DNA of 64,000 bases from Halomonas stenophila (GTDB taxonomy: Bacteria > Pseudomonadota > Gammaproteobacteria > Pseudomonadales > Halomonadaceae): the NCBI RefSeq assembly GCF_014192275.1, contig NZ_JACHXR010000009.1:1-64000 (forward strand). Direction: 5' to 3'. Position numbers and translations under genes: made by a program. Within the stretch, counting starts at the first letter, position 1; the number at the start of each line of letters is the position of its first letter. Under the pieces are notes generated by a model. That model was not told the origin of the DNA and did no database searches. It worked only from the letters and a program-made list of their open reading frames with translations. This document shows positions 1-64,000 of this stretch, piece after piece.

Positions 1-1
1 A

Positions 2-508
2 CGCATCAGAAACGAGATGCTCGATGGCGTGGTCGGCGGCGAGACCCGCCACGTGCCCTCCGGCGAACAGATGGCCATCTACGATGCGGCCATGACGTAC
101 AAGGACGAAGGCACGCCCCTGGTGGTGATCGCCGGCAAGGAGTACGGCACCGGCTCCTCACGGGACTGGGCCGCCAAGGGCACCCGGCTACTCGGCGTGC
201 ACGCCGTGCTCGCCGAGTCCTTCGAGCGCATCCACCGCTCCAACCTGATCGGCATGGGCGTGGTGCCGCTGCAGTTCCCCGAGGGCGAGAGCCGCGAGAC
301 CCTGGGCCTGACCGGCGACGAGCGGGTGTCCATCACCGGGCTCGGCGAGCTGACCCCGGGCGGCGACGTCGAGGTGACCATCCAGAGCGCCAAGGGCGAG
401 AAGAAGCTCGAGGCACTCTGCCGCATCGATACCGCCAACGAGCTCGAGTACTACCGCCACGGCGGCATCCTGCACTATGTGCTGCGCAAGATGATCGGCT
501 CGGCCTGA
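2..508 (+). CDS. acnA: Aconitate hydratase, C-terminal part (5' end outside window)
   Basis: This is the C-terminal swivel domain of a monomeric aconitase, which interconverts citrate and isocitrate in the TCA cycle. The frame is open from base 2 (reading RIRNEMLDG), so the gene starts before the window. The domain signature is clear: [16 protein letters not shown], followed by [19 protein letters not shown], which carries substrate-binding Ser/Arg residues. The end ([17 protein letters not shown]) is typical of AcnA/IRP-type aconitases rather than AcnB. The Fe-S cysteines would lie upstream and cannot be checked. A terminator-like hairpin follows 30 bases after the stop. Confidence 0.96.
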
Positions 509-540
509 TCAGGCCGGCCCCAAGCACCTTGGAAGCAACA

Positions 541-570
541 GACCCCGCCGGGTGACACCGGCGGGGCCTG
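541..570 (+). terminator. Rho-independent terminator-like hairpin after acnA
   Basis: A 9-bp GC stem (CCCCGCCGG pairing with CCGGCGGGG, bases 543-551 and 558-566) with a short loop is followed by a weakly T-rich tail. It lies just after the acnA stop and ends the high-GC block before the accessory region begins. Confidence 0.7.
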
Positions 571-717
571 CTTCATTGCGGGAGCGAGTTTCGACAGTAG
601 CTTTCGCACCAGGGCTTGCATAGACCGGAGCCTACATGCCGACTTTTCATACAACACAGAGCCCACGCGGCGCATGCGCTGGACCATCCTATACATCCAA
701 CAGTGGAGGTCCATATC

Positions 718-1337
718 ATGACGACTTCAACAAACGCTGCTCGGGAGCCCTGGAACAAAGGCAAGCTGGTTGGTCAAAAAACACCTCTTCGCCTCAAGGA
801 CATCTGGGCCATTCGGGTCAGGCTGCAGCTTGCGGAGAAGATACGTGATCTAGCGCTATTTGAGTTGGCAATCATAGCAAACTGCGAGCCTGTGACTTGG
901 TCACATTGCGTGGCCGGGACGTAGCTCATGGTGATCATGTATCATCAAGAGCCATCATAATGCAGAAGAAGACACATAGGCCAGTACAGTTCGAGATAAC
1001 CGAACAGACTCGCGATACCTTAGATACATGGATTAGGCGTGCACAACTCCGAAACGAAGACTACTTATTTCCAAGCCGCCTGAGTAGGCTAGATCACCTA
1101 TCTAGACGACAATACGCGCGGACTGTAAAAGACTGGGTAACTTCTATCGGTCTGGACCCATCATCCTATGGCACGCACACGCTCAGAAGAACAAAGGCAT
1201 CCCTAATCTACCGTCGCACAAAGAACCTAAGGGCTGTACAGCTGCTATTGGGTCATGCAAAGCTAGAGAGCACTGTCCGATATCTTGGCATTGAGGTAGA
1301 TGATGCATTAGAAATAGCCGAGCAGACGGAGGTATAG
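718..1337 (+). pseudogene. Tyrosine recombinase / phage-type integrase, frameshifted
   Basis: Two overlapping frames together encode one small (about 206 aa) tyrosine recombinase. Frame one starts at ATG 718 and reads well to LALFELAI near base 870, then goes out of frame and stops at 924. The second frame continues the same protein from DVAHG to the end at 1337. It contains the catalytic region HTLRRTKASLIYRRTKN, then LLGHAKLESTVRYLG with the HxxR-like arginine, the second His and the nucleophile Tyr. Restoring one base near 870 (ATC ATA to ATC GAT A) would join the frames, so this looks like a single-base deletion. I recognise the family as short, XerC-like stand-alone integrases of gammaproteobacteria. 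It lacks the extra segment expected of an integron IntI. Its position at the outer end of the cassette array suggests a role in an earlier insertion, but no attachment site was found. Confidence 0.85.
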
Positions 1338-1411
1338 GGGAAACCAGCGACGGCCTACCTTGTGGTCGTCGCTATGCGGCCAGAAGCGGACCTTCGGAAG
1401 AAGCTGATATA
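1338..1411 (-). repeat. Partial copy of the cassette-leader repeat
   Basis: Read on the minus strand, TATATCAGC is followed by a short spacer and then GGTCCGCTTCTGGCCG. This is the opening of the repeat seen in full at 2616-2811, 4440-4540 and 6180-6293. After about 35 bases the similarity fades. It marks where the array ends against the integrase remnant. Confidence 0.55.
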
Positions 1412-1450
1412 ACGCTTAGCCGCACTTTCTGCGTCATTTCTATGCCGCCC
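1412..1450 (-). other. Incomplete attC-like site after the YCII cassette
   Basis: On the minus strand the YCII stop codon is followed by GGCTAAGCGTTATATC, which resembles the L'/R' half (GTTATA end) of the other sites in the array. A matching R'' half was not found, so this is probably a truncated attC at the 3' end of the array. Confidence 0.4.
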
Positions 1451-1792
1451 TCAGGACTGCGGGTCGAACCCGAAGACGCGTAGCTCTTGGTCACAACGAC
1501 AGGCCTCCGCGATGCGCGCGGCCCACGCGATGGCCTCCTCGCGTGAGGGTAGTTCGAGCACAGTGAAGCCGCCGTCAAGCGGGGGCGCCCATGGGTAGCC
1601 GCCCGCGGCGACTGCTCCGTCTGCTGCGACGAGAACGGGCGGCACGCCTTCGTCGATGCCGCCGCCGAAAACGTAGACGCCGGCGGCTTTCGCCTCGTCG
1701 ATCACGGCGTGCGCGTCGCGACCCACCGCCTCCCACTCGCCTTCGGGCACGACCATCGCAGCGCTGGGAAAGGAGATCAGGTACTTGGCCAT
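1451..1792 (-). CDS. YCII-related domain protein
   Basis: A 113-aa protein beginning MAKYLISFPSAAM, with the YciI/YCII fold signature: an N-terminal beta strand, a helix (AHAVIDEAKAAGVYVFGGGI), and the C-terminal FTVLELPSREEAIAWAARIAEAC strand-helix typical of DGPF/YCII proteins. Family members are ferredoxin-like barrels with poorly known function. The start at 1792 has a good AAGGAAA ribosome site. It is the last cassette of the array on the minus strand. It is more GC-rich than the other cassettes, suggesting a different source. Confidence 0.8.
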   Translation of the reverse strand: MAKYLISFPSAAMVVPEGEWEAVGRDAHAVIDEAKAAGVYVFGGGIDEGVPPVLVAADGAVAAGGYPWAPPLDGGFTVLELPSREEAIAWAARIAEACRCDQELRVFGFDPQS

Positions 1793-1839
1793 GGCGCTAT
1801 TTCCTTTGGAGATTGATGTCGGTCGTGGAGCGAGTGTGC

Positions 1840-1913
1840 GACCTAACGTCAGCGCTCAGCCGACGCTAAACCGCGCAGCGGGTTAGCGGTCGGATGGAGC
1901 GCCTGGTTGGACG
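1840..1913 (-). other. attC recombination site (cassette of the 1917-2537 gene)
   Basis: The outer boxes are GTCCAAC (R'') and GTTAGGT (R') on the minus strand, both fitting the RYYYAAC / GTTRRRY consensus. The inner arms are imperfect complements (GCGCTCAGCCGA against TCGGATGGAGCGC) with one unpaired base, as expected of an extrahelical base in attC. The site begins four bases after the upstream gene's stop codon. This is the most canonical attC in the array. Confidence 0.85.
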
Positions 1914-1916
1914 CCA

Positions 1917-2537
1917 TCACGTCGGTCTTCCGCAGATAAGCTGCATTTTCTTGATGAAGTTCTTCCGCAAGTCCGCGCCGTCTTCGTCCCCCGCTTCCAA
2001 CCGTCGGCTGTACGTTGATACTTCCTGCTTTAACGCCTCATGAAAACGGACGCGGTCAACGATTATCCCTTTGGTCAATCCCCCAGGAGCTGGGCCTATC
2101 ATCCGATCCTGGTCAGCCCTAATCAATGTACCTTTCTTCGTTTGGGCTTGGTGCAGCAAACCGCAATGCACATGGCTATAAAAGATGTTTGAACATTTTT
2201 TGTTGAAGTTCGGCTTGAAGTGCTCGCTACCACGGAAAAACTTCCAAAATTGGCCTTGGTTATCCCTTGGTGTCTCATCAAGGCCTTGATAGAACTGATT
2301 TAAAGTCTCAATCAGCAGGCAATCAAGTGCCATTATTGAGAAACCTGCGAATTCCCCGATCGTTCTATCTGCCTCTACGAGTTCGATCGGCTCCAAGAAT
2401 CTTCCATGTAGCCGATCTTTAAAGATGGCGACCATCGTAGCCCAGTCGTCGGACCGCATAGCATTGCGCCAGTCCGCTACCCGATATTTCGGCGAGACGG
2501 ACTTATTATCTGCCTGCAACGGAACTGAGAGCCCCAT
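1917..2537 (-). CDS. Hypothetical cassette protein, HEPN-like with degenerate motif
   Basis: A 206-aa soluble protein with no firmly recognised family. A mostly helical segment (FAGFSIMALDCLLIETLNQF, residues 64-83) precedes FYSHVHCGLLHQAQT (119-133). The segment resembles the RX4H motif region of HEPN RNases, where I would expect R-CGLL-H; here the Arg position is His124 and the second His is His129. If this is a HEPN protein it may therefore be inactive or act by binding only. The start at 2537 follows a GTGAGGTGACGC ribosome site and lies directly behind the R' box of a gene-less cassette. An attC follows the stop. Base composition is far more AT-rich than the core genes. Confidence 0.6.
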   Translation of the reverse strand: MGLSVPLQADNKSVSPKYRVADWRNAMRSDDWATMVAIFKDRLHGRFLEPIELVEADRTIGEFAGFSIMALDCLLIETLNQFYQGLDETPRDNQGQFWKFFRGSEHFKPNFNKKCSNIFYSHVHCGLLHQAQTKKGTLIRADQDRMIGPAPGGLTKGIIVDRVRFHEALKQEVSTYSRRLEAGDEDGADLRKNFIKKMQLICGRPT

Positions 2538-2555
2538 GCGTCACCTCACTTCACC

Positions 2556-2615
2556 GTCCAACAGGTATTAGACGGCATGTTCTATGATTGGATGAACGTG
2601 CCGGCACGTTTGTCC
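2556..2615 (-). other. attC-like site closing gene-less cassette 3
   Basis: On the minus strand the site ends CTAATACCTGTTGGAC, giving R' = GTTGGAC. It contains a near-perfect hairpin with arms CGGCACGTTC and GAACATGCCG. The next gene starts 18 bases after R'. The same terminal sequence (CTAATACCTGTTAG) recurs at 6011. Confidence 0.6.
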
Positions 2616-2811
2616 AGAAAATACAGCCTGCCAAGGCTCTCGCAAGCCTTTTATCCTTAAAACTATCAACTAATATTAGGCTATATATACAAAAATCGCA
2701 CGCCTGCATTTTCCGGAGCAGCCGCTTCGGGTCGTCAACTGCCTTAGCCATCCCATCAGCACAGGCTGAAGTTCCACATCCGGCCAGAAGCGGCCATTCA
2801 GGTAGTGCTGA
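2616..2811 (-). repeat. Gene-less cassette body with leader repeat (copy 3)
   Basis: No convincing gene lies between the attC at 2812 and the R' box at 2556. On the minus strand the segment opens with ATCAGC, then GGCCGCTTCTGGCCGGATG, GGAACTTCAGCC, and GTTGACGACCCGAAGC. The order and spacing match the copies at 4440-4540 and 6180-6293. A T/A-rich stretch follows (2640-2700). The role is unknown; it could supply a promoter or an RNA to the next gene. Confidence 0.6.
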
Positions 2812-2877
2812 TGTAACGCTTGTCATAAAACGCACGAGGTATGACCGTCGTTTTGATGGCAATATTATACAATTACA
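2812..2877 (-). other. attC-like site after the small membrane protein cassette
   Basis: The ends are TGTAAC (2812-2817) and ATTACA (2872-2877) on the plus strand. Inner arms AAAACG and CGTTTT can pair. The upstream gene's stop codon (2873-2875) lies inside the R'' end, as in other cassettes here. It is short and less canonical than the 1840 site. Confidence 0.55.
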
Positions 2878-3190
2878 TGTGGTGATGCTGCCTAACATCT
2901 TCTAAAGCCTTGGGCAGCAAAGGACGAATTCGTTCGGCCTGACTACCAAGTAGCAGATGATTCCCAACCACTGACATGAGCAGTACAACAGGCACGAGCC
3001 AAAGCGTATTATCGAGAAGATACAATAGCGTGCAAGACGCGAGCACTGCGGCGCCAAAAACACTAAAGCTTTTGTTGATATAGGTACGATCTCTCCACCA
3101 CTTGTAACGCCTACATGCGAGATCTATTGCTCTCCGCTTTTCAGCGATAGATGCTCCACGGAGCTCCTCGAAATCTACGTTTTCTATCAT
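2873..3190 (-). CDS. Small two-helix membrane protein (cassette)
   Basis: A 105-aa protein beginning MIENVDFEELRGASIAEKR. The first 40 residues are charged and helical. Two adjacent membrane helices follow (about 45-60, VFGAAVLASCTLLYLL; and 64-83, LWLVPVVLLMSVVGNHLLL), then a charged tail ending in three histidines. I do not recognise a family. The ATG at 3190 is preferred over an upstream GTG because a strong GGAGG site lies 5 bases before it. It sits between two attC-like sites in the same orientation as its neighbours. Confidence 0.7.
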   Translation of the reverse strand: MIENVDFEELRGASIAEKRRAIDLACRRYKWWRDRTYINKSFSVFGAAVLASCTLLYLLDNTLWLVPVVLLMSVVGNHLLLGSQAERIRPLLPKALEDVRQHHHM

Positions 3191-3212
3191 TTGCACCTCC
3201 TTGCAACAGTGG

Positions 3213-3296
3213 TATAACGCCGCTCAGCAGGCGCGACTACAAAATAAAGGTGAAGCAGCAATGTAGTAAACGTCGCCATGACTGGCTTGGTTATAC
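3213..3296 (-). other. attC site after the DinB cassette
   Basis: The outer ends are TATAAC (3213-3218) and GTTATAC (3290-3296) on the plus strand, like the TATAAC...GTTATA ends of Vibrio repeats. Internal arms GGCGCGACTAC and GTAGTAAACGTCGCC pair with a bulge. The DinB stop codon is part of the R'' box. Confidence 0.8.
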
Positions 3297-3833
3297 ATGA
3301 GTTTCCTCCGGAATCTGAGCCAATAGGTCAGTAACCCCGACATCCACTCCCGCCTGGGATAGTAATGTAGAAACTTGCCCTCGATGGTGAGTCTGATGAT
3401 TAAAGAAATGAAGAACCAAGCTCGAATATCGTTTATTGGCAGAAACTCCTTTAGTGCTGTGGTAGCTGAGAACGAAATCCAGATCAACTTCGGATAGCTC
3501 GGCTATCCAGTTGATAATCTGGCGATCAAGCCAGATCCGCTGCTCAGATAAGCTACCAAGATCGCCAAAGAGCATCTGATCCAGACTCGTCGGATTTTGA
3601 ATATCAGCGACCTCCCGCAAAGAGTTCAGGCAGGACGGATGGGTAGCAAACCGTTTGAGCCAAATGGTGTCACCAACGAGAATGTGATTCAGAGTTCTCA
3701 GGATGGAGCCAAAAAAGGCCCCACGGTCTTTCGCCAAGTCTGTTGCAGAGAGATGTCCCGCAGCCTCATAAACCTTCGAGTTCATCTGCTGATTGTAGGC
3801 GGCTAGCAATTCAAAGTGATTTTTCAGGCTCAT
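3291..3833 (-). CDS. DinB family protein (cassette)
   Basis: A 180-aa DinB/YfiT-like four-helix bundle of the kind that binds a divalent metal through three histidines. The expected positions are visible: His50 in ILRTLNHILVGD, and the pair in FFNHQTHHRGQ near residues 142-147. Members act as thiol-dependent transferases or hydrolases, or are of unknown function; this one's substrate cannot be told. The start at 3833 has an AGAAGGA site. The stop overlaps the attC R'' box. The upstream GNAT gene is only 30 bases away with no full attC between them. Confidence 0.9.
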   Translation of the reverse strand: MSLKNHFELLAAYNQQMNSKVYEAAGHLSATDLAKDRGAFFGSILRTLNHILVGDTIWLKRFATHPSCLNSLREVADIQNPTSLDQMLFGDLGSLSEQRIWLDRQIINWIAELSEVDLDFVLSYHSTKGVSANKRYSSLVLHFFNHQTHHRGQVSTLLSQAGVDVGVTDLLAQIPEETHV

Positions 3834-3843
3834 CAGAGTTCCT

Positions 3844-3866
3844 TCTCATGTATAACAATAAGCTTA
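3844..3866 (-). other. Vestigial attC half-site between GNAT and DinB genes
   Basis: Only GGTTAAGCTTATTGTTATAC separates the GNAT stop from the DinB leader. The GTTATAC end matches an R' box, but there is no room for the L boxes or a hairpin. The two genes probably now move as one cassette. Confidence 0.45.
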
Positions 3867-4370
3867 ACCGGCTGGCTTTGGAACGTTAGCGGAAAAGTCA
3901 GTCAGCGTTGAAGCGTTTATTAGTGGTTGAATCATGGCTACAGCTCCTGAATCGTCCTGTTCCTTCACCTCAAATTCTAACGATCTATAAAGCTTCACAG
4001 CTGCCTCATTTGATTCGTACACATTGAGCGTGAACCAGTCCGCATGATGCCTCGCCGCGCCAATGTTCATGAGTGCAATGCAAAGATCTCGACCTATCCC
4101 TTGTCCTCGCAACCCTGGATCAACAATCAACCGTGCCAAATGAAGAATCTTGCCACACCGAGGTAGAACCTGGCCAAACCCAATACCTGCAAGTGTAGCA
4201 TCCACAAGGACGTACGTATTTTCTTTGGATGCTTCCATATCAGACCATGCAGTTTCAGGAGTCGCCGGATATCGAATCTTTGGACCACCCCACATAAGGC
4301 ACTCATCTCTGCTGGAGACCCAGCTAAGAACTGTTAAAAGATCTGATGGTTCAGCGGCTCGTAATTCCAT
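3864..4370 (-). CDS. GNAT family N-acetyltransferase (cassette)
   Basis: A 168-aa single-domain GNAT protein. The acetyl-CoA binding motif A is clear (ARLIVDPGLRGQGIGRDLC, with the Q/RxxGxG/A loop), followed by LNVYESNEAAVKLYRSLEFE, the usual motif B. The acceptor substrate cannot be predicted; related cassette genes include antibiotic or aminoacyl acetyltransferases. ATG at 4370 (MELRAAEPSD) is chosen; a TTG at 4379 is possible. The gene follows a gene-less cassette and precedes DinB without an intact attC. Confidence 0.9.
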   Translation of the reverse strand: MELRAAEPSDLLTVLSWVSSRDECLMWGGPKIRYPATPETAWSDMEASKENTYVLVDATLAGIGFGQVLPRCGKILHLARLIVDPGLRGQGIGRDLCIALMNIGAARHHADWFTLNVYESNEAAVKLYRSLEFEVKEQDDSGAVAMIQPLINASTLTDFSANVPKPAG

Positions 4371-4382
4371 GGAGATCAATCC

Positions 4383-4540
4383 CGTTAACAGTGATTAGAC
4401 TGCGCGTCGCATATCGACTTGAACGTGCATGCTGATTTTGCCGGGATTTCAGCTTTGGGTTGTCAGTTGCCGAACCAGCTTCATAAGAGTAGCCTAAAGT
4501 TCGGCATCCGGCCATATGCGGACGTTCACATCATGCTGAT
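4383..4540 (-). repeat. Gene-less cassette with leader repeat (copy 1)
   Basis: On the minus strand it opens TATATCAGC, then GTCCGCATATGGCCGGATG, CCGAACTTTAGGC and ACTGACAACCCAAAGC, and closes with GTCTAATCACTGTTAAC. Element order is the same as in the other two copies, but this is the shortest copy (about 158 bp). No ORF longer than a few codons fits. The closing R'-like box GTTAACG is immediately followed by the GNAT leader. Confidence 0.6.
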
Positions 4541-4639
4541 ATAACGCTGAGCTTAGCGGCGCCCTTGTAATGGAGGCGAAGCCGCAATGAAAAGGGCGTC
4601 CGGCGGCCGCAGACCGCGTATTACAGCGACTTGTTATAC
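4541..4639 (-). other. attC site after the LysE cassette
   Basis: The outer ends are TATAAC (4541-4546) and GTTATAC (4633-4639). Internal arms are long: AGCGGCGCCCTT against AAGGGCGTCCGGCGG. The LysE stop codon (4634-4636) lies in the R'' box. Confidence 0.8.
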
Positions 4640-5251
4640 CCGCTCACTAAAAGCCAACTTAAGTCCGAGAGCAGCAAAACTTGTAGCGAAAATTTTCTGT
4701 ATGGCAATACTGGATTTTTTCGACTTTACAATAAATTCGCTGAAACTTCCTGAAAGAAAGCCGTACACAATAAATACAGCAAAGGTCATGAACATGAAGA
4801 CAAGTCCGAGCGCCAGCATGCTAATTAGAACACTATCGACTGTGCTAGGGATGAACTGTGGCAGGAAAGCCAAAAAGAATATAGAAAGCTTAGGGTTTAA
4901 GATATTGATTAAAAAGCCTTTTAAAATAATGCTGGTGTATTTCGTGCCTGTTTTCTCGCCATTTACTGAGAGTGGTCCAGAAGACCGCCACATTTGCCAT
5001 GCAAGGTAAAGCAAATATGCAGCACCAACATATTTTACAACCTGAAAATCAAGCGCACTGGTATGAAAGATAGCGGCAAGACCAAAAGCGCTGGCTAAGA
5101 GAGCAGGAATTATACCAAGGGTACAACCGAATGCCGCAAATAAACTGCCACGTTTACCTACGAAGAGCCCTGTTGCGACGGTATACAAAACCCCTGTTCC
5201 CGGAATTAGGACTACCACTAGAGAAGTGAGTAAAAATTCTATAGATATCAT
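4634..5251 (-). CDS. LysE/RhtB family exporter (cassette)
   Basis: A 205-aa inner-membrane protein with about six hydrophobic segments. The N-terminus is ISIEFLLTSLVVVLIPGTGVLYTVATGLFVGKR, containing the conserved PGTG/GxxG motif of the family. Later YLLYLAWQMWR and FLINILNPKLSIFFLAFLPQF match the RhtB pattern. Members export amino acids or analogues by proton exchange. The start follows an AAGGAAGC site a few bases behind an R' box. The gene is AT-rich compared with the chromosome. Confidence 0.92.
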   Translation of the reverse strand: MISIEFLLTSLVVVLIPGTGVLYTVATGLFVGKRGSLFAAFGCTLGIIPALLASAFGLAAIFHTSALDFQVVKYVGAAYLLYLAWQMWRSSGPLSVNGEKTGTKYTSIILKGFLINILNPKLSIFFLAFLPQFIPSTVDSVLISMLALGLVFMFMTFAVFIVYGFLSGSFSEFIVKSKKSSIAIQKIFATSFAALGLKLAFSERV

Positions 5252-5267
5252 CTTAAGCTTCCTTTTA

Positions 5268-5384
5268 TCTTAACGCCCGGCTCACCAGCGGCCAAACCGG
5301 AGTGGTTTTTGTGTTAAAATGTAGTGTCGCGAAGCCACAAAAACCGCGCAGGTTTGGACGTCTGAGTGGAGCCGCTTGTTAGAG
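5268..5384 (-). other. attC site after the HEPN cassette
   Basis: The plus-strand ends are CTTAAC near 5269-5274 and GTTAGAG at 5378-5384. The inner arms are extensive: GGCTCACCAGCGGCCAAACC at one end and GGTTTGGACG...TGGAGCC at the other. At about 117 bp it is the longest and best folded site of the array. The upstream gene's TAA is in the R'' box (CTCTAACAAGC). Confidence 0.85.
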
Positions 5385-5996
5385 GTGACCGAATATACCT
5401 GGAAAATATAAGTCATCGTTTAATTTTTTACTCTCGTCATTTAAGTACTCTATTGCTTTTTTTGCTGACTCAATAGCCTCATAATATTCTTTTGACGATT
5501 TCTCCTGGCTGATCATCAGCTCCTGTGCTGTAGGGATAGGGCTAGATTTTGCGTGCACCAGCGCGTTTCTGTACCGTAGCAATTTTTTGAGATGCTCATA
5601 GGCCTGACCATCTGAGTCTATATCTTTACCTGTAACCATCCGCATGATGACAGATATTTTCGATAATAAACTCAATCTATCTAGGTTATTTCGTATGTAG
5701 CTATCACCGAGGTAGATAGCACCAAAATTATAGACAGATCCTTCAATAAACATAACTGCAAAAACGATAGCAATATAGCCCGACTCCTGAGACTTGTTCC
5801 CGAGCTCGTAATATTCTTCATCCTGCCATTCTGAGTCAGGTTCGAACAGCTCTTTATCCTCAGCCAGGTATTTTTCATGAAGATTTTGATGCTCCTTGGA
5901 TATATTCCAGAAATGCGTATAAAAATGCATGCGATTATAGTGCGCAAGCCCCAGCAGTTCTTCTTCAGCATCTTTAGGAATATTAAAATCTTCCAT
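5379..5996 (-). CDS. HEPN-like protein with RX4H motif (cassette)
   Basis: A 205-aa protein, mostly alpha-helical, with RYRNALVHAKSS at residues 141-152. Arg143 and His148 form the RX4H signature of HEPN RNases/toxins, and a long preceding helix pair (about 70-120) fits that fold. Such proteins often cut RNA in toxin-antitoxin or defence settings, yet no partner nucleotidyltransferase or antitoxin lies next to it. The ORF extends upstream to 6056, but ATG 5996 (MEDFNIPKD) is preferred: the extra region is attC sequence, and AGAAGG lies upstream. Family assignment rests on the motif alone. Confidence 0.6.
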   Translation of the reverse strand: MEDFNIPKDAEEELLGLAHYNRMHFYTHFWNISKEHQNLHEKYLAEDKELFEPDSEWQDEEYYELGNKSQESGYIAIVFAVMFIEGSVYNFGAIYLGDSYIRNNLDRLSLLSKISVIMRMVTGKDIDSDGQAYEHLKKLLRYRNALVHAKSSPIPTAQELMISQEKSSKEYYEAIESAKKAIEYLNDESKKLNDDLYFPGIFGHL

Positions 5997-6010
5997 GCTT
6001 TTTGACCTTC

Positions 6011-6293
6011 TAACAGGTATTAGGCCGCGTGCTCGATATTTCACTTGAACGAGCATGCGCGTTCAACAATGTTATGCTGCGCGCTTGACCAGATCTCATC
6101 CTATTGAAAACCCAAGGTATTAAGTATAGCTCGCAACATAACACAAATCAGCGTGCATGCTATATATCCCCAATGAGCATGCTCGCCGCCTTTCCTGGCA
6201 TGTCGGCTTTGGGTCGTTAGCAGCTGGAACACTTCCATTAGCATAGGTTAAAGTTCGGCATCCGGCCAGAAGCGCCCTTTCAGACAGGCCTGA
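6011..6293 (-). repeat. Gene-less cassette with leader repeat and closing attC (copy 2)
   Basis: On the minus strand it opens ACATCAGG, then GGGCGCTTCTGGCCGGATG, CCGAACTTTAACC, and GCTAACGACCCAAAGC. About 100 bases of AT-rich sequence follow. It closes with an attC-like unit (bases 6011-6075): ATAAC at one end, arms GCATGCTCG / CGAGCACGC, and CTAATACCTGTTAGA at the other. No credible ORF is present. The HEPN gene begins 15 bases beyond. Confidence 0.65.
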
Positions 6294-6376
6294 TGTGACG
6301 CAGTCAAAACGGACAGCTTTTAAGTGTAGGAGAAGCCACAATGGAGAAGCTGTCGCCGTGATTGGCTTGTCTATGT
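6294..6376 (-). other. Degenerate attC after the GrpB cassette
   Basis: The position and internal arms match the other sites (ACAGCTT against AAGCTGT, then CGCC...TTGGCTTGT), but the outer boxes have drifted (TGTGAC and GTCTATG). The GrpB stop codon lies inside the R'' end. Confidence 0.6.
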
Positions 6377-6913
6377 TGTTGCTCTCTTCAGCGCCTCCCG
6401 CACAAAATCTGACTTGGCCGCAGTATAGCCCCCTCTATCTGACTTAAACTCCGCCGCCCACAACCCCTTATTCTGCTCATACTGTTCTGCCAATTCAGTA
6501 TTAGCACGATGTATGTCCCGAAACGCCAAGCGTCGCTTCCATTCCTGGCCACCGTACACCACAAGGTGAAGGTGATGTGTCCGACGCCCTTCGGCCCATT
6601 GCATAAGCCAGCGCCGTCCTACTAATGAGGCATTGAACTCCATTGATGTTGTATATTTTGCATGGCACAACGGCTCCATTAGTTCATCAGCACGTGATAT
6701 CGAATCTACTCCTGCCAGGATATCGATAATCGGCTTTGCCGAAAGGCCAGGTACTGCTGTGCTACCGAAGTGTTCGATCGCCAAAAAGTCATCAGGAAAC
6801 AAGCGAAGGAGGCGGCCTCTTTCTGCTTCATACATCGAAGGCCAATTCGCGTTGTACGGGAAGAGCGCAACCTCTTCGTGAATGGCTCTATTCAGGGATT
6901 CCTCTTCGTCCAT
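6371..6913 (-). CDS. GrpB family protein (UPF0157, nucleotidyltransferase fold; cassette)
   Basis: A 180-aa GrpB-like protein. The hallmark IEHFGSTAVPGLSAKPIIDILAGV contains the GS...D-x-D pattern of the nucleotidyltransferase superfamily, and HHLHLVVYGGQEWKRRLAFRD is the family's second conserved block. Function is not established; GrpB domains occur alone or fused to CoaE. ATG 6913 (MDEEESL) is chosen because GAGAGG lies just upstream; ATG 6934 is also in frame. It is the first gene of the array, and GrpB is common among integron cassettes. Confidence 0.9.
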   Translation of the reverse strand: MDEEESLNRAIHEEVALFPYNANWPSMYEAERGRLLRLFPDDFLAIEHFGSTAVPGLSAKPIIDILAGVDSISRADELMEPLCHAKYTTSMEFNASLVGRRWLMQWAEGRRTHHLHLVVYGGQEWKRRLAFRDIHRANTELAEQYEQNKGLWAAEFKSDRGGYTAAKSDFVREALKRATT

Positions 6914-6929
6914 GGCCAACCTCTCTTGC

Positions 6930-7022
6930 GACATGCCAATGATTAGACACTTCCCACTTTTTTATTGACAGGAACGCGCAACACGTTCATTCGGTTTATA
7001 CCGCATGCCCTTAGCAGCCCAA
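6930..7022 (-). promoter_or_regulatory. Upstream boundary of the cassette array with possible promoter
   Basis: On the minus strand TTGGGC (7017-7022), a 16-base spacer and TATAAA (6995-7000) could drive the array. The segment ends GTGTCTAATCATTGG, a variant of the CTAATACCTGTTGG end found at the gene-less cassettes. No attI and no intI are recognisable here. Promoter strength is unknown. Confidence 0.3.
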
Positions 7023-7130
7023 CCCTTTGAAATCAAGAAAAGAAATCAAGCATAGCTCAGCAGTTTAACACCGATCACCGCGCCTGCTGCATAGCACGGA
7101 TCGAGGTGTCCGCTTAATCTGCAACGACAC

Positions 7131-8474
7131 TCAAGATGTTCGTTCGTCTTGATGAATGAGGCGGCCTGTTTTCACCCGATTTCGGCCATGTTCTTTCGCT
7201 TTATACAACGCCAAGTCGGCCCTTTTCAGCAAGGTTTCGGGCGTGTCGCTATTGCCGGCCGAGGTGGCAACCCCCAGACTAATGGTCACCTGCGCCGTCC
7301 GCTCTCCGTCAATATGGAAGATTCTCGCCTCAACAGCGTTCCTCACCCGTTCGGCCACCTGGCGCGCGGCTTCCGCGTCACATTCCGGCAGTATTATTAC
7401 AAATTCTTCACCACCAAACCGACAGGCCTTGTCCGCTTCGCGCAGGTTTTCCGATAGTGTCTGGCCGACAGAACGTATCGCTTCGTCCCCCGCCTGGTGG
7501 CCATAGCTGTCATTGAAGGTCTTGAAATGATCGATGTCACCGATTATCAAGCTGACGGATTTGCCGTATCGCTCCGCTCGCCGAACTTCCTCGCCCAGCA
7601 GGCGATCAAACTCTCGTCGATTGTACAAACCGGTCAGGCCATCGGTGATCGCCATGCGCTCCAGAGTGTCTTCCTGTTCACGAATTTGCTTCATCATCTG
7701 GTTGAAGGCATCGGCCACATTGGCCAGTTCACGGGGGATGTGAACCTCGACCTGATGTTCGCGGTCCCCGTCAGAGAACCGCATGGAGCCGGAGGCCAAC
7801 TGATCCATGCTGCTAACAAGTGAACGGTTGATCACAACGACGCCCAGGAGCGAACAAATGATCGAGATAACCAACCCAGCCCCCGCCAAGTACTCCGAGA
7901 GAGTCAGGCTGGCCAATGCCTGCTGGTGCGTTTTCTCGTTCCTGATGCGTACGATGTCATGCACTGTTCCAAGTTGATGGGCTAGGCGATTAATAAGCAA
8001 TTCAAATTCTTCGATATCCTCGCCAACGATGGCATTGACGCGAATGGATTCGCCCGACAGGATTGTGTTTGAAAGAGTCACCAGCTCACGCCATTCGTCT
8101 TGAGCCTCATTGATATTGGATATATCGAACTCCTGATCCTCCATTGCGACGCTAAGCTTTTCAAGATTATCGTCAATCTGATGGACCTGCTGCTGGTATG
8201 CGATCTTATGCCGATCCTCGCCATCAATCGCGAAATCGACCACTGATTCCGATACATCCCAAAGAGACATCTGGATACTCTGCACCGGTTGCAGAATATG
8301 GCGCTGTTTCGAGGCGACCTCGACCAGAGGTTGGATGATCGTCCCATGATAGAGAAAGTAACCCGTCAACGCGAAAGTAAAAATCGGAGCAAGGCTCATC
8401 AGCATGCCTGTCGCCAGCCAGAACCTCAGCGATCGACGCCGCCAGAATGCCGGTATCTTATCTATTGTACTCAT
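7131..8474 (-). CDS. Membrane diguanylate cyclase (sensor-HAMP-GGDEF)
   Basis: A 447-aa inner-membrane protein that should make cyclic-di-GMP from GTP. A first membrane helix lies at about 17-39, followed by a mostly helical periplasmic domain (about 40-190). A second helix (about 195-215, YLAGAGLVISIICSLLGVVVI) leads to a HAMP-like region (RELANVADAFNQMMKQIREQE) and a GGDEF domain starting ITDGLTGLYNRREFD. The active loop reads GGEEF (CRFGGEEFVIILPE), a functional variant, with the metal Asp in IIGDIDHFK. No EAL domain is present. It starts at ATG 8474 behind GGAGAAAG. It flanks the cassette array and has core-like composition. Confidence 0.95.
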   Translation of the reverse strand: MSTIDKIPAFWRRRSLRFWLATGMLMSLAPIFTFALTGYFLYHGTIIQPLVEVASKQRHILQPVQSIQMSLWDVSESVVDFAIDGEDRHKIAYQQQVHQIDDNLEKLSVAMEDQEFDISNINEAQDEWRELVTLSNTILSGESIRVNAIVGEDIEEFELLINRLAHQLGTVHDIVRIRNEKTHQQALASLTLSEYLAGAGLVISIICSLLGVVVINRSLVSSMDQLASGSMRFSDGDREHQVEVHIPRELANVADAFNQMMKQIREQEDTLERMAITDGLTGLYNRREFDRLLGEEVRRAERYGKSVSLIIGDIDHFKTFNDSYGHQAGDEAIRSVGQTLSENLREADKACRFGGEEFVIILPECDAEAARQVAERVRNAVEARIFHIDGERTAQVTISLGVATSAGNSDTPETLLKRADLALYKAKEHGRNRVKTGRLIHQDERTS

Positions 8475-9111
8475 GCTTTCTCCGCTGGGCTTATTCAGGC
8501 TATAGATGTTTGTTGTGAGGCAGGGCTCGATCCAAGAGCATAAAGCGGACTCTCTTCAGTGCCTTATGACCTATTAACCACCCTGAATAAGTTGTAGATA
8601 CTGTAGATGACAGTCAGGCAGCGCCCCTGTCCGACTGATTGGTTACCCATCACCGACCCTTCCAGGAAGTCGGGAACACAATTGCCAGTTGGGCCCCCTG
8701 TCAGCCCCCTGCCGGACATCGGCCACGCTACCGCCGGATGTTGCGACAGAGGCAACATCCGCCAGGCAGTGAGCAGCCAGTCGTCAGGGCACCGGGCGAT
8801 GGCCGTCCTGCACTAATCAAGACTATAAAGAGAACTTCGGCAAGGATAGGCGTCGCTTGAGAAAATCTCGGGGAGGAGGCGCTGGATGCAACGGGGCCGG
8901 GAGGGTCAGGACATGGCCACGTCGTCGTGCGCCCTGGTTGGCCGGGCCTGTGCCGCTGCGCGGCGTTCGTCGAAGCGTCGACCCGCCGGCAGGGCCGAAC
9001 TCCTGCGAAGGGCTGTGTGGTGGCGCCGCGGGTCGTGTCGACCTCACGGGGTGCAGTGTAGCCATGAGAGCTACGTCCAACGGCCTTTCACGGCGATCGG
9101 CGGAGCGCTCG
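8475..9111. other. Long non-coding interval with one perfect stem-loop
   Basis: No ORF here has credible codon use or a start site. A perfect 10-bp inverted repeat (CGGATGTTGC at 8735-8744 and GCAACATCCG at 8752-8761, loop of 7) is the only clear structure. It has no T-run, so it could be an operator or RNA hairpin. The rest is unexplained. Confidence 0.5.
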
Positions 9112-9142
9112 AAAAAAAGCCCGGTGCAGGAGCTGCACCGGG
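9112..9142 (-). terminator. Strong terminator after the small lipoprotein gene
   Basis: On the minus strand, GCCCGGTGCAG, a 3-base loop and CTGCACCGGGC form an 11-bp stem followed by seven T residues. This is a textbook intrinsic terminator. Confidence 0.95.
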
Positions 9143-9174
9143 CCGGGTGTGGCGTGAGGGATCGGGGCCGATCC

Positions 9175-9444
9175 TCAGTTGCAGGGCACCACGTTGCGCT
9201 GGGTGTTGAGGGCCCAGAGCTTCTGGCCGTCCGGGGTCTTGCCCTCTTCGCGCCAGGTCTCGGTGACCTTGACGCAGTAGGAGCCGAGGCTCTCGGTGGT
9301 GACCTGGGGGTCGGCCGGGCGCTCGTTGCCGATGCGCATGATGTCCGGGTTCTCGCTGGTGTAGTTCGGGGCGATGGCGCCACCGGCGCAACCGGTCATC
9401 AGGGTGGCGAGGCCGAGGATGGGCAGGAAACGGCGAAATGCCAT
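9175..9444 (-). CDS. Small putative lipoprotein
   Basis: An 89-aa protein with an N-terminal export signal MAFRRFLPILGLATLMTGCAG; TGCAG is a lipobox-like site with Cys19 as the lipidated residue. The remainder (NPDIMRIGNERPADPQ, then SYCVKVTETWREEGKTPDG) matches no family I know; Cys54 and the penultimate Cys could form a disulfide. ATG 9444 is set by a perfect GGAGGT six bases upstream; the longer ORF is not supported. It is monocistronic, with its own terminator, and divergent from metG. Confidence 0.85.
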   Translation of the reverse strand: MAFRRFLPILGLATLMTGCAGGAIAPNYTSENPDIMRIGNERPADPQVTTESLGSYCVKVTETWREEGKTPDGQKLWALNTQRNVVPCN

Positions 9445-9723
9445 GGGGATTACCTCCGATGAGAACATGGGTCCGACGAAGGTGACTCGCGAAGCGTGAG
9501 AGAGCCGGGCGCCGACGTCAATCCCATCGACGCGCCCCCGACGGATCAGGACTCTACCGTAATCGCACACTGTTCGACAAGTCTCCCGCGCGGGCGGGTG
9601 CAGTCGAGGGCGAAGATGCTACAATCGGGGCCTGATTTCACGGACTTCCCATGGCGGCCTCGACTTCGCCCAGGCGTCGAGTCGGCCGCCGTGATCCACG
9701 TTTACGGGAACCTCTGAGCCACC

Positions 9724-11760
9724 ATGTCGAATACCGCCCCGCGCAAGATCCTGGTCACCAGCGCCCTGCCCTATGCCAACGGCGCCATCCACCTGGGCCA
9801 CCTGCTGGAATACATCCAGACCGACATCTGGGTGCGCTTCCAGAAGAGTCGCGGCCAGGACTGCCACTACGTCTGCGCCGACGACGCCCACGGCACCGCC
9901 ATCATGCTGCGCGCCGAGCAGGAGGGCATCACCTCCGAGGCACTGATCGACCGGGTCTCCCGGGAGCACCAGGAGGACTTCGCACGCTTCGGGGTGGCCT
10001 TCGACAACTATCACTCGACCCACTCCGAGGAAAACCGCCACTTCAGCGAGCTGATCTATACCCGGCTGCGCGACAGGGGCCACATCGCCACCCGCGACAT
10101 CGAGCAGATGTTCGACCCGGTGAAGGGCCTGTTCCTGGCCGACCGCTTCATCAAGGGCACCTGCCCGAAGTGCCACAGCGACGACCAGTACGGCGACAAC
10201 TGCGAGGCCTGTGGCGCCACCTACACCCCGGCGGAGCTGATCGACCCCGTCTCGGCGATCTCCGGCGCCACGCCCGAGGTCAGGAGCTCCACCCACTACT
10301 TCTTCAAGCTGCCGGACTTCGCCCGCTTCCTGCAGGGCTGGATCAACGACGACCATGTCCAGCCGCAGATCCGCAACAAGCTGATGGAGTGGTTCGAGTC
10401 CGGCTTCAACGAGTGGGACATCTCCCGCGACGCCCCCTACTTCGGCTTCGAGATCCCCGATGCCCCGGGCAAGTACTTCTACGTCTGGCTGGACGCGCCG
10501 ATCGGCTACCTGGCCAGCTTCCAGAACCTCTGCGACCGTGAGGGCATCGACTTCGACGCCTACTGGCGCGAGGGCTCCGACGCCGAGGTCTATCACTTCA
10601 TCGGCAAGGACATCGTCTACTTCCACGCCCTGTTCTGGCCGGCCATGCTGCACGGCGCCGGGCTGCGCACCCCCACGGCGGTGAACTGCCACGGCTTCGT
10701 CACCGTCAACGGCGCCAAGATGTCCAAGTCGCGTGGCACCTTCATCAAGGCCGCCACCTATGCCGATCATCTCAACCCCGAGTACCTGCGCTACTACTTC
10801 GCCGCCAAGCTGACCGCCGGGGTCGACGACCTCGACCTCAACCTCGAGGACTTCGCCCAGCGCGTCAACTCGGACCTGGTCGGCAAGGTGGTCAACATCG
10901 CCAGCCGCTGCGCCGGCTTCGTCAAGAAGCTCGGCGGCGGCCGCCTGTCCGGCCACTGCGCCGCACCCCAGTTGGTCGCCCACTTCATCGCCGCCGGCGA
11001 CGAGATCGCCGAGCACTACGAGGCGCGCGAGTTCGGCCGCGCCATGCGCAAGGTCATGGAGCTGGCCGACGAGGCCAACACCTACATCGCCGAGGCCGAA
11101 CCCTGGGTGCTGGCCAAGCAGGGCGGCCGCGACCAGGAGGTGCTCGACATCTGCTCGGTGGGCATCAACCTGTTCCGCCAGCTGATGGTCTACCTGGCCC
11201 CGGTGGTGCCGGCCATGGCCGAGGGCGCCCGGCGTTTCATGCAGCTCGAGAGCCTCGACTGGGACAGCCGCCAGGAACTCCTGGTGGATCACGAGGTCGC
11301 CAAGTTCAAGCCGCTGATGACCCGCGTCGAGACTGATCGCATCGATGCCATGATCGAGGCATCGAAGGAGGACCTGGTGGAAGAACAGAAACTCAAGGAC
11401 ACCCCCAAGGGCCCGCTGGCCGACACGCCGATCGCCCCGGAGATCGGCTTCGAGGACTTCGCCAGGGTCGACCTGCGCATCGCCCGCATCGCCAAGGCGG
11501 AGTACGTCGAGGGCGCCGACAAGCTGCTCCGGCTGACCCTCGACCTGGGCGGCGAGACCCGCAACGTCTTCGCCGGCATCCGCAAGGCCTACGCCCCCGA
11601 GGCCCTGGAGGGCCGCCTCACCGTGATGGTCGCCAACCTGGCGCCGCGCAAGATGCGCTTCGGCGTCTCCGAGGGCATGGTGCTGGCGGCCGGCGACGAC
11701 GAGGGCATCTACCTGCTGGAGCCCCACTCCGGCGCCCAGCCGGGCCAGCGCGTGAGCTGA
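9724..11760 (+). CDS. metG: Methionyl-tRNA synthetase
   Basis: A 678-aa class I aminoacyl-tRNA synthetase that charges tRNA-Met. The HIGH-type motif is in [12 protein letters not shown] (about residues 16-27). The zinc knuckle is CPKC and CEAC (Cys147, 150, 160, 163), and KMSKS begins at Lys332 (AKMSKSRG). The C-terminus carries the EMAP/Arc1-like tRNA-binding domain ([18 protein letters not shown], then [15 protein letters not shown]), as in full-length dimeric bacterial MetRS. Length is typical for gammaproteobacteria. It is a core gene. Confidence 0.98.
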
Positions 11761-11884
11761 ACCCGCCGCCCCGCAGCCGGGGGCCTCATGCCCCCGGCCC
11801 GCGCGTTGGCAGGCCCGACTTGTCCCGGGGCCGGCGGGCCTTCACCCTGGCGCACAGGTCTCGCGACAAGGACAGGCGCCCGCC

Positions 11885-13465
11885 ATGGCTTCGATGCCCC
11901 CCCGATTTTCCTCGCTGCGCAATCGCTTCCTGGCCGCCCTGGCCCTGGTGGTGGGCGTCGCCGCCCTGATATTGGCGTTGATCGCCCGCTACCAGATCGC
12001 CCCCATCCTGCTGGAGGACGAGAGCCGCTATGCCAGCGGCGAGCTCGACCGCATCGAGCGTGCCCTGGGCAACGAGCGCAATCACCTGCAGAGCCTGGTC
12101 GAGGACTGGGCCTGGTGGGATGACACCTACGCCTTCGTCGGCGGTACGCGGCCCGAATACGTCGACAGCAATCTCTATGCCGGCGCCCTCGAGACCCTCG
12201 GCGTGCAGCTCATGGCCTTCTTCGCTCCCGACGGTGCGCCCTATTGGACCGCCGGCTTCGACCGGCAAGGCGCCTTCTGGTCCTGCGCCGGCCACCCCGA
12301 GGCCTGCGAGGGCAGCCGCGAACTCACCGACCAGCTCGGTTCGCGCATCGGGCAGGGACTCGACGAGGGAACCCACAGCTGGCTGTGGGCCGGCGACGCC
12401 CCGGCGCTGATCGCCCTGACGCCCATCCTGAAGAGCCAGGAGGACGCCCCCGCCAACGGCTGGCTGGCGATGGTGATGCCGCTGTCGGAGGCCCTGGTCG
12501 CCCAGCTCCGCGAGACCACCGGCATCGAGCTGACGCTACGCGGCCAGACGGTCGAGGGCGCCATGGCCGACGATCGCCTGGAACGGCTCTCCCCGACCCG
12601 CATGCGGGTCACCCGTGACCTCGCCGCCCTGCCGGCCGGGCAGGCACTGCGCCTCGAAGCCACCCTGCCGCGCCAACGCTACCAGGCGAGCCTGGAGACC
12701 TTCCGCTTCGCGCTGGTCTGGACCGCGGGTGTCCTCGCCGTGACCCTGATCGTGGTGCTGCTGTTGCTGGAGCGCATGATCCTGCGTCCCTTGCGGGACT
12801 TCGCCCGCTTCACCCAGCAGCTCGGGCGGCATGCCCATGACCAGCAGACGCCCGAGTCCCTGATCGGGCGCCGGGACGAGATCGGCATCCTGGCCCGCGC
12901 CTTCCAGCATCTCCGACAATGCCAGCGTCACCAGCACGACCTGCTGCTCGAGCTGTCCCAGCATGACGCCCTGACCGGCCTCGCCAACCGCCGGCTCCTC
13001 GACGAGCACCTGGGCGAGGTCCTGGCGCGGGCGGCGCAGGGCGAGCATGGCGTGACCCTGATGCTGGTCGATATCGATCACTTCAAGGCCTACAACGACC
13101 ACTTCGGCCACCCCGCCGGTGATGCCTGCCTGAGGAAGGTCGCCGAGACCATGCGCCAGCACTTCAGCCGACCGGGGCAGCTGGTGGCCCGCACCGGCGG
13201 CGAGGAGTTCACGGTGGTGCTGCCCGGGGCACCGCCGGAGGCCGGGCCGCGCATGGCGGAGAGCCTGCGCGCCGCCATCGAACGACTCGCCATCCCCCAC
13301 CATCCCTATCCGCGGGTCACCATCAGTGTCGGCGTCAGCCATGTCGAGGCCGGACAGGCACGCGCCGCCGAGTCGCTGATCGAGAGTGCCGACGCCGCCC
13401 TGTATGCCGCCAAGCGAACGGGGCGCAACCGGGTCCAGGTCGAGACGGCCCTGAACCGGGTGTAA
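11885..13465 (+). CDS. Membrane diguanylate cyclase with CHASE4-like sensor
   Basis: A 526-aa protein with a first membrane helix (about 10-36), a periplasmic domain, and a second helix (about 273-297, TAGVLAVTLIVVLLLLE). A HAMP-like linker and a C-terminal GGDEF domain (LTGLANRRLLDEHLG ... RTGGEEFTVVLPG) complete it. The periplasmic part has the CHASE4 look: SLVEDWAWWDDTYAFV near 60-75 and conserved aromatic residues. The active loop GGEEF predicts cyclic-di-GMP synthesis; the ligand is unknown. It stands alone between metG and rsxA. Confidence 0.93.
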   Translation: MASMPPRFSSLRNRFLAALALVVGVAALILALIARYQIAPILLEDESRYASGELDRIERALGNERNHLQSLVEDWAWWDDTYAFVGGTRPEYVDSNLYAGALETLGVQLMAFFAPDGAPYWTAGFDRQGAFWSCAGHPEACEGSRELTDQLGSRIGQGLDEGTHSWLWAGDAPALIALTPILKSQEDAPANGWLAMVMPLSEALVAQLRETTGIELTLRGQTVEGAMADDRLERLSPTRMRVTRDLAALPAGQALRLEATLPRQRYQASLETFRFALVWTAGVLAVTLIVVLLLLERMILRPLRDFARFTQQLGRHAHDQQTPESLIGRRDEIGILARAFQHLRQCQRHQHDLLLELSQHDALTGLANRRLLDEHLGEVLARAAQGEHGVTLMLVDIDHFKAYNDHFGHPAGDACLRKVAETMRQHFSRPGQLVARTGGEEFTVVLPGAPPEAGPRMAESLRAAIERLAIPHHPYPRVTISVGVSHVEAGQARAAESLIESADAALYAAKRTGRNRVQVETALNRV

Positions 13466-13623
13466 TGCCACCCCTTGTGTTCATCACGCCGCCAGGCGGG
13501 CGGGGCGCCAGCGGGCTCAAGGCGAGCTGACCTGGCCCGCCGGCAGGGCCAGCCCCTATAATGGGCGCCTCACCGCCCCGACGCTTGCGCCGGGATGCCC
13601 CGTTTCGACTCGCTTGGCAGGCA

Positions 13624-14205
13624 ATGACCGATTTCTTCCTGATCCTGGTCGGCACCGCACTGGTCAACAACTTCGTGCTGGTGCAGTTCCTCGGCCTCTG
13701 CCCCTTCATGGGCGTCTCCAGCAAGCTGGAGTCGGCCATGGGCATGTCGCTGGCCACCACCTTCGTGCTGACGCTGTCCTCGGTGGCCAGCCACCTGGTC
13801 TATCACCTGCTGCTGGCGCCCTTGGGCCTCGAGTACCTGCGCACCATCGCCTTCATCCTGGTGATCGCCGTGGTGGTGCAGTTCACCGAGCTGGTGGTGC
13901 GCAAGACCAGTCCCCTGCTGCACCAGGTGCTGGGCATCTTCCTGCCGCTGATCACCACCAACTGCGCCGTGCTCGGCGTGGCCCTGCTGACCCTCAACCG
14001 TGGCTCCGATTTTCTCGAGGCCGCCCTCTACGGCTTCGGCGCCGCCGTGGGCTTCTCGCTGGTGCTGGTGCTGTTCGCCGCCATGCGCGAACGCCTGGCC
14101 ACCGCCGACGTGCCGGCCCCCTTCCGCGGCGCGGCCATCGCCATGGTCACCGCCAGCCTGATGTCGCTGGCCTTCATGGGCTTCTCCGGGCTGGTGCGGC
14201 TATGA
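13624..14205 (+). CDS. rsxA: Rnf/Rsx electron transport complex subunit A
   Basis: A 193-aa integral membrane subunit of the ion-translocating NADH:ferredoxin oxidoreductase. It has six hydrophobic segments and the conserved [18 protein letters not shown] and [16 protein letters not shown] segments, whose cysteines hold the intramembrane Fe-S site together with RsxE. ATG 13624 ([10 protein letters not shown]) is the family start. It opens a six-gene operon with short or overlapping junctions. Confidence 0.97.
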
Positions 14206-14217
14206 GGGGAGGCGGCG

Positions 14218-14859
14218 ATGCTTGAGACCCTGCTCGATGCCGACCTGGTCGTCGCCGTGCTGGCCCTGGTGGGCCTGGCCGGGGGCTTCGGCGCCCTGCT
14301 CGGCTTCGCCGGCGAGCGCTTCCGCGTCGAGGGCAACCCGGTGGTGGAGAACATCGACGCCCTGCTGCCCCAGACCCAGTGCGGCCAGTGCGGCTACCCG
14401 GGCTGCCGCCCCTATGCCGAGGCCATCGGCGAGGGCGAGGAGATCAACAAGTGCCCGCCCGGGGGCGAGGCCACCATCGCCGCCCTGGCCGACCTGCTGG
14501 GCCGCGAGGTCAAGCCCCTGGACGGCGAGGCCGAGACCACCCCCCGGGTGGCCTTCATCCGCGAGGAGGAGTGCATCGGCTGCACCAAGTGCATCCAGGC
14601 CTGCCCGGTGGATGCCATCCTGGGCGCGGCCAGGCACATGCACACGGTGATCGCCGACGAGTGCACCGGCTGCGACCTGTGCCTGGAGCCCTGCCCGGTC
14701 GACTGCATCGACATGCTGCCCCGGGACGCGGGACACGACGCCGCGCCGCCCCTGCCCGCCGGCCCCGGCCATCGTCCCGTGCTGCCCACGCCGGCCTGGG
14801 GGGCGGCGCTGATCGCCAGCGACCGCCCATCGCCGCCCGAGGAGGCCCGGCATGGCTGA
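14218..14859 (+). CDS. rsxB: Rnf/Rsx complex subunit B, Fe-S protein
   Basis: A 213-aa subunit with an N-terminal membrane anchor. The 4Fe-4S motif is CGQCGYPGC (Cys55, 58, 63 with Cys79), and two ferredoxin-type clusters follow ([12 protein letters not shown] and [12 protein letters not shown]). It passes electrons between NADH-side and ferredoxin-side subunits. It starts 12 bases after rsxA and overlaps rsxC by 8 bases. The C-terminal tail is proline/alanine-rich and of no known function. Confidence 0.97.
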
Positions 14860-16561
14860 GCGACTCGACTTCCCGGGCGGCATCATGCCGCCGACCCGCA
14901 AGGCCACTTCCACCCGCGCGCCGCTGCGCACGGCCCCCCTGCCTCACCGGGTCATCCTGCCGCTGGACCAGCATGCCGGCGCCCCCGCCGAGCCCTGCGT
15001 CGAGCTCGGCCAGCGCGTGCGCACCGGCGAGCGCATCGCCCAGGCGAGCGGCCTGATCTCCGCCGCGCTGCATGCCAGCATCACCGGCCGGGTCGTGGCC
15101 ATCGAGGAGCATGTCCTGCCCGTCGCCGACGGCCGGCGGGGCCCGTGCATCGTCATCGAGGGCGAGGGCGAGGACGACTGGCTGACCCTGCCGCCCCTGG
15201 ACTGGCGCCAGGCGCCGGAGGCGACGCTGCTCGAGCGCCTCGACGCCGCCGGCGTGGTGGGCCTCGGCGGCGCCGCCTTCCCGACCCAGGTCAAGGCGCG
15301 CATCCGCGAGCTGCATGCCATCGACACCCTGGTGGTCAATGCGGCGGAGTGCGAACCCTATATCTCCGCGGACGACCTGACCCTGCGCCACTTCGCCGCC
15401 GATGTGCTGGAGGGCGCCCGCCTGATGGCCCGCCTGGCCGGCGCCGAGCGCATCCTGGTGGGCATCGAGGACGACAAGCCCGAGGCGCTCCAGGCCCTGG
15501 AGGCCGCCCGCGAGGCCAGCCTGGCGGAGGCCGTGCCGGTGGAGATCCGCTCCATCGCCACCCGCTATCCGAGCGGCGGCGAGCGCCAGCTGATCAAGCG
15601 CCTGCTCGGCCGCGAGGTGCCGAGCGGCGGCCTGCCGGCGGATGTCGGCACCCACTGCCACAACCCCGGCACCCTGCGCGCGGCGCTGGCCGCCGTGCGC
15701 GACGGCGTGCCGCTGGTCGAGCGGGTGGTGACCCTCACCGGCGAGGCCCTGGCCCGGCCCGGCAACGTCGTCGCCCGGCTCGGCACGCCCATCGGCGAGC
15801 TGCTGCACTTCGCCGGGCTCGACCCCCGGGCCCTGCATCGCCTGGTGATGGGCGGCCCCATGATGGGCGAGGCCCTGGGCGAGCTCGCCTCGCCGGTGGT
15901 CAAGGCCACCAACTGCCTGATCGCCGCCACCAGAGAGGAACTGCCCGACCCACCGCCGGAGCAGCCGTGCATCCGCTGCGGCGCCTGCGAGGAGGTCTGT
16001 CCGGCCAGCCTGCTGCCCCAGCAGCTCTACTGGTTCGCCAGGGGCCGCGAGCACGACAAGGCCGAGCGCTTCCACCTGTTCGACTGCATCGAGTGCGGGG
16101 CCTGCAGCTACGTGTGCCCCAGCCATATCCCCCTGGTGCAATACTTCCGCGCCGGCAAGGACGCCATCCGCGCCCGGCGCCGCGAGGCCGCCCGAGCCGA
16201 TCACGCCCGGCATCGCTTCGAGTTCCGCGAGGCCCGCCTGGCCCGTGAACAGGCGGAGAAGGAGGCCCGCCGGGCCGCCCGCAAGCGCGCCGCCGCCCCG
16301 GCCGCCCGGCGGCCCGCCGGCGGCGAGGCCCCGAGCACGGCGCCGGCCGCCGACCTGCGCGGACTGCGCATCGCCCACAGCGCCGCCACGGCGGCGGAGC
16401 GCAAGGCCGAGAAGGCCCTGGCCCGCGCCGCCGAGAGCGGCGAGGCGGATCCAGCGACCCTCGATGACCTGGAGACCCAGTTGGCCACCGCCCGCGAGAA
16501 CCGCCAGGCCGCCGAGGCCCGCCTGCAGGCCGCCCGTGATGCCGAGGAGAAGCCCGCATGA
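14852..16561 (+). CDS. rsxC: Rnf/Rsx complex subunit C
   Basis: A 569-aa peripheral subunit binding FMN and NADH, with a glycine-rich [15 protein letters not shown] segment and [19 protein letters not shown]. Two ferredoxin-like motifs are present ([24 protein letters not shown]). The last ~120 residues are Ala/Arg/Glu-rich and likely coiled coil, as in long gammaproteobacterial RnfC proteins; their length varies widely. The reading frame overlaps rsxB and, by 4 bases, rsxD. Confidence 0.97.
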
Positions 16562-17625
16562 GCCTGATGCACGCCGACCAGACGGCCCCGCGTCGCCCGG
16601 CCTCCACCGCCGGGGTGATGGGCTGGCTGCTGCTCGCCACCCTGCCCGGCATCGCCGCGATGACCTGGCACTTCGGCTGGGGGGTGCTCACCAACCTGGG
16701 CTTCGCCGCCGTGGCCGGCATCGGCCTGGAGGCGGCGATGCTGCGCCTGCGCGGCCGCCCGGTCGCCGCGACCCTCGGCGACAACAGCGCCCTGGTCACC
16801 GCCGTGCTGCTCGGCGTCGCGCTGCCCCCGGGCAGCGCCTGGTGGCTGATCCTGATCGGCATGGTGGCCGCCATCGTGGTCGCCAAGCAGCTCTATGGCG
16901 GCCTGGGCCACAACCTGTTCAACCCGGCCATGGTCGGCTATGCGCTGCTGCTGGTGTCCTTCCCCGGGCCGATGAGCCTGTGGCCCGCCCCCGACGGCCT
17001 GGTCGGCCCCGAGGCCCGCAGCCTGGGCGAGACGCTGCGCCAGTTCGCCGGCCTGACCTCCCTCGAGACCCTCGATGCGCTGAGCGGGGCGACCCCGCTG
17101 GATGCCTTCAAGCACAAGCCCGAGGCGCTGATGGCCGGCGAGTTCTGGGCCGGCTCGCCGCTCCCCGAGGGGGCCCTGGCCGCCTGGCGCCAGGTGGCCC
17201 TGGCCTGGCTCGCCGGGGGCGCCCTGCTGCTCTACAAGCGGGTGATCGGCTGGCAGATCCCCGTCGCCATGCTCGGCACCCTGACCCTGATGGCCACGCT
17301 GCTCTACGCCGGCGATCCCAGCCACCAGGGCTCGCCGCTCTTCCACCTGCTCGGCGGGGCCGCCATCTTCGGCGCCTTCTTCATCGCCACCGACCCGGTC
17401 AGCGCCGCCACCAGCCGGCGCGGCAAGCTGCTCTACGGGGCCGGCATCGGCGCGCTGGCGATGGTCATCCGCGCCGCCGGCGCCTACCCGGATGCCGTGG
17501 CCTTCGCCGTGCTGCTGATGAACTTCGCCGCGCCCTTCATCGACTACTACAGCGAGCCCCGGGTCTATGGCCACCCCGCCGCCCCCCGGGGCATCCGCGC
17601 CGACGCCGGCGAGGAGGAACGATGA
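16558..17625 (+). CDS. rsxD: Rnf/Rsx complex subunit D
   Basis: A 355-aa membrane subunit with eight or more hydrophobic segments. The flavinylation motif SGATPLDAFK is intact, so Thr179 should carry covalent FMN. GHNLFNPAMVGYALLL and FFIATDPVSAAT are conserved family blocks. It overlaps rsxC by 4 bases and rsxG by 4 bases, indicating translational coupling. Confidence 0.97.
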   Translation: MSLMHADQTAPRRPASTAGVMGWLLLATLPGIAAMTWHFGWGVLTNLGFAAVAGIGLEAAMLRLRGRPVAATLGDNSALVTAVLLGVALPPGSAWWLILIGMVAAIVVAKQLYGGLGHNLFNPAMVGYALLLVSFPGPMSLWPAPDGLVGPEARSLGETLRQFAGLTSLETLDALSGATPLDAFKHKPEALMAGEFWAGSPLPEGALAAWRQVALAWLAGGALLLYKRVIGWQIPVAMLGTLTLMATLLYAGDPSHQGSPLFHLLGGAAIFGAFFIATDPVSAATSRRGKLLYGAGIGALAMVIRAAGAYPDAVAFAVLLMNFAAPFIDYYSEPRVYGHPAAPRGIRADAGEEER

Positions 17626-18260
17626 GCGCCGCGCTGCCCCGCGCCATGGGCCGGGCCGCCCTGGGACTCGCGACCTTCGCCCTGATCACCGCCGGCAGCG
17701 TCGCGCTGACCCGCGGCCTGACCGAGGAGCGCATCGCCGACAATCGCCAGGCGAGCCGCCACCGGGAAGTCGCCACGGTGGCCCCGGCCGGGCACGACGG
17801 CCGGCTGCTCGACCACGTGCTCACCCGTCCCGCCGCGCCGGCCTTCGGCTTCGAGGCCCCCGTCAGCCTGTGGCAGGCCCGGGCCGGCGAGCGGGTCCTC
17901 GGTGTGGTGGTACCGGTGACGTCTCCCCGGGGCTACAGCGGCGATATCACGCTGGTGGTGGGCCTCGACGCCTCGGGCACCATCACCGGGGTGCGGGTCA
18001 CCGAGCACCGTGAGACGCCGGGCCTCGGCGATCGCATCGAGGCCCGCAAGGGCGACTGGATCGAGCAGTTCACCGGCCACTCGCTGGCGAACCCGCCCGA
18101 AGGGGGCTGGGCGGTAGGCCAGGACGGCGGCGGCGTGGACGCCCTGACCGGGGCCACCATCACTTCGCGGGCCGTGGTCGCCGCCGTGCATCGCACCCTG
18201 CAGTGGGCCGAGGCCCAGCCCGCCCTGTTCGCCACCCCTGACCCGGGAGAGACGCCATGA
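17622..18260 (+). CDS. rsxG: Rnf/Rsx complex subunit G
   Basis: A 212-aa subunit with one N-terminal membrane helix and a periplasmic FMN domain. The flavinylation motif is [14 protein letters not shown], with the Thr of GAT as the expected FMN attachment site. [13 protein letters not shown] and TPGLGDRIE are family blocks. The true start is ATG 17622 within GATGAGCGCC; a much longer in-frame ORF upstream is an artefact of GC-rich sequence. Confidence 0.96.
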
Positions 18261-18967
18261 CGACGCCCAGCCTCGGTGAGGTCAGCCGCCACGGCCTGTG
18301 GTCGAACAACCCGGCGCTGGTGCAGCTGCTCGGCCTGTGCCCGCTGCTGGCGGTCTCCAGCAGCGTGGTCAACGCCCTGGGCCTGGCCCTGGCCACCCTG
18401 CTGGTGCTGCTCGGCTCCAATGTCGCGGTGTCGCTGATCCGCCACCAGGTGACCGGCACGCTGCGCCTGCCGGCCTTCGTGATGATCATCGCCGCCTTCG
18501 TGACCTGCGCGGAGCTGCTGATGGCCGCCTACACCTTCGAGCTCTACCGCATCCTCGGCATCTTCATCCCGCTGATCGTCACCAACTGCGCGATCCTCGG
18601 CCGCGCCGAGGCCTTCGCCTCCAAGCAGCCGCTGCTGCCCTCGGCCACCGACGGCCTGATGACCGGGCTCGGCTTCGGCGCCGTGCTGATCCTGCTGGGA
18701 GGGCTGCGCGAGCTGTTCGGCCAGGGCACCCTGTTCGCCGGCATGGACCTGCTGCTGGGCCCGGCGGCCGCCGGCTGGGGCATCACCGTCTTCCCCGACC
18801 TCGACTTCCTGTTCCTGGTGCTGCCGCCGGGAGCCTTCTTCGCCACCGGCCTGCTGATCGCCCTGAAGAACGTCATCGACGACCGGCTGGAACGGCGCCG
18901 CCTGGCCCGGCAGCCCGACCGCCCCCGGGAGCACCGCCGCGTCCGGGTGACCGGCACTATTCGCTGA
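18257..18967 (+). CDS. rsxE: Rnf/Rsx complex subunit E
   Basis: A 236-aa membrane subunit paralogous to RsxA, with six hydrophobic segments. The conserved [18 protein letters not shown] and [19 protein letters not shown] blocks contain the cysteines that share an Fe-S centre with RsxA. It overlaps rsxG by 4 bases. With it the complex is complete; in E. coli the same complex also keeps SoxR reduced. Confidence 0.97.
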
Positions 18968-18985
18968 AGGAACCGTCTCACCACC

Positions 18986-19621
18986 ATGAATGCCCAGAAA
19001 CGTTACGAGATCTTCGCCCGGCTCCGCGACCACAATCCCGAGCCGACCACCGAGCTCCACTGGTCGACCCCCTTCGAACTGCTCGCCGCCGTGCTGCTCT
19101 CGGCCCAGGCCACCGACGTGGGGGTGAACAAGGCCACCGCCCGGCTGTTTCCGGTGGCCAACACCCCGGCCGCCATCCTCGAACTCGGCCTGGACGGCCT
19201 CAAGGAGCACATCAAGACCATCGGCCTGTACAACACCAAGGCCGAGAACCTGATGAAGACCTGCCGCATCCTGGTGGAGCAGCACGGCGGCGAGGTCCCG
19301 CGCACCCGCGCGGCCCTGGAGGCGCTGCCCGGGGTCGGCCGCAAGACCGCCAACGTCATCCTCAACACCGCCTTCGGCGAGCCGACCATCGCCGTGGACA
19401 CCCATATCTTCCGGGTCTCGAACCGCACCGGCCTGGCCAAGGGCAAGGACGTGGTCGAGGTGGAGCGAAAGCTGATGCGCCACGTGCCCCGGGAGTTTCG
19501 CCAGGACGCCCACCATTGGCTGATCCTCCACGGTCGCTACACCTGCCTGGCGCGCCGGCCTCGCTGCGGCAGCTGTGTGATCGAGGATCTCTGCGAGTAC
19601 CCGGACAAGGTCGACATCTAG
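18986..19621 (+). CDS. nth: Endonuclease III (DNA glycosylase/AP lyase)
   Basis: A 211-aa base-excision repair enzyme for oxidised pyrimidines. The helix-hairpin-helix LPGVGRKTANVIL carries catalytic Lys120, and Asp138 lies in IAVDTH. The 4Fe-4S ligands Cys187, 194, 197 and 203 fit the C-X6-C-X2-C-X5-C pattern. Length and residue numbers match E. coli Nth. It follows rsxE by 18 bases, the classic rsx-nth arrangement. Confidence 0.98.
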   Translation: MNAQKRYEIFARLRDHNPEPTTELHWSTPFELLAAVLLSAQATDVGVNKATARLFPVANTPAAILELGLDGLKEHIKTIGLYNTKAENLMKTCRILVEQHGGEVPRTRAALEALPGVGRKTANVILNTAFGEPTIAVDTHIFRVSNRTGLAKGKDVVEVERKLMRHVPREFRQDAHHWLILHGRYTCLARRPRCGSCVIEDLCEYPDKVDI

Positions 19622-19672
19622 CGCCGGCTGGACGAGGATGCAGTAAGCCCCCCCCGCATCCGAGGTGATGGC

Positions 19673-20422
19673 ATGGCCCTGCTGGAGACGCTGCTGCTTC
19701 CGCCCACGCTCAATGCCCTGCTGACCCTGGTCGGCGGCCTGCTGTGGCGCCGGCACCACCTGCTCGGCGGCCTGGCGGTGGTGCTGGGCCTCGGCGGCCT
19801 GCTGGTGCTGGCCACCCCGATGGCCAGCCATACCCTGCGCCAGGACCTCGAGCCACCGGCGCTCCAGGCGTCCGAGAAGCTGCAAGGCGCCGAGGCCATC
19901 GTGATCCTCGGCGGCGGACGCGACTATGACGCGCCGGAGTTCGGCTGGGGCGATGCCCCCTCCAATGCCAGCTGGCGACGGCTCGCCTACGGCGCCTACC
20001 TGTATCGCCAGACGGAGCTGCCGATCCTGGTCAGCGGCGGCCGCCACCACGACGAGGCCAGCGCCGAGGCGAGCCTGATGGCCGCGGCCCTGAAGGAGGT
20101 CTTCGAGGTGCCGGTCCGCTGGTACGAGGGCCGCAGCCGCACCACCGCGGAGAACGCCCGCTACAGCGCCGAGATGCTCGGCGAGGAGGGCATCCGGCGC
20201 GTCGCCCTGGTCTCCCAGGCCTGGCACCTGCCCCGCGCGAAGGCGGCCTTCGAGCGGGCCGGGCTGGAGGTCGTCGCCGCCCCCACCGAGTTCGCCAGTG
20301 CGCCGCCCGAGGGGCTCGCCGCCTGGTGGCCCAGTTCCTATCACCTGCACCAGAGCAGCCACGCCCTGCATGAATGGCTAGGGCGCGCCGCCCGGCGGCT
20401 GAAGGCGCGGCTGGCCCGCTAG
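19673..20422 (+). CDS. YdcF/SanA family protein (DUF218)
   Basis: A 249-aa protein with two N-terminal hydrophobic segments (about 3-45) and a DUF218 domain. The family blocks are AIVILGGGRDYDAPE near the start and VSGGRHHDEASAEASLM in the middle. SRTTAENARYSAEML and VALVSQAWHLPRAKAAFERAG complete it. Relatives such as ElyC/SanA act in envelope and peptidoglycan precursor homeostasis; the chemistry is uncertain. It ends four bases past the convergent GST stop. Confidence 0.92.
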   Translation: MALLETLLLPPTLNALLTLVGGLLWRRHHLLGGLAVVLGLGGLLVLATPMASHTLRQDLEPPALQASEKLQGAEAIVILGGGRDYDAPEFGWGDAPSNASWRRLAYGAYLYRQTELPILVSGGRHHDEASAEASLMAAALKEVFEVPVRWYEGRSRTTAENARYSAEMLGEEGIRRVALVSQAWHLPRAKAAFERAGLEVVAAPTEFASAPPEGLAAWWPSSYHLHQSSHALHEWLGRAARRLKARLAR

Positions 20423-21105
20423 TCGCCGCCGACCAGGGAGAATTCTCCGCCGCGTTCGATGGCCCGCCGATAGGCCGGCCGCGCGCGGCAGCGGGCCAGG
20501 AAGTCTCGCAGGTTGGGCGCCGCGTCGAGCCCGCCGCGCCCCTCCAGGGCCAGCACCGGGAAGCTCATCTGGATATCGGCCGCCGAGAAGGCCTCGCCGG
20601 CGAACCAGGCCGACCGCCCCAGCTCGGCCTCCCACAGCGCCTTCAGGTCGCGCAGTTGGGGCGCCAGGAAGCTTCGCTCCACGCCCTTGGCGAACTGTCG
20701 CCCCAGGGGGCGCACCAGGGCCGGGACCGGCGGCTTCGACAGGCGCGAGAAGACCAGGCGCATCACCAGGGGCGGCATCGCCGCCCCCTCGGCATGGTGC
20801 AGCCAGAAACGATAGCGCTCCCGCTCATCCGTACCGGGCGCCGGCGACAGCGAGCCCTGCGGGTCGAGGCGCTCCAGCAGGTATTCGAGGATGGCCCCGG
20901 ACTCGGCGACCGCGCGACCGTCGCGGCCCTCGTCGGTGATCACCGGCGACTTGCCCAGGGGATGCACGGCCTTGAGCGCCTCCGGCGCCAGCAGGGTCTC
21001 GGGGTCGCGCCGATAGGTGACCAGCTCATAGTCGGCGCCCAGTTCCTCCAGCAGCCAGAGCACGCGCTGGGAGCGGGAATTCTCCAGGTGATGCACGCGG
21101 ATCAT
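20419..21105 (-). CDS. Glutathione S-transferase
   Basis: A 228-aa cytosolic GST. The N-terminal thioredoxin-like domain begins MIRVHHLENSRSQRVLWLLEELG, with Ser10/Ser12 as the likely catalytic serines of a Ser-type GST. The cis-proline segment is GKSPVI and the glutathione-binding ESGAILEYLLERL follows. The all-helical C-terminal domain ends RARPAYRRAIERGG. ATG 21105 has a perfect AAGGAGGT site; the upstream ORF extension is not needed. The substrate is unknown. Confidence 0.93.
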   Translation of the reverse strand: MIRVHHLENSRSQRVLWLLEELGADYELVTYRRDPETLLAPEALKAVHPLGKSPVITDEGRDGRAVAESGAILEYLLERLDPQGSLSPAPGTDERERYRFWLHHAEGAAMPPLVMRLVFSRLSKPPVPALVRPLGRQFAKGVERSFLAPQLRDLKALWEAELGRSAWFAGEAFSAADIQMSFPVLALEGRGGLDAAPNLRDFLARCRARPAYRRAIERGGEFSLVGGD

Positions 21106-21192
21106 GTTCGACCTCCTTGACGATGGAACCGCCAGTCTAGCGGCTTGGGCCAAGGTCGTCTTTGCCGGCCCGGGGTCGGTCACTAGACTTAC

Positions 21193-21333
21193 GGAAACGC
21201 TGATTTATTGCTGCGCTCGATATCCTGGCCGCCGGCGGTACTCAACATCCTCATTTACCGCCATGTAAACTCCGGTGTTTCCGTTCCGGCAGCGGCCAGC
21301 CTCTCATCGCTCGCGACATGAATCAGCGCTTCC
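21193..21333. repeat. Inverted-repeat element, copy A (about 141 bp)
   Basis: The element is bounded by GGAAACGCTGATTTATTG and AATCAGCGCTTCC, an imperfect terminal inverted repeat. A second copy in opposite orientation lies at 33424-33578. The two share both ends and an internal ATCCTCAT-hairpin-ACTCCGGT block. Here the internal hairpin is TTTAC/GTAAA. It occupies the intergenic space between the GST gene and the receiver gene. No transposase is encoded. Confidence 0.8.
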
Positions 21334-21375
21334 TGAGCGCAACACCATATAACGAGCCTTCACGAGGAGAGCGCC

Positions 21376-21747
21376 ATGGCCAAGGTGCTGGTGGTGGACG
21401 ACGAGCCCAACATCGTCCTGTCACTCGAGTTCCTGATGCAGCAGGCCGGCTTCGAGGTGACCACCGCCGGCGACGGCCAGACCGCGCTGGACTGCGTCGC
21501 CGCCGAGCCCCCGGACCTGCTGCTGCTGGACATCAGCCTGCCGGGCATCAGCGGCTTCGATGTGCTCGAACGCCTGCGCGCCGACCCGGCCCTGGCCCGG
21601 CTGCCGATCATCATGCTGACCGCCCACGGCCGCGAGGTGGAACGCGAGAAGGGGCTGGCCCTGGGCGCCGATGACTACATCACCAAGCCGTTCTCGACCC
21701 AGGCCCTGGTCGAGAAGGTCAGGGCGCTGCTCGACGAGGCCCGCTGA
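21376..21747 (+). CDS. Single-domain response regulator (CheY-like)
   Basis: A 123-aa receiver domain without an output domain. The acidic pair Asp8-Asp9, phospho-acceptor Asp52 ([10 protein letters not shown]), the Thr of IMLTAHG and the Lys of ITKPFS are all present. It overlaps the next gene by one base and heads the operon ending in a symporter-histidine kinase, so that kinase is its likely partner. It may act by protein-protein contact or as a phosphate sink. Confidence 0.95.
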
Positions 21748-23825
21748 TGGCGCGGCGCAACCCCGGCCTCCCCCGCCGCCAGACCCTGGTCGGGCTGTGG
21801 CTGCTGCTCAGCGGCATCAGCCTGCTGGGCGGAGCGATCTTCGCCCTCTGGCTCGACGGCCTCTTCCAGCCCCGGGGCCTGGCCCGCTGGGTGCTGTGGC
21901 TGGGCTGCTTCTCCGGCGGCGGCACCATCTTCCTGGTCGGCCTGCTGCTGGAGCGCCAGCTGTTCGCCCCGCTGCGCCACCTGCAGGTGCAGCTGGCCCG
22001 CCTGGTGGCCAACCCCGATGCCCGGGACGACTACCCGCCCGAAGGCTGGCTGCGCGGCCTGGGCCCCGACCTGGTGCGCATCCGCGAGGCCTGGCGCAGC
22101 GATCGCGGCCGCCTCGCCACCGCCCACGCCGATGGGGCCCGCAGCGCCGCCCGCATCCGCCAGGAGCTCGAGGCCCTGCTGCAGGTCCTCGACACGCCCC
22201 TGCTGCTGTGCGACCGGCACCGCCGGCTGCTGCTCTACAACCAGGCCGCCGAGCGCCTGTTCGAGGATCACCCGGGGCTGGGGCTGGGCAAGCGCCTGGA
22301 GGCGCTGCTGCCGGTGGCCAGCCTGCACGATGCCCTGGGCCAGCTGCCCGAGGATGGCAGCCCCCGGGAGGTGCTGGTGCCCAGCGGCGAGCGCTGGCTG
22401 CGCGCGGGCCTGCGCCGGGTCCCCGGCAGCGAGGGCGAGACGCTGCTGACCCTGGCCGACACGACCGCGGCCTGGTCCAGCGAACTGGGCGCCCGGGCGG
22501 AGCTCGCCGAGCTGCTGCCCGTGTTGCGTCGCCACGGCGCCAGCCTCAGCACCGCCGCCGATGCCCTGGGCCAGCTGCCGCGACCGGCCGCCGACGCCGA
22601 CTCCGATGCCCTGCGCCGGCGCCTCGAGGCGGTGATCGACGAGGAGGGCCGGGCCCTGGCCGACCGCCTCGCCCGCTTGGGCGAGGTGGTCGACGACATG
22701 CAGCGCCATGGCGAGCGACTGCTCCCGCTGTGGTCCAACGATCTCTGGGCCGCCCTCGCCGAACGCCTCCCCGACACGGCGCCACGCATCACGCCGGTGG
22801 GCATGCCGGCCTGGCTGAAGGGCGATGCCCCGGCCCTGCTGGTGGTGCTGACCACCCTGCTGGACCGCCTCGCCGAGCACACCGGCCAGACGGCCTTCGA
22901 CGGCGAGGTGTGCCTGGGCAACCGCCGGGTCTACCTGGACCTGCGCTGGCGCGGCTCGCCCCTTCCCGAGCAGCGCCTCGACGCCTGGCACCGGTGGCGA
23001 CTGGAGAGCCTGCCGATGACGCCGACGGTCGGCGAGGTGCTCCGTCAGCACGACAGCGATGCCTGGAGCCTGGCGGACCCGGACGGCGAGCATGCCCGGC
23101 TGCGCCTGCCCCTGCCGGCCCTGGAGCGGGTCGGGGCGCCCCGGCCGCGCATGCCGCCACGCCCCGAGTTCCACGACTTCGGCATCGCCGAGCTGCCGGC
23201 GCCGGATGCCGAGCTCGCCGCCTGCCCCCTGCGCGCCCTGGAGATCGTCGCCTTCGATACCGAGACCACCGGGCTGGAACTGCGCCGCGGTGACCGGGTG
23301 ATCAGCCTCGGGGCCTGCCGCATCGTCAACGCCCGGCTGCTAGCCAGCGAGACCTTCGATATCCGCGTCGACCCGGGCCGGCCCATTCCCCCGGCCAGCA
23401 CCGCCATCCACGGCCTCAGCGACGAGGACGTGGCCGGCGCGCCGCCCCCCGCCGTGGCCCTGCCGCGCTTCCGCGACTATATCGGCGAGGCGATCCTCCT
23501 CGCCCACAACGCGGCCTTCGACCTGCTGGCCATCCAGCCGCCCGATGGCGGGGTGACCTTCGACATGCCGGTGCTCGACACCCTGCTGATCTCCCGGGCG
23601 CTGGACGCCGGCCTCGACGGCCACGACCTCGACTCCCTGGCCGAGCGCTACGACCTGCGCTTCCCGCCGGGCAGCCGTCACACCGCCCTGGGCGATGCCC
23701 GGGTCACCGCCGAGCTGTGGCTGGCCCTGCTGCCGCGGCTCGAGGCGCGGGGCATCGAGACCCTGGAGGCGCTGCTGGCCCTGCAGGCCAGCGCCTTCGA
23801 CCGGGAGGATGCCAGCGCCTCATGA
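21747..23825 (+). CDS. Membrane-anchored DnaQ-like 3'-5' exonuclease
   Basis: A 692-aa fusion. Two hydrophobic segments near the N-terminus (about 10-35 and 47-72) lead into a helical, PAS-like middle region (LLLCDRHRRLLLYNQAAERLF, about 150-170). A kinase-like region of uncertain status follows. The C-terminal DEDDh exonuclease domain has Asp504 and Glu506 in VAFDTETTG, then HNAAFD, and the His/Asp pair in HTALGDAR. Family members linked to acetate-switch kinases have this architecture. Its role in signalling or nucleic-acid turnover is unknown. Its stop is embedded in the next gene's ATGA. Confidence 0.9.
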   Translation: MARRNPGLPRRQTLVGLWLLLSGISLLGGAIFALWLDGLFQPRGLARWVLWLGCFSGGGTIFLVGLLLERQLFAPLRHLQVQLARLVANPDARDDYPPEGWLRGLGPDLVRIREAWRSDRGRLATAHADGARSAARIRQELEALLQVLDTPLLLCDRHRRLLLYNQAAERLFEDHPGLGLGKRLEALLPVASLHDALGQLPEDGSPREVLVPSGERWLRAGLRRVPGSEGETLLTLADTTAAWSSELGARAELAELLPVLRRHGASLSTAADALGQLPRPAADADSDALRRRLEAVIDEEGRALADRLARLGEVVDDMQRHGERLLPLWSNDLWAALAERLPDTAPRITPVGMPAWLKGDAPALLVVLTTLLDRLAEHTGQTAFDGEVCLGNRRVYLDLRWRGSPLPEQRLDAWHRWRLESLPMTPTVGEVLRQHDSDAWSLADPDGEHARLRLPLPALERVGAPRPRMPPRPEFHDFGIAELPAPDAELAACPLRALEIVAFDTETTGLELRRGDRVISLGACRIVNARLLASETFDIRVDPGRPIPPASTAIHGLSDEDVAGAPPPAVALPRFRDYIGEAILLAHNAAFDLLAIQPPDGGVTFDMPVLDTLLISRALDAGLDGHDLDSLAERYDLRFPPGSRHTALGDARVTAELWLALLPRLEARGIETLEALLALQASAFDREDASAS

Positions 23826-24016
23826 TCTCACCGCGCCGCAAGGAACGCCTCCTCGCCCTGGTCGTGCTGGCCACGGCCCTGTTCACCCCGCCGCTGCTGC
23901 TGGTGGCCGATCGCGCCGGCGGCAGCCCGTCCTGGCTGCCGGCCTACCTGTTCGTCGCCTGGGCGCTGGTGATCGGCCTGATGGCCTGGCTGATGGAAGG
24001 CGGGCGCGGGGAGTGA
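23822..24016 (+). CDS. Small two-helix membrane protein
   Basis: A 64-aa protein beginning MISPRRKERLLALVVLATAL, with two membrane helices (about 9-27 and 39-57). The start ATG overlaps the upstream stop (ATGA). It lies seven bases before the symporter-kinase, recalling the small subunits (DUF485/DUF4212) that accompany sodium:solute symporters, though the sequence is too short to assign. Confidence 0.8.
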   Translation: MISPRRKERLLALVVLATALFTPPLLLVADRAGGSPSWLPAYLFVAWALVIGLMAWLMEGGRGE

Positions 24017-24023
24017 CGGGCCC

Positions 24024-26762
24024 ATGAGAGACGAACTGACGGTATTGACGATCGCCTTCGGCTACCTGGCGCTGCTCTTCGTCATCGCCGCCTGGGGCGA
24101 CCGGCGCGCCGAGCAGGGCCGCTCGCTGATCGGCTCGCCCACCGTCTATGCGCTGTCGATCGCCGTCTACTGCACCGCCTGGACCTTCTACGGCAGCGTT
24201 GGCCGCGCCGCCCAGACCGGCCCCAGCTTCCTGCTGATCTACCTCGGCCCGACGCTGGCCATGCTCCTGGCCCCCTTCGTGATCCGCAAGATGGTGAGGA
24301 TCGCCAACGCCCAGCGCATCACCTCCATTGCCGACTTCATCAGCGCCCGCTACGGCAAGAGCGCCGGGCTGGGCGCCCTGGTGGCGCTGATCGCGCTGAT
24401 CGGCATCACCCCCTACATCGCGCTGCAGCTCAAGGCCATCACCCTGAGCTACGCCACCCTGGTCGACTACCCTCAGGAAACCGCCCGGCGCCTCGACGAG
24501 GCAAGCTTCCTGGCCGACAAGTCGTTCTGGGTCGCGCTGGTCCTGGCGGTGTTCATCATCCTCTTCGGCACCCGCCACCTGGATGCCAGCGAGCGCCACG
24601 AGGGCATGGTCGCCGCCATCGCCTTCGAGTCGCTGGTCAAGCTGGCGGCCTTCCTGTCGGTGGGCGTCTTCACCGTCTTCGTGCTCTACCAGGGCCCCGC
24701 CGACCTGTTCGCCCGGGTGGCCGCCACGCCGGCCCTCGAGCAGGCCCTGAGCCTGGCGGCGGTGCCCGGGGGCTCGCTCGGCTGGGTCGGCATGCTGCTG
24801 CTCGCCTTCCTCGCCTTCCTGACCCTGCCCCGGCAGTTCCAGGTGCTGGTGGTGGAGAACGTCGACGAGCGCCATATCCAGCGCGCCGCCTGGCTCTTCC
24901 CGCTCTACTTGCTGGTGATCAACCTCTTCGTGATCCCCATCGCCCTGGCCGGGCTGCTGGGTGACGCCGGCAGCGACCCGGACAGCTTCGTGCTGACCCT
25001 GCCCCTGGCCGCGGGCGGCGAGGGCCTGCCGGTGCTGGTGTTCATCGGCGGCCTCTCGGCGGCCACCGGCATGATGATCGTCGAGACGATCGCCCTGTCC
25101 ACCATGGTCAGCAACCAGCTGGTGATGCCGCTGCTGCTGCGCTCGAAGCGCCTGCCGCAGAGCAGCCGGGGGGCGCTCGCCGGCTGGGTGCTGGGCATCC
25201 GCCGGGTGGCGATCTTCGGCATCCTGCTGCTGGGCTACAGTTACCACGCGCTGATCGGCGACGCCTACAGCCTGGTCACCATCGGCCTGGTGTCCTTCGC
25301 CGCGGCCGCCCAGTTCGCCCCGGCGCTGCTGATCGGCATGTACTGGCGAGGCGCCAACCGGCTGGGCGCGGGGCTCGGCATGAGCGCGGGCTTCCTGGTC
25401 TGGGCCTGGACCCTGCTGATCCCGGGGTTCGCCCAGTCGGGATGGCTCGATGACGGCTTCCTGTCCCAGGGCCCGTTCGGGCTCGGCTGGCTACGGCCCT
25501 ATGCCCTGTTCGGCCTCGAGGGCTGGGACATCTACACCCATTCGCTGCTGTGGAGCCTCACCGCCAACGTCGGCCTGCTGGTGGGCGTCTCGCTGTTCGC
25601 CCGGCAATCGCCCCTCGAGCAGACCCAGGCCGCGCTGTTCACCGAGGCCCTGCATCCGCGCCTCGACCAGGCCTCGCTGTGGCAGGGCCAGACCCCCCGC
25701 GGGGAGCTGCGTGCCCTGCTCGACCGCTACCTGGGCAGCGTCGCCACGGCCCGGGTGTTTGCCGACAGCGCCGCCGAGGACGACGATCAGCCGGCGCCCG
25801 CCGCCCTGATCGCCCGGGCGGAGCAGGCGCTGGCCGGCGCCCTGGGCAACGCCTCGGCCCGGGTGCTGATCGACTCGGTGGTGCGTGGCGAGGCCCTCGA
25901 CCTCGAGGCCATCCTCAGCATCCTCGACACCACCTCCGAGACCCTGGAGATGAATCGCCGGCTCGAGCAGAAGTCCCGGGAGCTCGAGCACATCGGCCGC
26001 GAGCTGCGCGACGCCAACGAGCGCCTGCGCGAGCTGGACCGGCTCAAGGACGAGTTCGTAGCCATGGTCAGCCACGAACTGAGAACGCCGCTGACCTCGA
26101 TCCGCGCCTTCGCCGAGATCCTGCGCGACAACCGCGAGCTGCCCGACGACAAGCGCGCGCATTTCCTCGACGTGGTGGTACGCGAGAGCCAGCGGCTGTC
26201 ACGGCTGATCGAGGAGATTCTCGACCTGGCCCGCCTCGAGAGCGGCCGGCTGACCCTGCACCCGCAGCGCCTGGATCTCGTCGCCCTGGCCCGCCACAGC
26301 CTGGAGGCGATACAGCGGCCCCTGGAGGAGCGCGGCGTGGCCCTGGAGGTGGCCATCGAGGTCGAGGCCGCGCCGGTGATCGGCGACCCGGACCGGCTCG
26401 AGCAGGTGATCATCAACCTGCTCGACAATGCCGGCAAGTTCGCCGCCGACGAGGCGCCCCGGGTACGCCTGCAGCTGGCCCGCCACAAGCGGGGCTACCG
26501 CCTCGCCGTGGAGGACAACGGCCCCGGCATCGCCGAGGCCGAACGCGAGCGGGTGTTCGAGAAGTTCCACCAGATCCAGCACGAGGACGACGGCGCCGTG
26601 CGCGGCCGCCCGCGGGGCAGCGGGCTCGGCCTGCCCATCAGTCGGGGCATCGTCGCCCACCTGGGGGGCAGGCTGTGGGTGGAGGCCGCGCCGACCCTGG
26701 GCGGCGCCTGCCTGGTGATGGAGCTGCCGGAGGCGCCGGCCGCATCGGCGCAAGCAGAGTAG
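24024..26762 (+). CDS. Sodium:solute symporter-like sensor histidine kinase (CbrA/CrbS type)
   Basis: A 912-aa fusion. The first ~510 residues form 12-13 membrane helices of the SSS fold (WTFYGSVGRAAQTGPSFLLIYLGP; FLTLPRQFQVLVVENVDE). A STAC-like linker follows (ELRALLDRYLGSVATARVF, about 565-640), then a coiled coil, a HisKA domain with phospho-His684 in VSHELRTPLTS, and a HATPase_c domain (INLLDNAGKFA, DNGPGI, GSGLGLPIS). CbrA and CrbS of this class control carbon/nitrogen or acetate use. The receiver at 21376 is the likely partner. Transport activity is possible but unproven. Confidence 0.95.
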   Translation: MRDELTVLTIAFGYLALLFVIAAWGDRRAEQGRSLIGSPTVYALSIAVYCTAWTFYGSVGRAAQTGPSFLLIYLGPTLAMLLAPFVIRKMVRIANAQRITSIADFISARYGKSAGLGALVALIALIGITPYIALQLKAITLSYATLVDYPQETARRLDEASFLADKSFWVALVLAVFIILFGTRHLDASERHEGMVAAIAFESLVKLAAFLSVGVFTVFVLYQGPADLFARVAATPALEQALSLAAVPGGSLGWVGMLLLAFLAFLTLPRQFQVLVVENVDERHIQRAAWLFPLYLLVINLFVIPIALAGLLGDAGSDPDSFVLTLPLAAGGEGLPVLVFIGGLSAATGMMIVETIALSTMVSNQLVMPLLLRSKRLPQSSRGALAGWVLGIRRVAIFGILLLGYSYHALIGDAYSLVTIGLVSFAAAAQFAPALLIGMYWRGANRLGAGLGMSAGFLVWAWTLLIPGFAQSGWLDDGFLSQGPFGLGWLRPYALFGLEGWDIYTHSLLWSLTANVGLLVGVSLFARQSPLEQTQAALFTEALHPRLDQASLWQGQTPRGELRALLDRYLGSVATARVFADSAAEDDDQPAPAALIARAEQALAGALGNASARVLIDSVVRGEALDLEAILSILDTTSETLEMNRRLEQKSRELEHIGRELRDANERLRELDRLKDEFVAMVSHELRTPLTSIRAFAEILRDNRELPDDKRAHFLDVVVRESQRLSRLIEEILDLARLESGRLTLHPQRLDLVALARHSLEAIQRPLEERGVALEVAIEVEAAPVIGDPDRLEQVIINLLDNAGKFAADEAPRVRLQLARHKRGYRLAVEDNGPGIAEAERERVFEKFHQIQHEDDGAVRGRPRGSGLGLPISRGIVAHLGGRLWVEAAPTLGGACLVMELPEAPAASAQAE

Positions 26763-26902
26763 GCGTCGCTCCACCCTCAATCGCCTTGATCACGGCGCCT
26801 ACCGGTTCGGCGTGATAGCGTATCCGACACAACGGCAGCGTTCAGCGGGGGCGCCGCTTTATTCGGCATGGGACAAGGCAGGAAGGTACAAGGAGAGCGG
26901 GA

Positions 26903-27427
26903 TCATGAGGCCAGCGCGTCGAAGCGCCGGATCTCCTCTGGCGGCAGGCGACGAGTCTCGCGAGCAACGTTGGCCTGCATGCTGACTCGCGCCACCTCAC
27001 TCAGGACCTCATCGATAGCCTTGTGCTGATGGGTACGAAACCACTCCAGCACCTCGGCCAGGTGCCAAAGCGAGGCGCGCCCCTCATGCAGCGGCAACGG
27101 AAAGGTCGCCAGGTGTGACTGCAGCAACTTGCGCATATTCTGGCGGCTGAACGCGAATAGCTCCGCGATATCCGTCACACCCACCAGGTCGGGGCCGGCT
27201 TCGATCAGGCGCGCCTCTGGTATGGCATGTTTCACATCCGCCATGGCGCTGGTGATCGCTTCCTCGGCCGAGGCCGCTTCTCGGGAAAACTGCAGGGCCA
27301 GGCGGCCTTTCTGCCCGAGCCCAACCAGCGCATCGTCGCAGCCGGCCTCAAAGAGACGGGTTTCCAGCGTCTCCATCTCGAGCGCATCAGGAACGGCAAA
27401 TTTCAGGGTAAAGCCATAGTGCGTCAT
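26903..27427 (-). CDS. Antitoxin-like DNA-binding protein
   Basis: A 174-aa protein. The N-terminal half (MTHYGFTLKFAVPDALEMETLE, then FEAGCDDALVGLGQKGRLALQFSREA) belongs to a family I know beside small HicA-like toxins. The C-terminal half contains a helix-turn-helix (VGVTDIAELFAFSRQNMRKLL, about residues 80-101). It should neutralise the toxin and repress the operon. Its ATG coincides with the ancestral stop of the toxin gene (CCATGA), consistent with coupled translation. The partner toxin is broken. Confidence 0.75.
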   Translation of the reverse strand: MTHYGFTLKFAVPDALEMETLETRLFEAGCDDALVGLGQKGRLALQFSREAASAEEAITSAMADVKHAIPEARLIEAGPDLVGVTDIAELFAFSRQNMRKLLQSHLATFPLPLHEGRASLWHLAEVLEWFRTHQHKAIDEVLSEVARVSMQANVARETRRLPPEEIRRFDALAS

Positions 27428-27655
27428 GGTTTGTCGTCCTCCTCGGAGGATGGATTACCCGTGCAGTTGGCGACGACACGGCGTGCTCCACACACTCACG
27501 ATGCAGAACTCGCCACAGCGGCATTCAGTATCGTTATAGGGACAGTACAGGCGTCCCCAGGCGTGTCCGGACGCTGGCTCAACTCGCCAGCCGCGCGCCT
27601 CGGCATACACCAGGGCTGCCTCTATTTCCTTCTTGCTATGGCGAGATCGTGTCAT
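27428..27655 (-). pseudogene. HicA-like toxin gene, internally deleted and frameshifted
   Basis: The intact part encodes MTRSRHSKKEIEAALVYAEA, then GWRVEPASGHAWGRLYCP and RCGEFCIVSVWSTP, a compact basic protein of about 75 aa known as the first gene of a toxin-antitoxin pair. After WSTP the frame breaks and stops at 27455. In the +1 frame the next bases read RVVANCTG, matching the usual C-terminus, and run to a TGA overlapping the antitoxin start. About 11 residues, not a multiple of three bases, seem to be missing. ATG 27655 is the family start. The product is unlikely to be active. Confidence 0.7.
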
Positions 27656-27677
27656 CCAGGCTCCTGAAGCCAGCATA

Positions 27678-27710
27678 GGGCGCATCCACACAGGTTGTCA
27701 ATTGACAACC
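27678..27710 (-). promoter_or_regulatory. Palindromic operator and promoter of the toxin-antitoxin pair
   Basis: A perfect 18-bp palindrome, GGTTGTCAATTGACAACC, occupies 27693-27710. On the minus strand its TTGACA serves as a good -35 box, and TATGCT follows 18 bases on. Repressor binding there would block the promoter, which fits autoregulation by the antitoxin. Confidence 0.7.
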
Positions 27711-27725
27711 CTGCGCATCGTATCA

Positions 27726-28019
27726 TCAGCGTCCATACCAGCTGAAGCGATAGTCGATCATGGTGATGGCAGCTTCTCGCTGTGTTGGAACAGATGTGCC
27801 TGGCAGAGCGTCACCGCAGTAGGGGCAGTGGCTGATGCCAACGGCAGCACACCATAGCGTATCCCCCTCGTTCTCCAGATAGGTCGCTTCTTCCAAATCC
27901 CGCTCGGTGGCCATGCGTTCAATGTACAAACACCAACGCCACCTGCTATCCGACAAGATGTCAGTTGCAAGGGTTACGTACACCCCATCAACCGGCATGG
28001 TGTCGCAACGATGCTCCAT
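27726..28019 (-). CDS. Hypothetical protein with zinc-ribbon-like CPYC
   Basis: A 97-aa protein beginning MEHRCDTMPVDGVYVTLATD. It has CAAVGISHCPYCGDALPG, where the CxxC and an upstream Cys/His could bind zinc. The C-terminus is YRFSWYGR. The family is not recognised. ATG 28019 is used; a TTG three codons upstream is possible, and neither has a good ribosome site. It lies just upstream of the toxin remnant on the same strand and may be an unrelated insertion. Confidence 0.55.
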   Translation of the reverse strand: MEHRCDTMPVDGVYVTLATDILSDSRWRWCLYIERMATERDLEEATYLENEGDTLWCAAVGISHCPYCGDALPGTSVPTQREAAITMIDYRFSWYGR

Positions 28020-28340
28020 CGTATCCAATGCCTAGATCGACCTCACAAGAAATGTCGCGACCGCCCATGGAGTCACGGCTCTCATGGACCACTCCAAGGG
28101 GCTCTATCCAGCCGGTGTCGCGTTCCACCACGAGAATGCTGGACAGGCGGTTGTCCTCCTGGCCTCCGCGCAAGGTGGCGAACACGCTGTTGTCGGTGAC
28201 GGCCACCACCCCGGCCCGCAGCGGTGGCAGGCCTCGTCATCCCGGGGGTGCACCCACGCCGCGTCACCGTCCAGGGGAAGACGGAATCCGCCGCGCAGTA
28301 ACTCGCTCAGGCGGAATCCACGATCACCGGCTCATGTGTG
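27988..28340 (-). pseudogene. Degraded hypothetical gene (two frames)
   Basis: On the minus strand, one frame reads RLSELLRGGFRLPLDGDAAW and then DDEACHRCGPG. A second frame continues VVAVTDNSVFATLRGGQEDN and on to VVHESRDSMGGRDISCEVDL, ending at 27988. The switch falls in a G-rich run (GGCCGGGGTGGTGG). Both parts look coding, so a single frameshift is likely. No start codon is clear. It also overlaps the 5' end of the zinc-ribbon ORF. The family is unknown. Confidence 0.4.
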
Positions 28341-29450
28341 CTAAGGCGACTCGGCCTGGCCCATCGTGGCGACTCGATAGCGCGTGCTTCGCCCGCCCCC
28401 CGGTAGCTTCATGATGCATCCCTTCTCGAGGAGTGATGCCAGGTGACGGGTGGCCGTCGCCTTGCTCACCTTGGCAACCTTGGCGTACTGGGAAGCGCTG
28501 ATGCCCTGCTCGAAGCCCCTCTCCCCGCCATCGAGCAACCGGTTGAGCACCTTGATCTGTTCGGGGAGGAGCCCGGCATCATGGAAGCGTTGCCAGAAAC
28601 GCGCCTTGGCCAGGGTGCGGTCGATCCGCGCCAGCGCGCCCAGTAGCGTGGCATCCAGGGTGTCCAGAAACCACGACAACCACGCAGTGAGATCCGGCGC
28701 CCCTCGTTGACTGGATTCCTGGCAATGGTAGTAGTCCGTGCGGCGCTCGAGGATTGCGGCGGACATGGCATACAGACGAATCCCCTGCCGATCGGCCTGG
28801 GCCAGCGCGCGATCGGCAATGGCCCGGGCAATACGCCCATTGCCATCTTCAAAGGGGTGAAGTGTCACGAACCAGAAGTGCGCCAGACCGGCGCGCAGGA
28901 GCGGATCGAGGGTTGGGTCATGACGACTGGCCTCGAACCAATCCAGAAACTCGCCGGGCTTCAGTACCACCAGGGAGCTGTCGGCCTCCGGGAACAGCCA
29001 GCGGTGCCACTGGAACAGCCGATCGACATTCAATGGTGACTCCGGCCGATCCGTGGCATCCAGCATCAGATCCGCCAGGCCTTCCGACCGTGGGGACGGG
29101 GAACCGTTGGCCTCGTCCACGCCGAGGCGGCGTGCCAGCGAAGAACGAACACAGGCCGCGTCAAGTTGCTCGCCCTCTATCGCCGAGGAGGTGACGATAT
29201 TCTGCAGCAAGGTATCCAGGGCCGCCTTCGCTTCGTCTGCCGGGTTGTCCCCGACAGGCAGCGCGCCGGCACGCCCCAGCAACACCCCCAGGTTGCGCCA
29301 GCAGCGCTGCACCCGCGGCTGCACCTCCGCCTCTTGCCAGGTGAAATGGGGCCAATCGGGATGCTGCCAGATCCAGGTTGTTGAGTTGGCGGTTATACGG
29401 AGGCTCCCTGCGACTGCTGGTGAGCCGAATGCGCTTCTATATCGGCTCAC
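28341..29450 (-). CDS. Fic domain protein with C-terminal winged helix
   Basis: A protein of up to 369 aa. It has an N-terminal DUF4172 region (TWIWQHPDWPHFTW), the inhibitory helix motif SSAIEGE (88-94) whose Glu blocks the nucleotide site, and the Fic catalytic loop HPFEDGNGR (His198-Arg206). The last ~60 residues form a winged helix (YAKVAKVSKATATRHLASLLEKG). Fic enzymes usually transfer AMP to a target protein. Because the inhibitory motif is in cis, this is a class II Fic protein. The start is uncertain: GTG 29450 lies within the palindromes and has no ribosome site; translation may begin near 29396. Confidence 0.9.
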   Translation of the reverse strand: MSRYRSAFGSPAVAGSLRITANSTTWIWQHPDWPHFTWQEAEVQPRVQRCWRNLGVLLGRAGALPVGDNPADEAKAALDTLLQNIVTSSAIEGEQLDAACVRSSLARRLGVDEANGSPSPRSEGLADLMLDATDRPESPLNVDRLFQWHRWLFPEADSSLVVLKPGEFLDWFEASRHDPTLDPLLRAGLAHFWFVTLHPFEDGNGRIARAIADRALAQADRQGIRLYAMSAAILERRTDYYHCQESSQRGAPDLTAWLSWFLDTLDATLLGALARIDRTLAKARFWQRFHDAGLLPEQIKVLNRLLDGGERGFEQGISASQYAKVAKVSKATATRHLASLLEKGCIMKLPGGGRSTRYRVATMGQAESP

Positions 29451-29484
29451 CTCATGAGCCGAATAATGCCTCTATTCGGCTCAT
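29421..29484. promoter_or_regulatory. Two tandem palindromes upstream of the fic gene
   Basis: The first (29421-29449) pairs TGAGCCGA with TCGGCTCA around an 11-13-base centre. The second (29454-29484) is perfect: ATGAGCCGAATA and TATTCGGCTCAT, with a 7-base centre. Both share the half-site TGAGCCGAAT. They look like operators for a dimeric regulator, possibly the Fic protein's own winged helix. Confidence 0.75.
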
Positions 29485-29683
29485 GGGGCAATGTTCAGGG
29501 AGGTCACACCGTTCAATAGTCCGCTGCCGACGCTGGGCCCCATCAGGGCGGACACGCCACGTAGATGCGGTGGGCAAGATCGCGGCGCGGTCTGGCCGTC
29601 GGTTAACGGTATAACATCCATCCATCACCAGAGGGCTCCGGTGAACGCTGGCGACAGCGGCCCAGGGCAGCCGTCAGGGGCAT

Positions 29684-29881
29684 CTACTGCCTGACGGCCT
29701 CGAGCCGGGCGGCATCACGTCCCAGAGTCTCGGCATGAAACTCGATTCCTGGCAAGTGCGGCGCCAGCTGATCACGCATCAGCTTGCCGGCTCGGTAGCC
29801 GTTATGCTCGACCTCCTGCTCACCGCGATAGCCATCCTCGACAACGCCCTGTGAGTACGCATCCAATGGTGTCTCTTCCAT
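29684..29881 (-). CDS. Small hypothetical ORF
   Basis: A 65-aa ORF beginning MEETPLDAYSQGVVEDGYRG and ending ETLGRDAARLEAVRQ. It is hydrophilic with believable composition, possibly the C-terminal remnant of a larger gene. The ribosome site is weak and no family is recognised. It lies downstream of the DUF4236 gene on the same strand. Confidence 0.35.
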   Translation of the reverse strand: MEETPLDAYSQGVVEDGYRGEQEVEHNGYRAGKLMRDQLAPHLPGIEFHAETLGRDAARLEAVRQ

Positions 29882-30018
29882 CTTGCATGCCCAAGGGATC
29901 GAGCCCACCCTGCTGGCCAAGCTCGGTCCAGGCCGGTATACCGGGCGGCGGGGGGTTGCGGCATTCGCTGGTTGTTCGGTTGCCATGTGGCTTGCTGACC
30001 TTGCGTCCGGATCCGATA

Positions 30019-31287
30019 TCAGATAGCACTGCGCGACGCCGCCTGGTCGAGCTCCGCTGGGGTGAAAGGCGTGATGGGTTTGAAGAGCCCGGTCTTGGTC
30101 ATCTTGCGCCTGAGCTCGAAGGCCTCGAGGACCTGGACCGGGTCTACCTGGTCCAGTGCCGCGAAGTTGATCGCCTGCCATGCCGGTTTGGGCACCAGGA
30201 CGCTGTACCGGTAGGTCTCCTCGTGGTTCCCCGTCGCCTTATCTAGCATATCGGTATAGGCGGACAACATGGCCACTTTCACGCTGGGCAGCCGGTGGAA
30301 GACTTCGCCGAGCACGCGCATGGCCACGCCATGGGCATAGTCCCGGTAGAGCTGGCGCCGACGCCTGGCGGGGACTGCCTTGCGGCTGACCTTGAGCTGG
30401 CTCGCCAGCATCGACCATTCGCTATCGGGGAACGCCTCTTCCCGCGGCAGCTCGATGTCGATCGCCACCGTCGCGGCGTTATCGCCCAGGTCGAAGCTGA
30501 TGGCGGTCTCGCGAGGCCAGGGGGTCTCACCGAGATAGTCCTCGAGGACCTCACCCATGGCATCGAGGTCATGGCGCACCCAGTCGGTGTCGCGTTTCTG
30601 GCGGCGCATCTCGTGTTGCTCGAAGACCTGCTTGTTGCTGAGCCAGCTGTCCACGGCTTCCTGGTAGCGCATGTCGCGGGCCTGGTTCTCGGCGTCGATG
30701 GCTCGGCCGGCCGGTGGCCACAGGAATCGGGCAAATACCGATTTTCTCAACTGCGGCTCAGGCCGCGGTTCGGGCGTGCGAAAGGCACGGCGTTGGAAAC
30801 GGGGTTGATCCAAGGGTGGGCGCGTTTCCAGGTGAACCCGGCTCAGTCGCTCAAGATCCGCATTCAACCGTTCGCACTCCGCCTGAACCAGTTCTCGCAG
30901 GCTATCTCCCATGTGGCGTTTCAGTACCCGAAGCTCCGCGTCATCGAAGCTTCCTCCGGCGCCATCCCGGATGTCGATCAGGCCACTGTCGTCGACCTCG
31001 ACGATGACCGGAATATCCCCGCCATCCTTGAGCAACTCCTCGAGGCGCTTGGCCGGACCAGGAGTGCCTCCAGAAGATCGACGCGAGTGCTTTCGTCCCG
31101 ATGGGATGTCCAGGCGAGTGCGATAGGACAACCCGGTACCGGGGATGCCGGCATGGGCGTGCACCCCGCGCTTGCTGATTCTGATCTTCGCCCCGCGAGG
31201 GCCGACCGAAGCTCCGATGCCGGACTTGGTGAGGTTGAGGCTGAGCCCAGGAGCCAGCTTGATACGTTTTCTGAAACGGAGTGCCAT
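30019..31287 (-). CDS. DUF4236 domain protein
   Basis: A 422-aa protein starting MALRFRKRIKLAPGLSLNLT, followed by KSGIGASVGPRGAKI, the clear DUF4236 N-terminal domain (about 1-55) found in many phage- or island-linked proteins. The rest is charged, partly coiled coil (about 110-240), ending in a globular region with RYSVLVPKPAWQAINF. Function is unknown. ATG 31287 is the family start. It is part of the accessory block between the symporter-kinase and the DUF294 gene. Confidence 0.8.
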   Translation of the reverse strand: MALRFRKRIKLAPGLSLNLTKSGIGASVGPRGAKIRISKRGVHAHAGIPGTGLSYRTRLDIPSGRKHSRRSSGGTPGPAKRLEELLKDGGDIPVIVEVDDSGLIDIRDGAGGSFDDAELRVLKRHMGDSLRELVQAECERLNADLERLSRVHLETRPPLDQPRFQRRAFRTPEPRPEPQLRKSVFARFLWPPAGRAIDAENQARDMRYQEAVDSWLSNKQVFEQHEMRRQKRDTDWVRHDLDAMGEVLEDYLGETPWPRETAISFDLGDNAATVAIDIELPREEAFPDSEWSMLASQLKVSRKAVPARRRRQLYRDYAHGVAMRVLGEVFHRLPSVKVAMLSAYTDMLDKATGNHEETYRYSVLVPKPAWQAINFAALDQVDPVQVLEAFELRRKMTKTGLFKPITPFTPAELDQAASRSAI

Positions 31288-31398
31288 GACAGGTACGCCT
31301 CCCTGCAATGCAATGCGATCCATGCAGTTTAGCGAATAAATGCGCGAGGGGCTGGCTAGCCATTTTCCGCCGGCGTATTCTGCGCTTCTCACCAACAC

Positions 31399-31814
31399 AT
31401 GGGGATACGCAGATAAGCTATCCAGGACCTGATGCCTGCCGCTTTCTTGCCTCGATGCCGCAGCGGATCCAGCGGCACAGGAAGGACAACACGGACAAGT
31501 TATGGGCCTGCAAGGTCACGCGGGAGCCCAGGCCGAGCCAGCCTTCTGCCCGGGCACCCAGAACGACCGAATGCCAGGCATCATGGTTCGACTGGATACC
31601 ATGCCCCCTGCTCTGCCTGGCCTGGCGGACATCACCCGCTTGGAGGGCCAATCCGTATCCACGGCCTTGAAGCGGGTATGGTCGAAGGATCGCCAGGCAC
31701 GCTACAAGGTCGCCGTGCGGGACGAGGCCGCCCTCGTAGATCCAGTCAGTTCCACGGCTCGAGGCCATCATCACATGATGGCGAGGGAGCTGCCGGAGGC
31801 GCCCGAGGAAAGCC
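31399..31814. other. Interval without a convincing gene
   Basis: Both strands carry ORFs of about 115 codons that overlap each other, with no ribosome sites and no recognisable domain. The plus-strand frame (31502-31855) has a short believable stretch, ITRLEGQSVSTALKRVW, that might be a gene remnant. Nothing else is seen. Confidence 0.4.
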
Positions 31815-32945
31815 CTACGACGACGCCTGCGCCCTGCGTACCAGCCGGCGAATGACGCCGAGGTCGTGACGCAGCATCAGCCGCTCGTCCTCGCCGAGGC
31901 CGTCGAGGTCCACCCAGCCGTCCACCGCGCGTCCCTCCCGGCGGGCCCCGCGCTGGGCCTCCAGCAGCAGCGCCTGGAGACGTCCCAGGGAACGCATCAG
32001 CTCGGCGGCCTCACCGGCGGCGAGCGCGCCCTCGGCGACCAGGGCGGCGAGGCGATCACGCGTCGCCACGGCCCGCAGGCCATGGCGCAGCGCCAGCAGC
32101 CGCACACCCCCTACCAGCGGGATCAGCCCGCCGTGCTTCAGGTCCACGGCCCCGTCGTGGGGCGCCTCCTTGCCGCCTCCGGCCAGCCGCCCGAAGCGGT
32201 CCAGGGCTACCGGCGACTCGTCGAGCAGTGCGGCCATCTCGTCGAGGAACAGCGACGCCCTCGACACGTGCCGGGCGACGCTGTCGGCCAGCGCCTCGGC
32301 CAGGGCCGTCGCGCCATGGACCGGATGGAAGTCGAGCAGGATATTGGCCTGCTGCACCCGCTTGACCCGGCGCTCGGCGGTCCAGTTGGCGAGCTGGGCC
32401 TCCCACTCCCCCAGGCGCTTGCGCCACATCGGCCAGCGGGCCATCACATGCCCCGGGCACAGCGGGATCCCCGCGGCATCGAGCCGCGCGGTGAAGCGCT
32501 CGCCCAGGGACTGGAAGAAGCCGTCGATCTCGCCATGGCGGGCATCCGGATAGTCGGCGATCAGCATGGCGTTGTCCTGGTCGGGCCCCAGCAGGCTCTC
32601 GTGACGCGCCGCCGAGCCCAGGGTCAGGACACAGAAGGCCGCCGGGGGCTCCCCCCAGCCCTGGCCGCGCATCTCGTTGAGGGCGAGCTCGATGGCGTGG
32701 CGATAGAGGCCATCGTTGTGGTCGCTGATCAGCTGGGCGATCCGCCAGGCCGGCAGCTCCAGCCGGGACAGGGCATCCACCAGCTCGGCCTGCCAGGCAT
32801 GGCACGCGGCAAGCGTGGGCTCGGGCCCCAGCCGCGCGAGGGATTCGCGCAGCGGGGCCAGCAGCGCGGTCAGGCGGTCATCGAGCGGGGCTGCCTGCCC
32901 GGCCAGCAGGGCCCGCCAGGGCGAGGCACGGTGGAGCAGGCGCAT
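31815..32945 (-). CDS. DUF294 putative nucleotidyltransferase
   Basis: A 376-aa protein. The nucleotidyltransferase domain is marked by VLTLGSAARHESLLGPDQDNAMLIAD, which has the GS...D-x-D pattern (here DQDNA). The C-terminal substrate-binding domain (DUF294_C) includes VDLKHGGLIPLVGGVRLLAL. Here the usual N-terminal CBS pair of longer relatives is missing. In many gammaproteobacteria this gene lies with a DnaQ-like exonuclease beside acetate-switch genes, matching the exonuclease at 21747. GC-rich and core-like. Confidence 0.88.
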   Translation of the reverse strand: MRLLHRASPWRALLAGQAAPLDDRLTALLAPLRESLARLGPEPTLAACHAWQAELVDALSRLELPAWRIAQLISDHNDGLYRHAIELALNEMRGQGWGEPPAAFCVLTLGSAARHESLLGPDQDNAMLIADYPDARHGEIDGFFQSLGERFTARLDAAGIPLCPGHVMARWPMWRKRLGEWEAQLANWTAERRVKRVQQANILLDFHPVHGATALAEALADSVARHVSRASLFLDEMAALLDESPVALDRFGRLAGGGKEAPHDGAVDLKHGGLIPLVGGVRLLALRHGLRAVATRDRLAALVAEGALAAGEAAELMRSLGRLQALLLEAQRGARREGRAVDGWVDLDGLGEDERLMLRHDLGVIRRLVRRAQASS

Positions 32946-33085
32946 GGGGACTCCGGCAGGCGTTCCGCTTCAGGGTAGCAGCCCCGCCGGAAGGCGCTCC
33001 CCGGCCGGGAAGGTCGCCGCCACGAGAAACGGCGCCACGCGGGCGCCGTCGATCGGTCTGGCTTGGTCCGGTCCGGCCGAGGGTG

Positions 33086-33385
33086 TCAGTGCTCGTCGAA
33101 GAGGGCGTCGCCCATCTCGTCGATGAGCCGCTCGGCCTTGCTGACCATCAGGCTATCGCAGGCCTCGCGGCCGGGGACCACGTCGGAGCGCTCGAAGCGG
33201 TGCTCGAGCATCTCGCCGTCGTCGCCCTGGGGCTTGCGGATCCAGCCGCTGACGCGGAACTGGCCGCCCATGTCCTCGGCCTGGGGAACGATCAGATAGC
33301 CCTTGTAGGCCACCGGCTCGCCCTCGGCGGCACCGGACCTGGCCACGCCCTGGCCGAACAGGCCGGATAGCAGCTTCTTCAGCAT
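33086..33385 (-). CDS. HlyU family protein
   Basis: A 99-aa protein beginning MLKKLLSGLFGQGVARSG. The blocks EPVAYKGYLIVPQAEDMGGQ, then FRVSGWIRK, and ERLIDEMGDALFDE match the HlyU family, better known for a Vibrio virulence regulator although many members are uncharacterised. ATG 33385 follows an AGGAGAG site. It lies between the DUF294 gene and repeat element B. Confidence 0.85.
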   Translation of the reverse strand: MLKKLLSGLFGQGVARSGAAEGEPVAYKGYLIVPQAEDMGGQFRVSGWIRKPQGDDGEMLEHRFERSDVVPGREACDSLMVSKAERLIDEMGDALFDEH

Positions 33386-33423
33386 CAGAACTCTCCTGAC
33401 AGCGGCGTCAACCAAGACGCCAG

Positions 33424-33578
33424 GGAACGACTGATTTATGTCGCGAGCGATGATAGGTTGGTTGCCGCCGGAGCACAGGAACCGGAGTGTAGCCTGCTAC
33501 ATGAGGATTCCGATCGGACCGGCGCCCCGGCACCGCCGGCGACCAAGATATCGAGCGCAGCAATAAATCAGCGTTTCC
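33424..33578. repeat. Inverted-repeat element, copy B (about 155 bp)
   Basis: This is the second copy of the element at 21193, in opposite orientation. Read on the minus strand it opens GGAAACGCTGATTTATTGC and closes CGCGACATAAATCAG. The internal hairpin is TGTAGC/GCTACA in the same flanking context as TTTAC/GTAAA in copy A. Its edge abuts the argG stop codon, so it may serve as the argG 3' end structure. Confidence 0.8.
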
Positions 33579-34799
<1,221 letters not shown>

Positions 34800-34945
34800 G
34801 CTGGGGCTCCTTCTAGGTGAACGACGTAAAGGCTCGATTATAGCGCGCCAGGCCCACCGCGAATACCGGCGACGGGACGCCCCGGGCCCGAGCTGGTAGA
34901 CTCTCGCGTTTCAAGACATTCCGTTGGCCCAACAAGGAGAGGTGC

Positions 34946-35611
34946 ATGAGCGAGGTGGTCGCCCGCGAACTCATGGCACAGCGATTCCGCAGCTTTTTGC
35001 CCGTGGTGGTGGACCTGGAGACCGGCGGCTTCAATCCCCAGCGCGATGCCCTGCTGGAGATCGCCGCCGTGACCCTGACCATGGACCCCGAAGGCAACCT
35101 CATGCCGGATGCCACCTATGCCTGCCACGTCACGCCCTTCGAGGGAGCCAACATCGAGCAGTCGGCGCTGGATTTCACCGGCATCCGCCTCGACGACCCC
35201 CTGCGGAAGCAGGTAGCGGTCAGCGAGGCCGAGGCGCTGGGCGAGGTGTTCCGCCCGGTGCGCAAGGCGATCAAGGCCAACGGCTGCACCCGGGCGGTGC
35301 TGGTGGGCCACAACGCCGCCTTCGACCACGGCTTCTTGAATGCCGCCGTGGAGCGCTGCGGCATCAAGCGTAACCCCTTTCACCCCTTCTCGAGCTTCGA
35401 TACCGCCTCGCTCGCCGGCCTGATCTACGGCCAGACCGTGCTGGCCCGGGCCTGCCGGGCCGCGGGCATCGAGTTCGACAACACCGCGGCCCACTCCGCC
35501 CGCTACGACACCGAGCGTACCGCCGAGCTGTTCTGTGCCATGGTCAACCGCTACAAGGACCTGGGCGGCTGGCGGCTGGCGCTGCGCGAGCAGGGCATCG
35601 AAGAGACGTAA
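34946..35611 (+). CDS. rnt: Ribonuclease T
   Basis: A 221-aa DEDDh exoribonuclease that trims tRNA and other stable RNA 3' ends. Asp23 and Glu25 are in [27 protein letters not shown] holds the third acidic residue, and [14 protein letters not shown] holds the His/Asp pair. The extra basic segment [11 protein letters not shown] is an RNase T hallmark. It is followed by a shared terminator and the convergent grxD. Confidence 0.97.
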
Positions 35612-35647
35612 GGCGCGAGGCGCGGCAACATGATACGGCCCCCAAGA

Positions 35648-35690
35648 TGAAAACACCCCCGCAGCCATGCTCCGGGGGTGTTCTTCTTCC
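35648..35690. terminator. Bidirectional terminator between rnt and grxD
   Basis: A 10-bp stem (AACACCCCCG at 35652-35661, CGGGGGTGTT at 35673-35682) lies between convergent genes. The T-rich tail is better on the minus strand (TTTTCATCTT), with a pyrimidine tail CTTCTTCC on the plus strand. Confidence 0.9.
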
Positions 35691-35747
35691 AGCTTCAAGC
35701 TTACGCCCGCGAAGCGGGCGATCTTCCCGCTGCCGGACGCAGTCCGG

Positions 35748-36092
35748 TCAGCCTTCCGGCTGATCGTCCTGGTGCTTGGCGGCGGTGTCCTTGATCAGGG
35801 GCTCCAGCTCGCCGTTCTGGTACATCTCGACGACGATGTCGCAGCCACCGACCAGCTCGCCCTCGACCCACAGCTGCGGGAAGGTCGGCCAGTTGGCCAC
35901 CTTGGGCAGCTCGGCGCGGATATCCGGATTGTCCAGCACGTTGACGAAGGCGAAGCGCTCGCCACAGGCCATCAGGGCCTGGACGGTCTGGGCGGAGAAG
36001 CCGCACTGGGGCAGCTGGGGGGTGCCCTTCATGTAGATCAGGATCGGGTTCTCGCTGATCTGGCGCTGGATGTTCTCGACGGTGGTACTCAT
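35748..36092 (-). CDS. grxD: Monothiol glutaredoxin (Grx4 type)
   Basis: A 114-aa monothiol glutaredoxin involved in Fe-S cluster delivery. The active site is CGFS with Cys30 ([11 protein letters not shown]). The glutathione site [18 protein letters not shown] is complete. ATG 36092 ([16 protein letters not shown]) is the family start. It is divergent from argF. Confidence 0.97.
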
Positions 36093-36252
36093 GTGCACTC
36101 CCTCTGGATCGCGTGGTGACCAGGGCGCTGCCGGGCAATACCCGAGTGCGTTGGTCGGCCTTGTTGATAGGCCCATTGTACGGATGCCGGGCGCATTGCG
36201 CATCCCCCCGCAGCTGGCTAGGATGTTCGTTTTTTCCCCGTGGAGTGACGCC

Positions 36253-37173
36253 ATGGCGACCCGCCATTTCTTGACCCTGCTCGACCTGAGTCCGGATGAA
36301 CTGCGCCACCTGATCCAGCGAGGTATCGCGATCAAGAACGGCCTGAAGACCCATGGCCCGACCTATACGCCGTTCGCCAACCGCACCCTGGCGATGATCT
36401 TCGAGAAGTCCTCGACGCGCACCCGGGTCTCCTTCGAGACCGCCATGGCGCAGTTCGGCGGCCATGCGCTCTTCCTGTCGCCCCGCGACACCCAGCTCGG
36501 TCGCGGCGAGCCCATCGCCGACACCGCCCGGGTGCTCGCCGAGATGGTCGACGCGGTGATGATCCGCACCTTCTCCCACCAAAGCCTGGAGACCTATGCG
36601 GCCGCCAGCGAGGTCCCGGTGATCAACGCCCTCACCGACGACTACCATCCCTGCCAGCTGCTCGCCGACGTCATGACCTGGACCGAGCTGCGCGGCAGCG
36701 TCCGGGGCCGCACCGCCGTCTGGATCGGCGACGGCAACAACATGTGCCATTCCTGGATCAACGCCGCCCGCCAGTTCGATTTCCGGCTGCGGATCTGCTG
36801 CCCGGAGGGCTACGAACCGCGCCAGGATATCCTCGATGCCGCCGGCGACCGGGTCACCCTGCTCCACGATCCCCAGCAGGCGGTGGTCGATGCCGACCTG
36901 ATCACCACCGATGTCTGGGCCTCCATGGGCCAGGAAGAGGAGCAGGCCAGGCGCGAGGCCGACTTCGCCGGCTTCCAGGTCACCGAGGCGATGCTCGACC
37001 GCGCCGCCGACGACGTGCTCTTCCTGCATTGCCTGCCGGCCCACCGCGGCGAGGAGATCAGCGAGACCCTGCTCGACGACCCTCGCGCCGTGGTCTGGCA
37101 GGAGGCCGGCAACCGGCTGCATGCCCAGAAGGCGCTGCTGGAGTTCCTGCTGCTGGGCCGCGTGGACGGCTGA
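36253..37173 (+). CDS. argF: Ornithine carbamoyltransferase
   Basis: A 306-aa anabolic OTCase making citrulline from ornithine and carbamoyl phosphate. The carbamoyl phosphate loop STRTR is at residues 54-58. Further family blocks are [12 protein letters not shown] and the C-terminal [12 protein letters not shown]. Length fits the ArgF type. It starts at ATG 36253 and ends before a clear terminator. Confidence 0.97.
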
Positions 37174-37198
37174 TCCGGCCCGTCAGGACACCCGCCCC

Positions 37199-37231
37199 GA
37201 CGCCCCGGCCCGCCATGGCCGGGGCGTCTTG
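37199..37231 (+). terminator. Terminator after argF
   Basis: A 12-bp GC-rich stem (GACGCCCCGGCC at 37199-37210; GGCCGGGGCGTC at 37217-37228) is followed by TTGCAT. The stem is strong, the T-tail modest. Confidence 0.8.
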
Positions 37232-37262
37232 CATCTCGGGACCGGGCGAGAGGGCGAAAATG

Positions 37263-37299
37263 ATTAGACCTTGGTCTAATGCTCGACCGCCAGTATAAT
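37263..37299 (+). promoter_or_regulatory. Promoter with overlapping TetR-like palindrome
   Basis: The 18-bp palindrome ATTAGACCTTGGTCTAAT (37263-37280) has 8-bp arms. Its TTGGTC can be a -35 box, and a perfect TATAAT lies at 37294-37299 after 17 bases. Binding there would compete with RNA polymerase. TetR-family repressors favour such sites, but no tetR gene is in the window. Confidence 0.75.
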
Positions 37300-37340
37300 G
37301 CACTGCAACATTGGCGACCGCGAGGAGGGCGACAGCGCCC

Positions 37341-37646
37341 ATGAGCACCTCATCCCCCGTGGCCACCCCACAGCGCAGCCTGCGGCAGTGCCTCTGCGAC
37401 ATGGCCGCCCTGCTCTACCGCGAGGGCCATGTCCTGGAAACCGTCTCGATCCCCGACCGAGGCCTCGACGCCCGTGCCCTCCGGCATCTGGATGCGGCCG
37501 ACCGGGATTGGCCCCGCAACCGGCACACCCTGGAAAGCAGCGGCGCCGCTACCTACAACGACCAGCAGCGCCTGGTGCTCACCGATCTCGGCCGCGAACT
37601 GCTGTTCAGCATGTTCGGCGCCGGGGCGGCGGATAGCCGCGCCTGA
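37341..37646 (+). CDS. Hypothetical 101-aa protein
   Basis: The protein begins MSTSSPVATPQRSLRQCLCD, continues MAALLYREGHVLETVSIP, and ends in LVLTDLGRELLFSMFGAG. It is soluble, without a family I recognise; Cys17 and Cys19 form a CxC. ATG 37341 has GAGGAGGG upstream at slightly long spacing. It is the only gene behind the palindromic promoter at 37263, and a hairpin follows its stop, so it forms a single-gene unit under tight control. Confidence 0.7.
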   Translation: MSTSSPVATPQRSLRQCLCDMAALLYREGHVLETVSIPDRGLDARALRHLDAADRDWPRNRHTLESSGAATYNDQQRLVLTDLGRELLFSMFGAGAADSRA

Positions 37647-37656
37647 GACGATGCCC

Positions 37657-37688
37657 ACGCGTGCGGCTCCCTGAGAGTCCGCACGCGT
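37657..37688 (+). terminator. Hairpin after the 37341 gene
   Basis: A 10-bp stem (ACGCGTGCGG and CCGCACGCGT) with a 12-base loop stands 11 bases after the stop. No T-run follows, so terminator function is likely but not certain. Confidence 0.55.
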
Positions 37689-37912
37689 CTCGGCCTTCCC
37701 CTACCGGCAGCGCATCACCGCGCGGCCTTTCACCCGAGGCCCCTCGGCCGCGACTCCGCCCCCGCCCTGCCCTCGACAACATCGGTCGACGCCGTCGGCA
37801 CAGACCGGCGATCGCCACACCCGGCGCCTTGTGCCAATTTAATGTCGCTTGATGTACGTTTCGCGGGCGCCGGATCACGGACACTCCTTTCAGGCTAACC
37901 CAGGAGGTCCCC

Positions 37913-38845
37913 ATGAACCGTAACGTCATTCTCACCTGTGCCGTCACCGGCGCCGGCGACACCGCCGGCAAGAACCCCAACGTGCCGGTCACGCCCCGGC
38001 AGATCGCCGATGACTGCATCGCCGCCGCCAAGGCCGGCGCCAGCGTCGCCCACATCCACGTGCGCGACCCCGAGACCGGCGGCATCAGCCACGCCACCGA
38101 GCACTTCCGCGAGGTGATGGAGCGGGTCCGCGAGGCGGGCACCGACATCGTCATGAACATCACCGCCGGCGGCGGCGGCGACTGGGTTCCGGACGCCGCG
38201 GACCCGACCCGCGGCGGCCCGGGCACCGACATCCAGACCCCGCGGGAGCGCCACGCGCCGGTGGGCGAACTGCTGCCCGAGCTGTGCACCCTGGACTGCG
38301 GCAGCCTCAACTTCGGCGACATGGTCTACGTCAACACCGCCGACTGGCTGCGCGAACACGCCCGCCTGGTGCAGGCCGCCGGGGTCAAGCCGGAGCTCGA
38401 GTGCTTCGACCTGGGCCACGTCTGGTTCGCCCGCCAGCTGCAGCAGGAGGGCCTGCTCGACGGCGACCCGCTGTTTCAGCTGTGCCTGGGCATCCCCTGG
38501 GGCGCCGAGGCCGATCCCGAGACCATGCTGGCGATGCGCAACAAGCTGCCGGAGAACGCCAACTGGGCGGCCTTCGGCATCGGCCGCCAGCAGATGCCCA
38601 TGGTCGCCCAGGCGATGCTGCTCGGCGGCCACGCCCGGGTCGGCCTGGAGGACAACCTCTACCTCGAGAAGGGCGTGATGGCGACCAACGCCCAGCTGGT
38701 CGAGAAGGCCGGCACCATCATCGAGAACCTCGGCGGCCGCCTCATGACCCCGGCCGAGACCCGCGCCCACCTGGCGCTGCGCGACCCGAGCACCGGCCAT
38801 ATCGTCAAGAAAACGCTCGAGACCGCCGCGGGGGGTGACGCATGA
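37913..38845 (+). CDS. cdhC: 3-dehydrocarnitine cleavage enzyme (BKACE, DUF849)
   Basis: A 310-aa zinc-dependent beta-keto acid cleavage enzyme, which condenses a beta-keto acid with acetyl-CoA to give acetoacetate and a new CoA ester. Zinc ligands His47 and His49 are in [13 protein letters not shown], and the Glu of NLYLEKGVM is the usual third. Next to carnitine dehydrogenase, the expected substrate is 3-dehydrocarnitine, giving betainyl-CoA. It overlaps the next gene by 4 bases. The symbol follows Pseudomonas usage. Confidence 0.92.
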
Positions 38846-39798
38846 GCCGTCAACTCTCCGTCATCGGCACCGGCGTCATCGGCAACGGCTGGATCGCCCG
38901 GGCCCTGGCCCGGGGCTGGGACGTGGTCGCCTTCGACCCGGCCCCCGAGGCCGCCGAGCGCACCCGCACCTTCGTCGACAATGCCTGGCCGTCCCTCGAG
39001 ACACTCGGTCTCGCCGAGGGGGCCGACCCGGCACGGCTGACCTTCGTGAGCCGCCTCGAGGAGGCGGTGGCCGGCGCCGACCTGATCCAGGAGAACGTGC
39101 CCGAGCGCCTCGAGCTCAAGCGCGAGATCCTCGCCGCCATCGACGCCGCCGCGGATCCGAGCGCGATCATCGGCTCCTCCACCTCGGGCTTCAAGCCCAG
39201 CGACCTGCAGCGCGACTGCCGCTGGGTCCCTGGCCGGGTGATCGTCGCCCATCCCTTCAACCCGGTCTACCTGCTGCCGCTGGTGGAGCTGGTGGGCGGC
39301 GAGGCCACCGAGGCCAGCCACACCGAGCGGGCCCAGGCGCTCTACCAGGAACTGGCCATGCGCCCGCTGGTGGTGCGCCGCGAGATCGAGGGCCATATCG
39401 CCGACCGGCTGATGGAGGCGCTGTGGCGCGAGGCCCTGCACCTGGTCAACGACGGCGTGGCCACCACCGAGGAGGTGGACGCCGCCGTGGTCTACGGCTG
39501 CGGGCTGCGCTGGTCGCTGATGGGCACCTTCCTGACCTTCCACCTGGCCGGCGGCGAGCAGGGCATGCGCCATATGCTCGAGCAGTTCGGCCCGGCGCTG
39601 AAGCTGCCCTGGACCAGGCTCGAGGCCCCGGAGCTCACCGATGAGCTCATCGACAAGGTGGTCGCGGGCTGCGAGTACCAGGCCGCCGACCGCCCGGTGG
39701 CCGAGCTCGACCGCCGCCGCGATGCTTTCCTGGTCGAGCTGCTCGACCTGGTGCAGAAGTACTGGCCCGAGGCCGAGGGCCTGGAGGGACGCATCTGA
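38842..39798 (+). CDS. cdhA: L-carnitine dehydrogenase
   Basis: A 318-aa member of the 3-hydroxyacyl-CoA dehydrogenase superfamily. The Rossmann motif [20 protein letters not shown] is at about residues 8-27. [20 protein letters not shown] carries the catalytic His, and [20 protein letters not shown] is typical of carnitine dehydrogenases. It oxidises L-carnitine to 3-dehydrocarnitine with NAD. In some rhizobia this domain is fused to a thioesterase; here the thioesterase is the next gene, overlapping by one base. Confidence 0.93.
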
Positions 39799-40259
39799 TG
39801 GCACTGCTCGAGACCCGCGTCGCCCCGCAGTGGGTCGACTACAACGGCCACATGAACGACGCCGAGTACGCCCGGGTGTTCTCCCTGGGCGTGGAGGCGC
39901 TGATGGATGCCATCGGCCTCGACGCGGCCGGCCGGCGCCGCCACGGCTACACCATCTACACCCTGGAGACCCACCTCTGCTACCGCCGCGAGGCCCACGA
40001 GGGCCAGCCGCTGGCGGTCGAGGTGACGGTGCTGGACCGCGATGCCAAGCGCCTGCACGTGTTCTTCGAGCTGCGCGACGGCGAGGGCATCCTGCTGGCC
40101 ACCAGCGAGCAGATGCTGATGGGCATCGACAGCGAGGCCGGCCGTCCCGCGCCCTTCCCGGAGGCCGTGGCAACCGCCATCGGCGCGCTGCCGGCAGCGG
40201 CCGCCGATGCCTGGCCGGAACTCGCCGGTCGCCGCATCGGCCTGCCCGCCGGGCGCTGA
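39798..40259 (+). CDS. cdhB: Hotdog-fold thioesterase (betainyl-CoA thioesterase)
   Basis: A 153-aa 4HBT-like thioesterase. QWVDYNGHMNDAEYARVFSLG contains the family's catalytic-region pattern, and LETHLCYRREAHEGQPLAVE follows. In context it should hydrolyse betainyl-CoA to glycine betaine and CoA, completing carnitine breakdown to betaine. It overlaps the dehydrogenase and ends the three-gene operon. Confidence 0.9.
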   Translation: MALLETRVAPQWVDYNGHMNDAEYARVFSLGVEALMDAIGLDAAGRRRHGYTIYTLETHLCYRREAHEGQPLAVEVTVLDRDAKRLHVFFELRDGEGILLATSEQMLMGIDSEAGRPAPFPEAVATAIGALPAAAADAWPELAGRRIGLPAGR

Positions 40260-40570
40260 CGATCACACCCCGAAAGTATTGAGCTTTCCCGGCGACAAGC
40301 CTGCGCGAGGGCGCTGTAAACCCTTCCATGGGCGCTACTTTTGCCGTCCATGGCAAAAGACCCTCGCTCCGACTTGTCCCCGGCGCTCATCCCCTCAGGC
40401 ATTTGGACAGCAACTCTTCTAGACAAATAACCGCCCGGCCGGCGCCGGGCGGACCACGGGATCGCCGGCCCGAGGCCCGGCCCAAGAGGAAACGGCTTAT
40501 CGCTACCCCAACGCCCCCCACACCCCCGGCGCGCGACGCGCGCCCGCACACCGAGACGACCACGGACTAC
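40260..40570 (+). promoter_or_regulatory. Leader region of the BCCT gene
   Basis: There is no gene in these 311 bases. TGGACA (40404-40409) and TAGACA (40420-40425) form a short direct repeat of the kind AraC-type regulators bind, just upstream of a less GC-rich stretch that could be a promoter. Confidence is low; the spacing of 16 is shorter than the usual 20-21. Confidence 0.3.
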
Positions 40571-42169
40571 ATGGTGACCGAGCTGTCCCAGAGCGGGCTC
40601 TTCCAGGGCATGCATCGCGGCATGACCATCACCTCGGCCTGCCTGGTACTGGCGTTCGTGCTGTTCACCGGACTCGGCTCCGATGTGGCCGGCAGCGTCT
40701 TCGGCACGGCCCGAGGCTGGATCGAGAGCACCTTCAGCGGCTACTACCTGGTCACCGTGATGCTGCTGCTGGCCGTCTGTGCGGTCATCGTCGTCAGCCG
40801 CCATGGCAGCATCCGCCTCGGCCCCGACGACAGTCGCCCGGCGTTCAGCAACTTCGCCTGGTTCTCGATGCTGTTCTCCGCCGGCATCGGCATCGGCATC
40901 CTGTTCTTCGGCGTCGCCGAGCCCGTCTTCTACCTGGATGACAGCGGCGCCTTCGGCTACCCCAACAACCCCCACGCCGACATGGCCGGCGCCACGACCC
41001 TGGGCCATGAGCGGGCCATCGACGCCCTGCGTGTCTCGGTCTTCCACTGGGGGCTGCACGGCTGGGCCATCTACGTGATCGTCGGCCTGTCGCTGGCCTA
41101 TTTCGCCTATCGCAAGGGGTTGCCGCTGGCGCTTCGCTCCGCGCTCTATCCCTTTATCGGCGAGCGCATCTACGGGCCGATCGGCCATGCGGTCGACATC
41201 CTCGGGGTGCTGGGCTGCGTCTTCGGTGTGGCCACCTCGCTGGGCCTCGGCGTCAGCCAGATGGCCGTGGGCCTGGAGCGGCTGGTCGGCATCAGCGACG
41301 GCCTGGAGACGCAACTGGTGCTGATCGCGGTGATCTCGGCCGTCTCCATCCTCTCGGTGGTGTCCGGCGTCCAGAAGGGCATCAAGATCATCTCCGAGCT
41401 CAATATCTGGGTCTCGGTGCTGGTGGTCGGCGCCTTCCTGCTCGGCGGCCCCACCCTGTGGCTGGTCCAGGCCTTCGGCGAGACCCTGCTCGACTACGCC
41501 GCCAACTTCATCCCCATGGGCCTGTGGTACGCCGACGAGCCCGGCCCAGCCGCCTGGCAGCAAGCCTGGACCATCTTCTACTGGGGCTGGTGGCTGGCCT
41601 GGGCGCCCTTCGTCGGGCTGTTCATCGCCCGCATCTCCCGGGGCCGCACCCTGCGCGAGTTCGTGCTCGGCGTGCTGCTGGTGCCGACCCTGATCATCTT
41701 CGTCTGGCTGGTCATCTTCGGCGGCAACGCGCTGCACCAGGAGCTCGACGCCGCGGGCAACGCGGGCATCATCGAGCTGGTCAATGCCTGGGACCTCCCG
41801 GCCGCCCTGTTCGCCAGCGCCGACGGCATCGCCGGCACCGGTACCCTCGGCTGGCTGCTCTCGGCGATGATGGTCTTCCTGCTGATGAGCTGGTTCGTCA
41901 CCTCCTCGGATTCCGGCACCCTGGTGCTGACCACCATCCTGTCGCTGGGCAACGACGAGCCGCCCCAGCGTTTCCGGGTCTTCTGGGGGGTGGTGATCGG
42001 CCTGGTGGCCGCCGTGCTGCTGGTGGCCGGCGGTCTCAAGGCGTTGCAGACGGCGCTGATCGCCGCGGCACTTCCGCTGAGCGGGGTCATCCTGATCATG
42101 ACCGCCGGGGTGCTGGTCTCGCTGGTGCGTGAATCGCGCCAGACCCGGCCGGCGATCGAACGGGGCTGA
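40571..42169 (+). CDS. BCCT family transporter (betaine/carnitine/choline)
   Basis: A 532-aa sodium- or proton-coupled carrier with 12 membrane helices. The glycine-rich helix is GIGIGILFFGVAEPVFYL. The aromatic substrate box WGLHGWAIYVIVGLSLAYF and FYWGWWLAWAPFVGLFIARISRGRT are diagnostic. Position behind the carnitine genes suggests carnitine or gamma-butyrobetaine uptake. ATG 40571 is chosen because the first helix starts soon after; the upstream extension is not hydrophobic. It ends at a strong terminator. Confidence 0.95.
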   Translation: MVTELSQSGLFQGMHRGMTITSACLVLAFVLFTGLGSDVAGSVFGTARGWIESTFSGYYLVTVMLLLAVCAVIVVSRHGSIRLGPDDSRPAFSNFAWFSMLFSAGIGIGILFFGVAEPVFYLDDSGAFGYPNNPHADMAGATTLGHERAIDALRVSVFHWGLHGWAIYVIVGLSLAYFAYRKGLPLALRSALYPFIGERIYGPIGHAVDILGVLGCVFGVATSLGLGVSQMAVGLERLVGISDGLETQLVLIAVISAVSILSVVSGVQKGIKIISELNIWVSVLVVGAFLLGGPTLWLVQAFGETLLDYAANFIPMGLWYADEPGPAAWQQAWTIFYWGWWLAWAPFVGLFIARISRGRTLREFVLGVLLVPTLIIFVWLVIFGGNALHQELDAAGNAGIIELVNAWDLPAALFASADGIAGTGTLGWLLSAMMVFLLMSWFVTSSDSGTLVLTTILSLGNDEPPQRFRVFWGVVIGLVAAVLLVAGGLKALQTALIAAALPLSGVILIMTAGVLVSLVRESRQTRPAIERG

Positions 42170-42188
42170 TGCCGAGGCACCCACAAAC

Positions 42189-42224
42189 AGGCCCGCCCCG
42201 GAAGACATCCGGGGCGGGCCTTTT
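42189..42224. terminator. Terminator between convergent BCCT and Gly/Glu/His-rich genes
   Basis: A 13-bp perfect stem (42189-42201 with 42209-42221), loop AAGACAT, and a T4 tail on the plus strand. It should stop transcription from the BCCT side, and possibly from both. Confidence 0.95.
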
Positions 42225-42273
42225 GATTGACGAGGGAAGCCCCTCCGAGGCGCCGCTCGGCGGCGCCAATGGC

Positions 42274-43377
42274 TCAGTAGCGGCCGAGCAACGATTCCAG
42301 CTTGAAGGTGCTGGACGACAGCTCACCGTAGCTCATCACCGGGGCCTCGGGCGCCTCCGCGGAAGGCCAGGCCGCCATCGCCTCGTCATAGGCCGCCATC
42401 AGTTCCTCGTAGGCCGCCTCGTCGCTGGCCTGGAAGAGTTCGGCCTGCTGTTCGAGCTGCGCCTTGGCGGTCAGCATGAAACCACGCCCGTCCTGGTACT
42501 CCGGCACGTTGACGAACTGGCCGTCGTCCACGGCTTCCTCGTACTCATGCACCGCCTGGCGCAGCAAGGCCAGCTGGACGCGACCCTGGAAGGCTACATC
42601 CTCGCGCAGCTCACCATCGACGTCCTGCATAGCGGTGTCGATGGCGGCCAGGGCGGCCTGGTAGGCGCCGGCATGCTCCCCCCACTCGCCGCCCTCGCGA
42701 GCCTGATCGGCCAGGGCCTGGAGCGTATCCTCGAATGGCGCAACGCCACGGGTCTCGAAGGCCGGCTCCAGGGGCTCGTAGTGCTCCTGAAGGGGATGGC
42801 CGAAGTGCGGCTGGGCAGCGGTCTGCTCGCCGGCCTGGTAGAGCTCCCGGGCGACGGCCAGGTGGCCCTTCATCATGGCCAGGTTGGTGTAGTAGACGCC
42901 GGGGTTGCTGGCGTCGATGGCATGGCCGGCTTCGCCACCTTCGCCACCTTCGCCACCTTCACCACCTTCACCACCTTCACCGCCTTCGCCGCCTTCACCA
43001 CCGGCGGAGGCATTCAGGTAGGCGAACACCGCGAAGGGATCGGCCGCGGCGCTGCCTTCGCCACCTTCGCCACCTTCGCCACCTTCACCACCTTCCTGGT
43101 GGTGGCCGGCTTCACCGCCCTCGCCGCCTTCACCACCTTCCTGGTGGTGGCCGGCTTCGCCACCCTCGCCGCCTTCGCCACCTTCGTGGTGGTGGCCGGC
43201 TTCGCCACCCTCGGCGCCTTCGCCACCTTCACCGCCATGGTCGGCGTAGGCGAGCATCAAGCTGTCGGGGCCCTGGGTGTAGTCGGCCGGTGCCTCGGCC
43301 CAGCTGGCCGCGCTGGTGCCCAGCAGAACGGAGGCACCGACGCCGACCCAAATCTTGGTGCGGGTATTGTTGGACAT
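42274..43377 (-). CDS. Exported Gly/Glu/His repeat protein
   Basis: A 367-aa protein. A signal peptide (MSNNTRTKIWVGVGASVLLG, cleaved after SWA) is followed by about 100 residues of GGEGGE tripeptides, with three inserted GGEAGHHxEGG units (about 55-110) and a second GGE run (about 130-150). The C-terminal ~215 residues are globular and helical (NLAMMKGHLAVARELYQAGE, HFGHPLQEHYEPL, LQALADQAREGG). The His-His pairs amid acidic repeats suggest metal binding. It is divergent from a PiuC-type iron-linked dioxygenase. I do not know a characterised homologue. Confidence 0.85.
   Translation of the reverse strand: MSNNTRTKIWVGVGASVLLGTSAASWAEAPADYTQGPDSLMLAYADHGGEGGEGAEGGEAGHHHEGGEGGEGGEAGHHQEGGEGGEGGEAGHHQEGGEGGEGGEGGEGSAAADPFAVFAYLNASAGGEGGEGGEGGEGGEGGEGGEGGEAGHAIDASNPGVYYTNLAMMKGHLAVARELYQAGEQTAAQPHFGHPLQEHYEPLEPAFETRGVAPFEDTLQALADQAREGGEWGEHAGAYQAALAAIDTAMQDVDGELREDVAFQGRVQLALLRQAVHEYEEAVDDGQFVNVPEYQDGRGFMLTAKAQLEQQAELFQASDEAAYEELMAAYDEAMAAWPSAEAPEAPVMSYGELSSSTFKLESLLGRY
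42922..43241 (-). repeat. Tandem 9-bp coding repeats (GGE units)
   Basis: Runs of a 9-base unit (GGCGAAGGT and variants) encode Gly-Glu-Gly triplets. A larger unit of 57 bases containing the HHQ insert is repeated almost exactly twice, at about 43060-43180. Repeats of this purity expand or contract easily, so length may differ between strains. Confidence 0.9.
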
Positions 43378-43527
43378 GCGGTTTTCCTTGTGTAAAGGGA
43401 TTGCCAGGACGCTCGGCCACGCTGGCCGACTCGGTCAACGGCATAGATTGCCGACTGCGAAAGTTTAATGCAAACCATTCACAGCCGTTTATAATTGGCA
43501 GTCGTTTTCTCGACTGGAGCACCTACC
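43378..43527 (+). promoter_or_regulatory. Divergent promoter region with possible Fur-like site
   Basis: A perfect TATAAT lies at 43490-43495 before the PiuC-type gene. Upstream, AATGCAAACCATTCACA (43467-43483) resembles a Fur box in its AATGnnnnnCATT framework and would cover the -35 zone. The match is partial. Confidence 0.35.
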
Positions 43528-44202
43528 GTGATCCTTTGCATCGACCAGGTCATTTCGCCGGAGCTGCTCGGGCGGGTACAGGCCACCCTGGCCGACAGCG
43601 CCTTCCGGGACGGCCGGGAAACCGCCGGCTGGCATGCCCGCACCGTCAAGCAGAACGAGCAGGCCGACGGCCGCCAGCCCGAGGTGGTCGCCCTGCGTGA
43701 GGAACTGGCCTCGGCGCTGCAACGCCACCCGCTGTTCCAGATGGCCGCCCGCCCGCGACGCATGAAGCCGCTGATGTTCAGCCGCTATCAGAAGGGCATG
43801 AGCTACGGCAACCATGTCGATGATGCGATCATGGCCACCCCCCAGGGCACCATGCGCACCGACCTGTCGTTCACCCTCTTCCTCAACGACCCGGACGACT
43901 ACGAGGGCGGCGCGCTGCTGATCGACTCCACCGCCGGGGAGCAGACCTACAAGCTGCCCGCCGGCGCCCTGATCCTCTATCCCTCGTCCACCCTGCACCG
44001 GGTCGAGCCCATCACTCGAGGCGAGCGACTGGCCGCCGTGGGCTGGGCGCAGAGCCAGGTGCGCGACCCGCAGCAGCGGGAGGTCCTCTTCGACCTGGAT
44101 ACCACCCGGCGCCAGGAATTCGAGGCCCATGGCAAGACCCGCACCTTCGACATGCTGTCGAAGAGCCTGGCCAACCTGCTGCGCATGTGGGCGGAGATCT
44201 AG
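43528..44202 (+). CDS. PiuC/YbiX-type Fe(II)/2-oxoglutarate hydroxylase
   Basis: A 224-aa PKHD-type dioxygenase. The iron ligands are His96 and Asp98 (YGNHVDDAIM) and His157 (SSTLHRVEPIT), with Arg167 for 2-oxoglutarate. YPSSTLHRVEPITRGERLAA is the family block. PiuC proteins usually sit beside TonB siderophore receptors and respond to iron. The start is GTG 43528 with a GGAG site; ATG 43495 upstream lies over the -10 box. It overlaps the convergent regulator by 4 bases. Confidence 0.92.
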   Translation: MILCIDQVISPELLGRVQATLADSAFRDGRETAGWHARTVKQNEQADGRQPEVVALREELASALQRHPLFQMAARPRRMKPLMFSRYQKGMSYGNHVDDAIMATPQGTMRTDLSFTLFLNDPDDYEGGALLIDSTAGEQTYKLPAGALILYPSSTLHRVEPITRGERLAAVGWAQSQVRDPQQREVLFDLDTTRRQEFEAHGKTRTFDMLSKSLANLLRMWAEI

Positions 44203-45161
44203 GACCGCCGGGCTTGTCGCGGGGAGAGGCCGTACCGGCCTCGGAAGGCTCGCGCGAAGCTCGAGCCGGAGGTGAAGCCACAGGCCAGCCCCACCGCCAG
44301 GATGTCCAGGTCGGTCTCCTCCAGCAGATGGCGGGCGCGCTCCAGTCGCAGGCCCAGGTACCAGTCCCGGGGCGACTGGCCCAGCTCCTGGTCGAAGAGG
44401 CGTTGCAGGTGGCGGGGGGAGATGCCGCTGCGCCTGGCCACCTCGGCGAGCGGCAACGGCGTCTCCAGATGCTGCTCCATCAGGTCCACGGCATCCACCA
44501 GGCGGCGACGATGCGTGCCCAGCCGACGGGCGAGGGTCATGCGCTGCTGGTCACGGCGGGTGCGGATGCGCTCGTGCACCAGCTGCTCGGAGACGTCGAT
44601 GGCCAGTGGGTGCCCGTAGCGGCGCGCGATCACGTCGAGCGCCATGTCCATGGCCGCGGCTCCTCCGGCACAGGAGAAGCGACGACGGCCAAGCTCGAAG
44701 AGCTCGTCGGACGTGGCGATGGCCGGGAAGCGCTCCTGGAAGGCCGGCAGGCTCTCCCAGTGCAGGGTGACCCGCTCGCCGTCCAGCAGGCCCGCCGCCG
44801 CGAGCAGGAAGCAACCGGTATCGAGACCGCCCAGCACACAGCCGGCCCCGTCCAGACGATGCAGCCAGCGCATCAGCGCGCGACTCAGGTAACGGTCAGG
44901 ATCGAAGCCGCTGCACACCGCCAGGGACGGCAGGTGGGTCACCTGGTGAATGGCTCGGTCGGCCAGCAGGGTCATGCCGTTGGAGGCCGTGACCGGGCCG
45001 CCATCCTCGCTGATCAGGGTCCACTCGAACAGCGGGCGACCACTGATGCGATTGGCGATGCGCAGCGGCTCGACGGCCGAGAAGAAGGCCATCATCGAGA
45101 AGCGCGGCAGCAGCAGGAAGCCGACCGGTTCGGGCGTGGGTCCGGAGTAGTCGAGGCGCAT
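44199..45161 (-). CDS. GATase1-like AraC family regulator (GlxA type), paralogue 1
   Basis: A 320-aa regulator. The N-terminal DJ-1/GATase1 domain (FLLLPRFSMMAFFSAVEPLR; LGGLDTGCFLLAAAGLLDGE) senses a metabolite or partner. The C-terminal pair of AraC helix-turn-helices is PLAEVARRSGISPRHLQRLF and ILAVGLACGFTSGSSFARAF. The group includes GbdR, CdhR, SouR and ArgR, which control betaine, carnitine, sarcosine and arginine use. It is closely similar to the regulator at 48505; together they flank the TRAP operon. Confidence 0.93.
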   Translation of the reverse strand: MRLDYSGPTPEPVGFLLLPRFSMMAFFSAVEPLRIANRISGRPLFEWTLISEDGGPVTASNGMTLLADRAIHQVTHLPSLAVCSGFDPDRYLSRALMRWLHRLDGAGCVLGGLDTGCFLLAAAGLLDGERVTLHWESLPAFQERFPAIATSDELFELGRRRFSCAGGAAAMDMALDVIARRYGHPLAIDVSEQLVHERIRTRRDQQRMTLARRLGTHRRRLVDAVDLMEQHLETPLPLAEVARRSGISPRHLQRLFDQELGQSPRDWYLGLRLERARHLLEETDLDILAVGLACGFTSGSSFARAFRGRYGLSPRQARRS

Positions 45162-45182
45162 GAGAGGGGCGGCTGACGGAAC

Positions 45183-45209
45183 AGGGGCCGGTCATGATGA
45201 CCGGCCCCT
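45183..45209. terminator. Perfect 13-bp hairpin between TRAP operon and regulator
   Basis: AGGGGCCGGTCAT pairs with ATGACCGGCCCCT around a single-base centre. No T-run follows. It lies 22 bases upstream of the regulator's start codon and ~100 bases past dctM, so it could be a terminator, an operator, or both. Confidence 0.5.
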
Positions 45210-45308
45210 GGCGTCACGGCAAGGCGAGATTGCCCGCCACGGGCCTTCCCGGCTCCCCACCGGATGCGCCACCTGGCGTCGAGACCCGTTGGGGCCCATT
45301 CGCTCCCG

Positions 45309-46613
45309 CTATCCCGACAGTACGGTCGGCAACCAGAGCACGATGCCGGGCCACAGGCTGATGATCAGTGCGGCGAGGCACATCAAGACGAAGAACGGTG
45401 CCGCCGCCAGGGCCACGCGGCCGATGCTTTCGCCGGTCAGCCCCTGCAGCACGAAGAGGTTGAAGCCCACCGGCGGGGTGATCTGTCCCAGTTCCACCAT
45501 GATCACCAGGAAGACGCCGAACCACAGCGGGTCGTAGCCGGCCTGGACGATGATCGGCAGGGTGATGGGCAGGCTCATCACGGTGATCGAGATGCCGTCC
45601 AGGAACAATCCCAGCAACACGTAGAACAGCGCCATGGCGAGCAGCAGGGCCACCGGCGAGAAGGCCTGGTCGGCGATCCAGCCGGCCAGTTCGCTCGGCA
45701 GGTGCAGGTAGCCCATGGCAGTCGAGAGCAGCGCCGCGGCCACCAGCAGGCTGCACACCATCACCGCGCTGATCAACGCGCCGCGCAGCGCCTCGATGAA
45801 CAGCGAAATCGTCAGCTGGCGTTCCCACAGCAGCAGCACCAGGGTGGCGGCGCAGCCTACGGCCGCGGCCTCCGAGGGCGTGGCGATGCCGCTGTAGATG
45901 GCGCCGATGACGATCACGATCAGCCCCAGCACGGGCGCCAGGTCACACAGCGCCTGAAAAACGCCGGTGCCGGTGTCCTCGGTCTTGGGGGCCACGCTGG
46001 GGTCGAGCAGGCTGCGCAGGGCCACGTAGCCGACGTACAGGGCCGCGATCACGAGTCCCGGCAGCACGCCGGCCATGAACAGCTTGCTGATCGAGACCTC
46101 GGCCTGCACGCCGTAGACGATCATCACGATCGAGGGCGGGATCAGCAGCCCCAGGCTGCCGGCGCCGGCCAGCGAGCCGATCGACAGGCTGCGGTCGTAG
46201 CGGCGCTGGGCCAGCTCGCGGGTGGTGATCTTGCCGATGGTGGCGGTGGTGGCGGCGCTCGAGCCGCTGACCGCGGCGAACAGCGTGCAGCCCAGCACGT
46301 TGGTGTGCAGGATACCGCCGGGCAGGCGGCGGGTGAGCGGCGTCAGGCCGCGGAACAGCCGCTCGGAGATGTCGGAGCGGAAGATCAGCTCGCCCATCAG
46401 GATGAACAGCGGGATCGCCGAGAGCTCCCAGCTGTTGGCGGCGCGGAACAGGATCTTGGAGAGGATCAGGCCGATGCGGTTGGCGTCGAAGTCTCCCAGC
46501 CCCCACAGCGAGAGCATGGCGACGATGACCAGGCCGGCGAAGACCCAGCTGCCCAGCGCGAGCACACCGAGCAGCAGGCTGATGACGCCGGCGCCGACGA
46601 GTAGCGTTTCCAT
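45309..46613 (-). CDS. TRAP transporter large permease (DctM family)
   Basis: A 434-aa membrane protein with 11-12 helices. Family blocks include FILMGELIFRSDISERLFRG, then VLGCTLFAAVSGSSAATTATIGK, and LIPPSIVMIVYGVQAEVSIS. The protein provides the sodium-driven path for an acidic or zwitterionic substrate. It directly follows dctQ, as usual. The substrate is unknown; context hints at a betaine-like or amino-acid compound. Confidence 0.96.
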   Translation of the reverse strand: METLLVGAGVISLLLGVLALGSWVFAGLVIVAMLSLWGLGDFDANRIGLILSKILFRAANSWELSAIPLFILMGELIFRSDISERLFRGLTPLTRRLPGGILHTNVLGCTLFAAVSGSSAATTATIGKITTRELAQRRYDRSLSIGSLAGAGSLGLLIPPSIVMIVYGVQAEVSISKLFMAGVLPGLVIAALYVGYVALRSLLDPSVAPKTEDTGTGVFQALCDLAPVLGLIVIVIGAIYSGIATPSEAAAVGCAATLVLLLWERQLTISLFIEALRGALISAVMVCSLLVAAALLSTAMGYLHLPSELAGWIADQAFSPVALLLAMALFYVLLGLFLDGISITVMSLPITLPIIVQAGYDPLWFGVFLVIMVELGQITPPVGFNLFVLQGLTGESIGRVALAAAPFFVLMCLAALIISLWPGIVLWLPTVLSG

Positions 46614-47174
46614 TCAGGCGTCTCCGCTATCGAAGGCGTGGCGCTGCACCAGGATGCGCAGCGAGCGGACGACGAGCACCAGGCACAGCAGGTAGAGGCC
46701 GATCAGCACCGTCCCTTGAGGAAGCCACAGGGGCGTCTGGGCCAGGGTCTCGCTGACGATGCCACGCTCAAAGCTGCGCTGCACGGCCAAGGTCCAGTAG
46801 CGGGCCAGCCAGCCGAAGGCGAGCAGCGCCGAGACACTGGCGAGGAGCTCGAGCGGCCAGCGCCAGGACTGGGGCAACCGCTTGAGCACCAACGCCACGC
46901 GGATCAGCCCGCCCTGCTCAAGGGCATAGGGCAGGCCGAGGAAGGTCATCGTCGCCACGCCGTAGCCGATGTATTCGTCGAGGATGAAGGTCGAGTGGCC
47001 GAACAGGCGCAGGCCGATCTCGAGCAGGATATGGCCGAGCATGTAGACCACCAGCAGCATGGCCAGCCCGGCGCCCAGCGACGCCAGGACGCTGGACAGC
47101 CGGCCGAGGGCATCGACCACGAGGGTGGCGACGCCGGGGAAGGCGGCGCCGTCACGGCGATGCTGTGAACTCAT
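46614..47174 (-). CDS. TRAP transporter small permease (DctQ family)
   Basis: A 186-aa protein with four membrane helices and the typical EYIGYGVATMTFLGLPYALEQGG segment. It bridges the large permease. It overlaps the dctP stop by 4 bases and abuts dctM, so the three genes form one operon. Confidence 0.93.
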   Translation of the reverse strand: MSSQHRRDGAAFPGVATLVVDALGRLSSVLASLGAGLAMLLVVYMLGHILLEIGLRLFGHSTFILDEYIGYGVATMTFLGLPYALEQGGLIRVALVLKRLPQSWRWPLELLASVSALLAFGWLARYWTLAVQRSFERGIVSETLAQTPLWLPQGTVLIGLYLLCLVLVVRSLRILVQRHAFDSGDA

Positions 47175-48193
47175 TGGCCACTCTCTTGGCGGCTCTCCTG
47201 GTGGAACGCCTCCAGGATACGGGTGGCGCGCTCGCCGGTGCTCTCGACCCAGTCGTCGACCACGGGCTGGGCCGCCTGCTCGAGGCCGTCGTGGAACTCG
47301 GCCGGCACCGGATCGTGGATGCTGACGCCGTGTTCCTCGAGCTCGGTGTAGTTCTGCGCCACGCGTTCCTTCACGACCTCCCAGTTGTGGGCGTCCGTCT
47401 CCTCGGCGGCCTGGAGGATCGCCTGCTGGTTCTCCTCGCTCAGCTCGCGGAAGGCGTCGCGGTTCATGTGCACCATGTTGAGCGGCACGGCGTACTGGAT
47501 GGCGTTGAAGTCGCTCAGGTGTTCCCAGAAGCTGCCGTTGGCGCCGGCCTCGGCGGAGGTGAGCACCGCCTCGATGCCGCCGGTGGCGAGCTGGGGCACC
47601 ACATCGGCCCAGGAGAGCTTCACCGGGGAGGCGCCGGCGCTCACCAGGGTGGCGGTGCCGTTGCGGTCATAGCTGCGGATCTTGAGGTCCTCGAGCGCTG
47701 CCATGCTGGTGACGGGACCCTCGGACCAGATACCGCTGGCCGGCCAGGGCGAGGCGTAGAGCAGGATCTGGTCGTTGTCCTCGAAGACCTTTTCGTATTC
47801 CGGCCGGGCGATCTCGTAGAGGCGGCGGGCGGTTTCGACATCGTCCGCCACGAAGGGCAGCGACGACAGCAGGAAGATGGAGTCGATGCCGCCCAGGGTG
47901 CCGGAGAGGCTGTCGGCGATCTGCACGGCGTTGTCGGCCACGGCGTAGAAGTGATCCCCGGAGCGGAAGCCCAGCGCGCCGCCGGTGTGCAGGGTGATGT
48001 CGACGTCGCCGTCGGTCAGTTCGTCGACGCGCTCGATGAACCAGGCGTCGCCCTGGGCATGGATCGAGCCGGCGTTGTATTCGTTGGAGAAGTCCATGCT
48101 GGCCGAGTGGGCGGGCAGGGAGGCGGCGACCAGGCCAAGGGCCAACAGGGGAAACGCCGCAACGGCGAACGGTGGGCGAGAGGTGCCAGGCAT
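47171..48193 (-). CDS. TRAP transporter substrate-binding protein (DctP family)
   Basis: A 340-aa periplasmic protein with a signal peptide (PFAVAAFPLLALGLVAASLP, cleaved after AHSA). The DctP fold is seen in HFYAVADNAVQIADSLSG and LEDLKIRSYDRNGTATLVSA, where the conserved Arg (here in KIRSY) normally binds a carboxylate. WADVVPQLATGGIEAVLTSA is the third family block. It opens the operon and is divergent from the paralogue-2 regulator. Confidence 0.95.
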   Translation of the reverse strand: MPGTSRPPFAVAAFPLLALGLVAASLPAHSASMDFSNEYNAGSIHAQGDAWFIERVDELTDGDVDITLHTGGALGFRSGDHFYAVADNAVQIADSLSGTLGGIDSIFLLSSLPFVADDVETARRLYEIARPEYEKVFEDNDQILLYASPWPASGIWSEGPVTSMAALEDLKIRSYDRNGTATLVSAGASPVKLSWADVVPQLATGGIEAVLTSAEAGANGSFWEHLSDFNAIQYAVPLNMVHMNRDAFRELSEENQQAILQAAEETDAHNWEVVKERVAQNYTELEEHGVSIHDPVPAEFHDGLEQAAQPVVDDWVESTGERATRILEAFHQESRQESGQ

Positions 48194-48504
48194 CGACAGG
48201 TTCCTTTTCTGATTGTGATCGTTTGCCTATTCAGCATCCTTAAATCCGCCGTAGCGTTGGGATGCCGTTGCGACCCCCGAGTGCCCGGATACGACGCGAC
48301 GGGCACCGCGACCGAGCCATCGCGCCCGGGAGGCGGTCGGGTCGCCATGCCGGGTCGCCTCCCCCGGCCGACGTCAAACCATCCGTGTCGTTCGTCACCT
48401 GGCGACGCGCCTGTCCGACGTTGCAACGCCTCCCGTAGCTTCTACAATCGTGGCCTCGAGTCGCGGCGCCGCCGCGCGACCCTTGCCCCCGGATCACGGA
48501 CTTC
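48194..48504. promoter_or_regulatory. Divergent control region of TRAP operon and regulator
   Basis: These 311 bases contain no gene. GGGTCGCC occurs twice (48339-48346 and 48352-48359). The segment next to dctP (48200-48245) is AT-richer and probably holds its promoter. No clear AraC-spaced repeat was found. Confidence 0.35.
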
Positions 48505-49458
48505 ATGCGACTCCATCCCCCCGTCCCCGCGCCGGAACGGATCGGCTTCCTGCTCCTGCCCCGCTTCGCCATGGTGGCCTTCTTCTCGGCCATCGAGCCG
48601 CTGCGCATCGCCAACCGCATCAGTGGCCGGCCCCTCTTCCGGTGGGACGTGATCAGCCGCGACGGCGAGCCGGTGATGGCCTCCAACGGCATGACGCTGT
48701 CGGCGACCTGCGCCATGGCCGAGGCCCCGCCGTCCCCCAGCCTGGCGGTGTGCGCCAGCTTCGAGCCCGAGGCCGCTATCGATGACACCCTGCTCGACTG
48801 GCTGCGCGAGCGGGCCGCCGCGGGCTGCCTGCTCGGCGGCGTGGACACCGGCTGTTTCGTGCTCGCCGCCGCCGGGGTGCTCGAGGACCAGACGGTGACC
48901 CTGCACTGGGAGTCCCTGCCCGAGTTCCGCGCCCGCTTCCCGTGCATCGACGCCGTGGAATCGCTCTACGAGATCACCCCCGAGGGCTTCTCCTGCGCCG
49001 GCGGCAGTTCGGCCATCGACATGAGCCTCGACCTGATCCGCCGCCGTCACGGCGACGACCTGGCCGGCCAGGTCCGCGACCAGCTGCTCCACGACCAGGG
49101 ACGCCGGCCGGCCAGCCGCCAGCGCGACCCGGCCACCCCCGACGACCCGGTCCTGAATCGCGCCATCGCCCTGATGGAAGCCAACCTGGAGACGCCGCTG
49201 GGCATCCGCGAGCTGGCCGCCGAACTCGACCTCTCCTGGCGGCGACTCGACCGGCTCTTCGCCCGCCACCTGGGCACCTCGCCGCAGCATGCCTACCTGG
49301 CACGCCGCCTGGACCACGCCCATCGGCTGCTGCGCGAGACTCGCCACAGCGTCATGGACATCGCCCTGGCCTGCGGCTTCGCCTCCGCCTCGAGCTTCAC
49401 CCGCGCCTTCCGGCGCCGCCATGGCGTCACCCCGAGCGCGCTGCGACAGCGTCCCTGA
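48505..49458 (+). CDS. GATase1-like AraC family regulator (GlxA type), paralogue 2
   Basis: A 317-aa regulator built like paralogue 1. Shared blocks include EPLRIANRISGRPLF, the ASNGMTL segment, and TLHWESLP; the two N-terminal domains are nearly identical over long stretches. The AraC part ends VMDIALACGFASASSFTRAFRRRHG. It is divergent from the TRAP operon and upstream of the Rieske and butyrobetaine genes, so it could control either side. Confidence 0.93.
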   Translation: MRLHPPVPAPERIGFLLLPRFAMVAFFSAIEPLRIANRISGRPLFRWDVISRDGEPVMASNGMTLSATCAMAEAPPSPSLAVCASFEPEAAIDDTLLDWLRERAAAGCLLGGVDTGCFVLAAAGVLEDQTVTLHWESLPEFRARFPCIDAVESLYEITPEGFSCAGGSSAIDMSLDLIRRRHGDDLAGQVRDQLLHDQGRRPASRQRDPATPDDPVLNRAIALMEANLETPLGIRELAAELDLSWRRLDRLFARHLGTSPQHAYLARRLDHAHRLLRETRHSVMDIALACGFASASSFTRAFRRRHGVTPSALRQRP

Positions 49459-49565
49459 GCGACGCCTCGACTGCCTGACGCCCCGGCACCGGGGGATGTT
49501 GACAGGTCCGCCGGCAACCGGTTTCATTTGAAACCAAATAGTCGCTCACGTCCCTGGAGACCCTG

Positions 49566-49940
49566 ATGCCTCAGTCCTGGCAGCAATATCGCAGCGCCCC
49601 CTCCCCCGGTACTCGCGTGGTCGAGGCCGACGCCCTGCCCGAGCAGGGCCACCTGAGCGTGACCGTGGAGAGCGACCGCGGCCGATTCCCGCTGCTGGTG
49701 ATACGCCTCGGCGACGGCGCACTCAAGGCCTACGTCAATGCCTGCCCCCACCAGTTCCTGCCCCTCGACCAGCGCGGCGACCGGCTGCTGAGCGAGGACG
49801 GCGAGCAGCTGCGCTGCACCAACCACGATGCCGCCTTCGCGACCCGCAGCGGGGAAGGCGTGGGCGGCCTGGGCCTGGGCTGTGCCCTGGACCCGGTCCC
49901 CGTGCGCCTGACGGACGGCTGGCTGGTGATCGGCGACTGA
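49566..49940 (+). CDS. Rieske [2Fe-2S] ferredoxin-like protein
   Basis: A 124-aa soluble Rieske protein with Cys60-x-His62 (CPHQFLPLD) and Cys84-xx-His87 (CTNHDAAF) as cluster ligands. It has no membrane anchor or oxygenase domain, so it is probably an electron carrier or a small Rieske subunit. The neighbouring dioxygenases use 2-oxoglutarate and need no ferredoxin, so its partner is unclear. It lies between the paralogue-2 regulator and the butyrobetaine dioxygenase. Confidence 0.92.
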   Translation: MPQSWQQYRSAPSPGTRVVEADALPEQGHLSVTVESDRGRFPLLVIRLGDGALKAYVNACPHQFLPLDQRGDRLLSEDGEQLRCTNHDAAFATRSGEGVGGLGLGCALDPVPVRLTDGWLVIGD

Positions 49941-49948
49941 GCCCACCT

Positions 49949-49977
49949 GTCGAATCGTGCACAGTCGGCGTCGAATC
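49949..49977 (+). promoter_or_regulatory. AraC-type direct repeat upstream of butyrobetaine dioxygenase
   Basis: GTCGAATC occurs at 49949-49956 and again at 49970-49977, exactly 21 bases apart (two helical turns). This is the usual geometry for two AraC-family monomers. It lies about 70 bases before the dioxygenase start. Confidence 0.6.
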
Positions 49978-50044
49978 CTGTCGCGAGGCCTTTCTCTTCC
50001 GCTGGCATCCTGAGCCCGTTCCCACGTCGTTCAGGAGATGCCCC

Positions 50045-51271
50045 ATGACCGAGACCGCCCTGCCGTTGACGCCCGACTACGACGCCTGGCCGATCGACGC
50101 CGACCTCGACGCCGTCTCCTTCACGCCGCGCCTGGTGACGGTGCGCTGGAGCGACGGGCGCGTCAGCCGCTATCACGGCGTCTGGCTGCGCGAGAACGCC
50201 GCCGACGAGACCACCGTCAACTCGGCGACCCGGGAGCGGATCCTCGATCTCTCCACCCTGCCCGCCTGGCCGGCAATCGCCGGCGCCGAGATCGACGCCG
50301 CCGGCGCCCTGTGCGTGGCCTTCGCCCCCGAGGACCGGCGCCTGCGCTTCCACCCCGGCTGGCTGCGCGCCCACGACTACGACAATGCCGCCGATCCCGA
50401 GACGCCGCTGGTACCGGTGACGACCTGGCGGGGTGGGCCCGAGGAAGGCCCGGACACCCTCGATGCCACAGGCCTGCTCGATACCGCCCCCGACGGCGAG
50501 GTCGAGGAGGCGATCCTCGCCCCGGCGCTGGAGAGCGTGCTCGGCAAGGGCCTCGTGCGGCTGCGTGGCCTGCCCACCGAGCCCGGCTCGCTGGAGGCCA
50601 TCGCCCGGCGCATCGGCCCGGTGCGGCCCACCAACTTCGGCCAGCTGTTCGACGTCAAGGCCAAGCCGGATCCCGACTCCAATGCCTATACCGCCATCGC
50701 CCTGCCGCCCCACGTCGACCTGCCGACCCGGGAGTATCACCCGGGCCTGCAGATGCTGCACTGCCTGGAGAACGGCGTGGCGGGCGGCCAGGCGGTGATG
50801 CTCGACGGCTTCGCCGTGGCCGAGGCCTTGCGCGACCGCCACCCCGAGGCCTGGGCCACCCTGACCCGGGTGCGCTGGTGCTACGCCAACACCGCCAGGA
50901 CTACCGACTACGTGTGGCTCGCGCCGATGATCCGACTCGACGCCCGGGGCGAACTGCTCGAGGTGCGCATCGCCGACTTCCTGCGCGGCCCCCTGCAGAC
51001 CGCCTTCGAGGACGTCGAGCCGGCCTATGAGGCGCTGATGACCCTGCAGCGCCTGCTGCGCGACCCGGCCTTCGCCATCCGCTTCACCTACCGGCCCGGC
51101 GACCTGGTGATCTTCGACAACCGTCGCCTGCTGCATGCCCGGGACGCCTTCGAGGGCGCAAGCGGCCACCGCTGGCTGCAGGGCTGCTACATGGAGCGTG
51201 ACGAGATCCGCTCGCGCTACCGCATGATCCGGCGCGCCCGGCGTCGCCGGCGGCTGACCGCCGGGACCTGA
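50045..51271 (+). CDS. Gamma-butyrobetaine dioxygenase family protein
   Basis: A 408-aa Fe(II)/2-oxoglutarate oxygenase of the BBOX/TauD group. It has the N-terminal DUF971-like domain (VRWSDGRVSRYHGVWLRENA) and the catalytic domain with His223-x-Asp225 (PPHVDLPTRE) and His364 (LLHARDAF). Activity on gamma-butyrobetaine would give L-carnitine. The zinc cysteines of animal enzymes are absent (ENAADETTVN). A carnitine-degrading operon in the same window supports the assignment, but a related substrate is possible. Confidence 0.85.
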   Translation: MTETALPLTPDYDAWPIDADLDAVSFTPRLVTVRWSDGRVSRYHGVWLRENAADETTVNSATRERILDLSTLPAWPAIAGAEIDAAGALCVAFAPEDRRLRFHPGWLRAHDYDNAADPETPLVPVTTWRGGPEEGPDTLDATGLLDTAPDGEVEEAILAPALESVLGKGLVRLRGLPTEPGSLEAIARRIGPVRPTNFGQLFDVKAKPDPDSNAYTAIALPPHVDLPTREYHPGLQMLHCLENGVAGGQAVMLDGFAVAEALRDRHPEAWATLTRVRWCYANTARTTDYVWLAPMIRLDARGELLEVRIADFLRGPLQTAFEDVEPAYEALMTLQRLLRDPAFAIRFTYRPGDLVIFDNRRLLHARDAFEGASGHRWLQGCYMERDEIRSRYRMIRRARRRRRLTAGT

Positions 51272-51295
51272 GGCCCATCCCCCGCAGGAGGCGCC

Positions 51296-52624
51296 ATGAC
51301 CGCTCCCGCCCAGACACCCGCCACCACCATCTCCGCGGCCTGGAGCCTCTGGGCACTGCTGCTGGGCGTCGGCCTGCTGATGCTGGGTAACGGCCTGCAG
51401 GGCAGCCTGCTCGGCGTGCGCGCCGCCGAGGAGGCCTTCGGCAACACCGTCACCGGCCTGGTCATGTCGGCCTACTTCGTCGGCTTCCTGGCCGGCTCGA
51501 CCCTGACGCCGCGCAAGCTGCGCCAGGTCGGCCATATCCGGGTGTTCGCGGCCCTGGCCTCGATCACCTCCGTGGCCATCCTGGTGCATGTGCTGTTCAT
51601 CGATCCCTGGGTCTGGGCGGCCATGCGCCTGGTCACCGGCTTCGCCTATGCCGGGCTCTACGTGGTCACCGAGAGCTGGCTCAACGGTCACGCCGGCAAC
51701 CACCTGCGCGGCCGGCTGCTGGCCTTCTACATGGTGATCAGCTACCTGGGGATGGGCGGCGGCCAGCTGCTGCTCAACGTCGCCGACCCGAGCGGTGTGG
51801 TGCTCTTCCTGATCGTCTCGATCCTGATGTCGTTGGCGCTGGTGCCGATCCTGCTCAGCTACACGCCTCAGCCGGACATCAGTCAGCCGGAGGCCATGAG
51901 CCTGCGGCGCCTGTACCGGTTGGCGCCACTGGGCACCCTGGGCTGCCTGCTGACCGGCATCGCCAACGGCAGCGTCTTCGGCATGGGGGCGGTATTCGCC
52001 ACCGGCAGCGGCCTGGCGGTGGATCAGGTCGCCGCCTTCATGGGCGCTTTCATCCTCGGCGGCGCCCTGCTGCAGTGGCCGCTGGGCAAGCTCTCGGACA
52101 AGACCGACCGCCGGGTGGTGATCGTGGCGGTGGCCGCGCTGGCGACGGTCCTGTCGCTGGTCGGCCTGCTGTTGGGCCGGGGCGACGCCCTGCCGCTGAC
52201 GCTGCTCGGCGTGCTGCTCGGCGGCACCACCCTGACCCTCTATTCGCTGCTGCTGGCCTGTGCCAACGATGCCCTCACGCCGTCGCAGACCCTGGCGGCG
52301 AGCAGCAGCCTGGTGCTGGCACTGGGGATCGGCGCCATCCTCGGCCCGCTGACCACCGGGCTGTTGATGGATGCCATCGGGCCCGACGGCTTCCTCTGGG
52401 ACCTGGCGCTGATCCATGCCGCCATCGTCGTCTTCGGTGGCTACTGCCTGGTGCGTCGCCCCGCGACCGACGTCGAGGAGCACGGGCACTACGTGGCGGT
52501 ACCCGCCGGCACCGCGCCGCTGGGTGCCACCTGGGTCGAGGAGGCCGCCAGCGAGCCCACCCAACTGGAATTCGAACTGAGCGAGCCACCTACCGAGGCG
52601 CCGCCGAACGGGTCGGCCGGCTGA
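51296..52624 (+). CDS. MFS transporter (YcaD-like)
   Basis: A 442-aa carrier with 12 membrane helices, with the MFS loop motif GKLSDKTDRRVVI between helices 8 and 9. LRQVGHIRVFAALASITSVA and NGHAGNHLRGRLLAFYMV resemble the YcaD/CynX-like subgroup. It starts 25 bases after the dioxygenase stop and is likely co-transcribed. The hydrophilic acidic tail (about 405-442) is unremarkable. The substrate is unknown. Confidence 0.9.
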   Translation: MTAPAQTPATTISAAWSLWALLLGVGLLMLGNGLQGSLLGVRAAEEAFGNTVTGLVMSAYFVGFLAGSTLTPRKLRQVGHIRVFAALASITSVAILVHVLFIDPWVWAAMRLVTGFAYAGLYVVTESWLNGHAGNHLRGRLLAFYMVISYLGMGGGQLLLNVADPSGVVLFLIVSILMSLALVPILLSYTPQPDISQPEAMSLRRLYRLAPLGTLGCLLTGIANGSVFGMGAVFATGSGLAVDQVAAFMGAFILGGALLQWPLGKLSDKTDRRVVIVAVAALATVLSLVGLLLGRGDALPLTLLGVLLGGTTLTLYSLLLACANDALTPSQTLAASSSLVLALGIGAILGPLTTGLLMDAIGPDGFLWDLALIHAAIVVFGGYCLVRRPATDVEEHGHYVAVPAGTAPLGATWVEEAASEPTQLEFELSEPPTEAPPNGSAG

Positions 52625-52628
52625 ACGC

Positions 52629-53648
52629 TCATCCCGGCCCCCGGGCCGCCGTCTCCCGCGGCGACTCCGCGAAGCGCGCCCGATAGGCCCGGGAGAAGTG
52701 CGCCGGGTGCTGGAAGCCGGTCGCCATCGCCGCCTCGGTCACCCGGCAGTGGCTGCCGGCCAGCAACCGCTGGGCCCGGTCGAGGCGCATGCCCAGATAG
52801 CATTGCTTGGGGGTCTCGCCGAAGTGTGCCAGGAACAGCCGCGTGAGCTGCCGCTGGGACTGGCCCGCCAGCCGGCAGATCTCGGGGATCGGCAACGCCT
52901 GGGCCAGGTTGGCCTCCATCGCCGCCAGGCTCTTGACCACGCTGCGCGGCAGGCCCGCGAGATGCGCCTGCCGGTCGTCCCCGGACGGCTCGTCGTGGCG
53001 ATGGTGCACCAGCTGACGGCCCACGGCGTTGGCCAGCGCCGGGCCATAGTCCCGCGCGATGCGATCCAGCATCATGTCGATCCCGGTGGTACCACCGGCG
53101 CCGGTCTGGCGGGTGGGATCGGCCTCGAACCGCTCGCGGCTGACCCGCAGCCGGGGAAACTCCCGGCGGAAGGCCGGCACGCTCTCCCAGTGCAGGGCCA
53201 CCCGATGCCCCTCCAGCACCCCGGCCCGCGCCAGGATGAAGGGCGCGGTATCCAGCCCCCCGAGCCAGCCGCCATGGGCCGCCACGCGGCGCAGCACCGC
53301 CCGGTCCTGGGCGGTGACCGCGGCCTCGGCCTCATAGGACGACACCACCATCAGGCTGGCGTCGTCGGGCACCGTGGCGAGCTGGCCATCCACCTCGATG
53401 CGCACGCCGTTGCTGGCGACCACCCCCTCGCCGTCCACCGAGCGGAGTCGCCAGGCGAAGAGGTCACGACCGAAGCGATTGGCCACCCGCAACGGCTCCA
53501 GCATGCAGAACAGGGTCAGCATCGAGAACTTGGGCACCAGCCACACATCCAGGGTGTGCTCCGCCTGTTCGGGAGACAGCAAAGGGGGGGAATCGGGACG
53601 GGGATAGGGCCAAGCCTCGGGATAGCCATCGCTCACGGCCAAATTCAT
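52629..53648 (-). CDS. GATase1-like AraC family regulator (third, divergent copy)
   Basis: A 339-aa regulator with a DJ-1/GATase1 domain (LDVWLVPKFSMLTLFCMLEP; LGGLDTAPFILARAGVLEGH) and a C-terminal AraC domain (PIPEICRLAGQSQRQLTRLF; VTEAAMATGFQHPAHFSRAY). It is more distant from the two paralogues. It is divergent from the tmpA-like gene and is the natural candidate to control that operon. ATG 53648 (MNLAVSDGYP) is preferred over the long N-terminal extension, which is Arg-rich and non-coding in appearance. Confidence 0.9.
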   Translation of the reverse strand: MNLAVSDGYPEAWPYPRPDSPPLLSPEQAEHTLDVWLVPKFSMLTLFCMLEPLRVANRFGRDLFAWRLRSVDGEGVVASNGVRIEVDGQLATVPDDASLMVVSSYEAEAAVTAQDRAVLRRVAAHGGWLGGLDTAPFILARAGVLEGHRVALHWESVPAFRREFPRLRVSRERFEADPTRQTGAGGTTGIDMMLDRIARDYGPALANAVGRQLVHHRHDEPSGDDRQAHLAGLPRSVVKSLAAMEANLAQALPIPEICRLAGQSQRQLTRLFLAHFGETPKQCYLGMRLDRAQRLLAGSHCRVTEAAMATGFQHPAHFSRAYRARFAESPRETAARGPG

Positions 53649-53773
53649 CAACTTTATGGCGAATTTACGCAAATCATAGCCCCGGGGTGACGTTAGGGTA
53701 AAGCCGGTCACGTCATCGGCGCCGCTGATCACGACCCCACAACGTCCCCTGCATGACTCGGAGATCCATCGCC

Positions 53774-54910
53774 ATGACCGCAAGCGGCAAGCCACGGCTG
53801 TCCCCCGACGGGCAGCGCCTGAGCCTCGACCTCGATGATCAGACCCGCGAGTTCGCGGCCCTGTGGCTGCGCGAGCGGACGCCCGACACCGAGACCCTGG
53901 ACCCGCGCACCGGTCAGCGCCTGATCGAGGCCGCCGACCTGCCCCTGAACCTCGCCCTGGAACATGCCGCACTCGATGGTGACGCCCTGGCGCTGCGCTT
54001 CAGCGACGGTCACGCCGCACACTTTCCGCTCGCCGAACTGCGCGCCGACACCGATGCCCGCGACACGATCGTCCCGGGCCGTACCCTGTGGGATTCCCGA
54101 CTGGCCGAGCCGCCCCGTACCGACTTCGCGGCCGCCCTGGACGACGACGCCGCCCTGCTCGAGATGCTCGAGGGCCTGCACCGCCACGGCTTCGTGCTGG
54201 TCTCCGGCGTGCCCAGCGACGAGGACGGCATGCAGGCGCTGATCGACCGCATCGGGCCGCTGCGGCGCACCAACTGGGGCGGCATCGCCGACGTCAAGTC
54301 GGTGGCCGACGCCTATGACCTGACCATGACCCAGCGCGGCCTGGAGCCGCATACCGACAACCCCTATCGCGACCCGATTCCCGGCTATATCTGGCTGCAT
54401 TGCCTGACCAACGCCGCCGCGGGCGGCGACAACACCCTGGTCGATGGCTATCGCGCGGCCCAGTTGCTTCGCGAGCGCGACCCGGCGGCCTTCGACTGCC
54501 TGACCCGGGTCTCGCCGGGGTTCCGCTACCGCGACGACACCACCTGGCTGGAGAGCGAGGGGCCGCTGATCGAGCTCGACGGCCGAGGCCAGGTAGTGCG
54601 GGTGCGCTACTCCAACCGCACCGAACGCGTCGACGCCCTGCCCGCCGAGGAGCTTGCCCGCTACTATGCCGCGCGACGCGCCTTCTATGCGCTGATCACC
54701 TCCGAGGAGCTCACCGTGCATCTCAAGCTCGACCCGGGCCAGATGCTGATCATGGACAACTATCGCCTGCTGCACGGCCGCCGCGCCTACGAGCTGGCCG
54801 GCGGCGTGCGCCACCTGCGCCAGGGCTACGTGGATCGCGACAGCACCGCCAGCCGCCGCCTGGTGCTGCGCCGGCAACTGGCCGAACCCCGCATGGAGGA
54901 GACGGCATGA
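53774..54910 (+). CDS. TmpA-like Fe(II)/2-oxoglutarate hydroxylase
   Basis: A 378-aa oxygenase of the butyrobetaine-hydroxylase family. His193-x-Asp195 (LEPHTDNPYRD) and His334 (YRLLHGRRAYE) are the iron ligands. As in the 50045 protein, the N-terminal zinc cysteines are missing (LRERTPDTETLDPRTGQRL). Paired with an HD-domain oxygenase, it matches TmpA of the 2-trimethylaminoethylphosphonate route, where TmpA hydroxylates the carbon next to phosphorus. ATG 53774 is chosen; 53753 is also possible. It overlaps the HD gene by 4 bases. Confidence 0.8.
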   Translation: MTASGKPRLSPDGQRLSLDLDDQTREFAALWLRERTPDTETLDPRTGQRLIEAADLPLNLALEHAALDGDALALRFSDGHAAHFPLAELRADTDARDTIVPGRTLWDSRLAEPPRTDFAAALDDDAALLEMLEGLHRHGFVLVSGVPSDEDGMQALIDRIGPLRRTNWGGIADVKSVADAYDLTMTQRGLEPHTDNPYRDPIPGYIWLHCLTNAAAGGDNTLVDGYRAAQLLRERDPAAFDCLTRVSPGFRYRDDTTWLESEGPLIELDGRGQVVRVRYSNRTERVDALPAEELARYYAARRAFYALITSEELTVHLKLDPGQMLIMDNYRLLHGRRAYELAGGVRHLRQGYVDRDSTASRRLVLRRQLAEPRMEETA

Positions 54911-55494
54911 ACCAGGCCCGCTTCCGCCACTTCGGCGAGGCACAGCGCGACGACTGGGCGCTGATCGACGATCGCTTCCGCGACTACATCGCCGACGCCC
55001 CGCGCCGCGTGCTCGCCCACCTCGACCGGCTGGCCGGCGACACCCACGGCTACCCGGTGGACCGCTACACGCACAGCCTGCAGACCGCCACCCGGGCGCT
55101 GCGCGACGGCGCCGACGAGGAGATGGTGGTCTGCGCCCTGCTCCACGACATCGGCGACGACCTGGCCCCGGCCAACCATGCCGAGATCGCCGCGGCCATC
55201 CTCGAGCCCTTCGTCGATCCGCTCAATGCCTGGATGATCCGCCATCACGAGCTCTTCCAGGGCTACCATTACCGCCACTATTTCGGCCTGGATCGCCACG
55301 CCCGGGCGCAGTTCCGCGACCATCCCGCCTATGCCCGCACGGTGCGCTTCTGCGACGCCTGGGACCAGGCCAGCTTCGACCCCGACTACGACACCCTGCC
55401 GCTCGACCACTTCGTGCCGATGGTCGAGCGCGTCCTGGGACGCACGCCCTTCGGCGGCCTGCCGGCGATCCTCGAGGAGACCGACACCCCATGA
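54907..55494 (+). CDS. TmpB/PhnZ-like HD-domain oxygenase
   Basis: A 195-aa HD-domain protein. The likely di-iron ligands are His56 (DRYTHSLQ), His80-Asp81 (ALLHDIGDD), a later His (RHHELFQGYHY, about 113-114) and an Asp near 150 (CDAWDQASFD). PhnZ and TmpB oxidatively cleave the C-P bond of 1-hydroxyphosphonates; homologues are often mis-annotated as phosphohydrolases. Here TmpB would act on the product of the preceding hydroxylase. The overlap with the downstream decarboxylase is 4 bases. Confidence 0.8.
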   Translation: MNQARFRHFGEAQRDDWALIDDRFRDYIADAPRRVLAHLDRLAGDTHGYPVDRYTHSLQTATRALRDGADEEMVVCALLHDIGDDLAPANHAEIAAAILEPFVDPLNAWMIRHHELFQGYHYRHYFGLDRHARAQFRDHPAYARTVRFCDAWDQASFDPDYDTLPLDHFVPMVERVLGRTPFGGLPAILEETDTP

Positions 55495-57089
55495 CCTGTG
55501 CCCAGCGACTGATCGAGCTGCTCGAGGCCCACGGCGTCGATACCGCCTTCGGCATCCCCGGCGTGCACACCATCGAGCTGTATCGCGCCCTGGGCGACAG
55601 CGGCCTGACCCACGTCACGCCACGCCACGAGCAGGGCGCCGGCTTCATGGCCGACGGCTACGCCCGGGCCAGCGGCAAGCCGGCGGCCTGCTTCATCATC
55701 TCCGGCCCCGGCATGACCAACATCGCCACCGCCATGGGCCAGGCACTGGCCGACTCGGTGCCGATGCTGGTGATCTCCAGCGTCAACCGGCGCGACACCC
55801 TGGGCCGCGGCCAGGGCCGGCTGCACGAGATGCCCCGCCAGGGCGAGACGCTCGCCGGGGTCAGCGTGTTCAGCCACACCCTGCACGACCCGGCGGCACT
55901 GCCCGAGGTGCTGGCCCGCGCCTTCGCGGTGTTCGCCTCCGCCCGCCCGGGACCCGTGCACATCGAGATCCCGCTCGAGGTGATGGCCGCGCCAGCGCCC
56001 GAGTCGCCGACCGCCGCCTCGGCGCGGGTCTTCCCGCCGGCCCCGGCTCCCGAGGCCCTGGCCCTGGCCGGCGACTGGCTGGCCGCGGCCGAGCGCCCGC
56101 TGGTGCTGCTCGGCGGCGGCACCGCCGCCGCCCCGGCGTCGGCCCGGGCGCTGGTCGAGCGCCTCGACGCCCCGGCCTTCACCACCATCAACGCCAAGGG
56201 CGTGCTGGGCCTCGACCACCCGCTCGATCTGGGCGCCACCATGAGCCTGCCCGCGGCGCGGCGCCTGGCCGCCGAGGCCGACGTGGTCCTGGCGCTGGGC
56301 ACCGAGCTCGGCGAGACCGACTACGACCTGGTCTTCGACGAGGGCTTCCGTCTCGACGGCCGGCTGATCCGTGTCGACATCGACCCCCAGCAGCTGGGTC
56401 GCAACCAGGCCGCCGACCTGGCGCTGCTCGCCGAGGCCGGCCAGGCGATGCGCGGCCTGCTCGAGCGCCTGCCTGGCGAAAGCGACCGCGATGGTGCCGG
56501 CCGTGCCGCCGCCGTGCGCGGCGACCTCGTGCTCGCCGAGGATCCGGAGCTCGCCCCCTATGTACCGCTCTACGCCACCCTGCGCGAGGCGCTGCCCGAG
56601 GCGATCGTGGTCGGCGACTCCACCGGCCCGGTCTATGCCGGCAACTTCCTGGCCTCAATGCCGGCCCCGCGGCGCTGGTTCAACGCCGCCACCGGCTTCG
56701 GCACCCTCGGCTATGGCCTGCCCGCCGCGCTGGGCGCCGCGTTGGCTCGGCCGGAGCAGCCGGTGGTCGCCCTGGTCGGCGACGGCGGGCTGCAGTTCGT
56801 GCTCGGCGAGCTCGGCACCGCCCGCGACCTGGGCCGGCCGGTGGCGCTGGTGATCTGGAACAACGATGGCTACGACGAGATCCGCCGCTACATGTCGCTG
56901 AGCGAGGTACCGCACCTGGGCGTCGACCTGGCCGCCCCGGACTTCCGCGCCCTGGCCGAGGCCTACGCCTGCCGCCACCAGGGCGTGACCGACCCGGCGA
57001 GCCTGCACGACGCCCTGACCCGCCTCGACGAGGCCCAGAGCCCGTTGATCATCGAGGTCGATGCCGCCGCCTGGGCCCAGGCGCTTTGA
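55491..57089 (+). CDS. Thiamine diphosphate ketoacid decarboxylase (AruI-like)
   Basis: A 532-aa ThDP enzyme with the three expected domains. The N-terminal Glu is in TPRHEQGAGFMADGYARASG. The ThDP-binding motif runs from GDGGLQF to WNNDGYDEI. Best known relatives are 2-ketoarginine decarboxylase (AruI) and acetolactate synthase-like enzymes. The neighbouring AruH-like transaminase favours AruI, which gives 4-guanidinobutyraldehyde. The link to the oxygenases suggests the real substrate may be an analogue. Confidence 0.85.
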   Translation: MTCAQRLIELLEAHGVDTAFGIPGVHTIELYRALGDSGLTHVTPRHEQGAGFMADGYARASGKPAACFIISGPGMTNIATAMGQALADSVPMLVISSVNRRDTLGRGQGRLHEMPRQGETLAGVSVFSHTLHDPAALPEVLARAFAVFASARPGPVHIEIPLEVMAAPAPESPTAASARVFPPAPAPEALALAGDWLAAAERPLVLLGGGTAAAPASARALVERLDAPAFTTINAKGVLGLDHPLDLGATMSLPAARRLAAEADVVLALGTELGETDYDLVFDEGFRLDGRLIRVDIDPQQLGRNQAADLALLAEAGQAMRGLLERLPGESDRDGAGRAAAVRGDLVLAEDPELAPYVPLYATLREALPEAIVVGDSTGPVYAGNFLASMPAPRRWFNAATGFGTLGYGLPAALGAALARPEQPVVALVGDGGLQFVLGELGTARDLGRPVALVIWNNDGYDEIRRYMSLSEVPHLGVDLAAPDFRALAEAYACRHQGVTDPASLHDALTRLDEAQSPLIIEVDAAAWAQAL

Positions 57090-57125
57090 GCGCAACGGAC
57101 GAGACGACGACTGAGGACCCCTGAT

Positions 57126-58319
57126 ATGCGATTTTCCCGACTGACCGACCGTATCGCCGGCGAGGGCGCCGCGGCCTGGGACATCCACAACCGGGCCCTG
57201 GCGCGCCAGGCCGCCGGCGAGGACATCACCGTGCTCTCGGTAGGTGACCCGGACTTCGACACCCCGGCGGCGATCGTCGAGGGCGCGGTAGCCAGCCTGC
57301 GCGCCGGCGCCACCCACTACCCCGACGTCCAGGGCAAGCGGGCCCTGCGTGAGGCCATCGCCGAGCGCTACCGGGCCCGCGGCGTGGACGTCACCCCGGA
57401 CAACCTGATCGTCATGGCCGGCGCCCAGTGCGGTCTGTATGCCGCCGCCCAGTGCCTGCTCGACCCCGGCGACGAGGTGATCGTCCCCGAGCCGAGCTAT
57501 GTCACCTACGAGGCGGTGCTGCAATCGACCGGCGCGAGCATGGTGCGCATCCCCCTGCGCGGCGACGCCGGCTTTCGCCTGGATCCGGCCGACCTCGAGG
57601 CGGCGATCACCCCGCGCACCCGGGCGATCCTGCTCAACAGCCCCCACAACCCCACCGGCCAGTTGATCGACGCCGAGGCCTGGGCCGCCATCGCCGCCCT
57701 GTGCCGGCGCCACGACCTGTGGCTGATCTCCGACGAGGTCTACGCCGAGCTGATCTTCGAGGGCGAGCATGTCTGCGCCGCGAGCCTGCCCGACATGGCC
57801 AGCCGCAGCGTGGTGGTCGACAGCCTCTCCAAGTCCCACGCCATGACCGGCTGGCGGCTGGGCTGGGTACTGGGCCCCGAGGCCCTGATCGACCACCTGG
57901 GTAACCTGGCGCTGTGCATGCTCTACGGCTGCCCGGACTTCATCCAGGACGCTGCCCGCGACGCCCTGCGTCAGCCCCTGCCCGAGCTCGACGCCATGCG
58001 CGAGAGCTACCGGGGCCGCCGCGACGCCGTGGTCGCCGCGCTCGCCGACTGCCCGGCGGTGGAGGTCGTCACGTCGGCGGCCGGCATGTTCCTGATGGTC
58101 GACGTGCGCGCCACCGGGCTGTCCTCCCAGGCCTTCGCCGACCGCCTGCTCGACGAGCAGGGCGTCTCGGTGCTCTCCGGCGAGGCCTTCGGCCCCTCCG
58201 CCGCCGGCTTCGTGCGCTTGAGCCTCACCGTCGAGGAGGCACGCCTCGCCGCGGCCTGCCGACGGCTGGCCCGCGTCGCCGAGGACGCCCGCGCCGATTC
58301 CCTTTCCACCATCGCATGA
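57126..58319 (+). CDS. aruH: Arginine:pyruvate transaminase-like (AruH)
   Basis: A 397-aa fold-type I aminotransferase. The N-terminus RFSRLTDRIAGEGAAAWDIH and GDPDFDTPA match Pseudomonas AruH. SLSKSHAMTGWRLGW carries PLP lysine Lys236, and CMLYGCPDFIQDAA is also shared. AruH moves the amino group of arginine to pyruvate, starting the transaminase route. Similarity is strong by eye, but other basic amino acids are possible. It lies 36 bases after the decarboxylase. Confidence 0.85.
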   Translation: MRFSRLTDRIAGEGAAAWDIHNRALARQAAGEDITVLSVGDPDFDTPAAIVEGAVASLRAGATHYPDVQGKRALREAIAERYRARGVDVTPDNLIVMAGAQCGLYAAAQCLLDPGDEVIVPEPSYVTYEAVLQSTGASMVRIPLRGDAGFRLDPADLEAAITPRTRAILLNSPHNPTGQLIDAEAWAAIAALCRRHDLWLISDEVYAELIFEGEHVCAASLPDMASRSVVVDSLSKSHAMTGWRLGWVLGPEALIDHLGNLALCMLYGCPDFIQDAARDALRQPLPELDAMRESYRGRRDAVVAALADCPAVEVVTSAAGMFLMVDVRATGLSSQAFADRLLDEQGVSVLSGEAFGPSAAGFVRLSLTVEEARLAAACRRLARVAEDARADSLSTIA

Positions 58320-58326
58320 GTCGCCT

Positions 58327-59130
58327 ATGACATCATCGAACCAAGCCCCCTCCCCCGACGCCTCCCACCGCCTGGCGGTGGAGGTCCAGCACCTCGTCAA
58401 GCGCTACGGCGACCTCGAGGTGCTGCGCGACGTCTCCCTCGAGGTGCCCGAGGGCAGCGTCACCTCGATCATCGGCGCCAGCGGCTCCGGCAAGAGCACC
58501 CTGCTGCGCTGTCTCAACCTGCTGGAACGCCCCGACCAGGGCGACCTGGCGATTGCGGATGAGGCGATCCGTTTCGACCGCAATCCCCAGGGCGACATCG
58601 TCGGCCTCGACCGGCGCCAGCTGCAGCGGCTGCGCGCCAAGGTCAGCATGGTCTTCCAGCAGTTCAACCTCTGGCCCCACTTCACGGTGCTGGGCAACGT
58701 CAGCGAGGCGCCGATGCGCGTCCAGGGGCTGTCGAAGCGACGCGCCATCGAGCACGCCGACTACTACCTGGAGCGGGTCGGCATGGCCGACAAGCGCGAC
58801 GGCTACCCGGCCTACCTGTCCGGCGGGCAGCAGCAGCGGGTGGCCATCGCCCGGGCACTGGCCATGGAGCCGCGCCTGCTGCTCTTCGACGAGCCCACCT
58901 CGGCGCTCGACCCGGAGCGGGTCAGCGAGGTGCTCGGCGTGATCCGCAACCTGGCCGCCGAGGGCCGCACCATGGTGCTGGTCACCCACGAGATGGCCTT
59001 CGCCCGCGAGGTCTCCGACCAGGTGGTGTTCCTCGACCGCGGCTTCGTCGGCGAGGCCGGCTCGCCAGGAGAAGTGTTCGAAGAGAGCCGGGACCCGCGC
59101 TGCCGGCGCTTCGTGGCCCCGGCGGCCTGA
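58327..59130 (+). CDS. Polar amino acid ABC transporter, ATP-binding protein
   Basis: A 267-aa ATPase with Walker A GASGSGKST, signature LSGGQQQRVAIARAL, and Walker B LLLFDEPTSALD. It is of the HisP/GlnQ/AotP group. The first ~20 residues are an added hydrophilic tail. It starts 7 bases after aruH, tying uptake to the catabolic genes. Confidence 0.96.
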   Translation: MTSSNQAPSPDASHRLAVEVQHLVKRYGDLEVLRDVSLEVPEGSVTSIIGASGSGKSTLLRCLNLLERPDQGDLAIADEAIRFDRNPQGDIVGLDRRQLQRLRAKVSMVFQQFNLWPHFTVLGNVSEAPMRVQGLSKRRAIEHADYYLERVGMADKRDGYPAYLSGGQQQRVAIARALAMEPRLLLFDEPTSALDPERVSEVLGVIRNLAAEGRTMVLVTHEMAFAREVSDQVVFLDRGFVGEAGSPGEVFEESRDPRCRRFVAPAA

Positions 59131-59179
59131 TCCGCCGCTTCCTTTCCCGGCACGACACGACAATAGCAAGGAGAACTGC

Positions 59180-59947
59180 ATGAACCGTCCCCTGATCACC
59201 CTCGTCGGCGCGGCCGTCCCGGGCCTGTCCGCCACCGCCCAGGCCGCCGAGCCCCTGAAGATCGGCATCTCCGCCGAGCCCTACCCACCCTTCACCTACA
59301 CGTCCTCCGCGGGCGAGTGGACCGGCTTCGAGGTCGAGCTGGGCATGGCCATCTGCGAGGCCATGGGGCGTGCCTGCGAGATCACCCCCACCGGCTGGAG
59401 CGGCATCATCCCCTCGCTCAAGGCCGGGCGCATCGACATGATCATGAACTCCATGTCGATCACCGAGGCGCGCCAGCGGGTCATCGACTTCAGCGAGCCC
59501 TACTACTTCACCCCGGGGGCGTTCGTGGCCGCCGACGATCTCGAGCTGGGCGGCCCCGACGACCTCGGCGGCCAGGTGCTCGGCGTGCAGGCCGCCACCA
59601 CCAACGCCACCTACGCGCGCCGCGCCCTGCGCGACAGCGTCGACGACATCCGGCTCTACGACCAGGCCGAGCAGGTCAACCGCGACCTGCTGTCCGGCCG
59701 CCTGGACGTGATCCTCGCCGACGAGATCGCCATGACCGAATTCCTCGAGCGCGACGAGGCCGAGGGCTTCGAGATCAAGGCCACCGCGCCGCGACACGCC
59801 GCCTACGGCGAGGGCGTGGGCATCGGCATCCGCCAGGACGACGACGCCCTCGAGGCCGATCTCAACGCGGCCATCGCCAAGGTCCGCGAGGACGGCACCT
59901 GCGGCGCGCTGTCGGAGGACTACTTCGGCACCGACATCTGCACCTGA
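59180..59947 (+). CDS. Polar amino acid ABC transporter, substrate-binding protein
   Basis: A 255-aa periplasmic binding protein (SBP_bac_3). A short signal peptide (cleaved after AQA) precedes EPLKIGISAEPYPPFTYTSS. Ligand-site blocks are GFEVELGMAICEAMG and GWSGIIPSLKAGRIDMIMNS, followed by FSEPYYFTPGAFV. It resembles ArtJ/HisJ/AotJ, which bind arginine, ornithine or histidine. The conserved Asp for a basic side chain cannot be confirmed by eye. Confidence 0.93.
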   Translation: MNRPLITLVGAAVPGLSATAQAAEPLKIGISAEPYPPFTYTSSAGEWTGFEVELGMAICEAMGRACEITPTGWSGIIPSLKAGRIDMIMNSMSITEARQRVIDFSEPYYFTPGAFVAADDLELGGPDDLGGQVLGVQAATTNATYARRALRDSVDDIRLYDQAEQVNRDLLSGRLDVILADEIAMTEFLERDEAEGFEIKATAPRHAAYGEGVGIGIRQDDDALEADLNAAIAKVREDGTCGALSEDYFGTDICT

Positions 59948-60031
59948 TCCCGGTCCTCGACGACGCTCGTCCGGCAGGCGGTCCCGACCGCCTGCCGGCC
60001 TCGCCCTGTCTCATCAAGGACACGACTGCCC

Positions 60032-60745
60032 ATGAACAAGGTTTCCCAAGAGGGACTGCTCGACTGGGCCGGCCCCATCCTCCAGGGCGCCCTCACGACC
60101 CTCGAGATCGCCGTGCTGGCCTATGCCATCGGCCTGCTGCTGGGGCTGCTCGGCGCCAGCGCCCGGCTCAGCCCCTGGGCCCCGCTGCGCGGCCTGGCCA
60201 CCGCCTACTCCACCGCGGTACGGGCGGTCCCCGAGCTGCTGCTGATCATCCTGCTCTACTACGCCGGCTCCCAGGCACTCACCGCCCTGACCAACGCCCT
60301 GGGGCTGCCCGGCCAGGTCGCCATCAACGGCTTCGTCACCGCCGTGGGCGTGCTGGCCTTCGTCCAGGGCGCCTACATGACCGAGGTGCTGCGCGGCGCC
60401 ATCCTGGCCATCCCCCGGGGTCAACTCGAGGCCGCCGACGCCTTCGGCTTCTCGGCCTGGACCCGTTTCCATCGCATCGTCGTCCCCGCCATGCTGCCCA
60501 ACGCCCTGCCCGGGATGTCCAACCTGTGGCTGATCCTGATCAAGGACACCGCCCTGATCAGCGTGATCGGCTTCAGCGAGCTGTTCTTCACCATCCAGCA
60601 GGCCGCCGCCAGCACCCGCGCCCACTTCCTGTTCTACGCCGCCGCCGGCGTCATCTACCTGGCGATGACGCTGTCGTCCACGGCGCTGTTCACGCGCCTG
60701 GAACGCCGCGTGCGGCGCGGCCAACCGCTGCGCGAGGAGGCCTGA
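60032..60745 (+). CDS. Polar amino acid ABC transporter permease 1
   Basis: A 237-aa permease of the HisQ type with five membrane helices. The cytoplasmic coupling loop is GAILAIPRGQLEAADAFGFS, with the EAA motif. The N-terminal scaffold motif AVRAVPELLLIILLYY is typical. It ends one base before permease 2. Confidence 0.95.
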   Translation: MNKVSQEGLLDWAGPILQGALTTLEIAVLAYAIGLLLGLLGASARLSPWAPLRGLATAYSTAVRAVPELLLIILLYYAGSQALTALTNALGLPGQVAINGFVTAVGVLAFVQGAYMTEVLRGAILAIPRGQLEAADAFGFSAWTRFHRIVVPAMLPNALPGMSNLWLILIKDTALISVIGFSELFFTIQQAAASTRAHFLFYAAAGVIYLAMTLSSTALFTRLERRVRRGQPLREEA

Positions 60746-60746
60746 C

Positions 60747-61499
60747 ATGGATTTTTCCTGGCTCCGGGACTCCTTCTATCAGGAGTACCTGATCGAAGGC
60801 TTCGTCAACACCCTCTGGCTGCTCGCCGTCTCCGCCGTCGGCGGCCTTCTGCTGGCCGTGGCGGTGGCCATGGCACGCATCAAGGGCCCGCGCCCGCTGG
60901 CCTGGGTCGCCCAGGGCTTCACCACGGTGATGCGCGGCACCCCGCTGCTGGTGCAGCTGTTCTTCTTCTACTACGGGGTCGGCCGGCTGCTGGAGGGCAT
61001 CCCCGGCGTGCAGGACAGCGTGATCTGGCCGCTGCTGCGCGACCCGTTCTTCTACGGCGCCCTGACCTTCATCCTCAGCGTCGGCGCCTACTCCGGCGAG
61101 GTGCTGCGCGGGGCCCTGATAAGCGTGCCCCCGGGCGAGCGCGAGGCGGGCCGCGCCTTCGGCATGAGCCCCTTCCAGGTCTTCGCCCGGCTGTGGCTGC
61201 CGCGGGCCGTCCAGCTGTGCCTGCCGACCCTGACCGGCGAGATGATCCTGCTGCTCAAGTCGGTGCCGCTGGTCTCCACCATCGCCCTGATGGACCTGCT
61301 GCAGGCCGCCAACATCATTCGCGACGAGACCTTTCTGGTCTACGAGCCGCTGATGCTGATCGCCGGCATCTACCTGGCCATGACGGTGGTGCTGACCCTG
61401 GTGCTGCGCCAGGTGGAGCGCCACTTCCCCGGCATGCAGCCGACGCGCCGCCGCTGGCGGCCCCTTCGTCGAGTCGAGACCGCCACATGCAAGCATTGA
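60747..61499 (+). CDS. Polar amino acid ABC transporter permease 2
   Basis: A 250-aa permease of the HisM type. VMRGTPLLVQLFFFYYGVG is the family segment, and GALISVPPGEREAGRAFGMS is the EAA loop. It overlaps the aldehyde dehydrogenase start by 13 bases. It completes a four-component importer. Confidence 0.95.
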   Translation: MDFSWLRDSFYQEYLIEGFVNTLWLLAVSAVGGLLLAVAVAMARIKGPRPLAWVAQGFTTVMRGTPLLVQLFFFYYGVGRLLEGIPGVQDSVIWPLLRDPFFYGALTFILSVGAYSGEVLRGALISVPPGEREAGRAFGMSPFQVFARLWLPRAVQLCLPTLTGEMILLLKSVPLVSTIALMDLLQAANIIRDETFLVYEPLMLIAGIYLAMTVVLTLVLRQVERHFPGMQPTRRRWRPLRRVETATCKH

Positions 61500-62929
61500 C
61501 CCATCATTTCATCGACAACCGCTGGGTGGCGAGCCGCGGCGAGCGCCGCCTGCCGGTCACCGATCCCTACCGCGAGAGCGTCATCGCCGAGGTCTCAGCC
61601 GGCTCGCCCGCGGACGTCGATGCCGCCGTGACCGCCGCCCGGCGTGCCCTGCCCGGCTGGCGTTCGCTCGGTGGCGCGGCGCGCGGCGCCTATCTGGACG
61701 CCCTGGCCGATGCCCTGGAAGCGCGCCGCGGGGAGCTCGAGGCGCTGTCCAGCCGCAACAACGGCAAGCCGCGGGCCGAGGCCGAGCAGGACCTCAGCGA
61801 TGCCATCGCCTGCTACCGCCACTATGCCGGCGAGGCCCGGGCCCTGGACGCCCGCCAGGGCGAGGCCGTGGCCACCGGCGAGGCGGGCCTGGTGTCGCGC
61901 CGCTACCGGGACCCGGCCGGCGTGGCCGGGCTGATCACGCCCTGGAACTTCCCGCTGGTCAGCAGTGCCTGGAAGCTGGCCCCGGCGCTGGCCGCCGGCT
62001 GCACGGTGGTGTTCAAGCCCTCCGAGGTCACGCCGCTGCCCGAGCAGGCGCTGGCCGAGATCGCCCTGGCGATCGACCTGCCGGCCGGCGTGTTCAACCT
62101 GGTCCACGGCGACGGCGAGGGCGTCGGCGCGCCGCTGACCGCCCATCGCGGCGTCGACAAGCTCTCCTTCACCGGCAGCAACCCGGTGGGCGAGGCGGTG
62201 ATGGCCGCCGCCGCCCGGGGCATCCGCAACGTCTCCCTGGAGCTCGGCGGCAAGTCACCGATACTCGTCACCGAGGACGCCGACCTCGACCTGGCGGCGG
62301 AGCTGGTGCTGGCCGGCTTCTGCTACAACACCGGCCAGATGTGCTCGGCCACCTCGCGACTGCTGGTCCACGCGGCCGTCGCCGAGGCCCTGCATGCCCG
62401 GCTGGACGCGGCCATCGCCGCGCTGGTGGCCGGCGATCCGCGGGACGCGACTACCACCCTGGGCCCGCTGGTCAACGCCGCCCAGCGCGACCGGGTGGCC
62501 GGCTACCTGGCGGCGGCCGAGGCCGAGGGGCTCGTGCCCACCACGGCGGAGGCGATCGCCCTGCCCGACCACGGCCACTTCGTCACCCCGCGGGTGTTCC
62601 GCGACGTGCCGACCGACAGCCGTTTGTGGCGCGAGGAGATCTTCGGCCCGGTGCTCTGCTCGCGGACCGTCCGCGACGACGACGAGGCGGTGGCGCTGGC
62701 CAACGACAGCGACTTCGGCCTGGCCGCCAGCGTGGTCGCCGGCGACCCGGCGCGGGCCGAGGCCCTGGCGGCCCGGCTCACCGCCGGCAACGTCTGGTGC
62801 AACACCCACCAGGTGGCCCCGCCGGGACTCGGCTGGGGCGGCATGAGGGGCAGCGGCATCGGCCGCGAGCTCGGCCGCGCCGGCCTCGCGGCCTATCTCG
62901 AGACCCGCTACGTCACCCGGCCGGCCTGA
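61487..62929 (+). CDS. Aldehyde dehydrogenase (aminoaldehyde/betaine-aldehyde type)
   Basis: A 480-aa NAD-dependent dehydrogenase. Catalytic Cys286 is in TGQMCSATSR and Glu252 in LELGGKSP; FTGSNPVGEAVM and PWNFPLVSSAWKLAPALAAG bind NAD. It resembles BetB, KauB and gamma-trimethylaminobutyraldehyde dehydrogenases, which share aromatic pockets. In an AruH-AruI pathway it would turn the decarboxylation product into an acid (4-guanidinobutyrate, or a betaine if the substrate is trimethylated). ATG 61487 (MQALTHHFIDNRW) overlaps the permease end. Confidence 0.92.
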   Translation: MQALTHHFIDNRWVASRGERRLPVTDPYRESVIAEVSAGSPADVDAAVTAARRALPGWRSLGGAARGAYLDALADALEARRGELEALSSRNNGKPRAEAEQDLSDAIACYRHYAGEARALDARQGEAVATGEAGLVSRRYRDPAGVAGLITPWNFPLVSSAWKLAPALAAGCTVVFKPSEVTPLPEQALAEIALAIDLPAGVFNLVHGDGEGVGAPLTAHRGVDKLSFTGSNPVGEAVMAAAARGIRNVSLELGGKSPILVTEDADLDLAAELVLAGFCYNTGQMCSATSRLLVHAAVAEALHARLDAAIAALVAGDPRDATTTLGPLVNAAQRDRVAGYLAAAEAEGLVPTTAEAIALPDHGHFVTPRVFRDVPTDSRLWREEIFGPVLCSRTVRDDDEAVALANDSDFGLAASVVAGDPARAEALAARLTAGNVWCNTHQVAPPGLGWGGMRGSGIGRELGRAGLAAYLETRYVTRPA

Positions 62930-63302
62930 GCGGCAGGCCCGACCGGGGGGCGCCCCGATGCGATGGGGCTTGACTCGGCCCTCGGATCCTCGCCCCTACC
63001 GTGCAGGGAGGCGATGGTGACGCTCGGCATCGGGACTTGCCCTCGTACTCGACTACGGACTTAAGCTTGAATCAGCGATGACCTGGCTGCGAAGGAGACA
63101 CCGCCATGCCGGGGCAGGACACGGGGCCGGGGCGCCCTGGCCACGGGCGGACTGGCCAATTTCGACGACCGGGGCCTCATCAAGCTGGTTGACCATGGTG
63201 GAAGGGCTCAAGCTCTGCACCCAGACGTTCCGCCAGGATGTCTCACGGCAATCCTGCTGTGCAGGGTGACGCTGCAGGGGCATCACGCCCCGGGGAGGAC
63301 AC
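62930..63302 (+). other. Interval without a convincing gene
   Basis: No ORF here has a reliable start. One frame reads LANFDDRGLIKLVDHGGRAQ near 63150-63200, which looks coding but is open only briefly, so a gene remnant is possible. The last 30 bases include GGGGAGG, the ribosome site of the next gene. Confidence 0.4.
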
Positions 63303-63614
63303 ATGCACCAACGCTTCCGTCGGCCGATGCTGGTCGTCATCATTATGCTTCTTGCGGCATCGGCATATGCCGCAGGGCCCCGCTACCGCCTCGAGGTCGA
63401 CGGCCTGGCCTGCCCCTTCTGCGCCTACGGCATCGAGAAACAGCTCCTGGCGCTCGACGGGGTGGCAGGGATCGAGATCGATATTGCCGAAGGTGCGGTG
63501 ATCGTCACCATGCAGGAAGACCGGATGCTCGAGGAGTCTCGGGCGGTCCAGGCCGTCGACCGGGCCGGTTTCACCCTGGGTGACTTCACGGCGCTCGACG
63601 CCGACACCCCCTGA
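63303..63614 (+). CDS. Periplasmic heavy-metal-associated (HMA) domain protein
   Basis: A 103-aa protein with an N-terminal export signal (LVVIIMLLAASAYAA) and a ferredoxin-like HMA domain. The metal motif is CPFC (Cys37, Cys40) in VDGLACPFCAYGIEKQL, rather than the common MxCxxC. It is probably a periplasmic copper, mercury or similar metal binder. A strong GGGGAGG lies before ATG 63303. It starts a locus that continues past the window. Confidence 0.85.
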   Translation: MHQRFRRPMLVVIIMLLAASAYAAGPRYRLEVDGLACPFCAYGIEKQLLALDGVAGIEIDIAEGAVIVTMQEDRMLEESRAVQAVDRAGFTLGDFTALDADTP

Positions 63615-63625
63615 GGTGGCCCGCC

Positions 63626-64000
63626 ATGCCCATCCTTGCATCCGCTCACCCGGTGGTCTGGCTGGTGTTCCTGGCGCTCCTGCTGCCCACCGTGGCGCAG
63701 GGGGGCGCCCAGACCTTCGGCACCGCCCTGCCGGTGGCGGAGGGCAATGGCGTGCTGCGCCAGCAGTTCCTCCATCGCGAGGCCGGCGGCGACGGGCGCG
63801 AGCTGGCGGTCAGCGGCGGGGTCACCCTGCTCGGCTACGGCGCCAGCCGCGACCTGACCCTCTTCGGCGCCCTGCCCTACCTGGACAAGCGCCTCACGGC
63901 CGACGGCATCCGGCGCGGTAGCGAAGGCCTCGGGGACCTTAGGCTATGGGCACGCTACACCCTCTATCGCGACGACGCCCCCGGCCGGACCCTGCGCATC
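63626..64000 (+). CDS. Exported protein, likely outer-membrane barrel (3' end outside window)
   Basis: 125 residues are visible. A signal peptide (VWLVFLALLLPTVAQG) is followed by alternating beta-strand sequence (LAVSGGVTLLGYGASRDLTL, FGALPYLDKRL, LGDLRLWARYTLYR), as in outer-membrane transporter-like proteins that accompany heavy-metal loci. It begins 12 bases after the HMA gene, so the two are probably co-transcribed. The family is not certain. Confidence 0.7.
   Translation, partial: MPILASAHPVVWLVFLALLLPTVAQGGAQTFGTALPVAEGNGVLRQQFLHREAGGDGRELAVSGGVTLLGYGASRDLTLFGALPYLDKRLTADGIRRGSEGLGDLRLWARYTLYRDDAPGRTLRI

Follow-up and report, generated by a model that had tools for sequence, protein, structure and literature searches.

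What would two oxygenase genes do at the head of an operon for amino acid breakdown? The question is raised by a contig of Halomonas stenophila (NZ_JACHXR010000009.1, assembly GCF_014192275.1), of which positions 1-64,000, a stretch of 64,000 nt, are called the window here; its gene families were assigned by Pfam and NCBIfam models. The operon, on the forward strand, consists of genes for a BBOX-family hydroxylase, an HD protein, a ThDP decarboxylase, an aminotransferase, an ABC ATPase, a binding protein, two permeases and an aldehyde dehydrogenase. ORF coordinates bear out this order, as given in an earlier note, together with the 4-base overlaps between the hydroxylase and HD genes and between the HD and decarboxylase genes. 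We conclude that the oxygenase pair probably trims a methylated cationic acid, making it usable as carnitine, and that cleavage of a phosphonate is the less likely role.

Both the gene order and a linkage conserved beyond chance were confirmed. All 20 loci of other genus genomes that carry this HD gene (L014-L033) keep the order hydroxylase-HD-AruI-AruH, and in G739 and G842, from another family, the hydroxylase (TmpA1), HD, AruI, AruH and ABC genes occur together in a different arrangement; the linkage, for which the note had asked a genome survey, is hence not restricted to this strain. With the hydroxylase as query, 80 named loci were retrieved; the HD gene follows it in 77, the exceptions being a contig end (L177), a locus with an N-terminal fragment only (L210) and one in which none was found (L211). 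AruI lies downstream of TmpA1 in 57/80 loci and AruH in 69/80. Divergent from the operon is a gene for a GbdR-like AraC regulator (52629..53711, reverse strand, start not certain; 213 bits on NF052371, below the cut-off of 480), a GbdR-like gene being present in 79 of the 80 related loci. An MFS transporter gene (51296..52624, forward strand; PF07690) has counterparts in only 3/80.

The HD protein (54907..55494, forward strand) is predicted from its fold and ligands to be an oxygenase of the mixed-valent diiron type, in a subfamily without YxxE. Its diiron ligands H56, H80, D81, H91, H114 and D153 (H...HD...H...H...D) are kept in all 95 aligned relatives (96 loci minus L105). In the fold search, all ten matches at E<=0.001 were PhnZ/TmpB chains, with 4n71 the best in the PDB, followed beyond this threshold by 3wfr_E (0.014) and then MIOX (0.2); the fold is nearer to MIOX, PhnZ and TmpB than to HD hydrolases. 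The YxxE substrate loop of PhnZ/TmpB, described in PMC8177086, stands before the first metal His. It is absent in 95/95 relatives, all of which have Tyr or Phe at the Glu position (T46-H-G-Y49 in the window protein). The subfamily is large: at E<=1e-5, the 8000 candidates scored gave 7807 matches, a lower bound for its size, and names among the 120 matches listed, where given, are only HD-domain or phosphohydrolase-type. A further family includes three genomes in which BKACE and a gene resembling carnitine 3-dehydrogenase flank an HD relative (in L103, the one scored, the dehydrogenase-like gene reaches 595.9 bits against a cut-off of 592). Another relative, in G033 and G038, immediately precedes a gene of the AruI family, and the locus also has an agmatinase-like gene.

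TmpA1, an Fe(II)/2-oxoglutarate hydroxylase of the BBOX/TmpA family (53774..54910, forward strand; PF02668 and PF06155), is encoded in an ORF that opens at 53753 (53753-54910). Because the ATG at 53774, the eighth codon, is an invariant column in nine aligned sequences, this position is probably the true start. Numbered from 53753, the Fe ligands H200/D202/H341 and the 2OG arginine R353 are conserved in 83/83 rows, as is the cation cage W175/A179/M192/Y359, and W/A/M/Y also recurs in 21/21 rows of another alignment. At what we take to be the cage positions for a BBOX/TmpA comparison, TmpA has the aromatic trimethylammonium cage Y/F/Y/Y. TmpA1, without two of the four aromatics of BBOX/TmpA, may thus bind something other than plain trimethylammonium there, which counts against the carnitine reading set out below.

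The earlier note had read the pair as TmpAB-like, a naming that we do not retain. A TmpB identity is not supported for the HD protein, which reaches 45.4 bits on the TmpB model NF049941 (cut-off 300) and lacks YxxE throughout its relatives, while the control pair L129 passes both models (NF049936 561.4, NF049941 300.7). TmpA1 does pass the TmpA model NF049936 (447.9 bits, cut-off 400; its ortholog in L052 scores 422.5), but clade and cage do not support it as TmpA: in the tree it groups with TmpA2, separated from the TmpA and BBOX rows at 100/98, and outside the clade of TmpA 6npb and L129 (100/100). The automatic TmpA name should therefore be considered unsafe unless the HD partner is checked. 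On the model for trimethyllysine dioxygenase, TmpA1 scores 160.7 bits, below the cut-off of 268.3.

The remaining operon genes are all on the forward strand. The decarboxylase (55491..57089), a ThDP-dependent 2-oxo acid decarboxylase, matches PRK07524 at 765.7 bits (cut-off 500), a subfamily-level match that tells little about its substrate. In the tree it has a clade to itself, and its sister group consists of paralogs from loci with a YjiH transporter, one of them in the H. stenophila genome. Three f3 genomes of the same order carry an AruI-family gene next to an AruH-like one, a pair that we take to be true aruHI; their AruI-family proteins (44-47% identity to the operon protein) are split off at 100/100. 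The class I/II aminotransferase (57126..58319; PF00155) stands at 62% to its counterpart there, and none of its best 25 NCBIfam models is over the cut-off. Judged by these comparisons, the AruH/AruI names proposed earlier hold at the family level, AruI being over its cut-off but in another clade. The transporter comprises a polar amino acid ATPase (58327..59130; PF00005; HisP 315 bits, below 466), a periplasmic binding protein of the lysine/arginine/ornithine/octopine type (59180..59947; PF00497; TIGR01096 203.5 bits, below 256.35), with octopine-, arginine- and LAO-binding proteins as nearest solved chains, and permeases of the HisQ type (60032..60745; PF00528; PRK15135 183.9 bits, below 319) and HisM/ArtM type (60747..61499; below the cut-offs of full-length models). 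The aldehyde dehydrogenase (61487..62929) is of the betaine/aminobutyraldehyde type (439 bits on TIGR01804 and 438 on PRK13473, neither over its cut-off). No ureohydrolase and no recognised phosphonate gene are found in the operon; a separate agmatinase-like/YjiH/AruI/ALDH locus lies elsewhere in the genome.

The same window holds a carnitine-catabolism cluster at 37913-42169, on the forward strand. A BKACE-type beta-keto acid cleavage enzyme that probably acts on dehydrocarnitine (37913..38845; NF052387 259 bits, below 382) is encoded by a gene overlapping that of L-carnitine dehydrogenase (38842..39798; PRK07066 428.3 bits, cut-off 414), followed by a thioesterase that resembles the C-terminal portion of carnitine 3-dehydrogenase (39798..40259; 125 bits over PRK07531 positions 346-492, under the cut-off for the full-length model) and a BCCT transporter (40328..42169; TIGR00842 446.7 bits, cut-off 407.55). 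A second BBOX-family hydroxylase, BBOX1 (50045..51271, forward strand), is possibly a gamma-butyrobetaine hydroxylase; as it misses the TIGR02409 cut-off (315.9 bits against 414.75), though its cage F/F/Y/Y is retained, we name it BBOX-like only. Upstream of it is a GbdR/CdhR-like regulator (48505..49458, forward strand; NF052371 271 bits, below 480), and a further GbdR-like regulator lies at 44199..45161 on the reverse strand (325 bits, below the same cut-off). The carnitine cluster, BBOX1, the MFS gene and the GbdR-like regulator were outside the stretch treated in the earlier note, which did not connect the first two with the operon.

The association with carnitine genes extends across genomes. 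In the genus sample, both BBOX1 (in fragments in G047) and carnitine dehydrogenase are present in all 21 genomes that carry an HD gene of the operon type, against 5/40 and 13/40, respectively, of those without it, six of which are less than 90% complete (Fisher, 5e-12 and 8e-8, uncorrected for kinship; related genomes are not independent). Of 24 genomes with no BBOX1 within 10 kb of the locus, 23 have a match elsewhere at E<=1e-60, fragmented in G587 and with 42% identity in G603; at least five of the 24 are shared with the genus sample. In 68/80 loci, TmpA1 has downstream of it a gene for an OpuAC/ChoX-type (betaine/choline-type) binding protein, three Trp of which correspond to those of the choline-binding chain 2reg. 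A minimal locus in Kushneria (L203) has BBOX1, the regulator, TmpA1, HD, ChoX and carnitine genes, and AruI, AruH and ABC genes are absent from this stretch.

Our preferred reading, held tentatively, is that the operon is a catabolic module through which an amino acid with a trimethylammonium group enters the carnitine pathway by TmpA1-HD chain shortening. In the scheme, whose substrate, step order and HD reaction we infer, the ABC transporter would import an amino acid, most likely N6-trimethyllysine, which the AruH-like aminotransferase would convert to the 2-oxo acid, the AruI-family decarboxylase to the aldehyde and the aldehyde dehydrogenase to 5-trimethylaminovalerate (delta-valerobetaine). 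TmpA1 would hydroxylate this beside the carboxylate, and the HD enzyme would act with O2 on the alpha-hydroxy acid in a PhnZ-like manner, with loss of CO2 instead of phosphate, to give gamma-butyrobetaine. BBOX1 would form carnitine, and L-carnitine dehydrogenase, BKACE and the thioesterase would lead on to glycine betaine. In favour of this reading are the carnitine genes of the window and their co-occurrence across genomes, the ChoX-type gene, the minimal Kushneria locus, the reassembled gene set in G739 and G842, the HD relative flanked by BKACE and the dehydrogenase-like gene, and the PhnZ/TmpB fold matches. The earlier proposal that a trimethylammonium amino acid feeds gamma-butyrobetaine fits the neighbouring carnitine genes, and a shared pathway is plausible, though TmpAB action on a phosphonate-like head group is not supported. 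The full claim, a bacterial trimethyllysine-to-carnitine route with a 2OG hydroxylase and a new HD subfamily shortening a betaine by one carbon through oxidative decarboxylation of an alpha-hydroxy acid, is possible but doubtful. The scheme gives no explanation for the class II aldolase gene seen downstream in 24/80 loci.

Several findings should be considered against the carnitine reading. No AruI was found at E<=1e-100 in one Kushneria and two Salinicola genomes, so that the branch from trimethyllysine is not shared by all; at Salinicola L191, AruH is present and AruI is not. In L211, where TmpA1 contains an in-frame TGA, there are AruI, AruH and carnitine genes, and a search for the HD gene found none, while G601 has TmpA1-HD and no BBOX1 match. 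The score of BBOX1 below the curated BBOX cut-off counts against its assigned role. There is no ChoX-type gene in the 64-kb window, and the stretches read at G739 and G842 (19.9 and 11.7 kb) hold no ChoX, BBOX1 or carnitine genes.

This last absence would suit a guanidino route, in which arginine or a relative passes through AruH, AruI and ALDH to 4-guanidinobutyrate, to be oxidised by TmpA1-HD. The AruI family match, the arginine/octopine-type binding protein, the remodelled cage and the HD relative upstream of an AruI-family gene in G033/G038, with its agmatinase-like neighbour, are consistent with it. It nonetheless appears rather unlikely, given the co-occurrence with ChoX, BBOX1 and carnitine dehydrogenase, the lack of a ureohydrolase in the operon and the separate agmatinase-like locus of this genome, with the operon AruI in a different clade.

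We also consider it unlikely that TmpA1 acts as a trimethyllysine hydroxylase, forming 3-hydroxy-trimethyllysine that the HD enzyme would cut at C2-C3 to gamma-butyrobetaine, glyoxylate and ammonia, a cleavage of a vicinal amino alcohol that may be likened to that of a diol by MIOX. AruH, AruI and ALDH would then be parallel and without a role, TmpA1 falls short of the trimethyllysine dioxygenase model, and the betaine-type ChoX gene fits a substrate without an alpha-amino group; the adjoining of two BBOX-family enzymes, as in eukaryotic carnitine synthesis, the Kushneria locus without AruI/AruH and the co-occurrence with BBOX1 speak for it.

Two independent neighbouring modules, one a pair of betaine oxygenases and the other a transaminase pathway for an amino acid, with no common intermediates, would explain why AruI or AruH is missing from some loci, but are quite unlikely, as the set is reunited in another arrangement in G739 and G842 and the HD and AruI genes overlap. 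The earlier note's own idea, that trimethylornithine gives gamma-butyrobetaine through AruH, AruI and ALDH and the oxygenases separately cleave a related head group, needs no chain shortening and has BBOX1 close by; it is improbable, however, as it leaves the tightest pair, TmpA1-HD, outside the pathway, and the Kushneria locus has the pair beside BBOX1 and carnitine genes, with no AruI/AruH there and no AruI in that genome at E<=1e-100. A true TmpAB, converting 2-trimethylammonioethylphosphonate to glycine betaine and phosphate, is very improbable in view of the HD protein's score and missing YxxE and the separate clade and altered cage of TmpA1, in spite of the NF049936 match and the betaine context.

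If true, the carnitine reading would give HD oxygenases a new reaction and delta-valerobetaine a bacterial sink. The C-C cleavage beside a carboxylate would extend the repertoire of mixed-valent diiron enzymes, and the HD subfamily, occurring with PhyH hydroxylases, TmpA2, class II aldolase and carnitine dehydrogenase, would be a broad C-C cleaving family.

Among known systems, TmpA/TmpB of Leisingera caerulea is alike in that a 2OG hydroxylase of the BBOX family adjoins an HD oxygenase, with the same folds and kept metal ligands. It differs in that the HD protein here, without YxxE, is far under the TmpB cut-off, and the hydroxylase is of another clade, with the cage W/A/M/Y in place of Y/F/Y/Y and no phosphonate gene recognised. 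PhnY/PhnZ share the division of labour and the HD fold, but the context differs, the HD protein here is missing the YxxE loop, and PhnY belongs to another 2OG family. Pseudomonas aruHI, the arginine transaminase pathway, has the same families of aminotransferase, ThDP decarboxylase and aldehyde dehydrogenase, whereas the operon AruI is of another clade and a ureohydrolase is absent. Eukaryotic carnitine synthesis proceeds by TMLH, an aldolase, TMABA dehydrogenase and BBOX; it resembles the proposed route in its two BBOX-family enzymes, aldehyde dehydrogenase and gamma-butyrobetaine, the proposed intermediate, while here a decarboxylase and an HD oxygenase would replace the PLP aldolase in a catabolic setting. 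MIOX, to which the HD protein has a weak fold match, is an HD diiron oxygenase that, according to PMC8177086, cleaves a C-C bond without a 2OG partner. Gut DavB/DavA, as described in PMC11773067, convert trimethyllysine to delta-valerobetaine by a monooxygenase and an amidase; the operon would reach the same product by a transaminase, a decarboxylase and a dehydrogenase.

The operon codes for a TauD/BBOX-type 2OG hydroxylase (TmpA1; 53774-54910), an HD-domain protein (HD; 54907-55494), a ThDP decarboxylase (AruI; 55491-57089), an aminotransferase (AruH; 57126-58319), a polar amino acid ABC transporter (58327-61499) and an aldehyde dehydrogenase (ALDH; 61487-62929). The ORFs of the window bear out the gene positions and the 4-base hydroxylase/HD and HD/decarboxylase overlaps of an earlier note, which had described TmpAB-like oxygenases joined to an aruI-aruH-ABC-ALDH operon. 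Immediately 5' of it, the window contains the gene of another hydroxylase of the BBOX family (BBOX1; 50045-51271), an MFS gene and a GbdR-like regulator that diverges from the operon. A cluster at 37913-42169, which the earlier note had not tied to the operon, contains a beta-keto acid cleavage enzyme (BKACE) type gene, L-carnitine dehydrogenase (LcdH; 428.3 bits, cut-off 414), a thioesterase resembling the C-terminal part of that of carnitine 3-dehydrogenase, and a BCCT transporter; two further GbdR-like regulators are found at 44.2 and 48.5 kb. When cluster, regulators and operon are combined, the region of about 37.9-62.9 kb resembles an island of genes for carnitine-like compounds. The same region holds a TRAP transporter of DctM and DctP types (45309-48193, - strand), its small subunit assigned by position, and an ORF (43495-44202, + strand) that by eye resembles a PKHD-type 2OG hydroxylase.

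We propose that AruH, AruI and ALDH would convert a trimethylammonium amino acid to an omega-trimethylammonio acid, which TmpA1 and HD would shorten to gamma-butyrobetaine by the logic of PhnZ, with CO2 leaving in place of phosphate; BBOX1 and then the carnitine genes would act on the gamma-butyrobetaine. Trimethyllysine and delta-valerobetaine would fit such a route, as delta-valerobetaine exceeds the substrate of BBOX by one carbon, the binding protein of the ABC transporter belongs to an amino acid type, and the OpuAC/ChoX-family binding protein of relatives (ChoX-type) suits a betaine. We consider it probable that this is a quaternary-ammonium module feeding carnitine and not TmpAB, while the full path as written, from trimethylammonium amino acid through gamma-butyrobetaine to carnitine, is put forward only tentatively. 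In the window's ABC binding protein, the alpha-amino and carboxylate contacts look kept and Asp11 looks lost, at what we take to be the corresponding positions of the LAO protein. The ChoX-type protein (PF04069; TIGR03414 236 bits, below the cut-off of 379) has three Trp matching those presumed for 2reg. Operon AruI forms a clade (100/99). Its sister group is the AruI of loci that have a YjiH-type transporter gene and in several cases agmatinase-like or ALDH genes as well; this group includes a second copy in the window's genome (L128; 67%) and two loci with a third HD type. Far from the operon clade lies the AruI-family protein that three f3 genomes encode beside an AruH-like gene. From this placement, operon AruI is a predicted paralog that would leave scope for a substrate not yet assigned to the family. 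In the two loci of the third HD type (L041:3928-13233, L049:3772-13120), the HD gene stands directly 5' of the AruI-family gene. Both loci further contain agmatinase-like and ALDH genes and transporters of the YjiH and NCS1 types, to which L041 adds genes for a carbon-nitrogen hydrolase and an MBL-fold protein; neither stretch was found to hold a TmpA-like gene.

An HD relative is present in 25 of 61 genomes of the genus sample, 21 of them with the operon type (at least 78% identity), and TmpA1, HD, AruI and AruH occur together in all 20 loci from other operon-type carriers (L014-L033). From 85 relatives, 80 named TmpA1 loci, selected with the search patterns MLIMDNY and R[RQ]TNWGGI, were examined; these contain a GbdR-like gene (79), BBOX1 (54), carnitine genes (35-36) and an MFS gene (3). 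Downstream of TmpA1 on the same strand we counted HD in 77 loci, AruH in 69, a ChoX-type gene in 68, an ABC ATPase and a binding protein in 61 each, AruI in 57, ALDH in 34 and a class II aldolase in 24, all of which should be considered lower bounds, as the flanks were at most 10 kb. In nine loci that we read, the AruI-AruH interval contained the ChoX-type gene in every case and the aldolase in four; neither gene was found in the operon or elsewhere in the window. Across the class, TmpA1 was detected at E<=1e-75 in four of 369 genomes, namely that of the window and three others, all from a single genus of family f267. In one of the three (G739), an interval of 10 kb contains TmpA1, the full set of four ABC genes and, encoded on the other strand, HD (46%), AruI (52%) and AruH (57%); another (G842) has the same set up to the ATPase, at which the contig ends. 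The third locus, probably the same record as L211, has AruI, AruH, BKACE and LcdH and lacks the HD gene. The linkage is not confined to this strain, which the earlier note would have taken as a refutation; it is conserved in the genus and in another family and, as the f267 gene set is rearranged, survives rearrangement. The G739 and G842 stretches read show no ChoX, BBOX1 or carnitine genes, which counts slightly against both the quaternary-ammonium reading and the full path and in favour of a guanidino route, itself regarded as unlikely. Onishia taeanensis carries two TmpA1 loci per contig (L140/L160 and L142/L177), separated by about 24 kb in one strain and about 30 kb in the other, and in a Rhodospirillaceae locus (L210) BBOX-like and TmpA1 genes are followed by the N-terminal part of an HD gene only (11089-11196).

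Not all of the operon is equally constant. A Kushneria locus (L203) contains only BBOX1, the regulator, TmpA1, HD, ChoX and carnitine genes, a Salinicola locus (L191) has this set plus AruH, and Cobetia (L187) and Vreelandella (L158) have the ABC genes with AruI and AruH absent in the stretch. That AruI and AruH belong to the core is weakened by the genomes of one Kushneria (G580) and two Salinicola (G581, G313), all with TmpA1-HD, in which no AruI was found genome-wide at E<=1e-100. On the basis of these loci, the Halomonadaceae core is TmpA1-HD, usually with ChoX, and AruI, AruH, ABC and ALDH are a frequent extension; in G739, oxygenases, AruI, AruH and ABC genes all lie together.

The quaternary-ammonium reading is consistent with co-occurrence in the genus sample. 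BBOX1 (at least 70%) is found in 26 of 61 genomes, that is, in 21 of 21 with operon-type HD (fragmented in G047) and in 5 of 40 without (with an in-frame stop in G039), and carnitine dehydrogenase (at least 80%) in 34, that is, in 21 of 21 and 13 of 40 (in two pieces in G035); six of the 40 are less than 90% complete. The Fisher values, 5e-12 and 8e-8, respectively, ignore kinship. Beyond linkage, 24 genomes with a TmpA1 locus but lacking BBOX1 within 10 kb of it were searched, and 23 proved to carry a match in another place: 21 of these matches span near full length at 67-88%, one is in fragments (G587) and one is at 42% (G603), while G601 has none genome-wide; this set overlaps the genus sample in at least five genomes (coordinates as in G018, G020, G047, G048 and G056). 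The second HD gene lacks such co-occurrence, as G016 and G034 carry it without BBOX1 or carnitine dehydrogenase at the same thresholds.

A true TmpAB identity for the pair, which the earlier note had called TmpAB-like, did not hold up. TmpA1 does pass the NCBIfam TmpA model (NF049936; 447.9 bits, cut-off 400), yet HD reaches 45.4 bits against a TmpB cut-off of 300, whereas a control pair (L129), the sole pair over that cut-off among 145 genomes of the order, scores 561.4 and 300.7. In a tree of 23 rows, where hBBOX is a long branch, TmpA1 and its paralog TmpA2 (35% identical) group together, split at 100/98 from TmpA (6npb, L129) and BBOX rows. The Fe and 2OG residues of TmpA1 are retained. 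At the cage positions, which we take to be Y177/W181/Y194/Y366 in BBOX, TmpA has Y/F/Y/Y, BBOX1 and TmpA2 F/F/Y/Y and TmpA1 W/A/M/Y, the last in 21 of 21 orthologs and all 83 rows of a larger alignment, which includes three pattern-free rows (L229-L231; two new, as L229 probably duplicates L211). Conservation of W175 is partly built in by the search pattern, while A179, M192 and Y359 lie outside the patterns. The altered cage could fit a longer chain, and it equally argues against a plain trimethylammonium substrate. As NF049936 also accepts the TmpA1 of L052, though HD partner and cage differ, the automatic TmpA name is likely wrong for TmpA1. In the window's genome, a second pair (L002:266-2088; G000:C1) of TmpA2 and an HD protein (47%) adjoins a LysR-like gene (by eye); a genuine trimethylammonium acid is a possible substrate of this pair.

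The YxxE loop is present in PhnZ and TmpB (PMC8177086). Its Glu position is Tyr or Phe in all 95 HD relatives of an alignment that drew on 96 loci and dropped L105; the six metal ligands are invariant in these relatives and Arg53 is retained in 94. All 10 matches of the AlphaFold2 model of HD (pLDDT 93.2, pTM 0.87) at E<=0.001 are chains of PhnZ or TmpB, and the next hits are 3wfr_E, a tRNA enzyme (0.014), and MIOX (0.2). A hydrolase reading is rejected on this fold, and with the retained ligands and missing YxxE, HD is best read as a predicted oxygenase whose subfamily lacks the substrate loop of PhnZ and TmpB. A DMSP-type reaction, with DsyD decarboxylating a hydroxy acid, was considered and rejected, since DsyD is likened to a ureidoglycolate lyase domain (PMC11306096) and no homology is thus expected.

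An HD relative (E<=0.001, weak matches counted) occurs in 82 of the 397 genomes that make up the phylum sample. Among 58 loci outside the window's family, six have a 2OG gene of PhyH type no more than 100 bases away, directly 5' of HD as a hydroxylase-HD tandem of another type (L090, L097, L098, L101, L102, L108). Five, in other families (L058, L061, L067, L088, L091), have a class II aldolase gene of the PRK07044 type no more than 110 bases away, a subfamily that the aldolase of a Halomonas operon (L017:13219-13950) also fits. BKACE and a carnitine 3-dehydrogenase-like (LcdH) gene flank HD on either side in three loci of a different family (L103:4715-11531, L106, L100), with acyl-CoA dehydrogenase-like (by eye), NDP-forming CoA ligase and enoyl-CoA hydratase-like (by eye) genes downstream. 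Other neighbours are TmpA2-type (2), agmatinase-like (2) and small DUF962-like (4; by eye) genes, and most of the remaining 36 have none of the queried families adjoining. A literature search, mostly without subscription papers, found nothing on the operon, the HD subfamily, the association of that subfamily with AruI/AruH and with carnitine catabolism, or the proposed reaction; the tandem of a 2OG and an HD enzyme is, as a kind, already known.
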